This document shows positions 1 through 44,031 of a stretch of DNA of 44,031 nucleotides, piece by piece. This DNA comes from Candidatus Cloacimonadota bacterium (GTDB lineage Bacteria; Cloacimonadota; Cloacimonadia; Cloacimonadales; TCS61). Numbering within the stretch: the first letter of the stretch is position 1; each line of letters begins with the position of its first letter. The stretch lies in contig JASUTE010000012.1 in NCBI GenBank assembly GCA_030445745.1, positions 1 through 44,031 on the forward strand. The letters are read 5' to 3'. The notes under the pieces are model-generated. The model did not search any database and was not told the origin of the DNA. It saw only the letters and a program-made list of their open reading frames with translations. The translations under genes were made by a program, and so were the position numbers.

Positions 1-89
1 GCTGTTAAGGTGGTCTTACCATGGTCCACGTGACCAATCGTACCAATATTTACGTGCGGCTTACTTCTTACATATTTTTCCTTAGCCAT
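1..89 (-). CDS. tuf: Elongation factor Tu, N-terminal fragment
   Basis: EF-Tu is the GTPase that delivers aminoacyl-tRNA to the ribosome. Only the first 29 codons lie in the window; the gene runs off its left edge. The reverse strand reads [19 protein letters not shown] followed by [10 protein letters not shown], the invariant EF-Tu amino terminus with the P-loop GHVDHGKT at residues 19-26. A strong ribosome binding site (AAGGAGGA, 93-100) precedes the ATG at 89-87. The gene sits directly behind four tRNA genes on the same strand, so it is probably co-transcribed with them. Identification is secure for the visible part. Confidence 0.96.
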
Positions 90-137
90 TTTTCCTCCTT
101 GGCAATATAACTTTTATTAATTATCTCTTTCTAAACA

Positions 138-213
138 TGGTGCTCACGATCGGAATTGAACCGATGACCTCACCCTTACCAAGGGTGTGCTCTACCGCCT
201 GAGCTACATGAGC
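138..213 (-). tRNA. tRNA-Thr (anticodon GGT)
   Basis: The reverse complement folds into a standard cloverleaf: acceptor GCTCATG/CGTGAGC, D arm GCTC/GAGC, anticodon arm CACCC-TTGGTAA-GGGTG with anticodon GGT, and T arm ATCGG/CCGAT with TTCAATT. The discriminator is A (141) and the 3' CCA is encoded (140-138). It is the last tRNA before tuf and corresponds in position to E. coli thrT. Confidence 0.97.
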
Positions 214-219
214 ACGAAA

Positions 220-295
220 TGGAGCGGGAGACGGAGCTCGAATCCGCGACCCTCAGCTTGGAAGGCTGATGCTCTACCAATTGAGCTACTCCCGC
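220..295 (-). tRNA. tRNA-Gly (anticodon TCC)
   Basis: The cloverleaf has acceptor GCGGGAG/CTCCCGC, D arm GCTC/GAGC, anticodon arm TCAGC-CTTCCAA-GCTGA with anticodon TCC, and T arm GCGGA/TCCGT. The discriminator is T and CCA is encoded at 222-220. It is third in the tRNA-tuf operon, the position of E. coli glyT. Confidence 0.97.
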
Positions 296-337
296 TTCTC
301 TGTTCCTCGAAAATGACATGAAATGACTTATAAAAAA

Positions 338-423
338 TGGTGGAGAGGGGAGGATTCGAACCTCCGAAGGCATCCGCCGACAGATTTACAGTCTGTTCCC
401 TTTAGCCACTCGGGAACCTCTCC
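338..423 (-). tRNA. tRNA-Tyr (anticodon GTA)
   Basis: This is a class II tRNA with a long variable arm. Acceptor GGAGAGG pairs with CCTCTCC, the anticodon arm CAGA-CTGTAAA-TCTG carries GTA, and the T arm has GGTTCGAATCC. The discriminator is A (341) and CCA is encoded (340-338). The variable-arm stem TCGGCGGATGCCTTCGGA is typical of tRNA-Tyr. It is second in the cluster, as E. coli tyrU. Confidence 0.96.
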
Positions 424-440
424 ACATATTTTTTCAACGA

Positions 441-516
441 TGGTGCCGGCGATAGGACTTGAACCCATAACCCACGCATTACAAGTGCGTTGCTCTACCA
501 GTTGAGCCACGCCGGC
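441..516 (-). tRNA. tRNA-Thr (anticodon TGT)
   Basis: Acceptor GCCGGCG/CGCCGGC, anticodon arm ACGCA-CTTGTAA-TGCGT with anticodon TGT, and T loop TTCAAGT are all intact. The discriminator is A and CCA is encoded at 443-441. It is the promoter-proximal gene of the tRNA-tuf operon, matching E. coli thrU. Confidence 0.97.
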
Positions 517-554
517 CATTTGAAGTCGAGCCAGAGAATTATCTGACTTTTTCG

Positions 555-641
555 TGTCAACCTCTTTTATCTCATATTCGCTTAAAAAGAACTTTTTACA
601 TTTAGAATTGTCAAAAAATTTTTTTTCTATTTTAATGTCAA
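555..641 (-). promoter_or_regulatory. Three tandem TTGACA boxes upstream of tRNA-tuf
   Basis: Read on the minus strand, perfect TTGACA hexamers occur at 641-636, 614-609 and 560-555. All point toward the tRNA operon; the nearest lies 39 bases before the mature 5' end of tRNA-Thr. A/T tracts surround the two distal boxes. None is followed at 17 bases by a good TATAAT, so the -10 elements are uncertain. The rest of the 517-755 gap shows only a 7-bp inverted repeat and no gene. Confidence 0.45.
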
Positions 642-755
642 TTTTTTTTTGTGCAATGAGTTATGAGCTTGTATAATTAAAATAACTCGCTATCTCACCA
701 AGCCATATAGAACTAGTAAAATTAATTGCCGATGAGTTACGAAGGCATTATACTT

Positions 756-2147
756 CTAATTCACTATTTCCCAATCGGTTCCCTCTTTTTGGTCGTGAAG
801 CTCTATTCCTAACTTTTTTAAGTCATCTCTTATTTTGTCTGCTAACTGCCAATTTTTATTTTTTTTCGCTTCCAAACGATATTTAATCATTAATTCGATC
901 AGTTTTTCGGCGGTTTCGTTCAAATTTTGCTCTAGTTTAGTTTCTATATTACTAAAAAATCCCAAAACTTGTCCCAATTCTACCAACATTTTTGCGTTTC
1001 GTCGCCTCTCTTCTAAATTAAACTGTTGCTTTTTAACTTTTTTGCTCAATTCGAAAAGGTAGGATAGAGCTTTTGCTGTATTAAAATCATCATCCATGGC
1101 AGCTATAAAATCTGCTTGCACTTTTTTTTGCTCATTTGTATAAGAAATATTTTCCAAGTCCAAGCTTAAAAAATCTATCTCTTTCAGTGATTGGTAAAAA
1201 TTGTTCACTGCTTGTTTAGACTCAACCAAAATCTGTTCATTGAAATCGATAGGACTACGATAATGTTTGGAAAGAAAGAAAAATCTGATAGTTTCAGCAT
1301 CATATTTTTTTAGGATATCACGCGCTGTGAAGAAATTATTGAGGCTTTTAGACATTTTTGCACCTTCAATATTCAGATAACCGTTATGCATCCAATAATT
1401 AGCAAGAGGTTTATTATTGCTTGCTTCAGCCTGTGCTATTTCATTTTCGTGGTGGGGGAAAATAAGGTCGATGCCACCAGCATGTATGTCAAAAGTGCCC
1501 TTAAGCAGTTTACGACTCATCACCACACATTCGGTATGCCAACCGGGGCGTCCCGTTCCCCATGGACTTTCCCATTTTGGTTCTCCAGGTTTAGCTTTTT
1601 TCCATAGGGTAAAATCTGCTGGGTGTTTTTTTTGTTTATTAGCTTCTACCCTAGCACCAGCTTTCAGTTCATCCAACTTTTTGTGGGAAAGTTTGCCGTA
1701 ACCTTCGAACTCACTTACCGAGAAATAGACATCTCCATCAACCTGATACGCTACACCTTTTTCTTCCAATTTCTTAATTAGTTCAATCATTTCGTTTATG
1801 TACTGGGTAGCTTGGGGTTGAAAATCTGGTTTTTTAATACCCAGAGCAGCGATATCCTCGTTAAATGCTTTAATATATTTCTGAGCGATACTTCTTACTG
1901 ATTTGCCTTCTTTTTTAGATTGCTCTATCAATTTATCTTCGATATCGGTAATATTCTGCACATAGGTTACTTTAAAGCCTCTGTATTCCAAATACCTTCT
2001 CACTACATCAAAAAACAGGAAAGCACGAGCATTTCCAATGTGGAAATAATTATAAACTGTAGGGCCACAAACATACATTCTAACTTCACCTGCGTGACGA
2101 GGGACAAACTTTTCTTTTTGTCGATGCATGGTATTATATATTTTCAT
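756..2147 (-). CDS. cysS: Cysteinyl-tRNA synthetase
   Basis: This cytosolic class I enzyme charges tRNA-Cys. The 463-residue protein has the expected length. The ATP-binding HIGH motif is HIGN at residues 36-39, just after the zinc-ligand Cys27. The other expected zinc ligands are in WHTEC and HHENE, and KMSKS lies near residue 265. I chose the ATG at 2147 because AGGAG sits four to five bases upstream; a GTG four codons earlier would put that ribosome binding site inside the gene. It overlaps the end of rsmD by 14 bases and is the last gene of the 4632-to-756 operon. Confidence 0.97.
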   Translation of the reverse strand: MKIYNTMHRQKEKFVPRHAGEVRMYVCGPTVYNYFHIGNARAFLFFDVVRRYLEYRGFKVTYVQNITDIEDKLIEQSKKEGKSVRSIAQKYIKAFNEDIAALGIKKPDFQPQATQYINEMIELIKKLEEKGVAYQVDGDVYFSVSEFEGYGKLSHKKLDELKAGARVEANKQKKHPADFTLWKKAKPGEPKWESPWGTGRPGWHTECVVMSRKLLKGTFDIHAGGIDLIFPHHENEIAQAEASNNKPLANYWMHNGYLNIEGAKMSKSLNNFFTARDILKKYDAETIRFFFLSKHYRSPIDFNEQILVESKQAVNNFYQSLKEIDFLSLDLENISYTNEQKKVQADFIAAMDDDFNTAKALSYLFELSKKVKKQQFNLEERRRNAKMLVELGQVLGFFSNIETKLEQNLNETAEKLIELMIKYRLEAKKNKNWQLADKIRDDLKKLGIELHDQKEGTDWEIVN

Positions 2148-2685
2148 TTTTCTCCTCACTTAATATGCTAACCTGATTATTGCGTGTGCTTCTGTTAAAC
2201 TGGATATATTGAGCAAGTGCGGGATCAATTTTTTCGCGGATGCTGTGTTCTACCACTATTTTTCCATTTGAATTCAAAATATTTCTTTCCAGAATTTTTT
2301 TTATGGTTTTATTAACCAGTTTTTTATCGTAGGGGGGATCCATGAAGATAATATCAAATTTCTGCTCGTTCCAGTTCAAAAAGGAATTTACCCGCTTTTT
2401 GTAAATTCTAGTATTTTTTTTGCAGTTCAATTTTTCAATATTTTTTTTCATGGTTTTGATCGCTCTATCGGAAAACTCTACAAATACTGCCGAATCTGCT
2501 CCACGGCTTATAGCCTCCAATCCTAAAGCTCCGCTTCCAGCAAAAAGGTCGAGTACTTTTTTTTGTTTGCAATCATACAATACATTAAACACGACTTCTT
2601 TCATAAAATCGGAAGTAGGACGAGTTGTTTTACCTTCTACAGAATAAAGTTTAGCTTTTTTATGTTTCCCTGCTATTATTCTCAT
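2134..2685 (-). CDS. rsmD: 16S rRNA (guanine966-N2)-methyltransferase RsmD
   Basis: RsmD methylates G966 of 16S rRNA during small-subunit assembly, using S-adenosylmethionine. The 183-aa protein has the family start MRIIAGKHK, the SAM-binding motif LDLFAGSGALGLEA at residues 45-58 and the N-methyltransferase signature DPPY at 116-119. Length is normal. The start overlaps the small upstream reading frame by 26 bases and the end overlaps cysS by 14 bases, so the genes are translationally packed in one operon. Confidence 0.95.
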   Translation of the reverse strand: MRIIAGKHKKAKLYSVEGKTTRPTSDFMKEVVFNVLYDCKQKKVLDLFAGSGALGLEAISRGADSAVFVEFSDRAIKTMKKNIEKLNCKKNTRIYKKRVNSFLNWNEQKFDIIFMDPPYDKKLVNKTIKKILERNILNSNGKIVVEHSIREKIDPALAQYIQFNRSTRNNQVSILSEEKNENI

Positions 2686-2854
2686 TTTTTACTCTTTTGG
2701 GATATACAAATTTAAATTCCAGTTGCTGTGATTTATATTCAAAATTAGGACAACCTAATAATATTACCTCGAATGTTTGCTTGCAATTGTGAATGCATTT
2801 TTTACATAATTTATTAATATTTTGCTCAGATTTTGGCTTATTCTTCTGTGTCAT
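2660..2854 (-). CDS. Small cysteine-rich protein, unknown function
   Basis: I do not recognise this 64-residue frame. It carries CKKCIHNC (Cys17, 20, 24) and GCP (Cys35), a four-cysteine arrangement that could bind a metal, and it is basic at both ends. It fills the space between the 106-aa gene and rsmD, overlapping each by 17 and 26 bases, as other members of this operon do. The only start-site signal, AGGAAG, touches the ATG directly, which is poor spacing. It is a plausible small gene but could be spurious. Confidence 0.5.
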   Translation of the reverse strand: MTQKNKPKSEQNINKLCKKCIHNCKQTFEVILLGCPNFEYKSQQLEFKFVYPKRVKNENNSRET

Positions 2855-3158
2855 CTTCCTGTTCTTCGCTTTGTTGGTTAATTTCGAACTGTTTCATCAA
2901 TGCGCGATATTCCATATATTGGTTATGGGGCAGAATTTGAAATTTCTTGCGATCTTCTTTGGAAAATATCATCTTTATGGTGCTGGTATACTCATCTTCA
3001 TTTTCAGTAAAAACTTTTTCTTTCAGGTTTATAATACGTTGCTTTAATTTTTCTGATGGTGTCTGCTGGTACAGCTTCAAATATATTACTAAAGCATCCA
3101 TAAACTGATTTTGTTTCTCGTACAATTCAGCTAAGGTTATTGTTGCCAATTCACTCAT
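2838..3158 (-). CDS. Short TPR-like helical protein, unknown function
   Basis: This 106-aa soluble protein has no signal peptide. Residues 1-45 resemble one tetratricopeptide hairpin (LAELYEKQNQFMDALVIYLKLYQQTP), followed by a charged helix and an acidic tail ending EEQEDDTEE. A GGAG ribosome binding site five bases before the ATG overlaps the stop of the upstream HhH gene, so translation is likely coupled. It may be an adaptor for a neighbour, but the sequence does not say which. Confidence 0.75.
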   Translation of the reverse strand: MSELATITLAELYEKQNQFMDALVIYLKLYQQTPSEKLKQRIINLKEKVFTENEDEYTSTIKMIFSKEDRKKFQILPHNQYMEYRALMKQFEINQQSEEQEDDTEE

Positions 3159-3160
3159 TT

Positions 3161-3751
3161 CTACTCCAAACTTAAAAGCGGTTTCAGCTTTTCCAGGGTT
3201 TTTTCTCCAATTCCTTTAACCTGCAGAATATCATCGAACTTGGTAAAATCACCATTTTCTTCTCTAAATTTTACAATTTTTTCCGCTTTTACAGTTCCAA
3301 TCCCAGGTAAACCTGTTAATTCGTCAATACTTGCTTTGTTAATATTTATTTTTGTCAGCTTGGTTTCTCCCTGTAAATTCTGAGAAGAAAGCGGTTGAGC
3401 ACCGATGAAATAAGCATGTATTTTAGCATAAGTTTTTCTCCCTATGCCTTTTACTTGCAGTAAATCTTGTGGTTTTTGAAAACCTATCGAATCGCGATAT
3501 GCTATAATTGTTTCAGCTGTTTTAGGGCCAATGCCGGGAATAGTTTGTAATTCTGTCGAAGTAACCGTTTTCAGATCATATTTAATCTGATAATCTTCCT
3601 GCAAGCTCTCGGCAATAGCGATATTTTCCTCTTGCTCAGAAGCAACCAGCCCAGTGTATTTCACTGCTATTCCTACCAACCCTAAGCAAATAAGAAACAA
3701 CAATACTTTCTGTTGTTCAGGCGTTAAAAAATTATTTAATATATTCTTCAT
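3161..3751 (-). CDS. Membrane-anchored ComEA-type helix-hairpin-helix protein
   Basis: The 196-residue protein has an N-terminal membrane helix (about residues 14-35, LLFLICLGLVGIAVKY) and then tandem ComEA-type HhH units. Visible motifs are IPGIGPKTAETIIAYRDSIG, VKGIGRKTYAKI, the linker NINKASIDELTGLPGIG, and VKGIGEKTLEKL near the end. ComEA proteins bind incoming DNA outside the inner membrane, so a role in DNA uptake or periplasmic DNA binding is inferred. I chose the ATG at 3751 because it forms an ATGA overlap with the upstream peptidase; a longer frame to 3811 would start inside that gene. The family assignment is firm, the role less so. Confidence 0.85.
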   Translation of the reverse strand: MKNILNNFLTPEQQKVLLFLICLGLVGIAVKYTGLVASEQEENIAIAESLQEDYQIKYDLKTVTSTELQTIPGIGPKTAETIIAYRDSIGFQKPQDLLQVKGIGRKTYAKIHAYFIGAQPLSSQNLQGETKLTKININKASIDELTGLPGIGTVKAEKIVKFREENGDFTKFDDILQVKGIGEKTLEKLKPLLSLE

Positions 3752-4632
3752 TCTGAAAAAATTAATTGTAATAGAGTTTGACCCACAATATCCAAAGAAG
3801 CTGGGGAACATTTATCGGGTGTATCTTCCAGGGTGTGCCACCAGGGATATTCAAAATCTATAATATCGATAGCATTATAACCATTTTCAATAAAGGGGTA
3901 ATGATCGTCGTAAACAAGCTGCCCGATCTCTGGTTTGAACTGAGAAAATCCCAAATCATCGGCTATTTGCCAAACTTGATTGACCAGGCGAGGAGAGTTA
4001 TGATAGGAAAAATACTCCATTTCTATATTTAAGTTTTTATCACCAATCATATCCACAATGATCACCTGTTCTGGTTCTTTTCCTATAAAATGTTCCACAA
4101 AATATTTCGATCCAAGACACCAAGTTTCTCTTTCACCATAATCTCCCATATCTTCTAAGTCGAAAAATACTAAGTCCACTCCATATTGCGGCGGTTCATA
4201 TTTTCCTAAAACATTAGCAATTTCTAGCAAAACCGCTACCCCGGAAGCAGCATCGTTTGCCCCAATAATTGGTATTGTATGTAACTGGGAATTTTCTTCT
4301 TTATCTGCCCAAGGTCGAGTATCATAATGAGCTCCTAGTAATATTCTGCGACTACGACGGGGATAGAAATGAGCTATTATATTCACTCCCGGGTAATTAA
4401 TGCTATCTATTTGAGCTTCAAAATGTTGCTGTTCTATGGCAGCATCACTTCTTTCCAAAATAGTTGTAATATAATTGCGGCATAGCTCTATTTCATCTGA
4501 ACCAGGCACTCGTGCTCCTAAGGCACATTGTTCTTCCAAATATTGCCAAGCGAGATTACTATTGAATTTGGGTACATTAACTTGACAAGAAATTAAAAGC
4601 AAGAATAGAAATAAGATGCTTAATTTTTTCAT
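3748..4632 (-). CDS. M28-family lipoprotein, glutaminyl-cyclase-like
   Basis: The 294-aa protein begins with a lipoprotein signal (lipobox LISC, Cys16), so it is probably anchored in the outer or inner membrane facing the periplasm. Metal-site motifs of M28 peptidases and glutaminyl-peptide cyclotransferases are in order: AHYDTRP (His102), GANDAASG (Asp127), DLED (Glu160/Asp161), DMIGDK (Asp194) and WWHTLEDTPD (His266). The stretch CLGSKYFVEHF favours the cyclotransferase branch, which converts N-terminal Gln to pyroglutamate, but an aminopeptidase is possible. It is the first gene of the cysS operon. Confidence 0.85.
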   Translation of the reverse strand: MKKLSILFLFLLLISCQVNVPKFNSNLAWQYLEEQCALGARVPGSDEIELCRNYITTILERSDAAIEQQHFEAQIDSINYPGVNIIAHFYPRRSRRILLGAHYDTRPWADKEENSQLHTIPIIGANDAASGVAVLLEIANVLGKYEPPQYGVDLVFFDLEDMGDYGERETWCLGSKYFVEHFIGKEPEQVIIVDMIGDKNLNIEMEYFSYHNSPRLVNQVWQIADDLGFSQFKPEIGQLVYDDHYPFIENGYNAIDIIDFEYPWWHTLEDTPDKCSPASLDIVGQTLLQLIFSE

Positions 4633-4673
4633 ATCTACCTCTTATGAATCAGAAAATAAGTTGTAAAATATTT

Positions 4674-4679
4674 TGTCAA
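4674..4679 (-). promoter_or_regulatory. Candidate -35 box (TTGACA) for the 4632-756 operon
   Basis: TTGACA on the minus strand lies 41 bases upstream of the ATG at 4632. It is followed by an A/T-rich stretch with TTATTTTCTG about 14 bases later; no perfect -10 is seen. It falls just downstream of the terminator of the preceding tRNA unit, as a new promoter would. Confidence 0.4.
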
Positions 4680-4687
4680 TATAGATA

Positions 4688-4716
4688 TAAAAAAACAGGG
4701 TGCATAAACACCCTGT
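4688..4716 (-). terminator. Intrinsic terminator of the tRNA-Lys/tRNA-Glu unit
   Basis: An 8-bp perfect stem (ACAGGGTG, 4695-4702, with CACCCTGT, 4709-4716) closes a six-base loop. On the minus strand it is followed by a run of T (4694-4689). It lies six bases beyond the CCA end of tRNA-Glu, so it should end the tRNA transcript. Confidence 0.85.
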
Positions 4717-4721
4717 AAAAG

Positions 4722-4796
4722 TGGCGTCCCGTAGGGGAGTCGAACCCCTGTTGCAGGAATGAAAATCCTGAGTCCTTACCACTAGACGAACGGGAC
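4722..4796 (-). tRNA. tRNA-Glu (anticodon TTC)
   Basis: The reverse complement starts GTCCCGTTCGTCTAGTGG and has acceptor GTCCCGT/ACGGGAC. The anticodon arm CAGGA-TTTTCAT-TCCTG carries TTC. The T arm is AGGGG/CCCCT. The discriminator is G and CCA is encoded at 4724-4722. It is the second gene of a two-tRNA unit. Confidence 0.97.
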
Positions 4797-4806
4797 ACAT
4801 TTATTA

Positions 4807-4881
4807 TGGTGAGCCTGGATGGATTCGAACCATCGACTCTCTGCTTAAAAGGCAGATACTCTACCTCTGAGTTACAGGCCC
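4807..4881 (-). tRNA. tRNA-Lys (anticodon TTT)
   Basis: Acceptor GGGCCTG pairs with CAGGCTC including one G-T pair. The anticodon arm TCTGC-CTTTTAA-GCAGA carries TTT, and the T arm is GATGG/CCATC with TTCGAAT. The discriminator is A and CCA is encoded at 4809-4807. It is ten bases upstream of tRNA-Glu. Confidence 0.97.
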
Positions 4882-4924
4882 TTTATTAACCAGTGAACGC
4901 CAAACAAAAAAACAACGGTTTGGA

Positions 4925-4930
4925 TGTCAA
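4925..4930 (-). promoter_or_regulatory. Candidate -35 box (TTGACA) for tRNA-Lys/Glu
   Basis: A perfect minus-strand TTGACA ends 43 bases before the mature 5' end of tRNA-Lys. A T-rich tract follows and no clear TATAAT is present. The distance is right for a tRNA promoter with a short leader. Confidence 0.42.
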
Positions 4931-4998
4931 CAAATTTGTTGCAAAAAAAAATGAAATAATTTTTCTGACATTTGCAAGAAAAAGGAGAAGCGATAAAA

Positions 4999-5802
4999 AT
5001 GTCTAAGTCTGTAAAACAAATCCACTTGGAAAAAATGCTTACTGCAGAATTGGAAGGTAAAGCTCGGCAAATAGCGGAAGATATTTTCAACGACTCGGAA
5101 GTGCAAGCCTTGCAAGATTATGCCAATGTGGTTTCGATTAAAAGGTTAGGATTTAACGATCATGGCCCGGTTCATATGCGAAAAGCTGCCTGGAATGCTA
5201 TTAAGATGTTCGAACTACTCAGCCAGGCAGGTATTAAATTTAATCTGGAGGCAGAGAATATTGCCAGTAGCGAAGACAGCCTCATTGTAGTATTAATAGC
5301 ATCTTTGCTGCATGATATTGGCATGTCGGTCTCACGGCAAAACCATGAAATAATGAGTATCAACTTAGGAACTCCTATTATCAGAAGGATTTTGCAGAAG
5401 TTTTACCCTGAGGACGTGAAAAAGCAAGTTATAATGCGCTCTATGATCTACGAAGGGATCGTGGGGCATATGGCTACCCAAACAATTCATTCTCTGGAGG
5501 CTGGCCTAGTTCTTATTGGTGACGGTTGTGATATGGAGAAAGGGCGAGCTCGCATTACTACAATGCTTGCAAATAAACCAAAAGTAGGCGATATTCATAA
5601 ATATTCGGCAAATGCTATCGAAAAGGTTACAATCGGTGCTGGGAATGTTAAACCTATTCAAATTTTAGTGAAAATGAGTCAATCTGTAGGTTTATTTCAG
5701 GTTGAAGAAGTGCTTTTTACCAAAATTGCCTCTAGCCCCGTGAAGAAATATATCGAGCTGTACGCCCAGGTACGAGATAATGAAAGGCTGAAATATCTTT
5801 AG
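4999..5802 (+). CDS. HD-domain metal-dependent phosphohydrolase
   Basis: The 267-aa soluble protein has HD-superfamily signatures in order: NDHGPVH, the metal-binding LLHDIG pair, NHE, and GHMATQTIHSLEAGL followed by GDGCDMEKGRA. Such enzymes hydrolyse phosphate esters of nucleotides or related metabolites; the substrate here cannot be told. I chose the ATG at 4999, with AAAGGAG 11 bases upstream, over a TTG at 4972. It is alone on the plus strand, divergent from the tRNAs. Its stop codon overlaps the stop of the convergent gene by four bases. Confidence 0.85.
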   Translation: MSKSVKQIHLEKMLTAELEGKARQIAEDIFNDSEVQALQDYANVVSIKRLGFNDHGPVHMRKAAWNAIKMFELLSQAGIKFNLEAENIASSEDSLIVVLIASLLHDIGMSVSRQNHEIMSINLGTPIIRRILQKFYPEDVKKQVIMRSMIYEGIVGHMATQTIHSLEAGLVLIGDGCDMEKGRARITTMLANKPKVGDIHKYSANAIEKVTIGAGNVKPIQILVKMSQSVGLFQVEEVLFTKIASSPVKKYIELYAQVRDNERLKYL

Positions 5803-7583
5803 AATCTGGTTAAAACCTGAAAATAAAATTCTGCCTTATTGCTCCTGTCTAAATAATCGAAAAATTTCAGCTGCAGTTCTATATTTTCGTTGAATTTCCA
5901 ACTGCAAACTGTAAAAAAGTTAATTCCCTCTCCGCTACAAACTCTATTTTGCATAATTCCATCCACATTATTTTCATAAACATATACGGGAATTTCTCCA
6001 TGGTGAGTACTAAGCCGTAGTGTTAGATCTACATCTTTTTTCTGAAGGCGAAATTGCTGATAGAATAAAAAACTGCGCTGATGAAAATGTGAATTTGGTA
6101 AATATTCATTAACAAGTTTCCCGTAGGAATCACACGTTAACCAATTATTAACATTTTGCCGCCATTTCAAGCTGAAATTATTTGAATTCACATCTCTTAT
6201 TTTGCTTATTCCAGCAAAACTTTTATACTTTTCTTCGTTGCTGTTTTTCAAAGAAAAGCGCCAAATATGTTTCCCATATTTATAGGTAAGCATAGCAAAT
6301 TGTTCACTGCCAGAGGTGGGCATCTTTTCCCAATAATTTGTCTTGGCATGTTTCCAGATATCGAAATAGAAATTCAACTTCAAATTTTGTATGGGATAAA
6401 GTTTCAAGCCGTAATAAAAACCCTGTTCATTATCGAAATTACTCTTTTCCGCAAATGGTTTGCCATGCCAGGTAGGAAAATTTTTTGGATAATATCTAGC
6501 TATAAATAAATGTTTAAAATGGCTACTGCCAAACCTAATTCCACCTACCGCAGCTAATTTCCCGTTCGCATTTGCTACTTCAACAAATATAGGAAAACCC
6601 AGTTTTTCATTCAACATATAACCCGATAGTAAAGAATACTCAGAATTTAAGGTTTCATCGTAAAATTTTTTGCCAAACTTGTCATAAACTGCTAGCAGAC
6701 CAAAAATTGTATTTTCCAAGTTATAATCCAGTGCCATTCCTGCTAGCTTTTCGTCCACATTGTTTTTGCTCTGTGAATTTAAGTGAATCCCACTGGAGTT
6801 GAAAGAAGTTATTTTATCATCTGAGAGATTAGCCGAAAGTTGAGAATAGGAGGCAAAAGAGGTTATCTTCACTTTATCCAGTCTGTATTCAGTAGCTACT
6901 CCCTGCAAATCCCAGATTTCGTAAGAGCTAGTGTAGGGGTCTATATAGCTGGAATTGTAGAATTTGGTATAGGAAGTTTGTGAAGTTTTGCTAAAACCCA
7001 ATTTGGAAGCAAACGCCAAACCCAATCCCCAGGTAAGCCGATATTTTCCAATCACAGCGTGCAGATTATCGTTAAAAAATTCTAAATAATAGGAATAAAA
7101 ATCGAAAATATCTTTCTCTCCGGGATCTTTCTGAGTAAGAAACCCAAAGCGAAAATCGGAAGAAGCTACCTGAAACTTCTGGTAATACTTTAAGCTAGAC
7201 GGATTTTGTAGGTCAGATTCCTGCATTTCCAATCGTAATTGATTTCTAAAACGGAATACAAATTTAGTTTGAAAAGTCAGGTAAGGTTTTAACTGCTGCA
7301 GCTCGTATTCGTCTATGCCAATATTTTGCAATTGCTGCCAACTGGTAATTTTTTCCTTCTCTCTTAAAATCAAAATCTTCTTGATTTCTTGTCGCTCCAG
7401 CCAGGGTAATTTATACAAACTTTCAGGTTTAGCTGTATTTACATTCAGAGGTTCTTCTTCCAATTTTTGCAAAAATTCTACAAGTTCACTAGCATAGTAA
7501 GTTTCTTCGTCTGGAATTATAATTTCCTGGCTACTAAGAAAACTGCCAAACAAACACAAAAATAAAAAACTTTTAAAACGCAT
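5799..7583 (-). CDS. HhH domain fused to an outer-membrane beta-barrel
   Basis: The 594-residue protein has a signal peptide (1-19) and a ComEA-like double helix-hairpin-helix at about 46-104 (LNVNTAKPESLYKLPWL ... IGIDEYELQQLKPYL). After that come roughly 480 residues of alternating aromatic/polar strands ending in LTRF, the C-terminal aromatic typical of barrels inserted by BamA. This puts a potential DNA- or protein-binding HhH in the periplasm at the mouth of a pore. The ATG lies inside the last codons of the upstream barrel gene (11-base overlap) with no obvious ribosome binding site, so coupling is likely. Function is unknown. Confidence 0.8.
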   Translation of the reverse strand: MRFKSFLFLCLFGSFLSSQEIIIPDEETYYASELVEFLQKLEEEPLNVNTAKPESLYKLPWLERQEIKKILILREKEKITSWQQLQNIGIDEYELQQLKPYLTFQTKFVFRFRNQLRLEMQESDLQNPSSLKYYQKFQVASSDFRFGFLTQKDPGEKDIFDFYSYYLEFFNDNLHAVIGKYRLTWGLGLAFASKLGFSKTSQTSYTKFYNSSYIDPYTSSYEIWDLQGVATEYRLDKVKITSFASYSQLSANLSDDKITSFNSSGIHLNSQSKNNVDEKLAGMALDYNLENTIFGLLAVYDKFGKKFYDETLNSEYSLLSGYMLNEKLGFPIFVEVANANGKLAAVGGIRFGSSHFKHLFIARYYPKNFPTWHGKPFAEKSNFDNEQGFYYGLKLYPIQNLKLNFYFDIWKHAKTNYWEKMPTSGSEQFAMLTYKYGKHIWRFSLKNSNEEKYKSFAGISKIRDVNSNNFSLKWRQNVNNWLTCDSYGKLVNEYLPNSHFHQRSFLFYQQFRLQKKDVDLTLRLSTHHGEIPVYVYENNVDGIMQNRVCSGEGINFFTVCSWKFNENIELQLKFFDYLDRSNKAEFYFQVLTRF

Positions 7584-8352
7584 AGCAAAGTGAAATATAA
7601 TGAGTTAAACTTAAATAACGGTGTGAACGTATCCCATAACTAATTTCCCATTTTTGATATTCCACCACAAACCCAGCTCCCAATCTTTCTGGTTGATGTT
7701 GGTAGGAACAAATCAGTTTTAAGGTTTCTAATACCCTATATGCTGCTCCCATTCGATAACAGAAATCAAAATCATCTTCTTTTTCTAATCCAATACTTAA
7801 TTTACTTTCCTCTGTAGGACTCCAGCTACTTTCCCACGTAATAACAACCGGTAATTTTGATTTTTTGTAGTTGTTGCCTGTTATATTTTTGAAAGAAAAA
7901 TAAGAGGTGAAAGAGTTAATTTCCCATCCCAAGCCAATATCTACAGCATAAGCAGTAGCCTCATCATAGTTGGTTATTTTGGTTTGCAGAAATCTTAAAT
8001 TTACGCCGGCAGCCACATTTTTGTGGGTATAATTATATCCTAAGCTTGCTCTATTTTCCTGGTAGGTTTCCGAACCCAAACTAGCCAGCGACAAGGAAAA
8101 ATTTTCCTTATAAATACGGGAATTTAAATCGAAGCAATAATAGGGAATGGAACTTATATTAAAAAAGTAAGTAACTCCGGTTTGTACACCAGTGCTAAAT
8201 AGCGCTGGATTTTGTTGAAAGCCAGCTGGTTCTGGATGAAGAAGAATTAAATTGTTGGCAGCATTTTGCACAGCAGAGCGAGTTAGATTCAAACCCACAG
8301 CATTTAAAATACCTAAATATAAACACAATAAACCTGTAATAATCTTTTTAAT
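7573..8352 (-). CDS. PorV/PorQ-like outer-membrane barrel protein, ATT start
   Basis: The protein resembles the PorV/PorQ (UPF0164) barrels: a signal peptide, the NPA-type region QNPALFSTGVQ, then beta-strands ending in CYAF. No ATG, GTG or TTG supplies a complete signal peptide; the first TTG (8328) would cut it. Extending in frame gives ATT-AAA-AAG-ATT-ATT, that is (M)KKIITGLLCLYLGILNAVG, a normal signal peptide. A consensus AGGGAGG lies exactly five bases before that ATT. I therefore place the start at 8352 (259 residues). It precedes the HhH-barrel gene in one unit. The start region lies inside an inverted repeat. Confidence 0.72.
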   Translation of the reverse strand: MKKIITGLLCLYLGILNAVGLNLTRSAVQNAANNLILLHPEPAGFQQNPALFSTGVQTGVTYFFNISSIPYYCFDLNSRIYKENFSLSLASLGSETYQENRASLGYNYTHKNVAAGVNLRFLQTKITNYDEATAYAVDIGLGWEINSFTSYFSFKNITGNNYKKSKLPVVITWESSWSPTEESKLSIGLEKEDDFDFCYRMGAAYRVLETLKLICSYQHQPERLGAGFVVEYQKWEISYGIRSHRYLSLTHYISLCYAF

Positions 8353-8399
8353 CTCTGCCTCCCTCTGAAATCTATATTGAAAGATTATTACAGGTTTAT
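8328..8399. repeat. 20-bp perfect inverted repeat around a start codon
   Basis: The arms 8328-8347 and 8380-8399 are exact reverse complements (each contains ACCTGTAATAATCTTT or its complement) and are separated by 32 bases. The left arm encodes the start of the PorV-like signal peptide. The spacer holds that gene's ribosome binding site and ATT codon. The right arm ends five bases after the stop of the ABC ATPase gene. As RNA it would form a long hairpin with the ribosome binding site in the loop. It lacks a T-run, so it is not a classical terminator. Confidence 0.9.
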
Positions 8400-8403
8400 A
8401 AAA

Positions 8404-9510
8404 TTATCTTATAGCTAACTCCGTTTCAGTATCAAAGTAGTGAGTTCTACTCATATCAAAGGTAACGTCTAATTTTTCATCTATTTGGGGAAGTCTTTTA
8501 GGGTCGAACCTAGCTGTTACCGAATTCACATCGCCGATTTTAACAAATACGATAAATTCGTTACCCAGAGGTTCTACTACCTCACATATGGCGTGCAATT
8601 TTTGTGGCTCGCTTGCCATGGAGTCATATTGAGAATCGTAAATATCTTCTGGTCGAATTCCCATTATTACAGGTTTATCCACATATTCTTGTAAGGCCTT
8701 TTCCGATTTTTGGGCTACAGCAACATCAAACCCTTCACCAGCAAAATGCAGTTTATCATCTTTTTTAATTATTTTTCCCTGGAATTGATTAATAGCGGGG
8801 CTTCCTAAAAATCCGGCAACAAAAAGGTTATTGGGATTATCATAAATTTTCAAAGGAGAATCGATTTGTTGAATTATACCGTCTTTCATTACCACTATTT
8901 TGTTTGCCATTGTCATAGCCTCTGTTTGGTCGTGAGTAACGTAAATAATTGTGGTATCTAATTGTTTATGCAGTTTAATAATTTCTGCCCGCATTTGCAC
9001 ACGCAGTTTAGCATCCAAGTTAGAAAGAGGTTCATCGAAAAGGAACACTTTGGGTTGACGCACAATAGCTCTGCCTAAAGCAACACGTTGCCTTTGTCCA
9101 CCAGAGAGTTGTTTTGGTTTGCGGTCCAATAATTCTCCTATCCCCAATAACGCGGCTGCTTCTTTAACCCTTTTGTCGATTTCTTCTTTTTTATATTTCC
9201 GCAGTTTCAAGGCAAATGCCATATTTTCGTATACTGACATATGAGGATAAAGAGCATAATTTTGGAAAACCATTGCGATATCACGGTCTTTGGGCGAAAC
9301 ATTATTAACTATTTTATCACCAATCTTTATTTCACCTTTAGTTATTTCTTCCAAACCAGCTATCATCCGCAATGTGGTAGATTTTCCACAACCGGAGGGG
9401 CCTACCAGAATAACAAATTCTTTGTCTTTTGCTACAAAACTCGCATTGGAAACAGCTTTCACTTTATTGTCATAAACTTTATCTACGTTTTTTACTTCTA
9501 CTGTAGCCAT
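8404..9510 (-). CDS. Carbohydrate-type ABC transporter ATPase (MsmX/UgpC/MalK family)
   Basis: The 368-aa protein has Walker A GPSGCGKST (37-45), Q-loop FQNYALYP, signature LSGGQRQRVALGRA, Walker B VFLFDEP, and the switch THDQTEAM. The C-terminal extension (about 240-368) matches the OB-type regulatory domain of sugar importers, including GIRPEDI. Such ATPases drive uptake of sugars or glycerol-phosphate compounds. No permease or binding-protein gene is nearby, so it may serve several distant importers, as MsmX does in Bacillus. It has its own candidate promoter at 9561. Confidence 0.94.
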   Translation of the reverse strand: MATVEVKNVDKVYDNKVKAVSNASFVAKDKEFVILVGPSGCGKSTTLRMIAGLEEITKGEIKIGDKIVNNVSPKDRDIAMVFQNYALYPHMSVYENMAFALKLRKYKKEEIDKRVKEAAALLGIGELLDRKPKQLSGGQRQRVALGRAIVRQPKVFLFDEPLSNLDAKLRVQMRAEIIKLHKQLDTTIIYVTHDQTEAMTMANKIVVMKDGIIQQIDSPLKIYDNPNNLFVAGFLGSPAINQFQGKIIKKDDKLHFAGEGFDVAVAQKSEKALQEYVDKPVIMGIRPEDIYDSQYDSMASEPQKLHAICEVVEPLGNEFIVFVKIGDVNSVTARFDPKRLPQIDEKLDVTFDMSRTHYFDTETELAIR

Positions 9511-9560
9511 TACTTACCCTTCTATTTTTTTGAATCTGAAAATCTATTTTTTTGTAACTT

Positions 9561-9566
9561 TGTCAA
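9561..9566 (-). promoter_or_regulatory. Candidate -35 box (TTGACA) for the ABC ATPase
   Basis: Minus-strand TTGACA lies about 50 bases before the ATG at 9510 and just after the stop of the upstream BatA-like gene. TAGATT follows about 14-15 bases later as a weak -10. It suggests the ATPase is transcribed separately from the lipid operon. Confidence 0.4.
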
Positions 9567-9571
9567 TTAAA

Positions 9572-11446
9572 TTATCTTTTTTCTCGTTTCTTAACTAAAA
9601 ACATTTCCCAAATAAATAACAATAATACTAATATAAGAACTAATTTCCAAATTTCGTAGCCATAACGAGATGTAAAGATATATTGCTGCCAATTGTTTTT
9701 TGCAACTTTTACAGTTTCAGGAAATTTTATCAGCTTAAAATCACTCTCGGAATATTTCAAATTTACAGCATATTTTTGCGTACCAGAAGTATAGATTCCT
9801 GGTTCTTGGGGAAAATAACGGTTTGTTTTTATTTGTAGTTTATCGCCTTCTGGCAGAACAACTTCCTCTTCATGTACAACAAAACCCGAACCAAGCTGCA
9901 ACTGATTGTTATTCAAATTCTGAGTTTGTGTAAACTGTAAGGCATTGTTCATTAAAATTGGAAAAGCTGAATTTACCAAAAACTGGGAATTTTTCTTAGT
10001 AAATTCAAATAATAGCAATATATTCCCATTTTGCTCTACAGCTAAAGGCCATTGATTTCCAGCTAAAAGCACTCTAGCTCCAGTTTCTGCTGTCCAATAA
10101 TTTCTGATAGGTGCTAAATTTTTATTCTCCAGTATCTGTACAGTTGGATGATAACGATCTACCCTGGTAATTACCGTTTCCTCTTCGATAAAATCTAGCA
10201 GCTTAGTATTAAATTGTTCTTGGATTAATTCCCTACAATTATTTGCTAAATTTGCGTGAGTTAGAAAAATATAATGCTTGTCCGAGTCATTATAATTTCG
10301 CAAGAAAGATTTAGCTTGCGGACTGCAGTTCACAAGATATACAAGCAGATTATCATATTGATTGCTCTCTGGTTCCAATTCTTCTTCATTTGCTACAGTT
10401 AAATTATTTGTATAAACATCCAATAAAGCTTGCAATGCGGTAGGAACCGGCTGATCGGTAAGTAGTAAGGTGCGGGGATTGGGTGTGAACTGAAAAGTAA
10501 AATAACTGCGATTATCAAAGGTCAAGCGTTCTTCGCGAACATTTACAAAACCACTATAATTGCCAGGAGCAGTAAGTTGTAAATCAAATTCAATTTGTTT
10601 AGCTTGTTTAGGGTTTAAGTCGGTAACTTTTTCGGAAACTGTGGCTCCATTCAAAAATAAGCTGTAAACTATGTCTTTTTGGACAAAATCGGAATGATTT
10701 ACCAGTTCAGCTATAATTTTATATTGCTTATCTACGATATCCTGTTGAAAAGCCGCCTTTTGACAGCTTATATTAACTGGATTTTCTACCTGAGAAACTG
10801 GAATATACAAGACTTGTTCATCTAGTTTAGGAAAATTCTTATGCTGAAGGTCGGAAATGACATAGATTTCGCGGTTAGAATAGTTACTTTTTTTAAGAAA
10901 ATTGGCCGCTTCTTCCAAAATTGTGGCAAAACTGGCAGCATTTGCTGTTAAATTGATCTTCTGTATCTTTTTAGCTGGCAACTGACCATAATGCAAATAA
11001 CTATTCAGCTGATTCCAGTTTGGGTTCAGAGTAAGCAAAACAACAGCATCGGTATTGGAAATTTTTGAATTAATTTGTTGAGCAATTTGTTTAGCTTTTT
11101 CAAATTCTGTTTGGGTATCTACTAGGTAATCCATACTGTAGGAATTATCTAAAACAATTGCAACAGCAGTTTTGGGATGTGAAGTTGAACTGTGTGCCCA
11201 GGTTAATTTAATAGCAGGCCGAGAAATTGCTAAAATCGTTAATAGAATTATCAGAGTTCTAATAATAAGCAATAAAATATCTTGCAGATTTATCTTCCTT
11301 TTTTCCGATTTTTGAGTTTGCAGAATATGCTTTATTGAGCTGAAAACTACTTTCTGTGGCTTTTTTTTGGCAAAAAGATAAATAAGCAGTGGTATGATAG
11401 CTGTAGCTGCAAGGGCAAGAATACCTGAATTCAAAAAAGAGAACAT
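9572..11446 (-). CDS. BatA-like membrane protein with VWA domain
   Basis: This 624-residue protein begins with the BatA double-helix region (membrane segments about 6-26 and 57-75, with the conserved KKKPQKVVFSSI between them). It continues with a von Willebrand A-like domain whose MIDAS motif DNSYS starts at Asp100, and ends with a membrane helix (about 595-615) and a basic tail. The middle is an Ig-like and peptidase-like extracytoplasmic region. BatA-type proteins are linked to envelope stress, but the actual role is unknown. Its start overlaps the upstream PAP2 gene by one base (TAATG), so it ends the yggS-led operon. Confidence 0.8.
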   Translation of the reverse strand: MFSFLNSGILALAATAIIPLLIYLFAKKKPQKVVFSSIKHILQTQKSEKRKINLQDILLLIIRTLIILLTILAISRPAIKLTWAHSSTSHPKTAVAIVLDNSYSMDYLVDTQTEFEKAKQIAQQINSKISNTDAVVLLTLNPNWNQLNSYLHYGQLPAKKIQKINLTANAASFATILEEAANFLKKSNYSNREIYVISDLQHKNFPKLDEQVLYIPVSQVENPVNISCQKAAFQQDIVDKQYKIIAELVNHSDFVQKDIVYSLFLNGATVSEKVTDLNPKQAKQIEFDLQLTAPGNYSGFVNVREERLTFDNRSYFTFQFTPNPRTLLLTDQPVPTALQALLDVYTNNLTVANEEELEPESNQYDNLLVYLVNCSPQAKSFLRNYNDSDKHYIFLTHANLANNCRELIQEQFNTKLLDFIEEETVITRVDRYHPTVQILENKNLAPIRNYWTAETGARVLLAGNQWPLAVEQNGNILLLFEFTKKNSQFLVNSAFPILMNNALQFTQTQNLNNNQLQLGSGFVVHEEEVVLPEGDKLQIKTNRYFPQEPGIYTSGTQKYAVNLKYSESDFKLIKFPETVKVAKNNWQQYIFTSRYGYEIWKLVLILVLLLFIWEMFLVKKREKR

Positions 11447-12309
11447 TATAATTTTTTAATTAACTTATCATAAGTTTTTATGGCTACGAAATAGAAAACT
11501 ATCCCATAAATTAGACCAAAAATCGTATCGATAAAATAGTGATAGTGACAATAAACTGTGGCGATAGAGAGTAAGATTGTGATAGGCAAAATAATCCAAC
11601 CCATTTTTTTATTAAAAAGATAGGCCATACGATTTGCTACAACTGCAACTGCTACATGTGAACTAGGAAAAGCACCACCTTGATGAGATGTGCCTTGATA
11701 GATAAGTGCCATTATTCTGGTAAAAACACCATATCGCATTTGAGTGGTAAGTTTTTCTGCTCCTTCCATAATTTCCCACCAGCGTCCGCCAATAACTGGC
11801 AAAAACATATAAGTAATATAGCAAGCATAAAACACAAAAGAAATTGTATAGGCAAATTTGTGAAAAAGTTGTTTGTCTTTCAGATAAATAAAAACAAATA
11901 TAATCGGAATGAGGTAGTAGGTAAAATAAGCAAAATGAAAGAGCTCTTGAAAAAAGAAATTATCTAAAGCTATGCCCCACACCATAGCTGGTTGATATCC
12001 AAAAATTGCCTGATCTATTCCTTGAAAAAAATTATCTAAAAAATGTGGAAAAATAACCTGGTTCAGGTTGGAAGTAGTCTCGAAAAAATAAACATAAAAC
12101 CCCAGAGGATACCAATCACGAAGGATTTGTAGAATTTTTGGTGAACTTTCGTTTATATAGGTAATAAAAAAAATTATAATGCCTATCCCAGCATAGATGG
12201 GAAAATGTATATGTGGATTGATTACTTTCCCCCAACCCAATAAGATAAATAACAGATTAAACAGGATATAAGATATAGTTATAACATCTATGGGTCTATA
12301 TTTTCTCAT
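11446..12309 (-). CDS. Aur1/PAP2-type membrane phospholipid enzyme
   Basis: The 287-residue protein has about six to seven membrane helices and the PAP2-superfamily motifs FPSSH (215-218, His218) and HYFID (His257, Asp261). The spacing and context YCHYHYFID resemble fungal inositol-phosphorylceramide synthase (Aur1) and bacterial PAP2_3 proteins more than simple phosphatidate phosphatases. The usual C1 motif KxxxxxxRP is not evident. It likely cleaves or transfers a phospho-head group at the membrane; the substrate is not known. It lies 12 bases after the GNAT gene and is fused by TAATG to the BatA-like gene. Confidence 0.78.
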   Translation of the reverse strand: MRKYRPIDVITISYILFNLLFILLGWGKVINPHIHFPIYAGIGIIIFFITYINESSPKILQILRDWYPLGFYVYFFETTSNLNQVIFPHFLDNFFQGIDQAIFGYQPAMVWGIALDNFFFQELFHFAYFTYYLIPIIFVFIYLKDKQLFHKFAYTISFVFYACYITYMFLPVIGGRWWEIMEGAEKLTTQMRYGVFTRIMALIYQGTSHQGGAFPSSHVAVAVVANRMAYLFNKKMGWIILPITILLSIATVYCHYHYFIDTIFGLIYGIVFYFVAIKTYDKLIKKL

Positions 12310-12321
12310 TAATTTTCCTAA

Positions 12322-13440
12322 TTATATTTTTTTATCGAAAATTCTATAAGTTTTATATTTTTTTCCACCAAGAGATCTTCCTATACGATTCATCATATCA
12401 TTTGTTTCCAATATCCAAGACAACTCTGAATCTACAAACCTCTTCATTTCATAAGCTTTTTTGTATGAATTATAATAAAATACAATATCTATCCCGCGAT
12501 TTTGGAATTCTTTCACCACTCCCATGGTAATCACACGCAAGCCTGGAATTTTATTTTTATAATAAAGAGCTTTAAGCCAACCAAAAGGTAGAATTTTACC
12601 TTTCATTTTTTGTAGAACATAGTTATAATCTGGTATGGTAAGACAAAATCCAGCTGGTTCATTTTCGACTTCCGCAATAAAAACCATTTCTGGTAAAACT
12701 ATTGGCAGCAAAGTATCTACAAGATGGTCAAATTCGGCCTTCGTCAAGGGTACAAAACCCCAGTTACGTTCCCAAGCTTTGGAATAGATACGAAAAACTG
12801 TTTCAATATCTTTTCGTCTGTTCTTTTTATCTTTGGAAAGGGTTCTTATTGTGAAATTATTACGTTTCATAACACGCTGGGCCAGACGTTTTATCCTTTC
12901 TGGTGGTGGCGTAACAGGACTGTTGTAGGCAAACAAATCCATACTTTTGGCTAAGCCAGCTTTTACCAATAAATCCTGATAGTATTTTTTATTATATGGC
13001 ATCATAATATAGGGTGGAGTATCAAAACCTTCAATCAATAATCCACATTCATCATTTGTGGAAAGATTCATCGGGCCGCGTAACACATTTTTCCCCCGTT
13101 TTTTCAACCATTGGGAAGCTGTATCAACTAAGGCTTTAGCTGTTTTTTCATCATTTTCCCCTTCAAAAAAACCAAAAAATCCTACCTTATCTTCATGAAA
13201 TTTATTGTGTTGAGTATTGGTATGCGCGGTTATTCTTCCTACAACCTTATTATTCCTAAGTGCCAAAAATGGTTGCACTTCCGAATGCTGATAGTAGGGA
13301 TTTTTTTGGGAATTAAACATATGCTTTTGGTCAATGATAAGCGGGGCTACCCAATTAGGATCGTCTTTGTAAAGTTGGAAAGGAAGCTTAATGAATTTTT
13401 TTAAATCTTTCTTAGTTTTTACTGGTACTATTTTCATCAT
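12322..13440 (-). CDS. GNAT-like N-acyltransferase (YghO-type)
   Basis: The 372-aa soluble protein is built of two GNAT-like halves: residues 1-155 contain QPFLALRNNKVVGRITAH and a WLKKRG helix, and residues 230-372 contain FIAEVENEPAGFCL and TMGVVKEFQNRGID. Proteins of this length and layout are annotated as N-acetyltransferases; the bacterial ceramide synthase is, from memory, a GNAT-like protein too, but I cannot show kinship. It is translationally coupled to the PlsY-like gene. The ATG at 13440 overlaps that stop (ATGA); the next ATG has slightly better ribosome-site spacing. A lipid acyl transfer is plausible from context. Confidence 0.75.
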   Translation of the reverse strand: MMKIVPVKTKKDLKKFIKLPFQLYKDDPNWVAPLIIDQKHMFNSQKNPYYQHSEVQPFLALRNNKVVGRITAHTNTQHNKFHEDKVGFFGFFEGENDEKTAKALVDTASQWLKKRGKNVLRGPMNLSTNDECGLLIEGFDTPPYIMMPYNKKYYQDLLVKAGLAKSMDLFAYNSPVTPPPERIKRLAQRVMKRNNFTIRTLSKDKKNRRKDIETVFRIYSKAWERNWGFVPLTKAEFDHLVDTLLPIVLPEMVFIAEVENEPAGFCLTIPDYNYVLQKMKGKILPFGWLKALYYKNKIPGLRVITMGVVKEFQNRGIDIVFYYNSYKKAYEMKRFVDSELSWILETNDMMNRIGRSLGGKKYKTYRIFDKKI

Positions 13441-14033
13441 ATCTCTCCCAATCTTTTCGATACGAAAAAGTTAATTATTCCCATCAAAATAGCAGCTATA
13501 AATAGTTTTCCTAAAAATTCTCTGGTACCTTGAAAAAAGAAACTCAGGAAGGGTGGTAGCAGTACTATCATATATTGAGCGAATCGAATTTGGTCGAAGG
13601 CCAAAATAACAATAAGGGCAATCACAGCCGCTATAAAGAGCGGATAGGGAGCAAAAAATGCAATGAACCCCATATAGGTGAAAATTCCGCGTCCGCCTTT
13701 AAAATGATGTGTAACAGGCAAACAGTGCCCTATAATCATCACAAAACCTAATACAAGAAGATGGTTTTGTGTGGCAATTGAACTGTAATAATTTCCTAAG
13801 ATAAGATCCAATAAAAAAAGATAGATATAAATCTTGCTAAAATCCACAATGCCAGCAAAAATTCCCAAAGCTTTACTTATATTTTGGTAGATATTTTGGG
13901 TATCGGGATGACCACTACCAATTTTATAAATATTCAAACTTCGGAAAGATTTAGCAATGAGGCGTGAAGTGGATAAACAGCCTAAAAGATAGGAAACAAT
14001 AAGTAAAGATATAAAAATAAGAACTTCTATCAT
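13437..14033 (-). CDS. PlsY-like glycerol-3-phosphate acyltransferase, divergent
   Basis: PlsY transfers an acyl group from acyl-phosphate to glycerol-3-phosphate, the first step of phospholipid synthesis. The 198-aa protein has the right length, hydrophobicity and motif 2 ([15 protein letters not shown]). Motif 1, usually GSGN-GATN, reads GSGHPDTQN. Motif 3, usually HxxNIxRL near the C-terminus, is missing its histidine; only NFFVSKRL is seen. It may be a paralogue with a different acceptor or be inactive. It overlaps yggS (ATGA, 14030-14033) and the GNAT gene. Confidence 0.78.
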
Positions 14034-14737
14034 CTTTTCTCCTTATATTGGCGTGGACCCAAAATAGCAGTACCAATTCTCACTATATTTGCACCTTCTT
14101 CTATGGCTATTTCAAAATCATTGGTCATACCCATAGAAAGCAATTCCATTTTTACTCCAGCTATATTTTGCTGAGCAATTTGCTGTTGTAATTCCCTTAG
14201 TTGACTAAAACATGTCCGGATTTCATCTTTATTATCAGTAAGTTTACCGATAGTCATAAGACCTTTTATATGAACATTAGAAAAATTTGCAACTGCTTTT
14301 ATTAATGGCAAAGTTGAGCTGGGTTCAACGCCAAACTTACTCTCTTCTCCTGAAGTATTAACCTCTATCAAAATATCTTGATGCAATTCATTTTTTTGCA
14401 AATAATTGTGCAATTTGCGAATTGTGGAAAACTTGTCTAAAGAATGAATTAGAGTGGGGCGCAGGGGGATGAGTTTCTTAATCTTATTGGATTGTAAATG
14501 CCCAATAAAATGGAACTCTTTATATTTTCCTTTCAGCTTGGGAAGCTTGGCTTCTGCTTCTTGCACTTTATTCTCACCGATATATTCAATTCCCAACTGA
14601 AGCGCTTTTTCTATAACTTCTACAGGATGAGTTTTGGTGACAGTGACCAGTTTAATATCTTTAGGATTGCGATTTGCCCTTAAGGCTGCTTTTTCAATAC
14701 GCTGCTTCACATTTTCATATTTTTTGGCAATATCCAT
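14030..14737 (-). CDS. yggS: YggS/PLPBP-family pyridoxal phosphate homeostasis protein
   Basis: The 235-residue cytosolic protein binds pyridoxal 5'-phosphate without known catalysis and influences amino-acid and vitamin B6 balance. The PLP lysine is in LVTVTKTH (Lys35). Other family motifs are [34 protein letters not shown] and [17 protein letters not shown] chose ATG 14737, with AGGTG five bases upstream, over a TTG one codon before. It leads the operon into the lipid genes. Confidence 0.95.
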
Positions 14738-14790
14738 CAAATCACCTCTTTCTCTAATTCAAATGAAAAGCAATTTCATCTCCAATTATA

Positions 14791-14796
14791 TGTCAA
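14791..14796 (-). promoter_or_regulatory. Candidate -35 box (TTGACA) for the yggS operon
   Basis: A minus-strand TTGACA lies 53 bases before the yggS ATG and just after the terminator at 14812. A tract of A/T follows; TATAAT also overlaps immediately downstream but at the wrong spacing to be its partner. This is the only promoter-like signal between the two units. Confidence 0.4.
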
Positions 14797-14806
14797 GCTT
14801 TTCGTT

Positions 14807-14845
14807 CGCATAAAAAGCCCTTCCACCAGAAGTAGAAGGGCTTTT
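14807..14845 (-). terminator. Intrinsic terminator after the subtilisin gene
   Basis: An 11-bp perfect stem (14813-14823 with 14835-14845, core AAGCCCTTC/GAAGGGCTT) closes an 11-base loop. On the minus strand it ends in TTTTTA. It lies 40 bases beyond the subtilisin stop and separates that gene from yggS. Confidence 0.85.
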
Positions 14846-14884
14846 CGGTTTTTAAACAATTCGTTACAGTATTAGTATTCACTC

Positions 14885-17800
14885 TTATTTCAGCATCAAC
14901 ATCTTCTTTGACGCTGAATAATCATCGGTAGTAAGCCTATACAGATAAATTCCGCTGGCAACTTGGGCATCATTCTTATCTTTACCCTGCCAGGTAACAG
15001 TATGACCACCTTTTGACATTTCTGAATTTATCAAAGTTTTCACCAATTGTCCCTTCAAGTTGAAAATTTCCAGTTGCACATTTCCGCTTTGTTTTAAACT
15101 GAAATAGATATTTGTTACGGGATTGAACGGGTTGGGATAGTTATCTCCTAAATTGGTAGTTAAATTAGGAGTTACCACAGGATTTGTTCCCACAGCACCA
15201 CCCATATTACCAGTTCTGGCAGCATCATATTTAAAATTAGGCCACCTTACCTCTCCAGTAGGATTTTTATAATCTACCAGTAAATAGGAAGTAAGATTAG
15301 CTACAGCAATATCCAAATCACCGTCATTATCCACATCACCTAAGGCAGGGCTGGTTTTCAAAGCGCTGTCGTAATAAAGTGGGAAACCAGGTGTTTCACT
15401 GCCAGTCATATCGATTGAATGCAAATACCCAGAGTTATCACCTAAGATTATATCTATTGTCCCATTATTATCCATATCAGCCATCACTGGTGTAGACTCG
15501 GTTGCAGCACCGATATCAACTGGGAATCCCTCTAACTCATTACCAGCACTATCTAAAAGATACACCTCACCATTTGTATTGGCAAAGGCAATTTCCAGGC
15601 TTTCGTCGTTATTTACATCAGCACAAACTATCCCAGTTTTTACTTGGCCGCCTACTTGTTTTTCAATTGCAGTGGTGCCATCGTGATTCAAAATAAGTAT
15701 TTTACCCTGCAGTGTTCCTACCAGAACTTCTGGATGAGTATCACCATCTATATCAGCTACTGAAGGTCCATTCCAGCTGCCCATTCCAATACTTACCGGC
15801 CATCCCTCTATGTTGGTTGCATCAGTAACAGAGAGAGCAAAAATTTGTCCGGTCACAGTAGCAGTGATAAGTTCCTTATAACCATCTCCATTCAGATCTG
15901 CTAGGGCAGGTGAAGCTAAAGTAGCACTAGAAAGAGTAGTTGGGAAACCAGGATAATCGCTTCCGTCAGCATTCAGAACTGAAACTATATTTCCGGTTAA
16001 AGTAAAGGTAACTATCTCTTTGGTGCCGTTACCGTCTAGATCGGAAATCATAGGATTCCCTCTTACCTGTCCCCCAATATCGTTTTGGAAAAGAATATTT
16101 CCTTGGTAGTCGATAGCAAGCACTTCATTACCTTCGGTACCAGCCACTATCTCCATTTTGCCATTATCATCTAAATCGGCTGCCGCCAAGGCAGCACTAA
16201 TATTGCTGGAGCCGCTTTCTACAGGAAATCCCGGCAATTCATCAACACCATTAGGAGCAACAGCGTGAATATTGCCTAATTGATCAGCAAATACTACTTC
16301 TTTATCGCCTTCACCATCTACATTAATAATTACCGCAGAAGATGAAGAGGAGCCTCCTAGTACAAAAGGCCAACCATGGTGCAATAGAGAAAGTTCGATG
16401 TCAAACTCTCTGGTAGTTTCATAGGGCCAGTTAGGATCATCTGGATTGGCTGAAATAGTAAGAGTAAATGGAATAACTAAATCTGAAAGTGAAGATTCTG
16501 TAGAGATAATAAACGGATCGCTATCGTTCCAAACTGCCCCATATTGGCCAATATAGCCAAATTCAGCAGTTTCTGAACCGCTTTCTATAGTTACACCTGG
16601 TACATCACAGTTCAGTGTAGCTGTTACATCATCTGCCTCTCGCCAAGCACCGCCTGTGAAATAACCATTTTGCAACATAATTGTTAATTCTAACTCTTCC
16701 CCTGGATTAGGAACACTATCACCATCACCATTCAACTCGGTTAAATTGTAATCTTCCACTGTAAGATTAGGAATAAGGTCGTACATAAGGGCTTGGAAAG
16801 AATTTACTCGTCCCGAGCCTAGCATACCTTCGAATCCTGGATTAATATCATCTATATAATCGCAAGTATCCATCAACCTCTGTCGCATTTCAGCTCCACT
16901 AAGTTCTGGATGTAAAGATTTTGCTAAAGCAGCTACACCGGCAACAATAGGACTCGCCATTGAGGTACCCTGATAACTAGCATAGCTATTGCCTGCAATA
17001 ATTGTAGATTTTATATCGACACCAGGAGCAGCTACATCGATTGGTGGGCCATAATTAGAAAAGTTAGCTCTGATATCACCCGGGCCTGTTGCAGCTACAG
17101 AAACAGCATTAGTAGCATCTGAAGGATATTGCGGGGTAAAAGCGTTATTAGTATTATCATTCCCTGCTGCTGCAATTATTAAACTATTGTGATCTATAGC
17201 ATAATCAGCAGCTAATTCATAGGAATTACCGCTACCACCACCACCGAAACTACAGTTAATAAAATCAGCTCCAGAATCTACACAATAATAAATACCGCTT
17301 AAACCTGCAGAAATATAAGAAGAATTGGAACTAGTGGGAGCATGGCGAGAAGAGATAAGCTTAACATTCATAGAAGCACCTGCTACACCCAAAGTGTTAT
17401 CGCCTACTGCGCCAACGCAACCTGCAACGTGGGTTCCATGATCATTAGCTACATAAAATTGATAAGACTGATTGGTATTGCTGTAAAAATCCCAGCCAAT
17501 TACATCATCTACTTTGCCATTACCATCTTCATCAACACCGTTTCCACCAGAAACAGTTCCATTTTCCCAGTTAATTGTCATCCCAGCATCCAATTCAGGC
17601 TGATTTACCCAAATATTGTCACGCAAATCAGGATGATTCCACTTAATACCAGTGTCCACAATTCCCACAATCACATCATTACTGCCAAAAGAATAATCCC
17701 AGGCAAATTCACTCATTATATTTTGGTGATGCCATTGTGAACCGAAAAGGGGATCATTTGGAATATAGGTAAGACGATTTATTTGATCGAATTCTGCATA

Positions 17801-18178
17801 CCGAATAGATTCTATCTGATCCAATTTGGCAATAGCAGATTCGATCTGACGATTATCTGTTAAAGTTAAGCGGTAAACCAAACGAGGATAGAGCCCGTTT
17901 TTATTCCAATCTCTATCTACTACATCTGGGGTTACCTGTTGCATATCTTTAATTTGGAACTCTTTGGCCAAAATATCAAAATCTTGAATTCCTGTTTTTA
18001 CATAATTTTCTTGTTTAGTAAAATTGATAATGCCTTCTTTGTTTCCTACTGCTTCCATATTAAAACATACAAGAATCTTATTCTGATGATGTTTTTGAGC
18101 ATCGAACTGAAGATTTGCAGATATAAGCAGAGAAAAACTGAAAGTAAGCAATAATACTGCTATTATTAATCGCTTCAT
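14885..18178 (-). CDS. Secreted subtilisin with FG-GAP repeats and C-terminal sorting domain
   Basis: The 1097-aa protein has a signal peptide (1-21), a propeptide and an S8 protease domain with an intact triad: Asp175 in VDTG, His247 in HGTHVAG, Ser406 in GTSMASP, and oxyanion Asn340. A calcium-type loop GVDEDGNGKVDD interrupts the domain near residue 215. Residues about 620-1000 hold some eight FG-GAP/VCBS-type repeats (for example DLDGNGTKEIV, DLNGDGYKELI, DMDNNGTIDII), which should form a propeller. Residues about 1010-1097 are a FlgD-like sorting domain (NYPNPFNP ... MLMLK). It is probably exported and cell-surface bound or released. GGAGGAG precedes the ATG. Confidence 0.94.
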   Translation of the reverse strand: MKRLIIAVLLLTFSFSLLISANLQFDAQKHHQNKILVCFNMEAVGNKEGIINFTKQENYVKTGIQDFDILAKEFQIKDMQQVTPDVVDRDWNKNGLYPRLVYRLTLTDNRQIESAIAKLDQIESIRYAEFDQINRLTYIPNDPLFGSQWHHQNIMSEFAWDYSFGSNDVIVGIVDTGIKWNHPDLRDNIWVNQPELDAGMTINWENGTVSGGNGVDEDGNGKVDDVIGWDFYSNTNQSYQFYVANDHGTHVAGCVGAVGDNTLGVAGASMNVKLISSRHAPTSSNSSYISAGLSGIYYCVDSGADFINCSFGGGGSGNSYELAADYAIDHNSLIIAAAGNDNTNNAFTPQYPSDATNAVSVAATGPGDIRANFSNYGPPIDVAAPGVDIKSTIIAGNSYASYQGTSMASPIVAGVAALAKSLHPELSGAEMRQRLMDTCDYIDDINPGFEGMLGSGRVNSFQALMYDLIPNLTVEDYNLTELNGDGDSVPNPGEELELTIMLQNGYFTGGAWREADDVTATLNCDVPGVTIESGSETAEFGYIGQYGAVWNDSDPFIISTESSLSDLVIPFTLTISANPDDPNWPYETTREFDIELSLLHHGWPFVLGGSSSSSAVIINVDGEGDKEVVFADQLGNIHAVAPNGVDELPGFPVESGSSNISAALAAADLDDNGKMEIVAGTEGNEVLAIDYQGNILFQNDIGGQVRGNPMISDLDGNGTKEIVTFTLTGNIVSVLNADGSDYPGFPTTLSSATLASPALADLNGDGYKELITATVTGQIFALSVTDATNIEGWPVSIGMGSWNGPSVADIDGDTHPEVLVGTLQGKILILNHDGTTAIEKQVGGQVKTGIVCADVNNDESLEIAFANTNGEVYLLDSAGNELEGFPVDIGAATESTPVMADMDNNGTIDIILGDNSGYLHSIDMTGSETPGFPLYYDSALKTSPALGDVDNDGDLDIAVANLTSYLLVDYKNPTGEVRWPNFKYDAARTGNMGGAVGTNPVVTPNLTTNLGDNYPNPFNPVTNIYFSLKQSGNVQLEIFNLKGQLVKTLINSEMSKGGHTVTWQGKDKNDAQVASGIYLYRLTTDDYSASKKMLMLK

Positions 18179-18258
18179 TACTCCTCCTTAATTTTATCAA
18201 AATTCGGCTTTTTTATGAATTTTGTTAATTTTCACAATAATTTTAGCTTCTAAAAATA

Positions 18259-18264
18259 TGTCAA
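18259..18264 (-). promoter_or_regulatory. Candidate -35 box (TTGACA) for the subtilisin gene
   Basis: Minus-strand TTGACA lies 81 bases before the subtilisin ATG, inside a 170-base gap after the upstream gene's terminator. ATTATT follows at 17 bases as a possible -10. The leader of about 45 bases would be A/T rich. Confidence 0.42.
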
Positions 18265-18346
18265 CAAAAGGATTTGGAAAAACTGCGAACAGTAACAGAT
18301 AATGATTGGTAATAGAAATTGTAAATCGATAATTTTCTGATTTTGA

Positions 18347-18376
18347 TATATAAAAAGGGGCGCAAATTTGCGCCCC
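18347..18376 (-). terminator. Intrinsic terminator after the anchor-J/FN3 gene
   Basis: A perfect 20-base palindrome at 18357-18376 (GGGGCGCAA arms) forms a strong GC-rich hairpin and is followed on the minus strand by TTTTTATATA. It lies 57 bases downstream of the stop at 18434 and is the strongest terminator in the window. Confidence 0.9.
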
Positions 18377-18390
18377 TAACATCTGTTCAA

Positions 18391-18446
18391 CAGACTATTT
18401 CATCAGGACCTGTCCCATGAAATTACGTAAGTACTATTTCATCAGG
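18391..18446 (-). promoter_or_regulatory. Stop-codon-spanning hairpin in a cargo-gene 3' end
   Basis: On the minus strand, CCTGATGAAAT (18446-18436) faces ATTTCAT (18423-18417) and CAGG (18412-18409), giving an 11-bp stem with a four-base bulge and the loop AGTACTTACGTA. The TAG stop straddles stem and loop. A near-identical sequence follows the stop of the gene ending at 44013. A second partial copy (TCCTGATGAAATAGT) lies at 18407-18393, between this hairpin and the terminator. Function is unknown; an RNA element is inferred. Confidence 0.5.
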
Positions 18447-21289
18447 ATCATTTTTTCTGTGAGTGTTTTGTCTGCTGTTTGTAATTTATAGAAATAAACA
18501 CCACTTGTTACTGCATTTCCTTGTTCATCGGTACCATTCCATACTCTGGTAGTAATACCTTGATCAACAGTTTCATCTAGTAGTGTTTTAACCAGTTGGC
18601 CTCTTAGATTATATATCTTAATAGTGGCTTTTCCAGCTTTTTCCATATTAAGTTCTATTGTAGTTTCTGGGTTGAATGGATTAGGATAGTTGCGAACATA
18701 AGCGCTAGCTACAGGAACTGGATCTTCTTCGTTGCTAGAGTTTGCACCTTCTACGATGGCACGAATCATCAGATTACCAGTTTCAAGCAAGGCCCAGCCA
18801 CCATCATTGGTATAGGAGTATCCTGAACCACTTTCATCTAAACCTATAGCAGAAAGACCAGCCATTTCGAAAATACCCAGATAGAAACCACCTTCGGTGA
18901 TTTGTGCTGGAGAGTCGAAACCGATTGTATTCCAACCTGCCTGCAGTTGATCACCAGATACTGCCTGTTGTACTAATTGAGTACCAGGCATTCCATCTGC
19001 GCCATCATCATCCCAAACTCTCAATACTAACTGACCAGTATTAAGTTCATGTACAAATACTTTAGCATAAGTTACTGTTATTGTATCATCTTCATAATCT
19101 GGATTGAACTTCACTGCCATATTTTTTGCTACACCAACATTATAGCCAGATTCGCTAGTACCATCATCATGGAACAGTTCTACAGAAGTAGATGAAGGTA
19201 CAAAAGCAACCGCTTCATTGGAAAGATCTGATTCCAAATCACCATACATGGCAGTTACTACATAGTAGTTATATGCATCTTCTAGTGGTGTAGTATGAGT
19301 ATATTCTTCCACTAATCCAACTTCTTCTACCAGTTCATAAGGGCCACCACTTGTTTCAGAATGGTAGATCTTGTAGCTGGTGGGATCTTCACGCTCTTGC
19401 TGAGTTTGCATTTTAACAACTTTACCATCTGGTTGCTCTACCCAACCATGGATAACCCAGTTGTAATTGAAATCTGATGAATAGTCGGAGAAGTTGCCAC
19501 CAAGGGTTGTTGCCATCCATAATCCATTTACAGCTGGGCCTTGGTCAAAGCCAGCAGAATAACCTGCTCCGGTATTAGGATCAGCAGCATCAACCTGGTT
19601 GATCTGATAACCAATCCAGTAAGTTTGACCTGCCTCTAAAGTAACAGGTTCATCCAAAGTAATTTCTTTTAAGGTTTCAGGAGTTACAGAAGTAACGGGT
19701 TGAGTAGTAAGCAGAGTTCCCCCGCCTGCACCTGTCCAAATAGCTACTGTATACTCAGAAGTAGTAGAAGTGCCTGGCATGAATTCTACTGTAGTGATTT
19801 CGCCACCTACATAAGGTAAAATGTCGCCAGAACCGAATTTGCTAGCAACTTGCCATTCGCCTGGTTCGGTAAGGCCAAGAGAAGCATAGTATGTGCCATT
19901 ATCCCATTGTAGCCAACCTTCTTCGCCACCAATTGCAGGAGCGTCCCAAGTAATATTTACTTGATAATCTTCAGTTGCTTCGGCAGTAACATTTTCTGGT
20001 GGAGGACCAGCATAGAACATGTTATAAACACGTACATCATCGATGTACAAACCATCGCCTACACCACCATCATCATTATCATCTGTTTTCACTTCGAATT
20101 TAAGTTGAATATCTTGGCCTGCCCAGCTGGTAACTTCACAAGTACCATCTTGCCAGCCAAAGGTAGCCAGAGCATATTCCTGGTCGATAAGTGTCCATAC
20201 TTCTGCAACACCACCAGCATCGGGTCCCTGGAAATTGTAATGCAGTTGTGCCCAAGCATCTTCTTCAACGCCCTTGGCATATGCAAAATAGTAATCTTCC
20301 AAGGAATTATCGCCATCTCCATCAGAGTCTGGCATTGCACAATATACCCAATAATCCATATAAATTTCTGCAGAGTTAGGTAAGGTAACTACAGGAGAAA
20401 TCAGTCCATTCAGCAGATTTGGTTCTACAGAACAGTGAGCTGCTTGAGAGCCATTGTGAGCGTTATCTGAAGTAATTTCCCAGAAATCACCTGAAATTTC
20501 TCCGCCATAACCAGTAACCATTTGGTTGTCGCCAGCAGCGCCGTCACCATCAGATTCGAATGTACCGCTACTGGTATCAATAACAATATCATCTACTCTA
20601 AAGCCGAACATATTAGGATCATCTTCAGTAGAATAAGCAGGGTCAGAAGCAAAAGCAAAACGGATCATTACTTCTTGGCCAGCATAATCGGAAAGATCGA
20701 AAGTAGCTGGTGTCCAGTCTACCCAGTTAGTTGTACTTCCCCAACCAGGAACGCCAGGGCCTTCGCCGAATTCAAAACCAAAAGAATAGAAACTAGTTCC
20801 ATTGTAAGCTGGAGTACCTTCTATTACTGTCCAAGTTGTGCCACCATCGGTTGAAATACGAATATTAGCGCCATCCCATGCATCGTAAGGATCACTCACA
20901 CCTGGGTCTTCGCAATTCAGGCTGAACATAAAATTAAGTTCTGGTGCCGATGAGCTTAGAGTAATAGCTGGTGTATCCAGTACCAAATAACGATGGTTGG
21001 TATATCCACCCAGACCTTCATCACCCATCCACCAAGAGTTACCTTCATAGGCGCCTGTTGTCGATAAATGCCATTCTTCATTCCAATCTGTGGGTGAAGT
21101 TGCATCAACAGTTGTCCAATCTCCTATACCTTCTTCAAAACCTTCTTCGAACAGAATGTTCATGTCGCGATTCGCGCGTTGTGCTTTGAACAAGGGTTTA
21201 GATTGGTTTTCGGGAATAATAGGATTGCCGGCGGCAAATAAGCCGATAGCAACCACTAACACTAAAAAGCTTGTTAGTAACTTTTTCAT
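18434..21289 (-). CDS. Large secreted protein: anchor-J/MAM-like, FN3 and sorting domains
   Basis: The 951-aa protein has a signal peptide (1-20). Residues about 45-240 (FEEGFEEGIGDWTTVD ... ISTDGGTTWTVIEG) and 250-425 look like two choice-of-anchor-J/MAM-like jelly rolls. A fibronectin III-like region starts near 432 (PPPENVTAEATEDYQVNITW) and encloses another sandwich domain, and a further sandwich begins at SVELFHDDGTSESGYN. The last 85 residues (NYPNPFNPETTI ... KMILMK) form the sorting domain. It has no recognisable active site and is probably an adhesin or surface-binding protein. It is monocistronic: own promoter, own terminator. Confidence 0.9.
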   Translation of the reverse strand: MKKLLTSFLVLVVAIGLFAAGNPIIPENQSKPLFKAQRANRDMNILFEEGFEEGIGDWTTVDATSPTDWNEEWHLSTTGAYEGNSWWMGDEGLGGYTNHRYLVLDTPAITLSSSAPELNFMFSLNCEDPGVSDPYDAWDGANIRISTDGGTTWTVIEGTPAYNGTSFYSFGFEFGEGPGVPGWGSTTNWVDWTPATFDLSDYAGQEVMIRFAFASDPAYSTEDDPNMFGFRVDDIVIDTSSGTFESDGDGAAGDNQMVTGYGGEISGDFWEITSDNAHNGSQAAHCSVEPNLLNGLISPVVTLPNSAEIYMDYWVYCAMPDSDGDGDNSLEDYYFAYAKGVEEDAWAQLHYNFQGPDAGGVAEVWTLIDQEYALATFGWQDGTCEVTSWAGQDIQLKFEVKTDDNDDGGVGDGLYIDDVRVYNMFYAGPPPENVTAEATEDYQVNITWDAPAIGGEEGWLQWDNGTYYASLGLTEPGEWQVASKFGSGDILPYVGGEITTVEFMPGTSTTSEYTVAIWTGAGGGTLLTTQPVTSVTPETLKEITLDEPVTLEAGQTYWIGYQINQVDAADPNTGAGYSAGFDQGPAVNGLWMATTLGGNFSDYSSDFNYNWVIHGWVEQPDGKVVKMQTQQEREDPTSYKIYHSETSGGPYELVEEVGLVEEYTHTTPLEDAYNYYVVTAMYGDLESDLSNEAVAFVPSSTSVELFHDDGTSESGYNVGVAKNMAVKFNPDYEDDTITVTYAKVFVHELNTGQLVLRVWDDDGADGMPGTQLVQQAVSGDQLQAGWNTIGFDSPAQITEGGFYLGIFEMAGLSAIGLDESGSGYSYTNDGGWALLETGNLMIRAIVEGANSSNEEDPVPVASAYVRNYPNPFNPETTIELNMEKAGKATIKIYNLRGQLVKTLLDETVDQGITTRVWNGTDEQGNAVTSGVYFYKLQTADKTLTEKMILMK

Positions 21290-21341
21290 TTCCTTCCTCC
21301 TTTTTTTGTTCCGAAATGTCTCTTTTCTAAAAGCTTCCAGA

Positions 21342-21369
21342 AAATTAGTTTCACCTAGAAATTTGTCAA
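21342..21369 (-). promoter_or_regulatory. Sigma70-like promoter of the anchor-J/FN3 gene
   Basis: Minus-strand TTGACA (21369-21364) and TAATTT (21347-21342) are separated by 16 bases, the best -35/-10 pair in the window. A run of A lies immediately upstream as an UP-like tract. It precedes a 5' leader of about 45 bases ending in AAAGGAGG before the ATG at 21289. Confidence 0.55.
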
Positions 21370-21403
21370 TTTTTTTTTCTATTTTATAACTTTTATTAAT
21401 ATT

Positions 21404-22411
<1,008 letters not shown>

Positions 22412-23386
22412 TTACACTAAAATAGAATTATTAGCACTGCCGCTAATTTCTGTCAAGCTTTCTACAGCTTCTTGCACAGCATTTTCAGCGTAAATCATCC
22501 ATTTGCGCGGATCAAATCGTTTTTTATCTGGGAAATAATCATCATCGGAAACATTATCTGGTTTTACGATAGCATCTTTCTCTTTTTCCCAATATTTCTG
22601 AATAGCTGCTGCCATCTCCATCTGATAACGGGTGTCCTTATTAATTTTCACAACCCCATTTTTAATAGCTTCTATCTGTTGCTGAGCAGTGAGTCCAGAA
22701 GCACCATGCAAAACTATTCCCCGGCTAACACCATTTTTTTCTAACAATTCATCAATCTCTTTGATAAGATCGATTCTCAATTTTAAGCTAGCGCCTTTGG
22801 TAACACCATGGTTTGTGCCCACAGAGGCAGCAAACAGGTCAACATTGGTTTTTTTAACAAACTCCAAGGCTTCTTCGGGTTGAGTATAAAGCTGGGTATC
22901 GGAAACTATTTCGTCTTCGGCACCTTTGATGTAGCCAATTTCGCCCTCTACCAAAACATCGTGCTTATGAGCCACTTTCACCACTTCTGCTGAAATTCTT
23001 ACATTTTCTGCGAACTTTTCCTTAGAAGCATCTATCATAACTGAAGAAACCAGGTCATGTTCGATGCAGTAGACTATAAAATCGAAATAATTGGGAGTGG
23101 CGTGATCTATATGCAAGCCAACCCCACTGTTTTTGTACTGTTTTGCCAAAACTTTTATCATAGAAGATATCAGTTCTGCGCCTATCTTCATATCTTTAGA
23201 ACCACCGGCAGCGTATTTGCAAGCACCTGAACTCATTTGCAGCAAACCATCTGAACGTTTATTATCGTAGCCTGCCAGTAAACCACGAATTGTGCTATCG
23301 AAAACCACATTGGAAGCAATAATACCAAAACGTTCTTTTTTGGCTTTATTAAACATCTCTTTTAGCTTTTTACCATTATAAAACAT
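22412..23386 (-). CDS. fba: Class II fructose-bisphosphate aldolase
   Basis: This metal-dependent enzyme interconverts fructose-1,6-bisphosphate and two triose phosphates. Motifs in the 324-residue protein are LHIDHA (Asp94, His95), VEGEIG, VGTNHGV and LHGASG, covering the zinc ligands and phosphate site. It is close to the glycolytic/gluconeogenic family and not the tagatose type, although substrate cannot be proven. GGGAGGG eight bases upstream overlaps the stop region of the chaperone gene, so translation is coupled. Confidence 0.94.
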   Translation of the reverse strand: MFYNGKKLKEMFNKAKKERFGIIASNVVFDSTIRGLLAGYDNKRSDGLLQMSSGACKYAAGGSKDMKIGAELISSMIKVLAKQYKNSGVGLHIDHATPNYFDFIVYCIEHDLVSSVMIDASKEKFAENVRISAEVVKVAHKHDVLVEGEIGYIKGAEDEIVSDTQLYTQPEEALEFVKKTNVDLFAASVGTNHGVTKGASLKLRIDLIKEIDELLEKNGVSRGIVLHGASGLTAQQQIEAIKNGVVKINKDTRYQMEMAAAIQKYWEKEKDAIVKPDNVSDDDYFPDKKRFDPRKWMIYAENAVQEAVESLTEISGSANNSILV

Positions 23387-23397
23387 ATTCGCCCTCC

Positions 23398-25143
23398 CTA
23401 TTTGTTTTCTTCTTTTATCTTTTCTATAACATTATTTTTGCCTTCCAGCTCCTGAATCATATATTCTGCCGATTCGTTCAATTCGCCGTCCGGATAATCT
23501 TCTACTAAATTTTGGAAAATTTCTAAGGCTTCACCCTTTTGGTTTAGATCTTCTGCACAAACAAAGCCCTTCATAAATCTGGCTTTATAAGCATCAGTGG
23601 TTTCTGGATAGTATTTTATTATTTGGTCGTAAAAGTAGATTGCCTGCTGGAAATTATTACGTTTCTGAGAATCTTCAGCTTTTTTGAAATACTGTTCAGG
23701 TTCTAGTTTCACAATAAGTCGGTCGGGATATTTTTGCAAATTATATTTCAGTGCTAGCTCTTTTTGTTTTGCTTCAAATTTCTGTATTGCCAAATTGCGC
23801 AGCATAGTTCGCTTTACCTTAGTTTGAATCTCTTCAAATGGTTGAGGTACTGCTTGATTATCTTCTAATATTCTAAAGAAAACATACTGACCTTTAGAAT
23901 TTTGGAAAATCTCGCTCAGCTTGTGCGGTGCTGCCTCTTTAGAAGGTATTTCCCATATTTTGGCATTGTAAACTTTATCTTTCCCATAACCAGGAATAAT
24001 GTCATTAGCATAGATATTATCTATAACACCATTATTGGTGGTAAACTCTGTTTTCTCTTCTATAATTTTGTTGATAGCCAGAGTATCCACATTTCCAGTT
24101 CTTATTCCCAAAAAACCGTAGCCAAGTGCTTTTTTTACTTCTTTATAAACTTTTTGTGCGGTAGGTTTCTTTTTAAAAACAAAAGCTTGAATTGTACGAT
24201 TGGGTAGCGAGCTAAATTCCTCGATATTTTCTTCGTAATATTGTTTAACCGCTTCATCGGAAAGGTCTATCTCTTCTATTACCAAACGGTTATACATCGT
24301 TCTTAAAATAGTGGTTTTTTCTATTTGAGCTAATTCATCGTCCAAATTGGCTGCTGTAGGAAATCCCTTTTCCAATGCTTCCCAATAATATAATTTCATT
24401 TCCACTATTGTATCCACATAATCACGCAGCGCTTTAACTGAATCTAATCTTTGGAAGCGATTTGGATCTACCAGGGAGTAAGTTTCCACAAATTCTGGAA
24501 GTGAGTATTTTAAATCTTTTACGTTGCTATTAATTAGGGAAACATTTTTCAGTTTTTGGGGCTGTTGCAAATTAGCTAAAGCGGTAGAATCGATAACTGA
24601 ATAGTTAATTTGTACATTATATTTATCTTCCAAAGATTCCGAAACTTCATTTTCTATCTTTTGGCGGTTCTGATCTCTAAGGCGGCGCTGAATATCGGGT
24701 GCTGCTTCTTCCAAGGTTTGGGTAGCATACATCTTTTCATGCTCTTTGTAATACTCAAGCATCTCATCTTTAGAGAACTGCATTTTTTTATCCATCAAAT
24801 CTTTTTTGTATCTTTGAAAAAGAAATTTTGTTTTTTCCCACTTCACCCGCTTTTTTACTTCAGGGTCATCTGCCAAACCACGCTGGGTCGCTTCAGCAAA
24901 AAAAATTGCCTCTGTGCATAAATTATCCAATAACTTTTGCTTACCTTCGTTTGTTTCGTAGCGTTGACGGTAAAAAGAAGGTATCTTTTCCAATCTTTCA
25001 TTTAACATATCTTTGGTTATAGTGCCACCATCATATTCTGCAATAATTTCTTTTTCATCTACTTCAGAGGCCATTAATAAAGAAGATATTACCAAAATCA
25101 TCGTGAGAATTGACAAAGTTGCTTTAAGCGAAAGCTTTTTCAT
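23398..25143 (-). CDS. SurA/parvulin-like periplasmic chaperone with C-terminal TPR
   Basis: The 581-aa protein has a signal peptide (1-25), then a SurA/PrsA-type N-terminal domain (AEYDGGTITKDMLNERLEKI). A parvulin-like region around 370-410 (HKLSEIFQNSKGQYVFFRI) is poorly conserved, and the last 110 residues carry TPR-like repeats (AEDSQKRNNFQQAIYFYDQIIKYYP). It probably escorts outer-membrane proteins; isomerase activity is uncertain because the parvulin core is degenerate. It leads the unit with aldolase and GAPDH. Confidence 0.83.
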   Translation of the reverse strand: MKKLSLKATLSILTMILVISSLLMASEVDEKEIIAEYDGGTITKDMLNERLEKIPSFYRQRYETNEGKQKLLDNLCTEAIFFAEATQRGLADDPEVKKRVKWEKTKFLFQRYKKDLMDKKMQFSKDEMLEYYKEHEKMYATQTLEEAAPDIQRRLRDQNRQKIENEVSESLEDKYNVQINYSVIDSTALANLQQPQKLKNVSLINSNVKDLKYSLPEFVETYSLVDPNRFQRLDSVKALRDYVDTIVEMKLYYWEALEKGFPTAANLDDELAQIEKTTILRTMYNRLVIEEIDLSDEAVKQYYEENIEEFSSLPNRTIQAFVFKKKPTAQKVYKEVKKALGYGFLGIRTGNVDTLAINKIIEEKTEFTTNNGVIDNIYANDIIPGYGKDKVYNAKIWEIPSKEAAPHKLSEIFQNSKGQYVFFRILEDNQAVPQPFEEIQTKVKRTMLRNLAIQKFEAKQKELALKYNLQKYPDRLIVKLEPEQYFKKAEDSQKRNNFQQAIYFYDQIIKYYPETTDAYKARFMKGFVCAEDLNQKGEALEIFQNLVEDYPDGELNESAEYMIQELEGKNNVIEKIKEENK

Positions 25144-25189
25144 TTCTTTTCCTCCAGTTTAATCTATAATTTCAATCTTCAAAAAAAAA

Positions 25190-25209
25190 TTGACGATTTT
25201 AATAGTCAA
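25190..25209. promoter_or_regulatory. Divergent promoter region between SurA-like and EIIA genes
   Basis: The 125-base gap between divergent genes holds TTGACG on the plus strand (25190-25195) after a run of nine A, and TTGACT on the minus strand (25209-25204). Both are one mismatch from TTGACA and point away from each other. Only the -35-like parts are visible, so the call is tentative. Confidence 0.35.
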
Positions 25210-25268
25210 GTAAATAAATGTTCAAATTTATGATTCTTTTCAGCATATTCAGAGGAGCTTGAACTTAT

Positions 25269-25715
25269 ATGGAATTATTTTCAGCTAATTTGATAAAAAT
25301 AAACTATCCAGCAATAGATAAAAAAAGCTGTATAGACGAAATGGTGGAATTTCTTTACGAGCAAGGTGTAATAAATTCTACAGAGCAATTCCTGCAGGCA
25401 GTATGGCAAAGAGAAAATATCATGTCTACCGGTATTGGCCATCAGATTGCTATTCCTCATGCCCACAGCTCTGTAGTAAAAGAATTCAAAGCAGCTGTTT
25501 ATCTACTTGACAACCATATCGACTTCGATTCCATTGACGGCGAACCAGTAAAGCTGGTGATGATGTTGGCGGTACCAGAAAAATTTGAAACTACCTATAT
25601 GAAAACGTTAAGCAAGATCTCTAACTTTTTACGCACAGAAGATAAGAGAATAGCTTTGCTGGCAGCTCAAAGCAAAGAGGAAATTTTGGAAATTTTGGAA
25701 GGAATGAAAATATGA
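25269..25715 (+). CDS. PTS EIIA (fructose/nitrogen type) domain protein
   Basis: The 148-aa single-domain protein has the EIIA-2 fold signature GIGHQIAIPHAHS, with phosphorylated His64. In the family it accepts phosphate from HPr, either for sugar uptake or, as in PtsN, for regulation. There is no EIIB/EIIC gene nearby, which favours a regulatory role. Start is the ATG at 25269 with GAGGAG 11 bases upstream. Its stop overlaps the PorV-like gene (ATGA). Confidence 0.9.
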   Translation: MELFSANLIKINYPAIDKKSCIDEMVEFLYEQGVINSTEQFLQAVWQRENIMSTGIGHQIAIPHAHSSVVKEFKAAVYLLDNHIDFDSIDGEPVKLVMMLAVPEKFETTYMKTLSKISNFLRTEDKRIALLAAQSKEEILEILEGMKI

Positions 25716-26656
25716 AAAAAGCTTTGTTAATAATAGCAACCTTATTCTTATTAGGGAATTTAAAGGCTATAAACGAAAACGCTGGCACTAGTGGATTTTC
25801 GTTTTTTAAGGTAACCTATTCTGCTCGAGCTGCTGCTATGGCCAATGCCTATACTGGCTTAGCTGATCAAGAAGATGCTGTATTTTTCAATCCTGCCGGT
25901 CTTACCCAGATTTCCAAACCACAAGCAGGAGCCACCTATATGAGCTATTTCGATGGTGTAAACTGTGGCTCGCTGGTATATACTCAACCCTTACAAAATG
26001 AATTTTACATAGCTGCTTTTACTCAATTCCTTTCCGCCTCCGAAACAAAAACATTGGCAGATGCCAACGGCAATTATGCCGGCACCGATGGTAGCTTTGG
26101 TGTTTCAGAATTTTTGGCTGGCGCTTCTGTAAGCAAACATTTTAGCGATATGGTTAACGTTGGGTTAAGCGTAAAATTTTTACAGGAAACTCTCGATGAA
26201 CATTCCGCTTCAGCAGCAGCTATCGATATAGGAATCTTACATCAAACAACCAACCAAAACCTAAAAGTTGGTTTAGCTTTAAAAAATCTGGGCAAACAGC
26301 TCAGCTATTTCAGCAAAGAAGAATACCAAGAAAAATTGCCTCAAACCCTGCAAATAGGATTTAGCTATCATCCCGATCCTGCTCTGTTTCTTAATTTAGA
26401 CCTCTACAAGCCGCTGGAATATGATTTTTCTGCTTTAGTAGGTGCTGAATATAGACTGCATCAAATGTTTTGCCTACGTGCTGGTTATAAATCGAATGCC
26501 AAAGATTGGAAAACAGAAGGTGATTACAATTCATTTGCCGGATTTTCCATGGGATTCGGTTTGAATTGGCAAAACTATAATTTAGACTATTCTATAAACT
26601 CTTATGGCGATTTAGGATTTGTACATCAAATTTCCCTAAGATACAGTTTTAAATGA
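25712..26656 (+). CDS. PorV/PorQ-family outer-membrane protein
   Basis: The 314-aa protein has a signal peptide and the family core ARAAAMANAYTGLADQEDAVFFNPAGL, with strands to a terminal SLRYSFK. PorV-like barrels act as shuttles or attachment sites for type IX cargo in Bacteroidota. It is coupled to the EIIA gene by a four-base overlap, so the two are probably made together, an unexplained pairing. Confidence 0.88.
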   Translation: MKKALLIIATLFLLGNLKAINENAGTSGFSFFKVTYSARAAAMANAYTGLADQEDAVFFNPAGLTQISKPQAGATYMSYFDGVNCGSLVYTQPLQNEFYIAAFTQFLSASETKTLADANGNYAGTDGSFGVSEFLAGASVSKHFSDMVNVGLSVKFLQETLDEHSASAAAIDIGILHQTTNQNLKVGLALKNLGKQLSYFSKEEYQEKLPQTLQIGFSYHPDPALFLNLDLYKPLEYDFSALVGAEYRLHQMFCLRAGYKSNAKDWKTEGDYNSFAGFSMGFGLNWQNYNLDYSINSYGDLGFVHQISLRYSFK

Positions 26657-26773
26657 AATTAACCCTGCAGAAGAAATTCTGTCTCCACGCTTGTTGTTGC
26701 AACAAAAAGTTAGACAATTAATCGTTCTATATATTTTTTGTCAGAACTTAACATAGAATATTGGAAATAAATT

Positions 26774-28861
26774 ATGCATAACAAAGATTTTTTATTTGAA
26801 ATTGGAGTAGAAGAACTACCAGCGAGTTATATCCAACCCGCTTTAGAACAATTAGTAAGTTCTATGCGTAAATCCTTAGAAGAGAAAAAGCTAAGCTTTC
26901 AGAACCTGGAGCGGTTTACTACTCCGCGCCGTTTAGCTGTAAGAATAAATAAGTTGCAATCTGAACAGGAAAGTGGAACTATCGAACGTATAGGCCCAAC
27001 CCTCGAAATTGCTTACAGGGAAGATGGATCGCTTAGCAAGGCGGCTGCAGGTTTTTTACGCGGTGCCGGAGCGAAACCAGAGGATATATTCGAAGTTCAA
27101 AGTCCAAAAGGAAAAAAAATAGCAGTAAAAATCTTTAAAAAGGGGAAAAATACCGCTGAGCTGCTTCCTCAGATCTGTCAAAAGGCTATTGCTAACATTA
27201 GCTTCCCCAAATTGATGAAATGGGATTCTTGCAAACAAACATTTGCTCGTCCCATCAGATGGTTGGTAGCAATTTTCGGTGAAGAAGTAGTAAAATTTTC
27301 CTATGCTCAGGTGCAAACAGATAAAATAAGCTATGGTAATCGCTATCTTAAATTGGAAAATCCAATTGAAATTCCTCACCCTGCCCTTTATGAAGACAAA
27401 CTAGCTCAAGTTAGCGTTATTCCCTCTTTTAAAATTAGAAGAACGACTATAGCCCAACAGTTGCAGCAAATTTTCCAAAATAGAGCTGAAAATCTGGTAG
27501 AAGATACAAAACTTTTGGATACTGTAACTAATTTAGTGGAATCTCCTCAAGCAGTTTTAGCCGAGTTTGACGAAAAATATCTGGCTCTTCCTGAAAAAAT
27601 AATTACAAGTACACTTTCGCAGCACCAAAAATACTTCTCTGTAAAAAATAAAGATGGCAGTTTATGTAACAAATTTGTCTTTATCTCTAACGGCGACCCT
27701 AAATATTCCGAGTTAATTAAACTTGGCAACGAAAAAGTGATAACTGCACGCCTGGAAGATGCAGAATTTTATTTCAAAGAAGATACCAAACAACCACTGG
27801 AAAAGTTAGTCCCTAAATTAGCTAATGTAACTTTTCAGGCAGATTTGGGCAGTTTATGGGAAAAAACTGAACGCATCCAGGCAATAGCTGAATTTATCTG
27901 TAAAAAACTGGAATTAGCTGAACCTGAACGCAAAAAAGCTCTGCGCGCTGCTTTCCTGTGTAAAGCAGACTTGGTAACCAATATGCTTGGTGAAAAAGAA
28001 TTTACAAAATTGCAAGGTTATATAGGAAGCAAATACGCACTTTTGAATCAGGAACCTCCAGAAGTTGCAGCAGCGATCTATCAACATTATCAGCCGCGTG
28101 GACAAAACGACACTTTGCCTGCCAGCCTTACAGGAGCTATTGTAGCTATTGCTGATAAAATAGACACCGTGGCAGGAATAATGGGAATCGGCATGCTTCC
28201 CACAGGCTCTAACGACCCCTTTGCCCTTAGAAGAGCTGCTAATGGAATTGTGCAAATAATCGGTGAGAAAAAACTGCAACTGGATTTACACCAATTAATC
28301 GAGGCAGCCTACGATAATTTGAAAAACAAACTGCCTAAGCCAGATAACAACAAGCAAAAAGTTTATGAATATTTCAAACAGCGGGTTCATTGGTATCTAC
28401 AACAAAGCAACATCGATTATGATATTATCGAAAGCGTTATGCACATTGATTATGCCGATATTCCCGATTTAAAACAACGCGCCTTAGCTTTACAAAAATT
28501 CAAGGCTGATCCTAATTTCGACAAACTGGTTATTGGCTTTAAACGTGTTTCCAATATTATTTCGGAAACAGGAGAACTTAAAGAGCTGAACACCTCTCTA
28601 TTGCAGGAAAAAGCTGAAAAAAAACTTTATGAGAACTATTTGATATTAAAGGCAAAAGTAGAAGATTATCTTCCTAAAAAAAATTATAGTAAAATACTAC
28701 AGGAACTTGTTAATTTCAGAACTATGATCGATAATTTCTTTGATGAAGTCCTGGTAAATGTGGAAGATAGTAAGCTGCGCCAGAACCGCTACAGTCTGCT
28801 GAAACTGATCCGCGAACTATTCCTAAAAGTAGCAGATATCGCATTAATAGTTGTAGATTAA
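26774..28861 (+). CDS. glyS: Glycyl-tRNA synthetase beta subunit
   Basis: The 695-residue protein begins KDFLFEIGVEELPASYIQPAL and continues through the typical region IGPTLEIAYREDGSLSKAAAGFLR to the C-terminal DALR-type end. Family length is normal. It pairs with the catalytic alpha subunit (GlyQ), which is not in this window; in many bacteria the two are adjacent. It is followed by pta after 22 bases. Confidence 0.95.
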   Translation: MHNKDFLFEIGVEELPASYIQPALEQLVSSMRKSLEEKKLSFQNLERFTTPRRLAVRINKLQSEQESGTIERIGPTLEIAYREDGSLSKAAAGFLRGAGAKPEDIFEVQSPKGKKIAVKIFKKGKNTAELLPQICQKAIANISFPKLMKWDSCKQTFARPIRWLVAIFGEEVVKFSYAQVQTDKISYGNRYLKLENPIEIPHPALYEDKLAQVSVIPSFKIRRTTIAQQLQQIFQNRAENLVEDTKLLDTVTNLVESPQAVLAEFDEKYLALPEKIITSTLSQHQKYFSVKNKDGSLCNKFVFISNGDPKYSELIKLGNEKVITARLEDAEFYFKEDTKQPLEKLVPKLANVTFQADLGSLWEKTERIQAIAEFICKKLELAEPERKKALRAAFLCKADLVTNMLGEKEFTKLQGYIGSKYALLNQEPPEVAAAIYQHYQPRGQNDTLPASLTGAIVAIADKIDTVAGIMGIGMLPTGSNDPFALRRAANGIVQIIGEKKLQLDLHQLIEAAYDNLKNKLPKPDNNKQKVYEYFKQRVHWYLQQSNIDYDIIESVMHIDYADIPDLKQRALALQKFKADPNFDKLVIGFKRVSNIISETGELKELNTSLLQEKAEKKLYENYLILKAKVEDYLPKKNYSKILQELVNFRTMIDNFFDEVLVNVEDSKLRQNRYSLLKLIRELFLKVADIALIVVD

Positions 28862-28882
28862 AAAAATAAAATGAGGTGAAAA

Positions 28883-29896
28883 ATGGAAATTGTAGACAAT
28901 TTCATCGAGAAAGCCAGAAAATTAAAAGGCAAAATAGTACTACCCGAGGCCGATGACATTAGAATATTAGCTGCTGCACAAAAAATCGCACAGTTAAAGT
29001 TGGCTCAAGTTGTTCTGGTAGGAAATCCCGATGATATTAATTCTTTAGCAAAGAAGAATGGGATTTTATTAGAGACAGCCGAAATATTGGAACCGCAAAA
29101 ATTCAATGATTTGGAAAAATTCACAGATTTCTATTTTGAAAGACGCAAAAAGAAAGGCATTACACGTAAACAAGCTGCTTCTATAGTTTTAAATCCACTC
29201 TATTTTGGAACACTTCTGGTGAAATTCGGATATGTGGATGGTATGGTAGCTGGAGCTGCAAATACTACCGGCGAGGTTTTAAAGGCTGCCTTACATGTGG
29301 TGGGAGTGAAAGCTGGTTTGAAAACAGTTTCTAGTTCTTTTATAATGGTAGTTCCCAACTATGACAGAGTGCTTTTATTTGCCGATTGTGCCGTAGTGCC
29401 TGAACCTACATCCCAGCAGCTGGCAGATATCGCTATGAGTACAGCTACAACCCGTCGTAAACTATTGGGAGACGAACCTATAGTTTCCTTGTTATCTTTT
29501 TCTACCAAAGGCAGCGCCCAGCACGAGAAGGTGGATAAAGTGGTTGCAGCTAAGAAAGTTTTGGAAGAGAGAAAAGTAGATTTTGCCTTTGATGGCGAAC
29601 TGCAACTGGATGCAGCTCTGGTGGAAAAGATCGGTAAATCCAAAGCACCTGATAGTAAAGTGGCAGGCAAAGCCAATACACTTATTTTCCCAGAATTACA
29701 ATCTGGTAATATAGGCTATAAACTGGTACAACGGTTAGCAGGTGCCGAAGCTATTGGTCCTGTTATTCAAGGTTTAGCAGCGCCAGTATGCGATCTTTCA
29801 CGTGGTTGTTCTACAGATGATATTGTAAACACTACGGCAATAGTACTGCTAATGTCTAATTATAAAGGAGTCGAAAATGATAAGAATTTCGCATAG
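28883..29896 (+). CDS. pta: Phosphate acetyltransferase
   Basis: Pta interconverts acetyl-CoA and acetyl-phosphate, feeding acetate formation. The 337-aa protein opens IVLPEADDIRILAAAQ and contains SLLSFSTKGSAQHEKV and DGELQLDAALV, hallmarks of the short Pta form. A phosphate butyryltransferase is a less likely alternative. No acetate kinase is adjacent. Its end overlaps the aminotransferase start by 20 bases, with that gene's ribosome binding site inside pta. Confidence 0.92.
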   Translation: MEIVDNFIEKARKLKGKIVLPEADDIRILAAAQKIAQLKLAQVVLVGNPDDINSLAKKNGILLETAEILEPQKFNDLEKFTDFYFERRKKKGITRKQAASIVLNPLYFGTLLVKFGYVDGMVAGAANTTGEVLKAALHVVGVKAGLKTVSSSFIMVVPNYDRVLLFADCAVVPEPTSQQLADIAMSTATTRRKLLGDEPIVSLLSFSTKGSAQHEKVDKVVAAKKVLEERKVDFAFDGELQLDAALVEKIGKSKAPDSKVAGKANTLIFPELQSGNIGYKLVQRLAGAEAIGPVIQGLAAPVCDLSRGCSTDDIVNTTAIVLLMSNYKGVENDKNFA

Positions 29897-31073
29897 AGCC
29901 AAGGCAATAAAAGCCTCACCTACACTAACCGTTTCCACTTTAGCTAAAAAGCTAAAAGCAGATGGAATAGACGTAATAAATTTTAGTGTGGGCGAACCCG
30001 ATTTCAATACACCAGACTATATTAAAGAAGAAGCCAAAAAAGCTATCGATAACAATTTCACCCGCTACACAGACTCAGCAGGAATTTTGGAACTACGAAA
30101 AGCAATCAGCGCTAAATTCAAGCGCGATAATAATTTGGAATACGATCCTGATGATATTTTGGTATCTCCGGGAGCAAAAGCTTCTATTGTGAACGTTTTA
30201 ATGTCAATATGCGATCCTCGCGACGAAGTGCTTCTGCCTTCACCCTACTGGGTTAGCTATACATCGCAGGTGGAAATGGTCGATGCTTTTCCCATACTGC
30301 TACCTACCGATATGACCACCGATTTTAAAATTAGTGCAGAGCAATTAGAAGAAGCGATAAATTCACTTAGTAACCCCAAAGCACTAATTTTGAATTCTCC
30401 CAATAATCCTACCGGCTCTGTTTACAGTAAAGAAGAATTGAATGAAATAGCGAAAGTGTGCCTGAAACACGAAATCCTGATAATTTCCGATGAAATTTAT
30501 GAAAAATTGATATATGATGGATTAAAGCACGTCTCGATTGCTGAAACTTCACCACAAATAAAAGAAATTACAGTTGTAATAAACGGAGTTTCCAAAGCTT
30601 ATGCTATGACTGGCTGGAGATTGGGTTATTGTGCTGGTCCTACCGAAATAATAAAAAGGGCTTCACGAATTCAAAGCCATACAACTTCCTGTGTAAATTC
30701 TATGACCCAAAAAGCTGCTGTAATTGCCCTGAACGAATGCGACGGCAGCGTAACCCATATGCGCGAGGAATTTCAAAAGCGCAGAAACTTCCTAGTGGAA
30801 AAATTGAATCAGATTAATAATGTAAATTGTTATAAACCTAAGGGCGCTTTTTATGCTATGCCCAATATTTCTTATTTTATTCAAAACAACAATAAAAACA
30901 TACATAATTCAGCTCAGTTGTGCGAATATCTGCTCTCCAATTATCACATAGCAATTGTTCCTGGTTCCGCATTTGGTTCCGATAGCTATGTACGCTTTTC
31001 CTATGCCAATAGTATGGAAAACATTAAAGAAGGGCTGAAAAGATTTGCACAGGGTTTAAATTCCTTAATTTAA
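29877..31073 (+). CDS. Class I aminotransferase, aspartate-type (PLP)
   Basis: The 398-aa protein fits the class Ib aspartate/aromatic aminotransferases. Motifs are NFSVGEPDFNTP near the N-terminus, SPNNPTG, SDEIYEKLIYDG, and the PLP lysine Lys240 in NGVSKAYAMTGWRLGY. It likely transfers amino groups from aspartate to 2-oxoglutarate, though prephenate or alanine specificity cannot be excluded. AAAGGAG six bases before the ATG at 29877 supports this start. Confidence 0.92.
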   Translation: MIRISHRAKAIKASPTLTVSTLAKKLKADGIDVINFSVGEPDFNTPDYIKEEAKKAIDNNFTRYTDSAGILELRKAISAKFKRDNNLEYDPDDILVSPGAKASIVNVLMSICDPRDEVLLPSPYWVSYTSQVEMVDAFPILLPTDMTTDFKISAEQLEEAINSLSNPKALILNSPNNPTGSVYSKEELNEIAKVCLKHEILIISDEIYEKLIYDGLKHVSIAETSPQIKEITVVINGVSKAYAMTGWRLGYCAGPTEIIKRASRIQSHTTSCVNSMTQKAAVIALNECDGSVTHMREEFQKRRNFLVEKLNQINNVNCYKPKGAFYAMPNISYFIQNNNKNIHNSAQLCEYLLSNYHIAIVPGSAFGSDSYVRFSYANSMENIKEGLKRFAQGLNSLI

Positions 31074-31083
31074 AGGAGATAGT

Positions 31084-31281
31084 GTGAACAAGTTTAAAGA
31101 AGAATTTGAAAGAAGAAAAAATGAAAGACGCGCAAAGAAGAGTAATACTTGGATGAATTTTATCATCAGGATAATTGTACTTATTTTTCTTATTCTTATT
31201 ATACGCACACTTGGCAAAACTATATCGGAACAAAAAATACAAAAAGATTATCCACAAATGGAGATAAAGATAGAAAAATGA
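31084..31281 (+). CDS. Small single-helix membrane protein, unknown function
   Basis: This 65-residue protein has a charged amphipathic N-terminus (KEEFERRKNERRAKK), one membrane helix (about 26-43, IIRIIVLIFLILIIRTL) and a short charged tail. It begins at GTG with AAAGGAG three bases before it. The stop forms an ATGA overlap with the ligase gene, and it sits 10 bases after the aminotransferase, all signs of a real coupled gene. I do not recognise the family. Confidence 0.65.
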   Translation: MNKFKEEFERRKNERRAKKSNTWMNFIIRIIVLIFLILIIRTLGKTISEQKIQKDYPQMEIKIEK

Positions 31282-32099
31282 AATGGCGGATTATAGATTC
31301 TGGGAAAGCATCTGCGGCTCGTAATATGGCTATAGATGAAGCTATTTTTAACCAAGTTATGCAAGGTAAAAGCTTACCCACTATTCGATTTTATAATTGG
31401 CAACCACCCACCCTTTCTTTTGGTTACAACCAGAAGATAGCTGCTGAAATAGATTTAGAAAGATTGGAAAAATACAATTTTGACTACGTCCGTCGTCCTA
31501 CTGGCGGCCGATTAGTGTTACACTACGATGAGGTTACCTATTCGGTAATCGCTCCAACCGAGCAACATCTTTCCGGCTCTATTTTGCAAACATACTCTCA
31601 GATTAGCCAAGTCCTTCTAGCGGGATTAAAAAATATGGGTGTAGAGGCGGATTTTGAAAAAAAAGGTCTTTCTGCCCAGCATCAGCGAGAACCAGCGAAT
31701 CCTTGCTTTACCAGTAGTTCACGCTTTGAATTAAATTTTAATCGAAAAAAAATCGTGGGCAGCGCTCAGGTAAGAAAAAACAATACCTTGCTACAGCATG
31801 GCTCTATTTTGTTAAATCACGACCAGAGCTTAATAGCTGAATTTATGCCCAAGCTTACAGAAGAGCAAAGAAACCGTTTTGCTAACTTGCTTAAAAAGAA
31901 ATCCGTGGCTATTAATCAGATAATTGAGCAACCCAAAAGCTATCATGAAGCTGTGCAAAGTTTTATCACTGCTTTTAAACAAAAATGGGCAGAAGATGTT
32001 TTCGTTATTAGTAACTCACTGAGTAAAAATGAAATAGAAAAGACTAAGGAACTGGAACGCAGCAAATATGGTTCAACAGATTGGAATAAAAGAAAATAA
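31278..32099 (+). CDS. LplA/LipM-type lipoate or octanoate transferase
   Basis: The 273-aa protein belongs to the biotin/lipoate A/B ligase family. RRPTGGR (72-78) binds the acyl group, Lys158 lies in the KIVGSAQ motif, and Cys143 in PCFTSSS matches the catalytic cysteine of LipM octanoyltransferases. It should attach octanoate or lipoate to 2-oxoacid dehydrogenase or glycine-cleavage proteins. The ATG at 31278 overlaps the preceding stop; an earlier in-frame start at 31149 would lie inside the small membrane protein gene. Confidence 0.85.
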   Translation: MKWRIIDSGKASAARNMAIDEAIFNQVMQGKSLPTIRFYNWQPPTLSFGYNQKIAAEIDLERLEKYNFDYVRRPTGGRLVLHYDEVTYSVIAPTEQHLSGSILQTYSQISQVLLAGLKNMGVEADFEKKGLSAQHQREPANPCFTSSSRFELNFNRKKIVGSAQVRKNNTLLQHGSILLNHDQSLIAEFMPKLTEEQRNRFANLLKKKSVAINQIIEQPKSYHEAVQSFITAFKQKWAEDVFVISNSLSKNEIEKTKELERSKYGSTDWNKRK

Positions 32100-32133
32100 G
32101 ACGTAAATGACACATCGTAGTTCTAAAAAAAAA

Positions 32134-32139
32134 TTGACA
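32134..32139 (+). promoter_or_regulatory. Candidate -35 box (TTGACA) for the Ton operon
   Basis: TTGACA lies after a run of nine A in the 106-base gap before the receptor gene. No consensus -10 is visible at 17 bases (GTTTTT). It is flanked by imperfect inverted pieces, ACATCGTAG at 32112-32120 and CTACACGATGT from 32148, which might form an operator. The leader ends in AGGGGG nine bases before the receptor ATG. Confidence 0.42.
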
Positions 32140-32208
32140 CGATTTTTCTACACGATGTTTTTGTCTAAAGATAAAGTATAAAATCAATACTATAGGGGGA
32201 TTATTTTG

Positions 32209-35200
32209 ATGCGAAAAAAAATAGTTTTATTATTCGTACTAACAATTCTTTCGGTTTCAATACTGTTTGCCGGTACAACTGGTAAGCTGGCCGGTAGAGT
32301 TAAAGATGCTGATGGCAATCCAATTCCATATGCCAATATAGTTTTGGATGGGACAACCATTGGAACTCAAACCAAAGAGAATGGGCAATATATCATAATC
32401 AACATCGATCCCGGTACTTACGATGTTGTTTGTAGCCAGGTTGGCTATGGAACCAAAAAGGTTACCGGTGTTCGGATCAATGTTGATGAAACAACAATTC
32501 AAAACTTTACTCTGGTAACAGCTGCCTTACAAGTGGAAGGTATTTCTGTATCAGAAGCACGCGAAGAACTGGTAAGCAAAAGCAGAACCAGTTCTGGTCA
32601 ATCAGTAACTGCGGAATCCATTGAAGATGTTGCTGTGGGTGATATCGAGGGTATCGTTGCTATTCAAGCTGGTGCCAGCGAAACAAATGGAGAATTGCAT
32701 ATCCGTGGTGGACGTGCCAACGAAGTTGTTTACTCGGTAGATGGCATGTCGGTTTCTGACCCTGTAGACGGCGGAGCTGCCTTAACGGTGGACAAAGATG
32801 CTGTTCAGGATATGAGCGTAATGACTGGTGGCTTTACTGCTGAATATGGAAATGCGCAATCGGGTATTGTGAATATCGTAACCAAATCCGGGTCTGAAAA
32901 ATATAGTGGTAAGGTCGAATTTTCTTCCGATCACATTATAGAAGATATTGATAATTCCAATTCCGATGTCACAAAATTTGCTTTAGGTGGTCCTGTTTTA
33001 GGTCCAATAGCTCCCTCCATGCGAGATAAATTTACATTCTTCTTCAATGGTGCTGCCAATTGGCATGATTCACGCTATAAAGATTATTATGTTACCAACC
33101 CCAATGAAGACCTTAAATATTTATACAGTTCCGGTTACAGCGAATATGATCCTTATGAAGATAGAGATGATTTTATTGGTTTTGATTTAGGTGACAGAAA
33201 TTATAACCAATACAATGCTAACTTGAAAATGAAGTATGTTTTCAATCCGCGCCAAAATCTTACGGTAGCAATAAGAGGCGATAGAAATGTAAGCAATCCC
33301 TACAGCCATTACTGGAGATTTGCCTTAGATCACTACGCAAAAGTGGAAACAGAACAAAGGCAATATGCTTTTACCTACGATCATTCGTTCAGTTCTCAGA
33401 CAAACCTGAAAGTTAAAGCAAGTATCTATTCCAAAACTATCGAGGAAGGCCCTGACGGCATTCCCAGAGATTCGTATTTTTCCTATAACGGAGCTAACGT
33501 GGATCCCACTTTTTCATATTACTTGCCTACCGAAACTACAAACACAAGCAACCAACCATTTATTGAAATATTAACTGACGACGGCATTATAGGTGAAGGT
33601 GAGGAATTAGATTGGGAATATCTTACCGAAACAGGACGGCAATATGATGTGACTCCCTACTTTGCAGCTCCTGGCACAATCTATCCGAATAATATCGATG
33701 ATGAAACCCAAACCTTTTCCTTCCGTTCCGATTTTGAATACCAATACAATCAAATTCATGGATTTAAAACTGGGATAGAAATAATAAAGCATGATATTAG
33801 AAAAAATAGACAATATAACCCCTGGGATATTGATGCCTTTCGCTATGATGAATACCTTAAAGCTGTTGGCCCAGATACCACTTTGGTAGCAGGTGATTAT
33901 ATTATAAACGGAGAAGAAATAACCTTGGAAGAAGATACAGATTTTTACACTCCAGAAAAATTGTATAATGCTACTATGGCTGCTGCAGGTTATACTGATG
34001 GTTATGAGGCAGACCCGTGGCAGGCAGCTTATTATCTACAAGATAAAATGGAATGGGAAGGCATGATTGTGAATGCTGGATTGCGTTTCGATTTCTGGTA
34101 TTTAGGTGAAAAATATAAAATATTCAAAGATACCGGCGATGTTTATAAACACTTCGATAATGATGACCGTATGCAATTAATGGTTTCACCACGTCTCGGT
34201 ATTTCTCATCCTATCTCGGAAAACAGTGTTGTGCATTTTGCCTATAACTACCAAAACCAGCTGCCAGAAATGCAATATGTTTTTACCAGTACCGAAGCTG
34301 AAGATGCCATTACTAATCAAAACCAAAATATCATTATTGGGAACCCTACTTTGGAACCACAGATCACCGCTACTTATGAAGTTGGCTGGCAACATCAGTT
34401 TGGGGAAGATTATGTGATGGATATTACCGCTTATTACAAAAATATCTATAATTATGTTAGTACGGAAAAAGTATATCTACAAGATGATGGAAGCCTAATA
34501 CCTTACTCGGAAGTTCAGGCAAGCGATAACCCTGACCAATATGATACCACCACTGAACTTTATAAATATATCACTCAAGACTACGGTAGCGCTCGCGGTA
34601 TCGACTTCAACCTTTCTAAAATGCTTTCCAACTTTATCTCTGGTTCTATGGCCTATTCTCTTTCTTGGGCTGAAGGAAATAATTCAGACACGGTAGTACA
34701 AGATGAAGCAACCAATTTAAGAGAATTCCCACTAGATTGGGATACCAGGCACAACTTTAATTTCAATTTCAATTTCAACATTGGAAGAGGTGAAGAATTC
34801 TTTATCCCCTTTACAGACGTAATCCTTCCCTTAGATAACTTTAAGATCAACTTCCTGTACAACATAAGCTCGGGTAAACCATACACCCCGCAAGATCAAG
34901 AAGGAAACCCCTTAGAAGTTAACAGCGAAAGATATCCACATACCGAAAAAGCTGACCTTAAGATAGTGAAAACGTTTAACTTAAACGATAACACATATTT
35001 CAAAGTTTATGCCGATATCCAAAATCTTTTCAATAGAAGAAATATATATTATGTATACCCAAGAACAGGTAATGCTTACGACGACGGAGTAGACCTAACT
35101 GAAACTAACACCAATTATATTCCAGAAGCCAGACAGTATATCCACGATCTCTCTACTGATAACCCAAGTAACTACAGTTCTGGTAGAACCCTTACTTTCG

Positions 35201-35220
35201 GTATGTCTTTCCATTGGTAA
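32209..35220 (+). CDS. TonB-dependent outer-membrane receptor
   Basis: The 1003-aa protein (start at the ATG at 32209, not the TTG one codon earlier) has a signal peptide (1-22) and a carboxypeptidase-regulatory-like Ig domain (about 27-107, GRVKDADGNPIPYANIVLDG). A plug domain follows (about 130-245, LHIRGGRANEVVYSVDGM, FTAEYGNAQSGIVNIVTKSG), then a 22-strand-type barrel ending in FGMSFHW. Substrate is unknown; no extracellular binding lipoprotein (SusD) is adjacent, so it is not a standard glycan locus. It heads an operon with its own Ton motor. Confidence 0.95.
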   Translation: MRKKIVLLFVLTILSVSILFAGTTGKLAGRVKDADGNPIPYANIVLDGTTIGTQTKENGQYIIINIDPGTYDVVCSQVGYGTKKVTGVRINVDETTIQNFTLVTAALQVEGISVSEAREELVSKSRTSSGQSVTAESIEDVAVGDIEGIVAIQAGASETNGELHIRGGRANEVVYSVDGMSVSDPVDGGAALTVDKDAVQDMSVMTGGFTAEYGNAQSGIVNIVTKSGSEKYSGKVEFSSDHIIEDIDNSNSDVTKFALGGPVLGPIAPSMRDKFTFFFNGAANWHDSRYKDYYVTNPNEDLKYLYSSGYSEYDPYEDRDDFIGFDLGDRNYNQYNANLKMKYVFNPRQNLTVAIRGDRNVSNPYSHYWRFALDHYAKVETEQRQYAFTYDHSFSSQTNLKVKASIYSKTIEEGPDGIPRDSYFSYNGANVDPTFSYYLPTETTNTSNQPFIEILTDDGIIGEGEELDWEYLTETGRQYDVTPYFAAPGTIYPNNIDDETQTFSFRSDFEYQYNQIHGFKTGIEIIKHDIRKNRQYNPWDIDAFRYDEYLKAVGPDTTLVAGDYIINGEEITLEEDTDFYTPEKLYNATMAAAGYTDGYEADPWQAAYYLQDKMEWEGMIVNAGLRFDFWYLGEKYKIFKDTGDVYKHFDNDDRMQLMVSPRLGISHPISENSVVHFAYNYQNQLPEMQYVFTSTEAEDAITNQNQNIIIGNPTLEPQITATYEVGWQHQFGEDYVMDITAYYKNIYNYVSTEKVYLQDDGSLIPYSEVQASDNPDQYDTTTELYKYITQDYGSARGIDFNLSKMLSNFISGSMAYSLSWAEGNNSDTVVQDEATNLREFPLDWDTRHNFNFNFNFNIGRGEEFFIPFTDVILPLDNFKINFLYNISSGKPYTPQDQEGNPLEVNSERYPHTEKADLKIVKTFNLNDNTYFKVYADIQNLFNRRNIYYVYPRTGNAYDDGVDLTETNTNYIPEARQYIHDLSTDNPSNYSSGRTLTFGMSFHW

Positions 35221-35255
35221 AATAAAATTTAATATAATTCAGGAGGAATAGGAAA

Positions 35256-36071
35256 ATGAGCAAAAGACTCTTAACCGTGTTGATAATAATGGCAATGGTT
35301 ATTATGACAAATATAGCCTTTGCACAAGATGAAGTACCCGCAGAACAAGAAGCTGCTGCGGAACAAGTAGAAACAGATACAACTGCCGCTGCTGCAGAAA
35401 CATTTGAAGAAATTCCAGAAATAGGTGGGCTGGAAATGTTTGCCCGCAAAATTGTAGGCAGTGGGCTGGTAGATCTATTTATTCAGGGTGGCTTTGTAAT
35501 GTGGCCATTGCTTGTATTGGTTATTTGGGCATTAGCTACCATTATTTGGAAATTAGTTTCCCTTAGCTATGCTAAAATTAATCTTACAGACTTTATGGAT
35601 AAACTACTACCCCTAATAGAAGAGAAGAAATATAAAGAAGCTATGGATTTATGTGAAAACACTCGTGGGCCAGTGGCAGCAGTGATTTATGCTGGACTAC
35701 AAAAGGCTGATAAGGACGTGGAAGCAGTGGAAAAAGCTATCGAAAATGCCGGTATTATCGAAATGGCATTTTTAGAAAAAGGATTCATCCCACTTTCCAC
35801 AACAATTAACTTAGCCCCTATGCTTGGTTTCTTTGGTACAATGGTTGGTATGATCCGCGCTTTCGCCGATATTGCCGCAGCCGGTGAAGTTGATCCTACA
35901 ATTGTGGCTTCCGGTATTCAAATTGCCCTTATTACCACAGCTGCTGGTTTGGCTATAGCTATCCCAGTACAATTCTTCAATAATATGTTCTTAAGTATGG
36001 TTGATGGTTTTACTATGGATATGCAACGAGGAACAGAAAAAGTGATAGAAACCCTTGTAGAAAATAAATAG
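35256..36071 (+). CDS. exbB: ExbB/TolQ-family proton channel subunit
   Basis: ExbB forms the pentameric stator that uses the proton gradient to move TonB. The 271-aa protein has an N-terminal cleavable-looking signal (ending IAFAQ), an acidic extracytoplasmic stretch of about 45 residues, and three membrane helices (about 75-100, 185-205, 215-240). The conserved LAPMLGFFGTMVGMIRAF and ALITTAAGLAIAIPV motifs are present. AGGAGGA precedes the ATG. It lies between the receptor and two exbD genes. Confidence 0.93.
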   Translation: MSKRLLTVLIIMAMVIMTNIAFAQDEVPAEQEAAAEQVETDTTAAAAETFEEIPEIGGLEMFARKIVGSGLVDLFIQGGFVMWPLLVLVIWALATIIWKLVSLSYAKINLTDFMDKLLPLIEEKKYKEAMDLCENTRGPVAAVIYAGLQKADKDVEAVEKAIENAGIIEMAFLEKGFIPLSTTINLAPMLGFFGTMVGMIRAFADIAAAGEVDPTIVASGIQIALITTAAGLAIAIPVQFFNNMFLSMVDGFTMDMQRGTEKVIETLVENK

Positions 36072-36079
36072 GGGGCTGA

Positions 36080-36487
36080 ATGCAATTTAAGAATAAAAGG
36101 AAAAATCTATCTGGAATTCCCACATCTTCAATGTCGGATGTGGCTTTCCTGCTGCTTATATTTTTCCTAACTACTACCAAATTCGATATTAAAAAGGGTT
36201 TGGGACTGGTTTTGCCTCCTGCTTCCACGCAGGCCGATAAAAAGGTAAGGCTAAAACAGGAAAATATTACTAAAGTTTGGGTTAACCAAAAAGGACAAGT
36301 CGCACTGAACGAAGAAATAGTTCCTTTGAACGAACTAGAATCTAAAGTAAGGAATATTGTCCTGGAAAATCCAGATATGGTAATCTCCTTCAAGACTGAT
36401 AGACAAAGTAAATACGATTATATGGTGAGAGTTCTGGATGTCCTGCAAGCAGCAGGGGCAGAAAAAATCTCCTTATCCACTAATTAG
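36080..36487 (+). CDS. exbD: ExbD/TolR-family protein, first copy
   Basis: The 135-residue protein has a short cytosolic N-terminus and one membrane helix with the proton-carrying aspartate (Asp20, in SMSDVAFLLLIFF). It ends with a periplasmic domain with TolR-type fold. It pairs with ExbB. It is eight bases after exbB and ten before the second copy. Confidence 0.93.
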   Translation: MQFKNKRKNLSGIPTSSMSDVAFLLLIFFLTTTKFDIKKGLGLVLPPASTQADKKVRLKQENITKVWVNQKGQVALNEEIVPLNELESKVRNIVLENPDMVISFKTDRQSKYDYMVRVLDVLQAAGAEKISLSTN

Positions 36488-36496
36488 GAAGGTATT

Positions 36497-36904
36497 ATGG
36501 CAAAAATAAAGAAAAAAGAAAGACCAGAAACACTTATACCTACTGCATCAATGTCTGATATTGCCTTTCTATTACTGATATTTTTCATGGTTTCCACCGT
36601 GTTTGTGAAAGAGCGAGGGCTTAACGTAACCTTGCCTAGAGCTGCAGAAATTGAAAAAATTCCTAGAAAAAATGCAGCCACCGTCTATGTAGATCGTTAT
36701 GGTACAATTTCGATTGATGATATGGTTGTGGAAATCCCTCAGGTATCAATAATAATGCAAAGAAAGTTGGCCGAGAATTTCAACCTACTTACAGCTTTCA
36801 GAACCGATAAAGAAACTAATTTTGGGATAATGTCAGATATTTTAAAGCAACTTCAAGAAGCTAATGCCTTGCGTGTTTCATTTGAAGCAAAGTTGAAAAG
36901 GTAG
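36497..36904 (+). CDS. exbD: ExbD/TolR-family protein, second copy
   Basis: Also 135 residues, with Asp21 in SMSDIAFLLLIFF and a periplasmic domain. It is a paralogue of the preceding gene: the membrane helix is highly similar, the periplasmic parts diverge. Tandem exbD genes are common in Bacteroidota-like Ton operons and may form a heterodimer at the stator centre. Confidence 0.93.
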   Translation: MAKIKKKERPETLIPTASMSDIAFLLLIFFMVSTVFVKERGLNVTLPRAAEIEKIPRKNAATVYVDRYGTISIDDMVVEIPQVSIIMQRKLAENFNLLTAFRTDKETNFGIMSDILKQLQEANALRVSFEAKLKR

Positions 36905-36911
36905 GTAAGTT

Positions 36912-37553
36912 ATGCAAAAAAAATCTTATGATTGGAAAGATATAGCGAACAGTTACTACGATAAAGCAACCAGCCTGGCTATTTTAATACTCATATTTGC
37001 TTTTCTGGTTTTCCCTAAATTTGAAATAAAACCATATAAAAGGGAAGTAAAAGTAACTGAGGCTATAGAGATTCCACCAGAAATAAAAGAAAAGATCAAA
37101 CCACCGGAAACGGTTGTGAAACCTGTTGTGCAAGTGGTAGTGGAAGAAGACTTCGCCGGTACGGAAGAAGAAGACATAGAAATAGTTGAAACTATCGAAA
37201 AAACTTCTTTGGATCCTTATGAAGAAATTGCACCACCACCACCACAGTTCGGAACTACACCAAAATTCGTTGTTTACGAAGATCCACCAGTTCCAATAAA
37301 ACAGGTGCAACCTAAATATACAGACTTCGCCCGTCGCACTGGCATTGAAGGCCAAGTATGGCTGGAAGTGGAAGTGCTAAAAAACGGTAAAGTGGGCGCA
37401 GTTGAAGTAAAAAAATCTCTGCTCTCTGGGCCAGGTGGCTTAGATGAAGCAGCGATAAAAGCTGTGAAACAATGGGAATATTCTCCAGCCAAAAGCGGTG
37501 GCAAACCTGTGGCGTGTTGGATAACTTTCCCCATAACTTTCGAATTAAAATAG
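36912..37553 (+). CDS. tonB: TonB energy transducer
   Basis: The 213-aa protein has an N-terminal membrane helix (about 17-34), a Pro/Glu-rich periplasmic linker (EIPPEIKEKIKPPETVVKP), and a C-terminal TonB domain (about 125-213) with YTDFARRTGIEGQVWLEVEV and the AIKAVKQWEYSPAKSGG end. It contacts the receptor plug and transmits energy. It is in the same operon as the receptor, exbB and both exbD genes. Confidence 0.95.
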   Translation: MQKKSYDWKDIANSYYDKATSLAILILIFAFLVFPKFEIKPYKREVKVTEAIEIPPEIKEKIKPPETVVKPVVQVVVEEDFAGTEEEDIEIVETIEKTSLDPYEEIAPPPPQFGTTPKFVVYEDPPVPIKQVQPKYTDFARRTGIEGQVWLEVEVLKNGKVGAVEVKKSLLSGPGGLDEAAIKAVKQWEYSPAKSGGKPVACWITFPITFELK

Positions 37554-37580
37554 ATAGATTCAAAAATTGGAGGATTATAT

Positions 37581-40500
37581 ATGAGATTATTTAAATCCAA
37601 GTTTTTAGTAATGCTGATATTACTTAGCTTGCTTGGTGTCTTTTTGGAAGCTCGCTCGGTGGATGGCGAAGGCGCTTTTAAAAAAAGAGATCATTCCAAG
37701 GTACACAGAATAGGTAATATCTGGCTACGAGTAAGTAATTATGGGTTTTTTGGCTCTGGTGACAACTCACCCCAGTGGCCATCTTTGGAATACCCGGGTG
37801 GAAGTGCCATAGACTACCTTTACCAAGGCGCATTATGGTTTGGTGCAAAAAAATATCGTCGCGATCAATTTAACAGAAGATTGTTTTGGCTACCAGATGC
37901 TTCTAATAAAGATGATGTAGTGGCAGAAGGCTCTAATATGTACGACTCCCTGCTTACTGCTGGATTCGATTTAGAAGTTGTGCTGGATACCCTTACCACC
38001 GTTGGCTTCGATGGAGACTTAAATTTATATGAATTTTTGCCAGCCTACAACGTTTTGGAAACATCTCCCTTAGGTTTACAATACAGTCAATACAACAATC
38101 AAGATGTCATTATGGGAGCTTCTATTAGGAATCAACGCCGTGGAGTAGATGATGACGGTGATGGCCTGATAGATGAAGATCCGGTTGGTTATGGTTTTCC
38201 TATGCGCTTGGCTGATGAATTACCAGAAGTTTTCCAAGAATATGGTAGCAGTGCCGGTAGTCCAGCCTTCCTACATCAGGCAGAAGGAGCTTACGGAATA
38301 GACCCTATTTTGAACAATATAGACATTTGGTTCCCACTTGGTTTTGTCGATCTTAGCGATACTTCTAACGAGTTGTATAACTTTGCCGAACCACATGATG
38401 ATGATGTAGATGGTTTGGCAGATGAAGATGGTTACCCAGTTTCTGAACAAGATTACGTTTCATTCTACTATGATTATTCACCTTTTGGAACACCTGGACA
38501 GCGCTCCTTTGGTAGTTCCGCATCCTCAAATGATCACGTTCCCTTAAATGTTCGGGTTCGCCAAATGAGTTATCAATGGAGTTATGACTATATTAAAAAC
38601 TTGGTCTATGTAGAATTTGATATAACCAATATGAATATAGCTACCCAAGACACTCTATTTGATTGTGCCATGGGTATTTATATGGATAGCGATGTAGGTC
38701 CCCAGGCTTGGGGAGCCACCGATAGGGCTTCAGATGATATTAGTAGTTATGTGTTATCCCACGAATTTGCTTATACTTACGATGCTGATCAAGACGGAGG
38801 ACTTACAACCGGCTATGTTGGCTCACGAGTTTGTACTCCTGACCCAGAACAACTTGAATTTGCCTGTTGGACTTGGAAAGTAGGCGATGGCCCTGATGAT
38901 TTCGATCCACTAGATACTTTCAATCCGGGCGGTAAGGCTACAGCAAATCAAAAATATTGGCTGCTTACAGATAAAAATCCAGATGATAGCAAATATACTT
39001 CACTAAGAGATTTTCCCAATACACAGATAAGCAACCCAGTCGATACACGTTACTTATTTGCTTTCTATGGCGACCAACAAGGCTTCGATGAACCTACAGA
39101 AGGATCTTGGAATCTGGAACCAGGCAAAACGATGAAGATCGTTATTGCTGTTTTCCCTGGTCAAACCTTAACAGAATTACAAGGACAAGCAGAATGGGCT
39201 GCAGAAGTATACGAAAGTCCACAAACTCTTACCACAGTTACAGTTCCCGATACAGCAATTCACTATGTTGCCCCAGAACCTCCCAAAATTCCTAATATGA
39301 ATGCTATCCTGGTTAATAATGGAAACGCTATCGATGTTTTTTGGGATAATAGATCAGAAATAGATAATTTAGATACTAAAACTGTAACCAAAGGTTATGT
39401 AGGCTGGCAAGATTCACTAGCTACGCTTGATAGTCATATCAGCAACTACGATCCCAACACTTTCCCAGATGATTTCGCTCCTCCTGCTGATCCTTCTGAA
39501 TATAATAATAGTGCTATAGTAAACCCATGGACAGCTTACAGGCTGCGCCACGACTTTCAAGGTTATACTGTTTGGGGACGCTCCGGTAGCGGCTCACAAG
39601 AAGACTGGATGGAAATAGGTAGATGGGATAAAATAGATACTGATCAAGATTACGAAGATTATAATGTAAATGAAGGTGCAGAACAATACGTTTATTTCGG
39701 TGGTGATACAGGTAAAGATCTTGGACTGCCGCAACCCGTAGTGCTTGACTCTACTAACCCCGAACATCAAGAATATTTCAACTATTACCGTTTTAACGAA
39801 ATGTATGAACTGGTTCATTACGAAGATGGCGATATATTCTACGGCAAACCTTTATATAACTATGAACTTACTTATACCGACAGCTTACAAGACTATGTAG
39901 ATGCGCTTTATCCCTCTCCAAAAACAGAAATTGAGTTGGAAGAAGAAGCTTGGCTTTTTGCCAGTGATGCATTGAAAGCAATGGGAGAGAGAGGACGAGA
40001 AATATATCTTTCGTTGTACGATGATAAACTTATTCCACTAAAAGAACATGGTGGACAGTCTTATGGATATAACTACGAAGGTGCTGGAGAAGCTGAAGAT
40101 AATGTAAAAGATCGTTTAGCAAGGCGCTACTACAAAGCACAAATTATGCATCCACCTAAAGGGATAGAATACTATCTGGCAGTAACCTCTTGGGATAGAG
40201 GTATTCCAAATAAAGATTTGCAGTCATTGGAATCTGGGCGTGATGAAGATGCGAATATGCAGATAGTTTTCCCAGGGCCTAGTGCTAAATCGAGCATGAA
40301 TGATGTGCACGTGGTTCCCAATCCTTATGTAGGGCAAAGTAAATTCGACGGTAGGCGCGAAAACGATGAAAAAGGTGACAAAAGTCGGAGACTTTGGTTC
40401 GTAAATGTGCCAGAGAAATGTAAAATTAGAATCTTCACCCTTGCCGGAGACCTGGTAGATACCATCCATCACGATGGTGCTGAAACAACAGATATAATAT

Positions 40501-40664
40501 CTGTAAGTAAGGCCGCTGATATCGGAGTTTCGGCCTCTGGTATAGCTCCTTGGGATCTACTTTCCAGGAACAACCAGATAATAGCACCTGGTGTATATCT
40601 GTTCTCGGTAGAAAATCTGGATGGTGGAGATATAAAAGTTGGCAAGTTTGTCATCATTAAGTAG
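37581..40664 (+). CDS. Large exported protein with atypical C-terminal domain
   Basis: I do not recognise the core of this 1027-residue protein. It has a signal peptide (1-24) and calcium-type aspartate motifs (VDDDGDGLIDEDP at 189-201 and a second one, DDDVDGLADEDG, near 275). There are long Asp/Tyr-rich beta regions and an FN3-like segment beginning near 575 (PPKIPNMNAILVNNG). The end (about 915-1027: VVPNPYVG ... IRIFTLAGDLVDTI ... APGVYLFSV ... GKFVIIK) resembles FlgD-like sorting domains but differs from the NYPNPFNP type elsewhere here. It is likely surface-exposed. GGAGG precedes the ATG. It sits between tonB and a PorV-like gene. Confidence 0.85.
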   Translation: MRLFKSKFLVMLILLSLLGVFLEARSVDGEGAFKKRDHSKVHRIGNIWLRVSNYGFFGSGDNSPQWPSLEYPGGSAIDYLYQGALWFGAKKYRRDQFNRRLFWLPDASNKDDVVAEGSNMYDSLLTAGFDLEVVLDTLTTVGFDGDLNLYEFLPAYNVLETSPLGLQYSQYNNQDVIMGASIRNQRRGVDDDGDGLIDEDPVGYGFPMRLADELPEVFQEYGSSAGSPAFLHQAEGAYGIDPILNNIDIWFPLGFVDLSDTSNELYNFAEPHDDDVDGLADEDGYPVSEQDYVSFYYDYSPFGTPGQRSFGSSASSNDHVPLNVRVRQMSYQWSYDYIKNLVYVEFDITNMNIATQDTLFDCAMGIYMDSDVGPQAWGATDRASDDISSYVLSHEFAYTYDADQDGGLTTGYVGSRVCTPDPEQLEFACWTWKVGDGPDDFDPLDTFNPGGKATANQKYWLLTDKNPDDSKYTSLRDFPNTQISNPVDTRYLFAFYGDQQGFDEPTEGSWNLEPGKTMKIVIAVFPGQTLTELQGQAEWAAEVYESPQTLTTVTVPDTAIHYVAPEPPKIPNMNAILVNNGNAIDVFWDNRSEIDNLDTKTVTKGYVGWQDSLATLDSHISNYDPNTFPDDFAPPADPSEYNNSAIVNPWTAYRLRHDFQGYTVWGRSGSGSQEDWMEIGRWDKIDTDQDYEDYNVNEGAEQYVYFGGDTGKDLGLPQPVVLDSTNPEHQEYFNYYRFNEMYELVHYEDGDIFYGKPLYNYELTYTDSLQDYVDALYPSPKTEIELEEEAWLFASDALKAMGERGREIYLSLYDDKLIPLKEHGGQSYGYNYEGAGEAEDNVKDRLARRYYKAQIMHPPKGIEYYLAVTSWDRGIPNKDLQSLESGRDEDANMQIVFPGPSAKSSMNDVHVVPNPYVGQSKFDGRRENDEKGDKSRRLWFVNVPEKCKIRIFTLAGDLVDTIHHDGAETTDIISVSKAADIGVSASGIAPWDLLSRNNQIIAPGVYLFSVENLDGGDIKVGKFVIIK

Positions 40665-40673
40665 GGAGGAATT

Positions 40674-41708
40674 ATGAAAAAATATATATTAATACTCATT
40701 GTACTAGCAATCGTCCCTAGTTTTCTGTCAGCAGCGATCTTTGCCAAAACAGGTACAGCAGGCTTGCAATTCCTAAAACTTGGTGTAGATGCCCGAGCTA
40801 TAGGGATGGGACAAGCTTATACAGCAGTTTCCGATGATATTTCTTCTATCTATTGGAATCCTGCTGGACTTTCTTTAAAATACAAAGATCAATTTATGTT
40901 CTCTCATACAGAATGGGTAGCGGATATTCGTCACGAATTCTTTGCTGCCTCCAAGGTAACCTCTATTGGTAATTTAGGCTTCTTTGCTTCTGCTTTGCAT
41001 ATGGACTGGATGGATGTGTATACTGAAGAAAGTTTCGACGAACCCACAGGCGAAGAGTTTACATGTTATGATTTAGCGTCTGGTTTCACTTATTCAAATG
41101 CATTTACCGATAAATTCTCTTTTGGTATAACTGCAAAATATCTAAGAGAAAAACTGGATGATTATGATGTGAATGGATTCTCGGTAGATATAGGAACTCT
41201 GTACAATACAGGGTGGAGAAATTTAACCCTGGGAATGGCACTGAGAAACTTCGGTCCAGATCTTCAATATGAAATTGACAACGATGATGATAGCTCTTTG
41301 GACGAAGACCCATTTGACCTTCTTGATAACGACGGTGACGGACTTATTGATGAAGATAGAGAAGAAGTTCCCTTTAAAATACCTATGAACTTCTCTCTGG
41401 GTATTTCGGGCGACCTGTATCGTGATGATGAAAACCATAGCGCCCTCATAGCTTCAGTGCAATTAGACAGTTATGTAGATAGAAAAGAAACGTACAACCT
41501 AGGAGCTGAATATCAGATAGGATCTTTTAAAATAAGATCTGGCTATCAGTTTGAATATGATGCTGCAGGATTTTCTGCCGGTTTCGGCTGGACTATTCCC
41601 GCTAGCTTTGCCATAATTAATCTTGATTACTCTTATTCAGATTTGGGTTATCTATCGGAAGATATGATAAAAACTCCTCATAGATTGTCGTTGAAATTGT
41701 TATATTAA
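40674..41708 (+). CDS. PorV/PorQ-family outer-membrane protein with Asp-rich insert
   Basis: The 344-aa protein has a signal peptide (1-20) and the family core GVDARAIGMGQAYTAVSDDISSIYWNPAGL. The terminal strands end LSLKLLY. An unusual insertion at about 202-229 contains two aspartate-rich units, the second DNDGDGLIDED, almost the same as the motif of the upstream 1027-aa protein. PorV-like proteins act as surface attachment or shuttle factors for secreted cargo. It closes the seven-gene Ton operon, just before a terminator. Confidence 0.9.
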   Translation: MKKYILILIVLAIVPSFLSAAIFAKTGTAGLQFLKLGVDARAIGMGQAYTAVSDDISSIYWNPAGLSLKYKDQFMFSHTEWVADIRHEFFAASKVTSIGNLGFFASALHMDWMDVYTEESFDEPTGEEFTCYDLASGFTYSNAFTDKFSFGITAKYLREKLDDYDVNGFSVDIGTLYNTGWRNLTLGMALRNFGPDLQYEIDNDDDSSLDEDPFDLLDNDGDGLIDEDREEVPFKIPMNFSLGISGDLYRDDENHSALIASVQLDSYVDRKETYNLGAEYQIGSFKIRSGYQFEYDAAGFSAGFGWTIPASFAIINLDYSYSDLGYLSEDMIKTPHRLSLKLLY

Positions 41709-41719
41709 TTTTTATTTAG

Positions 41720-41755
41720 AAACTCTCTCGTCAGAGGGAGTTTCTATATTTTTAT
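41720..41755 (+). terminator. Intrinsic terminator of the Ton operon
   Basis: Arms 41720-41729 (AAACTCTCTC) and 41734-41743 (GAGGGAGTTT) pair over ten positions with one G-T, closing a four-base loop GTCA. TATATTTTTAT follows. It lies 11 bases after the PorV-like stop and defines the 3' end of the operon begun at about 32140. Confidence 0.85.
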
Positions 41756-41856
41756 CTGTTAATAAATATGTTTTCTTTATGTTATTTAATCTAGCTTTGC
41801 TTAAAAAAGATATAAAAGCAAATTAAATTGGACATAATGAATTCAAAGGAGGAAAG

Positions 41857-44013
41857 ATGAGAAGAATTACAATTATTTTTGTAATGTTGATTTTAGTTGG
41901 TTCACTTTTTGCTGATGAAATAATGCAGCCAACTGGTCCTAGTAAAGCAGTTGAAAGCCCCAACATATTTAGTGGATATTTAAAAACAAGCACCCGAATA
42001 GTACCCAATTGGAGCTGGGTAACCACACCAAGTGATATTATTTCTACCTACTACGATTACCAACCAGGTAGTTATTGCAGTTCACCTTTAAGAGTACAAC
42101 CAGAGATCTCTCAGCCCTATAACCATCCTGCTGGTGGCTCGTATCTTGCCTTCCATACACAAGAAACTTCGAACTCTACCAGACGCGTATATTACGCCTA
42201 TGTAGATGGTAGTGGTACTGTTACCTCTGTAGACCCCATCTCTGCTTGGGATTTAAGTGAAGGGTATGCTGGAGTAGATGTTGATCCTGTTACAGGCGAT
42301 CCTTTTGTAGCTTTTCATGTAAATATGGATGAAGAAGCTACTTACGAAGACGCTTTTGCTTATGACCTTTACCACTTGATGGGAACAGCAGGTTTGTGGA
42401 CTACTCCATTCGACGTTATTGACAACAGCGAATTAGCAGACCAGGGTATATTACCATATAACGATGATGAGTTTATCTGGCCTTATACTTATGTTGGTGA
42501 ATCTCCCTTAGGAAGTGATTACCGCCGTGTATACATTACAGCAAACAACTTTACTAGCGCACATGGCTCTCAAGGCGATCCTGCTGAAAATGTGTTACTA
42601 GCTTATGCTGATTTTACCAATGCTGACCTGGATGTACAATCTACTCTGGAATGGACTTATAGAACAGTAGAACAATTTGATGCATGGAATGCAGAAAATC
42701 CTGAATGGATAAGACCTTTTAAAGCTATGGCTGTCCACGAAAATATAGTTGCTTACATTGGTTATCACACAGGTGAAACAGCAGAAGATGGTTATACTTA
42801 CTCTACGTTTTTCGCTTTAATTAACGATAATTACGGTGAAGGTCCATTTGAATATTATGAAACACCCGCTACTTTCCCATTAGAAAATCCTATGAATGAA
42901 GCTGGAACTGAATATCTATATTCCGATCCTAATACACCAGGTACACCTTATGAACTTTTGCAAGACATCATACACTCAGGTCATATGGATGCCAAATTTA
43001 TGGAAGATGGCTCTAAACTATATTGGATGGGTTCTTTGGGAATTACATTCGACACTTTAGACGGCAACGGACCTGGTTATTACTATCCTAACTGGCTACA
43101 AGTTTATCCTAAAATGTTCTATTTCGATCTCGCAAATGAAGAATTTGGTTTTTACGATATGTACATCGAAGGTGCAAATCCTGCAGATGATACTCCAATG
43201 GTTCCTTGGGATCTTGATGAAGATGGCGAAGTAGATAGTTATGATGCCGATGGCTACCCAGAATGGCCAATGAGCTGGACGGTATACTGGCATGTTGGAG
43301 ATGATGCATTTCATGAAAATTACTATCATATAGCCAAAAATGAAGAAAATGGCTGGATGGCAGCTGTTTGGTCAGATGGTTCTAAAGCTAAATTGGTAGC
43401 TGATGAACTGCCGGGTGCAGACCCTGTGTGGGAAGCTAAACCAGAAATAATGATTTCTGTTTCTAAAGATTCAGGAGCTTCCTGGAGTGAACCAATCCGC
43501 TTGAACGCTAACGATACCCCAGAACTAGCAGGCCAAATCCCCGAATATATCTATCCTGCAGATATTATTAAAGATATGGGAGATAACCACGGACTATTAC
43601 AACTTATGTATCTGGATGATAACTCTTGGGGTTCCAATATTCAAGGTAACGGCCTTGCTAATGGCGGTACTATAAAATATGCATCTCTGGATATCGATTT
43701 CAATTACTCTAGCACTGAACCTTCTGTAGTACCTGTAGCTGCTCGTTTAGGACAAAACTATCCTAATCCATTCAACCCAGAAACTACCATTTCCTATGAA
43801 ATGTTACAAAATGGCGAAGTTACCATAAATGTTTACAACTTGAAAGGTCAAAAAGTAAAAACTTTGGTTAACGATACCAAAGCAGCTGGTGAACACACAG
43901 TAGTTTGGAATGGTAAAGATGATAGTGGAAACAATGTTTCCAGTGGCGTTTATTTCTATAAAATGCAAGCTGGTAGATATACTTCTACTAAGAAAATGAT
44001 CCTGATGAAATAG
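41857..44013 (+). CDS. Secreted Asp-box/propeller-like protein with sorting domain
   Basis: The 718-aa protein has a signal peptide (1-19). Its body shows repeated beta-strand units with tryptophan and aspartate, an Asp-box SKDSGASWSEP (about residue 535) as in sialidase-like propellers, and a calcium-type stretch DLDEDGEVDSYDADG (about 450). No sialidase active site is recognised. The last 80 residues (NYPNPFNPETTI ... KMILMK) are a FlgD-like sorting domain, very similar to that of the 951-aa protein. AAAGGAGG lies before the ATG. It is outside the Ton operon but directly behind its terminator. Confidence 0.9.
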   Translation: MRRITIIFVMLILVGSLFADEIMQPTGPSKAVESPNIFSGYLKTSTRIVPNWSWVTTPSDIISTYYDYQPGSYCSSPLRVQPEISQPYNHPAGGSYLAFHTQETSNSTRRVYYAYVDGSGTVTSVDPISAWDLSEGYAGVDVDPVTGDPFVAFHVNMDEEATYEDAFAYDLYHLMGTAGLWTTPFDVIDNSELADQGILPYNDDEFIWPYTYVGESPLGSDYRRVYITANNFTSAHGSQGDPAENVLLAYADFTNADLDVQSTLEWTYRTVEQFDAWNAENPEWIRPFKAMAVHENIVAYIGYHTGETAEDGYTYSTFFALINDNYGEGPFEYYETPATFPLENPMNEAGTEYLYSDPNTPGTPYELLQDIIHSGHMDAKFMEDGSKLYWMGSLGITFDTLDGNGPGYYYPNWLQVYPKMFYFDLANEEFGFYDMYIEGANPADDTPMVPWDLDEDGEVDSYDADGYPEWPMSWTVYWHVGDDAFHENYYHIAKNEENGWMAAVWSDGSKAKLVADELPGADPVWEAKPEIMISVSKDSGASWSEPIRLNANDTPELAGQIPEYIYPADIIKDMGDNHGLLQLMYLDDNSWGSNIQGNGLANGGTIKYASLDIDFNYSSTEPSVVPVAARLGQNYPNPFNPETTISYEMLQNGEVTINVYNLKGQKVKTLVNDTKAAGEHTVVWNGKDDSGNNVSSGVYFYKMQAGRYTSTKKMILMK

Positions 44014-44031
44014 TACTTTCGTAATTTCACA
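44001..44031 (+). promoter_or_regulatory. Second copy of the stop-codon-spanning hairpin, cut by the window edge
   Basis: CCTGATGAAAT (44001-44011), loop AGTACTTTCGTA and ATTTCA (44024-44029) repeat the element at 18446-18417 with a single loop change (A to T). The 3' part, including any CAGG pairing partner, lies beyond the window. The TAG stop occupies 44011-44013. Confidence 0.45.

Follow-up and report, generated by a model that had tools for sequence, protein, structure and literature searches.

SusCD systems are the means by which Bacteroidota feed through TonB-dependent receptors (TBDRs). Partnerships of another kind join a surface protein bearing a C-terminal sorting domain (CTD) of the type IX secretion system (T9SS) to an outer-membrane barrel, the precedent being the PorU:PorV and PorZ:PorQ pairs of Porphyromonas gingivalis (PMC5562754), with CTDs held by PorV loops (PMC10994853). 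Type B CTD proteins pair with PorP-like barrels (PMC9143113), as in PG1035:PorP and SprB:SprF. A TBDR can also serve secretion: in Myxococcus xanthus the protease PopC is exported by Oar, a TBDR with a TonB-ExbB-ExbD-ExbD cluster to itself (PMC6434023).

Here we describe an operon from a Candidatus Cloacimonadota bacterium, found in a window of 44,031 nucleotides (the whole stretch of DNA analysed), that brings together a TBDR, Ton motor genes, a 1027-aa protein denoted S, and a PorV-family barrel. With SusCD, the operon and its relatives share a CarboxypepD_reg TBDR gene adjoining a surface-protein gene, many paralogues in some genomes, and a five-gene form with a lipoprotein; unlike SusCD, the operon has no SusD, its receptor scores 27 bits against the SusC/RagA model TIGR04056 (cut-off 368), S shows a predicted T9SS-type CTD and no lipobox, and there is an additional PorV-family barrel. 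As in PorU:PorV and PorZ:PorQ, a surface protein with a predicted CTD accompanies a PorV-family barrel, and the S C-terminus retrieves both PorZ and PorU, but the operon pair is linked to a TBDR, neither a sortase nor a beta-propeller turned up in S, and the barrel falls below the PorV and PorQ cut-offs. Retention of a T9SS-exported protein at the surface by its own barrel, as proposed for S, is likewise the theme of PG1035:PorP and SprB:SprF, which differ from the operon in CTD class, in barrel family and in having no receptor. Receptor architecture and a private TonB-ExbB-ExbD-ExbD cluster recall Oar/PopC, where neither a PorV-family barrel nor CTD cargo is described. In the Bacteroidota BAM complex (BamG, BamH), too, a FadL/PorV-like barrel goes with surface partners conserved throughout the FCB phyla, whereas the operon lacks BamA and its barrel, at 35 bits against NF053685 (cut-off 250), was rejected as a BamG. 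In the literature we found no description of a module made of a TBDR, a PorV-family barrel and a CTD protein, and in a Cloacimonadota genome paper the T9SS is named in the reference list only.

Gene content and the Ton motor

The seven genes, assigned with Pfam and NCBIfam models at their own cut-offs, all lie on the + strand where the sequence-only reading had placed them. The TBDR (32206-35220, 1003-1004 aa, the likelier start being the ATG at 32209) has a CarboxypepD_reg N-terminal extension, a plug and a barrel (PF13620, PF13715, PF07715, PF14905), and is followed by the ExbB proton-channel subunit (35256-36071, 271 aa; PF01618 96 bits, cut-off 22.9), two ExbD copies of 135 aa each (36080-36487 and 36497-36904; PF02472 91 and 71 bits), TonB (36912-37553, 213 aa; PF03544 72.5 bits, TIGR01352 61 bits, cut-off 27.1), S (37581-40664), and the PorV/PorQ-family outer-membrane barrel (40674-41708, 344 aa; NF033709 195 bits, cut-off 90). 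The gaps between them are, in order, 35, 8, 9, 7, 27 and 9 bases, bearing out the claim of an unbroken run with no gap over 36 bases. The terminator proposed earlier is equally well founded, as a Rho-independent one at 41717-41746 (+) with a 13-pair stem (MFE -19.4 kcal/mol, z -5.8). The proposed promoter-like box fares worse: TTGACA does stand at 32134, yet promoter-like sites number 33 against 32.1 in shuffled sequence, not above chance. Upstream of the operon we found no riboswitch or other structured RNA, and neither a riboswitch nor a neighbouring pathway offered a clue to the substrate.

ExbB, both ExbD copies and the TonB C-terminal domain all exceed their family cut-offs, as a Ton energy system should, and the layout as a whole (N-terminal extension, plug and barrel with linked Ton genes) is of the Oar type. 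A Tol-Pal identity was rejected, the motor subunits scoring 78 of 221 bits for TolQ and 46 and 36 of 127 bits for TolR and the operon containing neither TolB nor Pal. The genome holds two ExbB-type motors in total; among the neighbours of the second (contig C16) no TolB or Pal was recognised, so that it is not clearly Tol-Pal either. Four plug-domain receptors are encoded, and the operon TBDR is dissimilar to the other three. Because there are just two ExbB motors for these four receptors, the operon's Ton system is probably shared with other receptors of the cell, and the "dedicated motor" of the sequence-only reading is not supported, the less so as in other phyla the corresponding receptor, S and barrel usually occur without Ton genes.

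The S protein and its PorV-family neighbour

S, which has no Pfam match over its 1027 aa, begins with a signal peptide followed, at approximate residue limits, by a beta-supersandwich (35-570), an FN3-like part with an insertion (575-900) and a T9SS-type CTD (905-1027). These domains emerge from an AlphaFold model (pLDDT 68, pTM 0.73), an independent model of a KSB1 homologue (pLDDT 84), fold searches and a profile match to the PorU CTD. In fold searches with the two models, the supersandwich matched the N-domains of glucoamylases and GH116 enzymes with Z of about 20, and the fold of the main S domain is that of glucoamylase and sugar phosphorylase N-domains. Given a fold like that of sugar enzymes, a glycan or glycoconjugate is a plausible, though not proven, substrate; against such a reading, supersandwiches also occur in proteins that have nothing to do with sugars, the periplasmic domain of YidC being one. 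Matches to cytokine and insulin receptor ectodomains in the PDB were set aside as generic FN3 matches, a PDB profile search with a Cloacimonadota-only S alignment gave no match, and no relatives of S appeared in viral contigs.

The C-terminus matches the PorU CTD (6za2) in a profile search (E 0.008), PorZ (5m11, 4e-5) and PorU (7e-4) in Foldseek, and the PorZ model in an NCBIfam scan (E 0.002). By sequence it stays under the sorting-domain cut-offs of Pfam PF18962 and NCBIfam TIGR04183, the Gemmatimonadota S coming to 18 bits against the latter's 23. A lipobox is absent from the S proteins of 44 modules, and a SusD-type identity was discarded, SusD matches being absent or under cut-offs. The family profile of the barrel matches the solved PorV structure 6h3i (1.3e-29), while its 73 of 250 bits for NF033710 and 103 of 220 for NF033711 leave it below both equivalog cut-offs, and so not PorV or PorQ proper.

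The genome encodes SprA (G000:C27:9081-10604, plus further matches). Outside the phylum, SprA was found in 43 of 44 S-bearing genomes versus 12 of 121 without S. This co-occurrence and the CTD type support the earlier suggestion that S lies at the surface and has a PorV-type partner. GldM (TIGR03517) went undetected in this genome and in every SprA-bearing genome tested, 112 of Cloacimonadota included, with a model that is Bacteroidota-based and may miss diverged motors; its sole match in 290 genomes is in one without a SprA match. SusD (PF07980) is absent from this genome, rare in other S-bearing genomes and missing from most FCB genomes examined outside Bacteroidota. The sequence-only reading was thus right that there is no SusD; its corollary, that glycan import does not apply, is unsupported, given the glucoamylase- and sugar phosphorylase-like fold of S and a five-gene form of the module much like a SUS locus.

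Conservation within and beyond Cloacimonadota

The order TBDR-ExbB-ExbD-ExbD-TonB-S-PorV was recovered in 37 complete operon loci, spanning 12 of 13 Cloacimonadota families, and in two further loci cut by contig ends; gene order is thus kept phylum-wide, where its loss among close relatives had been named as grounds for abandoning the proposed association. S occurs in 114 of 125 Cloacimonadota genomes (67 of the 71 good ones), and some copies stand alone or with PorV only (L074, L079, L086, L099-L101). Median identities in the 37 operons are 48% for the TBDR, 61% for ExbB and 55% for S, the last to be set against 51% for glycyl-tRNA synthetase. The gene next after the operon, an ordinary CTD cargo, is far less conserved than S (36%). 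Judged by these identities, S evolves like a housekeeping protein, against the expectation that a receptor-specific capture protein varies with diet.

Outside Cloacimonadota the Ton genes are variably present, and the TBDR, S and PorV-family barrel are retained. About ten related phyla have this trio, among them Gemmatimonadota, KSB1, Zixibacteria, Eisenbacteria, Fermentibacteria, Marinimicrobia and Ignavibacteria; the full set of seven is present in one Gemmatimonadetes genome (L177), and almost the full set in another phylum (L151). Among loci with at least 7 kb on both sides of S, 25 of 31 named and 14 of 17 others have a TBDR and a PorV gene within 9 kb of S on the same strand. Across four different gene orders the three genes stay together, and their trees are congruent (r 0.90-0.96, 0 of 2000 permutations). 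Many genomes carry several paralogous S genes, KSB1 modules cluster mostly by architecture, not phylum, and in the five-gene form the trio is joined by a lipoprotein and a CTD cargo. The association is thus no accident of one genome. The last two genes are commonly found apart from Ton genes, as the sequence-only reading had foreseen might count against it, but not apart from the receptor.

Possible modes of action

The reading we favour, with evenly balanced confidence, is that the operon specifies an uptake assembly of the outer membrane, driven by Ton, which receives its surface subunit from the T9SS; S would be docked by a PorV paralogue of its own and do a SusCD-like job. A Sec signal would take S across the inner membrane, after which S would leave through SprA by means of its CTD and be retained at the surface by docking of the CTD on the co-encoded barrel, as PorZ on PorQ and PorU on PorV. 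Its supersandwich/FN3 body would then lie over or beside the co-encoded TBDR in a complex that captures or gates an imported substrate, as SusD does for SusC, and TonB-ExbB-ExbD-ExbD would energise this receptor.

A less probable account, which we nevertheless take seriously, holds that the genes are co-regulated and mechanically separate, general envelope equipment, namely the main Ton motor of the cell and one receptor, having been bundled with a surface protein of the T9SS and the PorV carrier of that protein, so that S and receptor never touch. The variability of Ton genes around the trio, the copies of S alone or with PorV within the phylum, and the sharing of two motors among four receptors fit this view, yet simple bundling would not hold precisely these three genes together through four gene orders with congruent trees. 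The Oar precedent, and the Oar N-terminal architecture of the operon receptor, would suit a TBDR and ExbB-ExbD-ExbD-TonB that secrete S, or aid its outer-membrane crossing, while PorV holds S outside; this we judge distinctly unlikely, as the T9SS-type CTD of S and its tracking with SprA already give it a known route, and Oar architecture is common, indeed dominant in Bacteroidetes. Very unlikely, in our estimate, is a Ton-type motor that replaces the missing GldL-GldM, with TBDR, S and PorV as a cargo-release or attachment station. The GldM result, core gene-like conservation of S, and the likeness of its CTD to the CTDs of PorU and PorZ, both attachment proteins, speak for it; against it are the model's possible blindness to diverged motors, Ton genes not always near the trio, and multiple paralogous S genes in many genomes, unlike a single export machine. 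Its broadest extension, for which we see the slimmest chance, is that the T9SS of FCB phyla other than Bacteroidota dispenses with GldL-GldM and TonB-ExbBD drives surface export or assembly, the trio being the outer-membrane station and one Ton operon serving both uptake and type IX delivery. The absence of a GldM match makes the power source of the T9SS in these phyla a directly testable question.

Should the uptake assembly prove correct, a receptor whose partner the T9SS delivers and a PorV paralogue holds would amount to a second answer to the problem that SusCD solves, and a Pfam-less protein family conserved like a tRNA synthetase within Cloacimonadota would gain a function. PorV-family paralogues would likewise gain a role beyond PorV and PorQ. 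Five of the seven PorV-family genes of this genome, the operon one included, adjoin a CTD protein, and the PorU-like gene adjoins a PorV-family gene of its own. Outside the operon, the window contains a further PorV/PorQ-family gene (25712-26656, +; NF033709 155 bits), itself nearest to PorQ (150 bits against the T9SS_PorQ model, cut-off 220), which may be the T9SS PorQ of this genome.

The seven-gene operon in Cloacimonadota

The operon is a compact run of seven genes at 32206-41708, with intergenic gaps of 35, 8, 9, 7, 27 and 9 bases. Family searches recognise a TonB-dependent receptor (TBDR) with a CarboxypepD_reg extension, then ExbB, two ExbD and TonB, followed by a 1027-aa protein lacking a Pfam match (S; 37581-40664, forward strand) and a barrel of the PorV/PorQ family (40674-41708, forward strand; 195 bits against a cut-off of 90), which scores below the cut-offs of the models for PorV proper and PorQ proper. 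The sequence-only reading had placed these genes between a promoter-like box and a terminator; a strong intrinsic terminator does lie at the 3′ end (41717-41746), and the promoter is not upheld, as shuffled sequence contains such sites equally often.

S is present in 114 of 125 Cloacimonadota genomes (67 of 71 among the good ones), and the order TBDR-ExbB-ExbD-ExbD-TonB-S-PorV, for which a check in related genomes had been proposed, is kept in 37 complete loci, two more being interrupted by contig ends, with operon loci fetched from 12 of the 13 families. The neighbours are often conserved too, upstream a glycyl-tRNA synthetase (GlyS), a phosphate acetyl/butyryltransferase-like protein, an aminotransferase and a lipoate ligase-like protein, and downstream a sorting-domain protein, so the locus is old and stable. 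Median identity to the window proteins is 55% for S, 60% for the barrel, 61% for ExbB and 48% for the receptor, against 51% for GlyS, 63% for the aminotransferase and just 36% for the downstream sorting-domain protein; to judge from these identities, S and the barrel evolve at the pace of housekeeping proteins, unlike ordinary surface cargo. The downstream protein lies at 41857-44013 in the window and has a relative at 30 of the 37 operon loci. Ten additional copies of S, paralogues without Ton genes, were found among the fetched Cloacimonadota loci. Divergent paralogues (loci L102, L103, L104 and L106) carry a classical sorting tail instead of the usual C-terminus, with no Ton, receptor or barrel genes nearby.

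A constant trio in other phyla

Outside Cloacimonadota, a profile search found relatives of S in 44 of 165 genomes, some matches covering the C-terminal domain alone, while 31 fetched loci also have N-terminal or middle blocks of S in common. Named carriers are Gemmatimonadota, KSB1, Zixibacteria, Eisenbacteria, Fermentibacteria, Marinimicrobia/Fidelibacterota, Calditrichota, Ignavibacteriota, UBP14 and a few Bacteroidota. Counting only S loci with at least 7 kb of flank on each side, a receptor and a barrel lie within 9 kb of S on the same strand at 25 of the 31 named loci and at 14 of the 17 others. The 44 modules having all three genes show four orders: TBDR-S-PorV (21), S-X-Y-TBDR-PorV (13), a Ton-containing order (6) and TBDR-PorV-.-S (4). 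Precisely the window's seven genes recur at a Gemmatimonadetes locus (L177), and two others (L151, L154) come close to this arrangement; at L141, L161 and L167 the Ton genes are located downstream of the trio. The trees of the three genes (S, barrel, receptor) agree with one another, with correlations of 0.90-0.96 that none of 2000 permutations reached; three to four changes on them suffice for the gene-order types, and KSB1 modules cluster mostly by architecture rather than with one another. Gene orders and congruent trees together thus identify receptor, S and barrel as the constant unit, with the Ton genes as optional company.

In the five-gene form, X is a protein with a C-terminal sorting domain (CTD) of the type IX secretion system (T9SS) and Y is mostly lipoprotein-like. 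This form was seen in Marinimicrobia, Ignavibacteria and KSB1 (L205, L213, L214, L229, L237, L239, L254); some copies of X have LTD or OB-fold matches, and Y is mostly a lipoprotein of ~500 aa without a Pfam match.

S as a candidate type IX cargo

An AlphaFold model of S (59 homologues; pLDDT 68, pTM 0.73) and an independent one of a 661-aa KSB1 homologue (pLDDT 84) both begin with a large beta-supersandwich; a fibronectin-III-like segment comes next, and a C-terminal domain completes the chain. The supersandwich (best-row VIA-align Z 19.8 and 20.1) superposes on bacterial glucoamylase 1lf6 over 238 residues at 3.1 Å and 233 at 2.9 Å, and its relatives include the N-domains of GH116, GH94 and GH65. 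The fold predicted to be common to S and these sugar-enzyme domains hints at carbohydrate recognition but does not prove it, and it is also that of the periplasmic domain of YidC. Foldseek relatives of the C-terminal domain include PorZ and PorU, and a profile search of PDB sequences aligns this stretch to the PorU CTD (E 0.008). Its motifs (PNPY, I-R-I-Y-T-L-x-G-D-L-V, G-V-Y-L-Y-S-V and G-K-F-V-I-I-K) parallel the ordinary sorting domain of the neighbouring cargo, apart from an insertion that precedes GVY. In sequence searches the domain falls short of the Pfam and NCBIfam thresholds for sorting domains and is thus a candidate member. By inspection S has a signal peptide; it has no lipobox.

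The genome encodes the T9SS channel SprA and a PorU-like sortase adjoining a PorV-family gene, and in about 45 additional places the sortase model is matched over its CTD portion. Outside Cloacimonadota, 43 of the 44 genomes in which S is matched also have SprA, against 12 of the 121 in which it is not; such a co-occurrence is expected if S is a T9SS cargo, since S ends in a T9SS-type domain. The genome has seven PorV-family genes, and five of them stand beside a gene for a large CTD protein (PorU, M6-like, subtilisin-like, nuclease-like, S), which suggests that most belong to one-to-one carrier/cargo pairs. One barrel holding one CTD protein has precedents in PorU:PorV and PorZ:PorQ (PMC5562754) and in PG1035:PorP and SprB:SprF (PMC9143113), and PorV loops grip the CTD (PMC10994853). 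Loci L091, L092, L093 and L094 of this genome carry PorV-family genes beside M6-like pseudopeptidase, subtilisin-like, PorU and ExeM-like CTD proteins.

Import, export or separate functions

We favour, with about even confidence, a reading in which the T9SS would deliver S to the cell surface, where it would dock on its own co-encoded barrel and serve the receptor in import. The receptor falls far below the SusC/RagA cut-off, and SusD, which the sequence-only reading had already noted as lacking from the operon, is absent from the whole genome by family search and turns up in just 4 of the 159 genomes in which S is matched; the only two SusD-rich genomes of the set, a small sample, lack S. This complementarity, the surface protein encoded beside the receptor and the lipoprotein added in the five-gene form suggest, by analogy, a SusCD-like division of labour between receptor and S. 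The motor cannot be called dedicated, as had been supposed, because the genome has two ExbB-type motors and four receptors. Around the second motor (ExbB-ExbD-TonB_C; L087, 8610-10432; contig C16) neither TolB nor Pal was recognised in the neighbouring genes.

That the operon's parts are co-regulated yet separate is an unlikely alternative to this import role. Export of S by the receptor, in the manner of Oar, seems less probable again; the receptor does have Oar's NTE, plug and barrel architecture, one common to many Bacteroidetes receptors (PMC6434023). Slightly further down we place direct participation of the module in protein export, the Ton motor then replacing the canonical GldL-GldM, a thought prompted by GldM/PorM (TIGR03517) going undetected in every SprA-bearing genome among the 290 searched, the sole match coming from a genome where SprA is not matched. 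The model is Bacteroidota-based, however, and may miss diverged motors, which makes sequence divergence the sober explanation. The parts are of known kinds; the combination of receptor, CTD protein and PorV-family barrel is new, no description of such a module having been found in the open-access literature.

Elsewhere in the window, a PorQ-like PorV-family gene (25712-26656; 150 bits to the PorQ model) lies immediately 3′ of a PTS EIIA-like gene, with no adjoining CTD partner. The minus strand encodes two further sorting-domain proteins (14885-21289), one subtilisin-like with repeats, and two small tRNA clusters, of four genes (141-516) and two (4725-4881).
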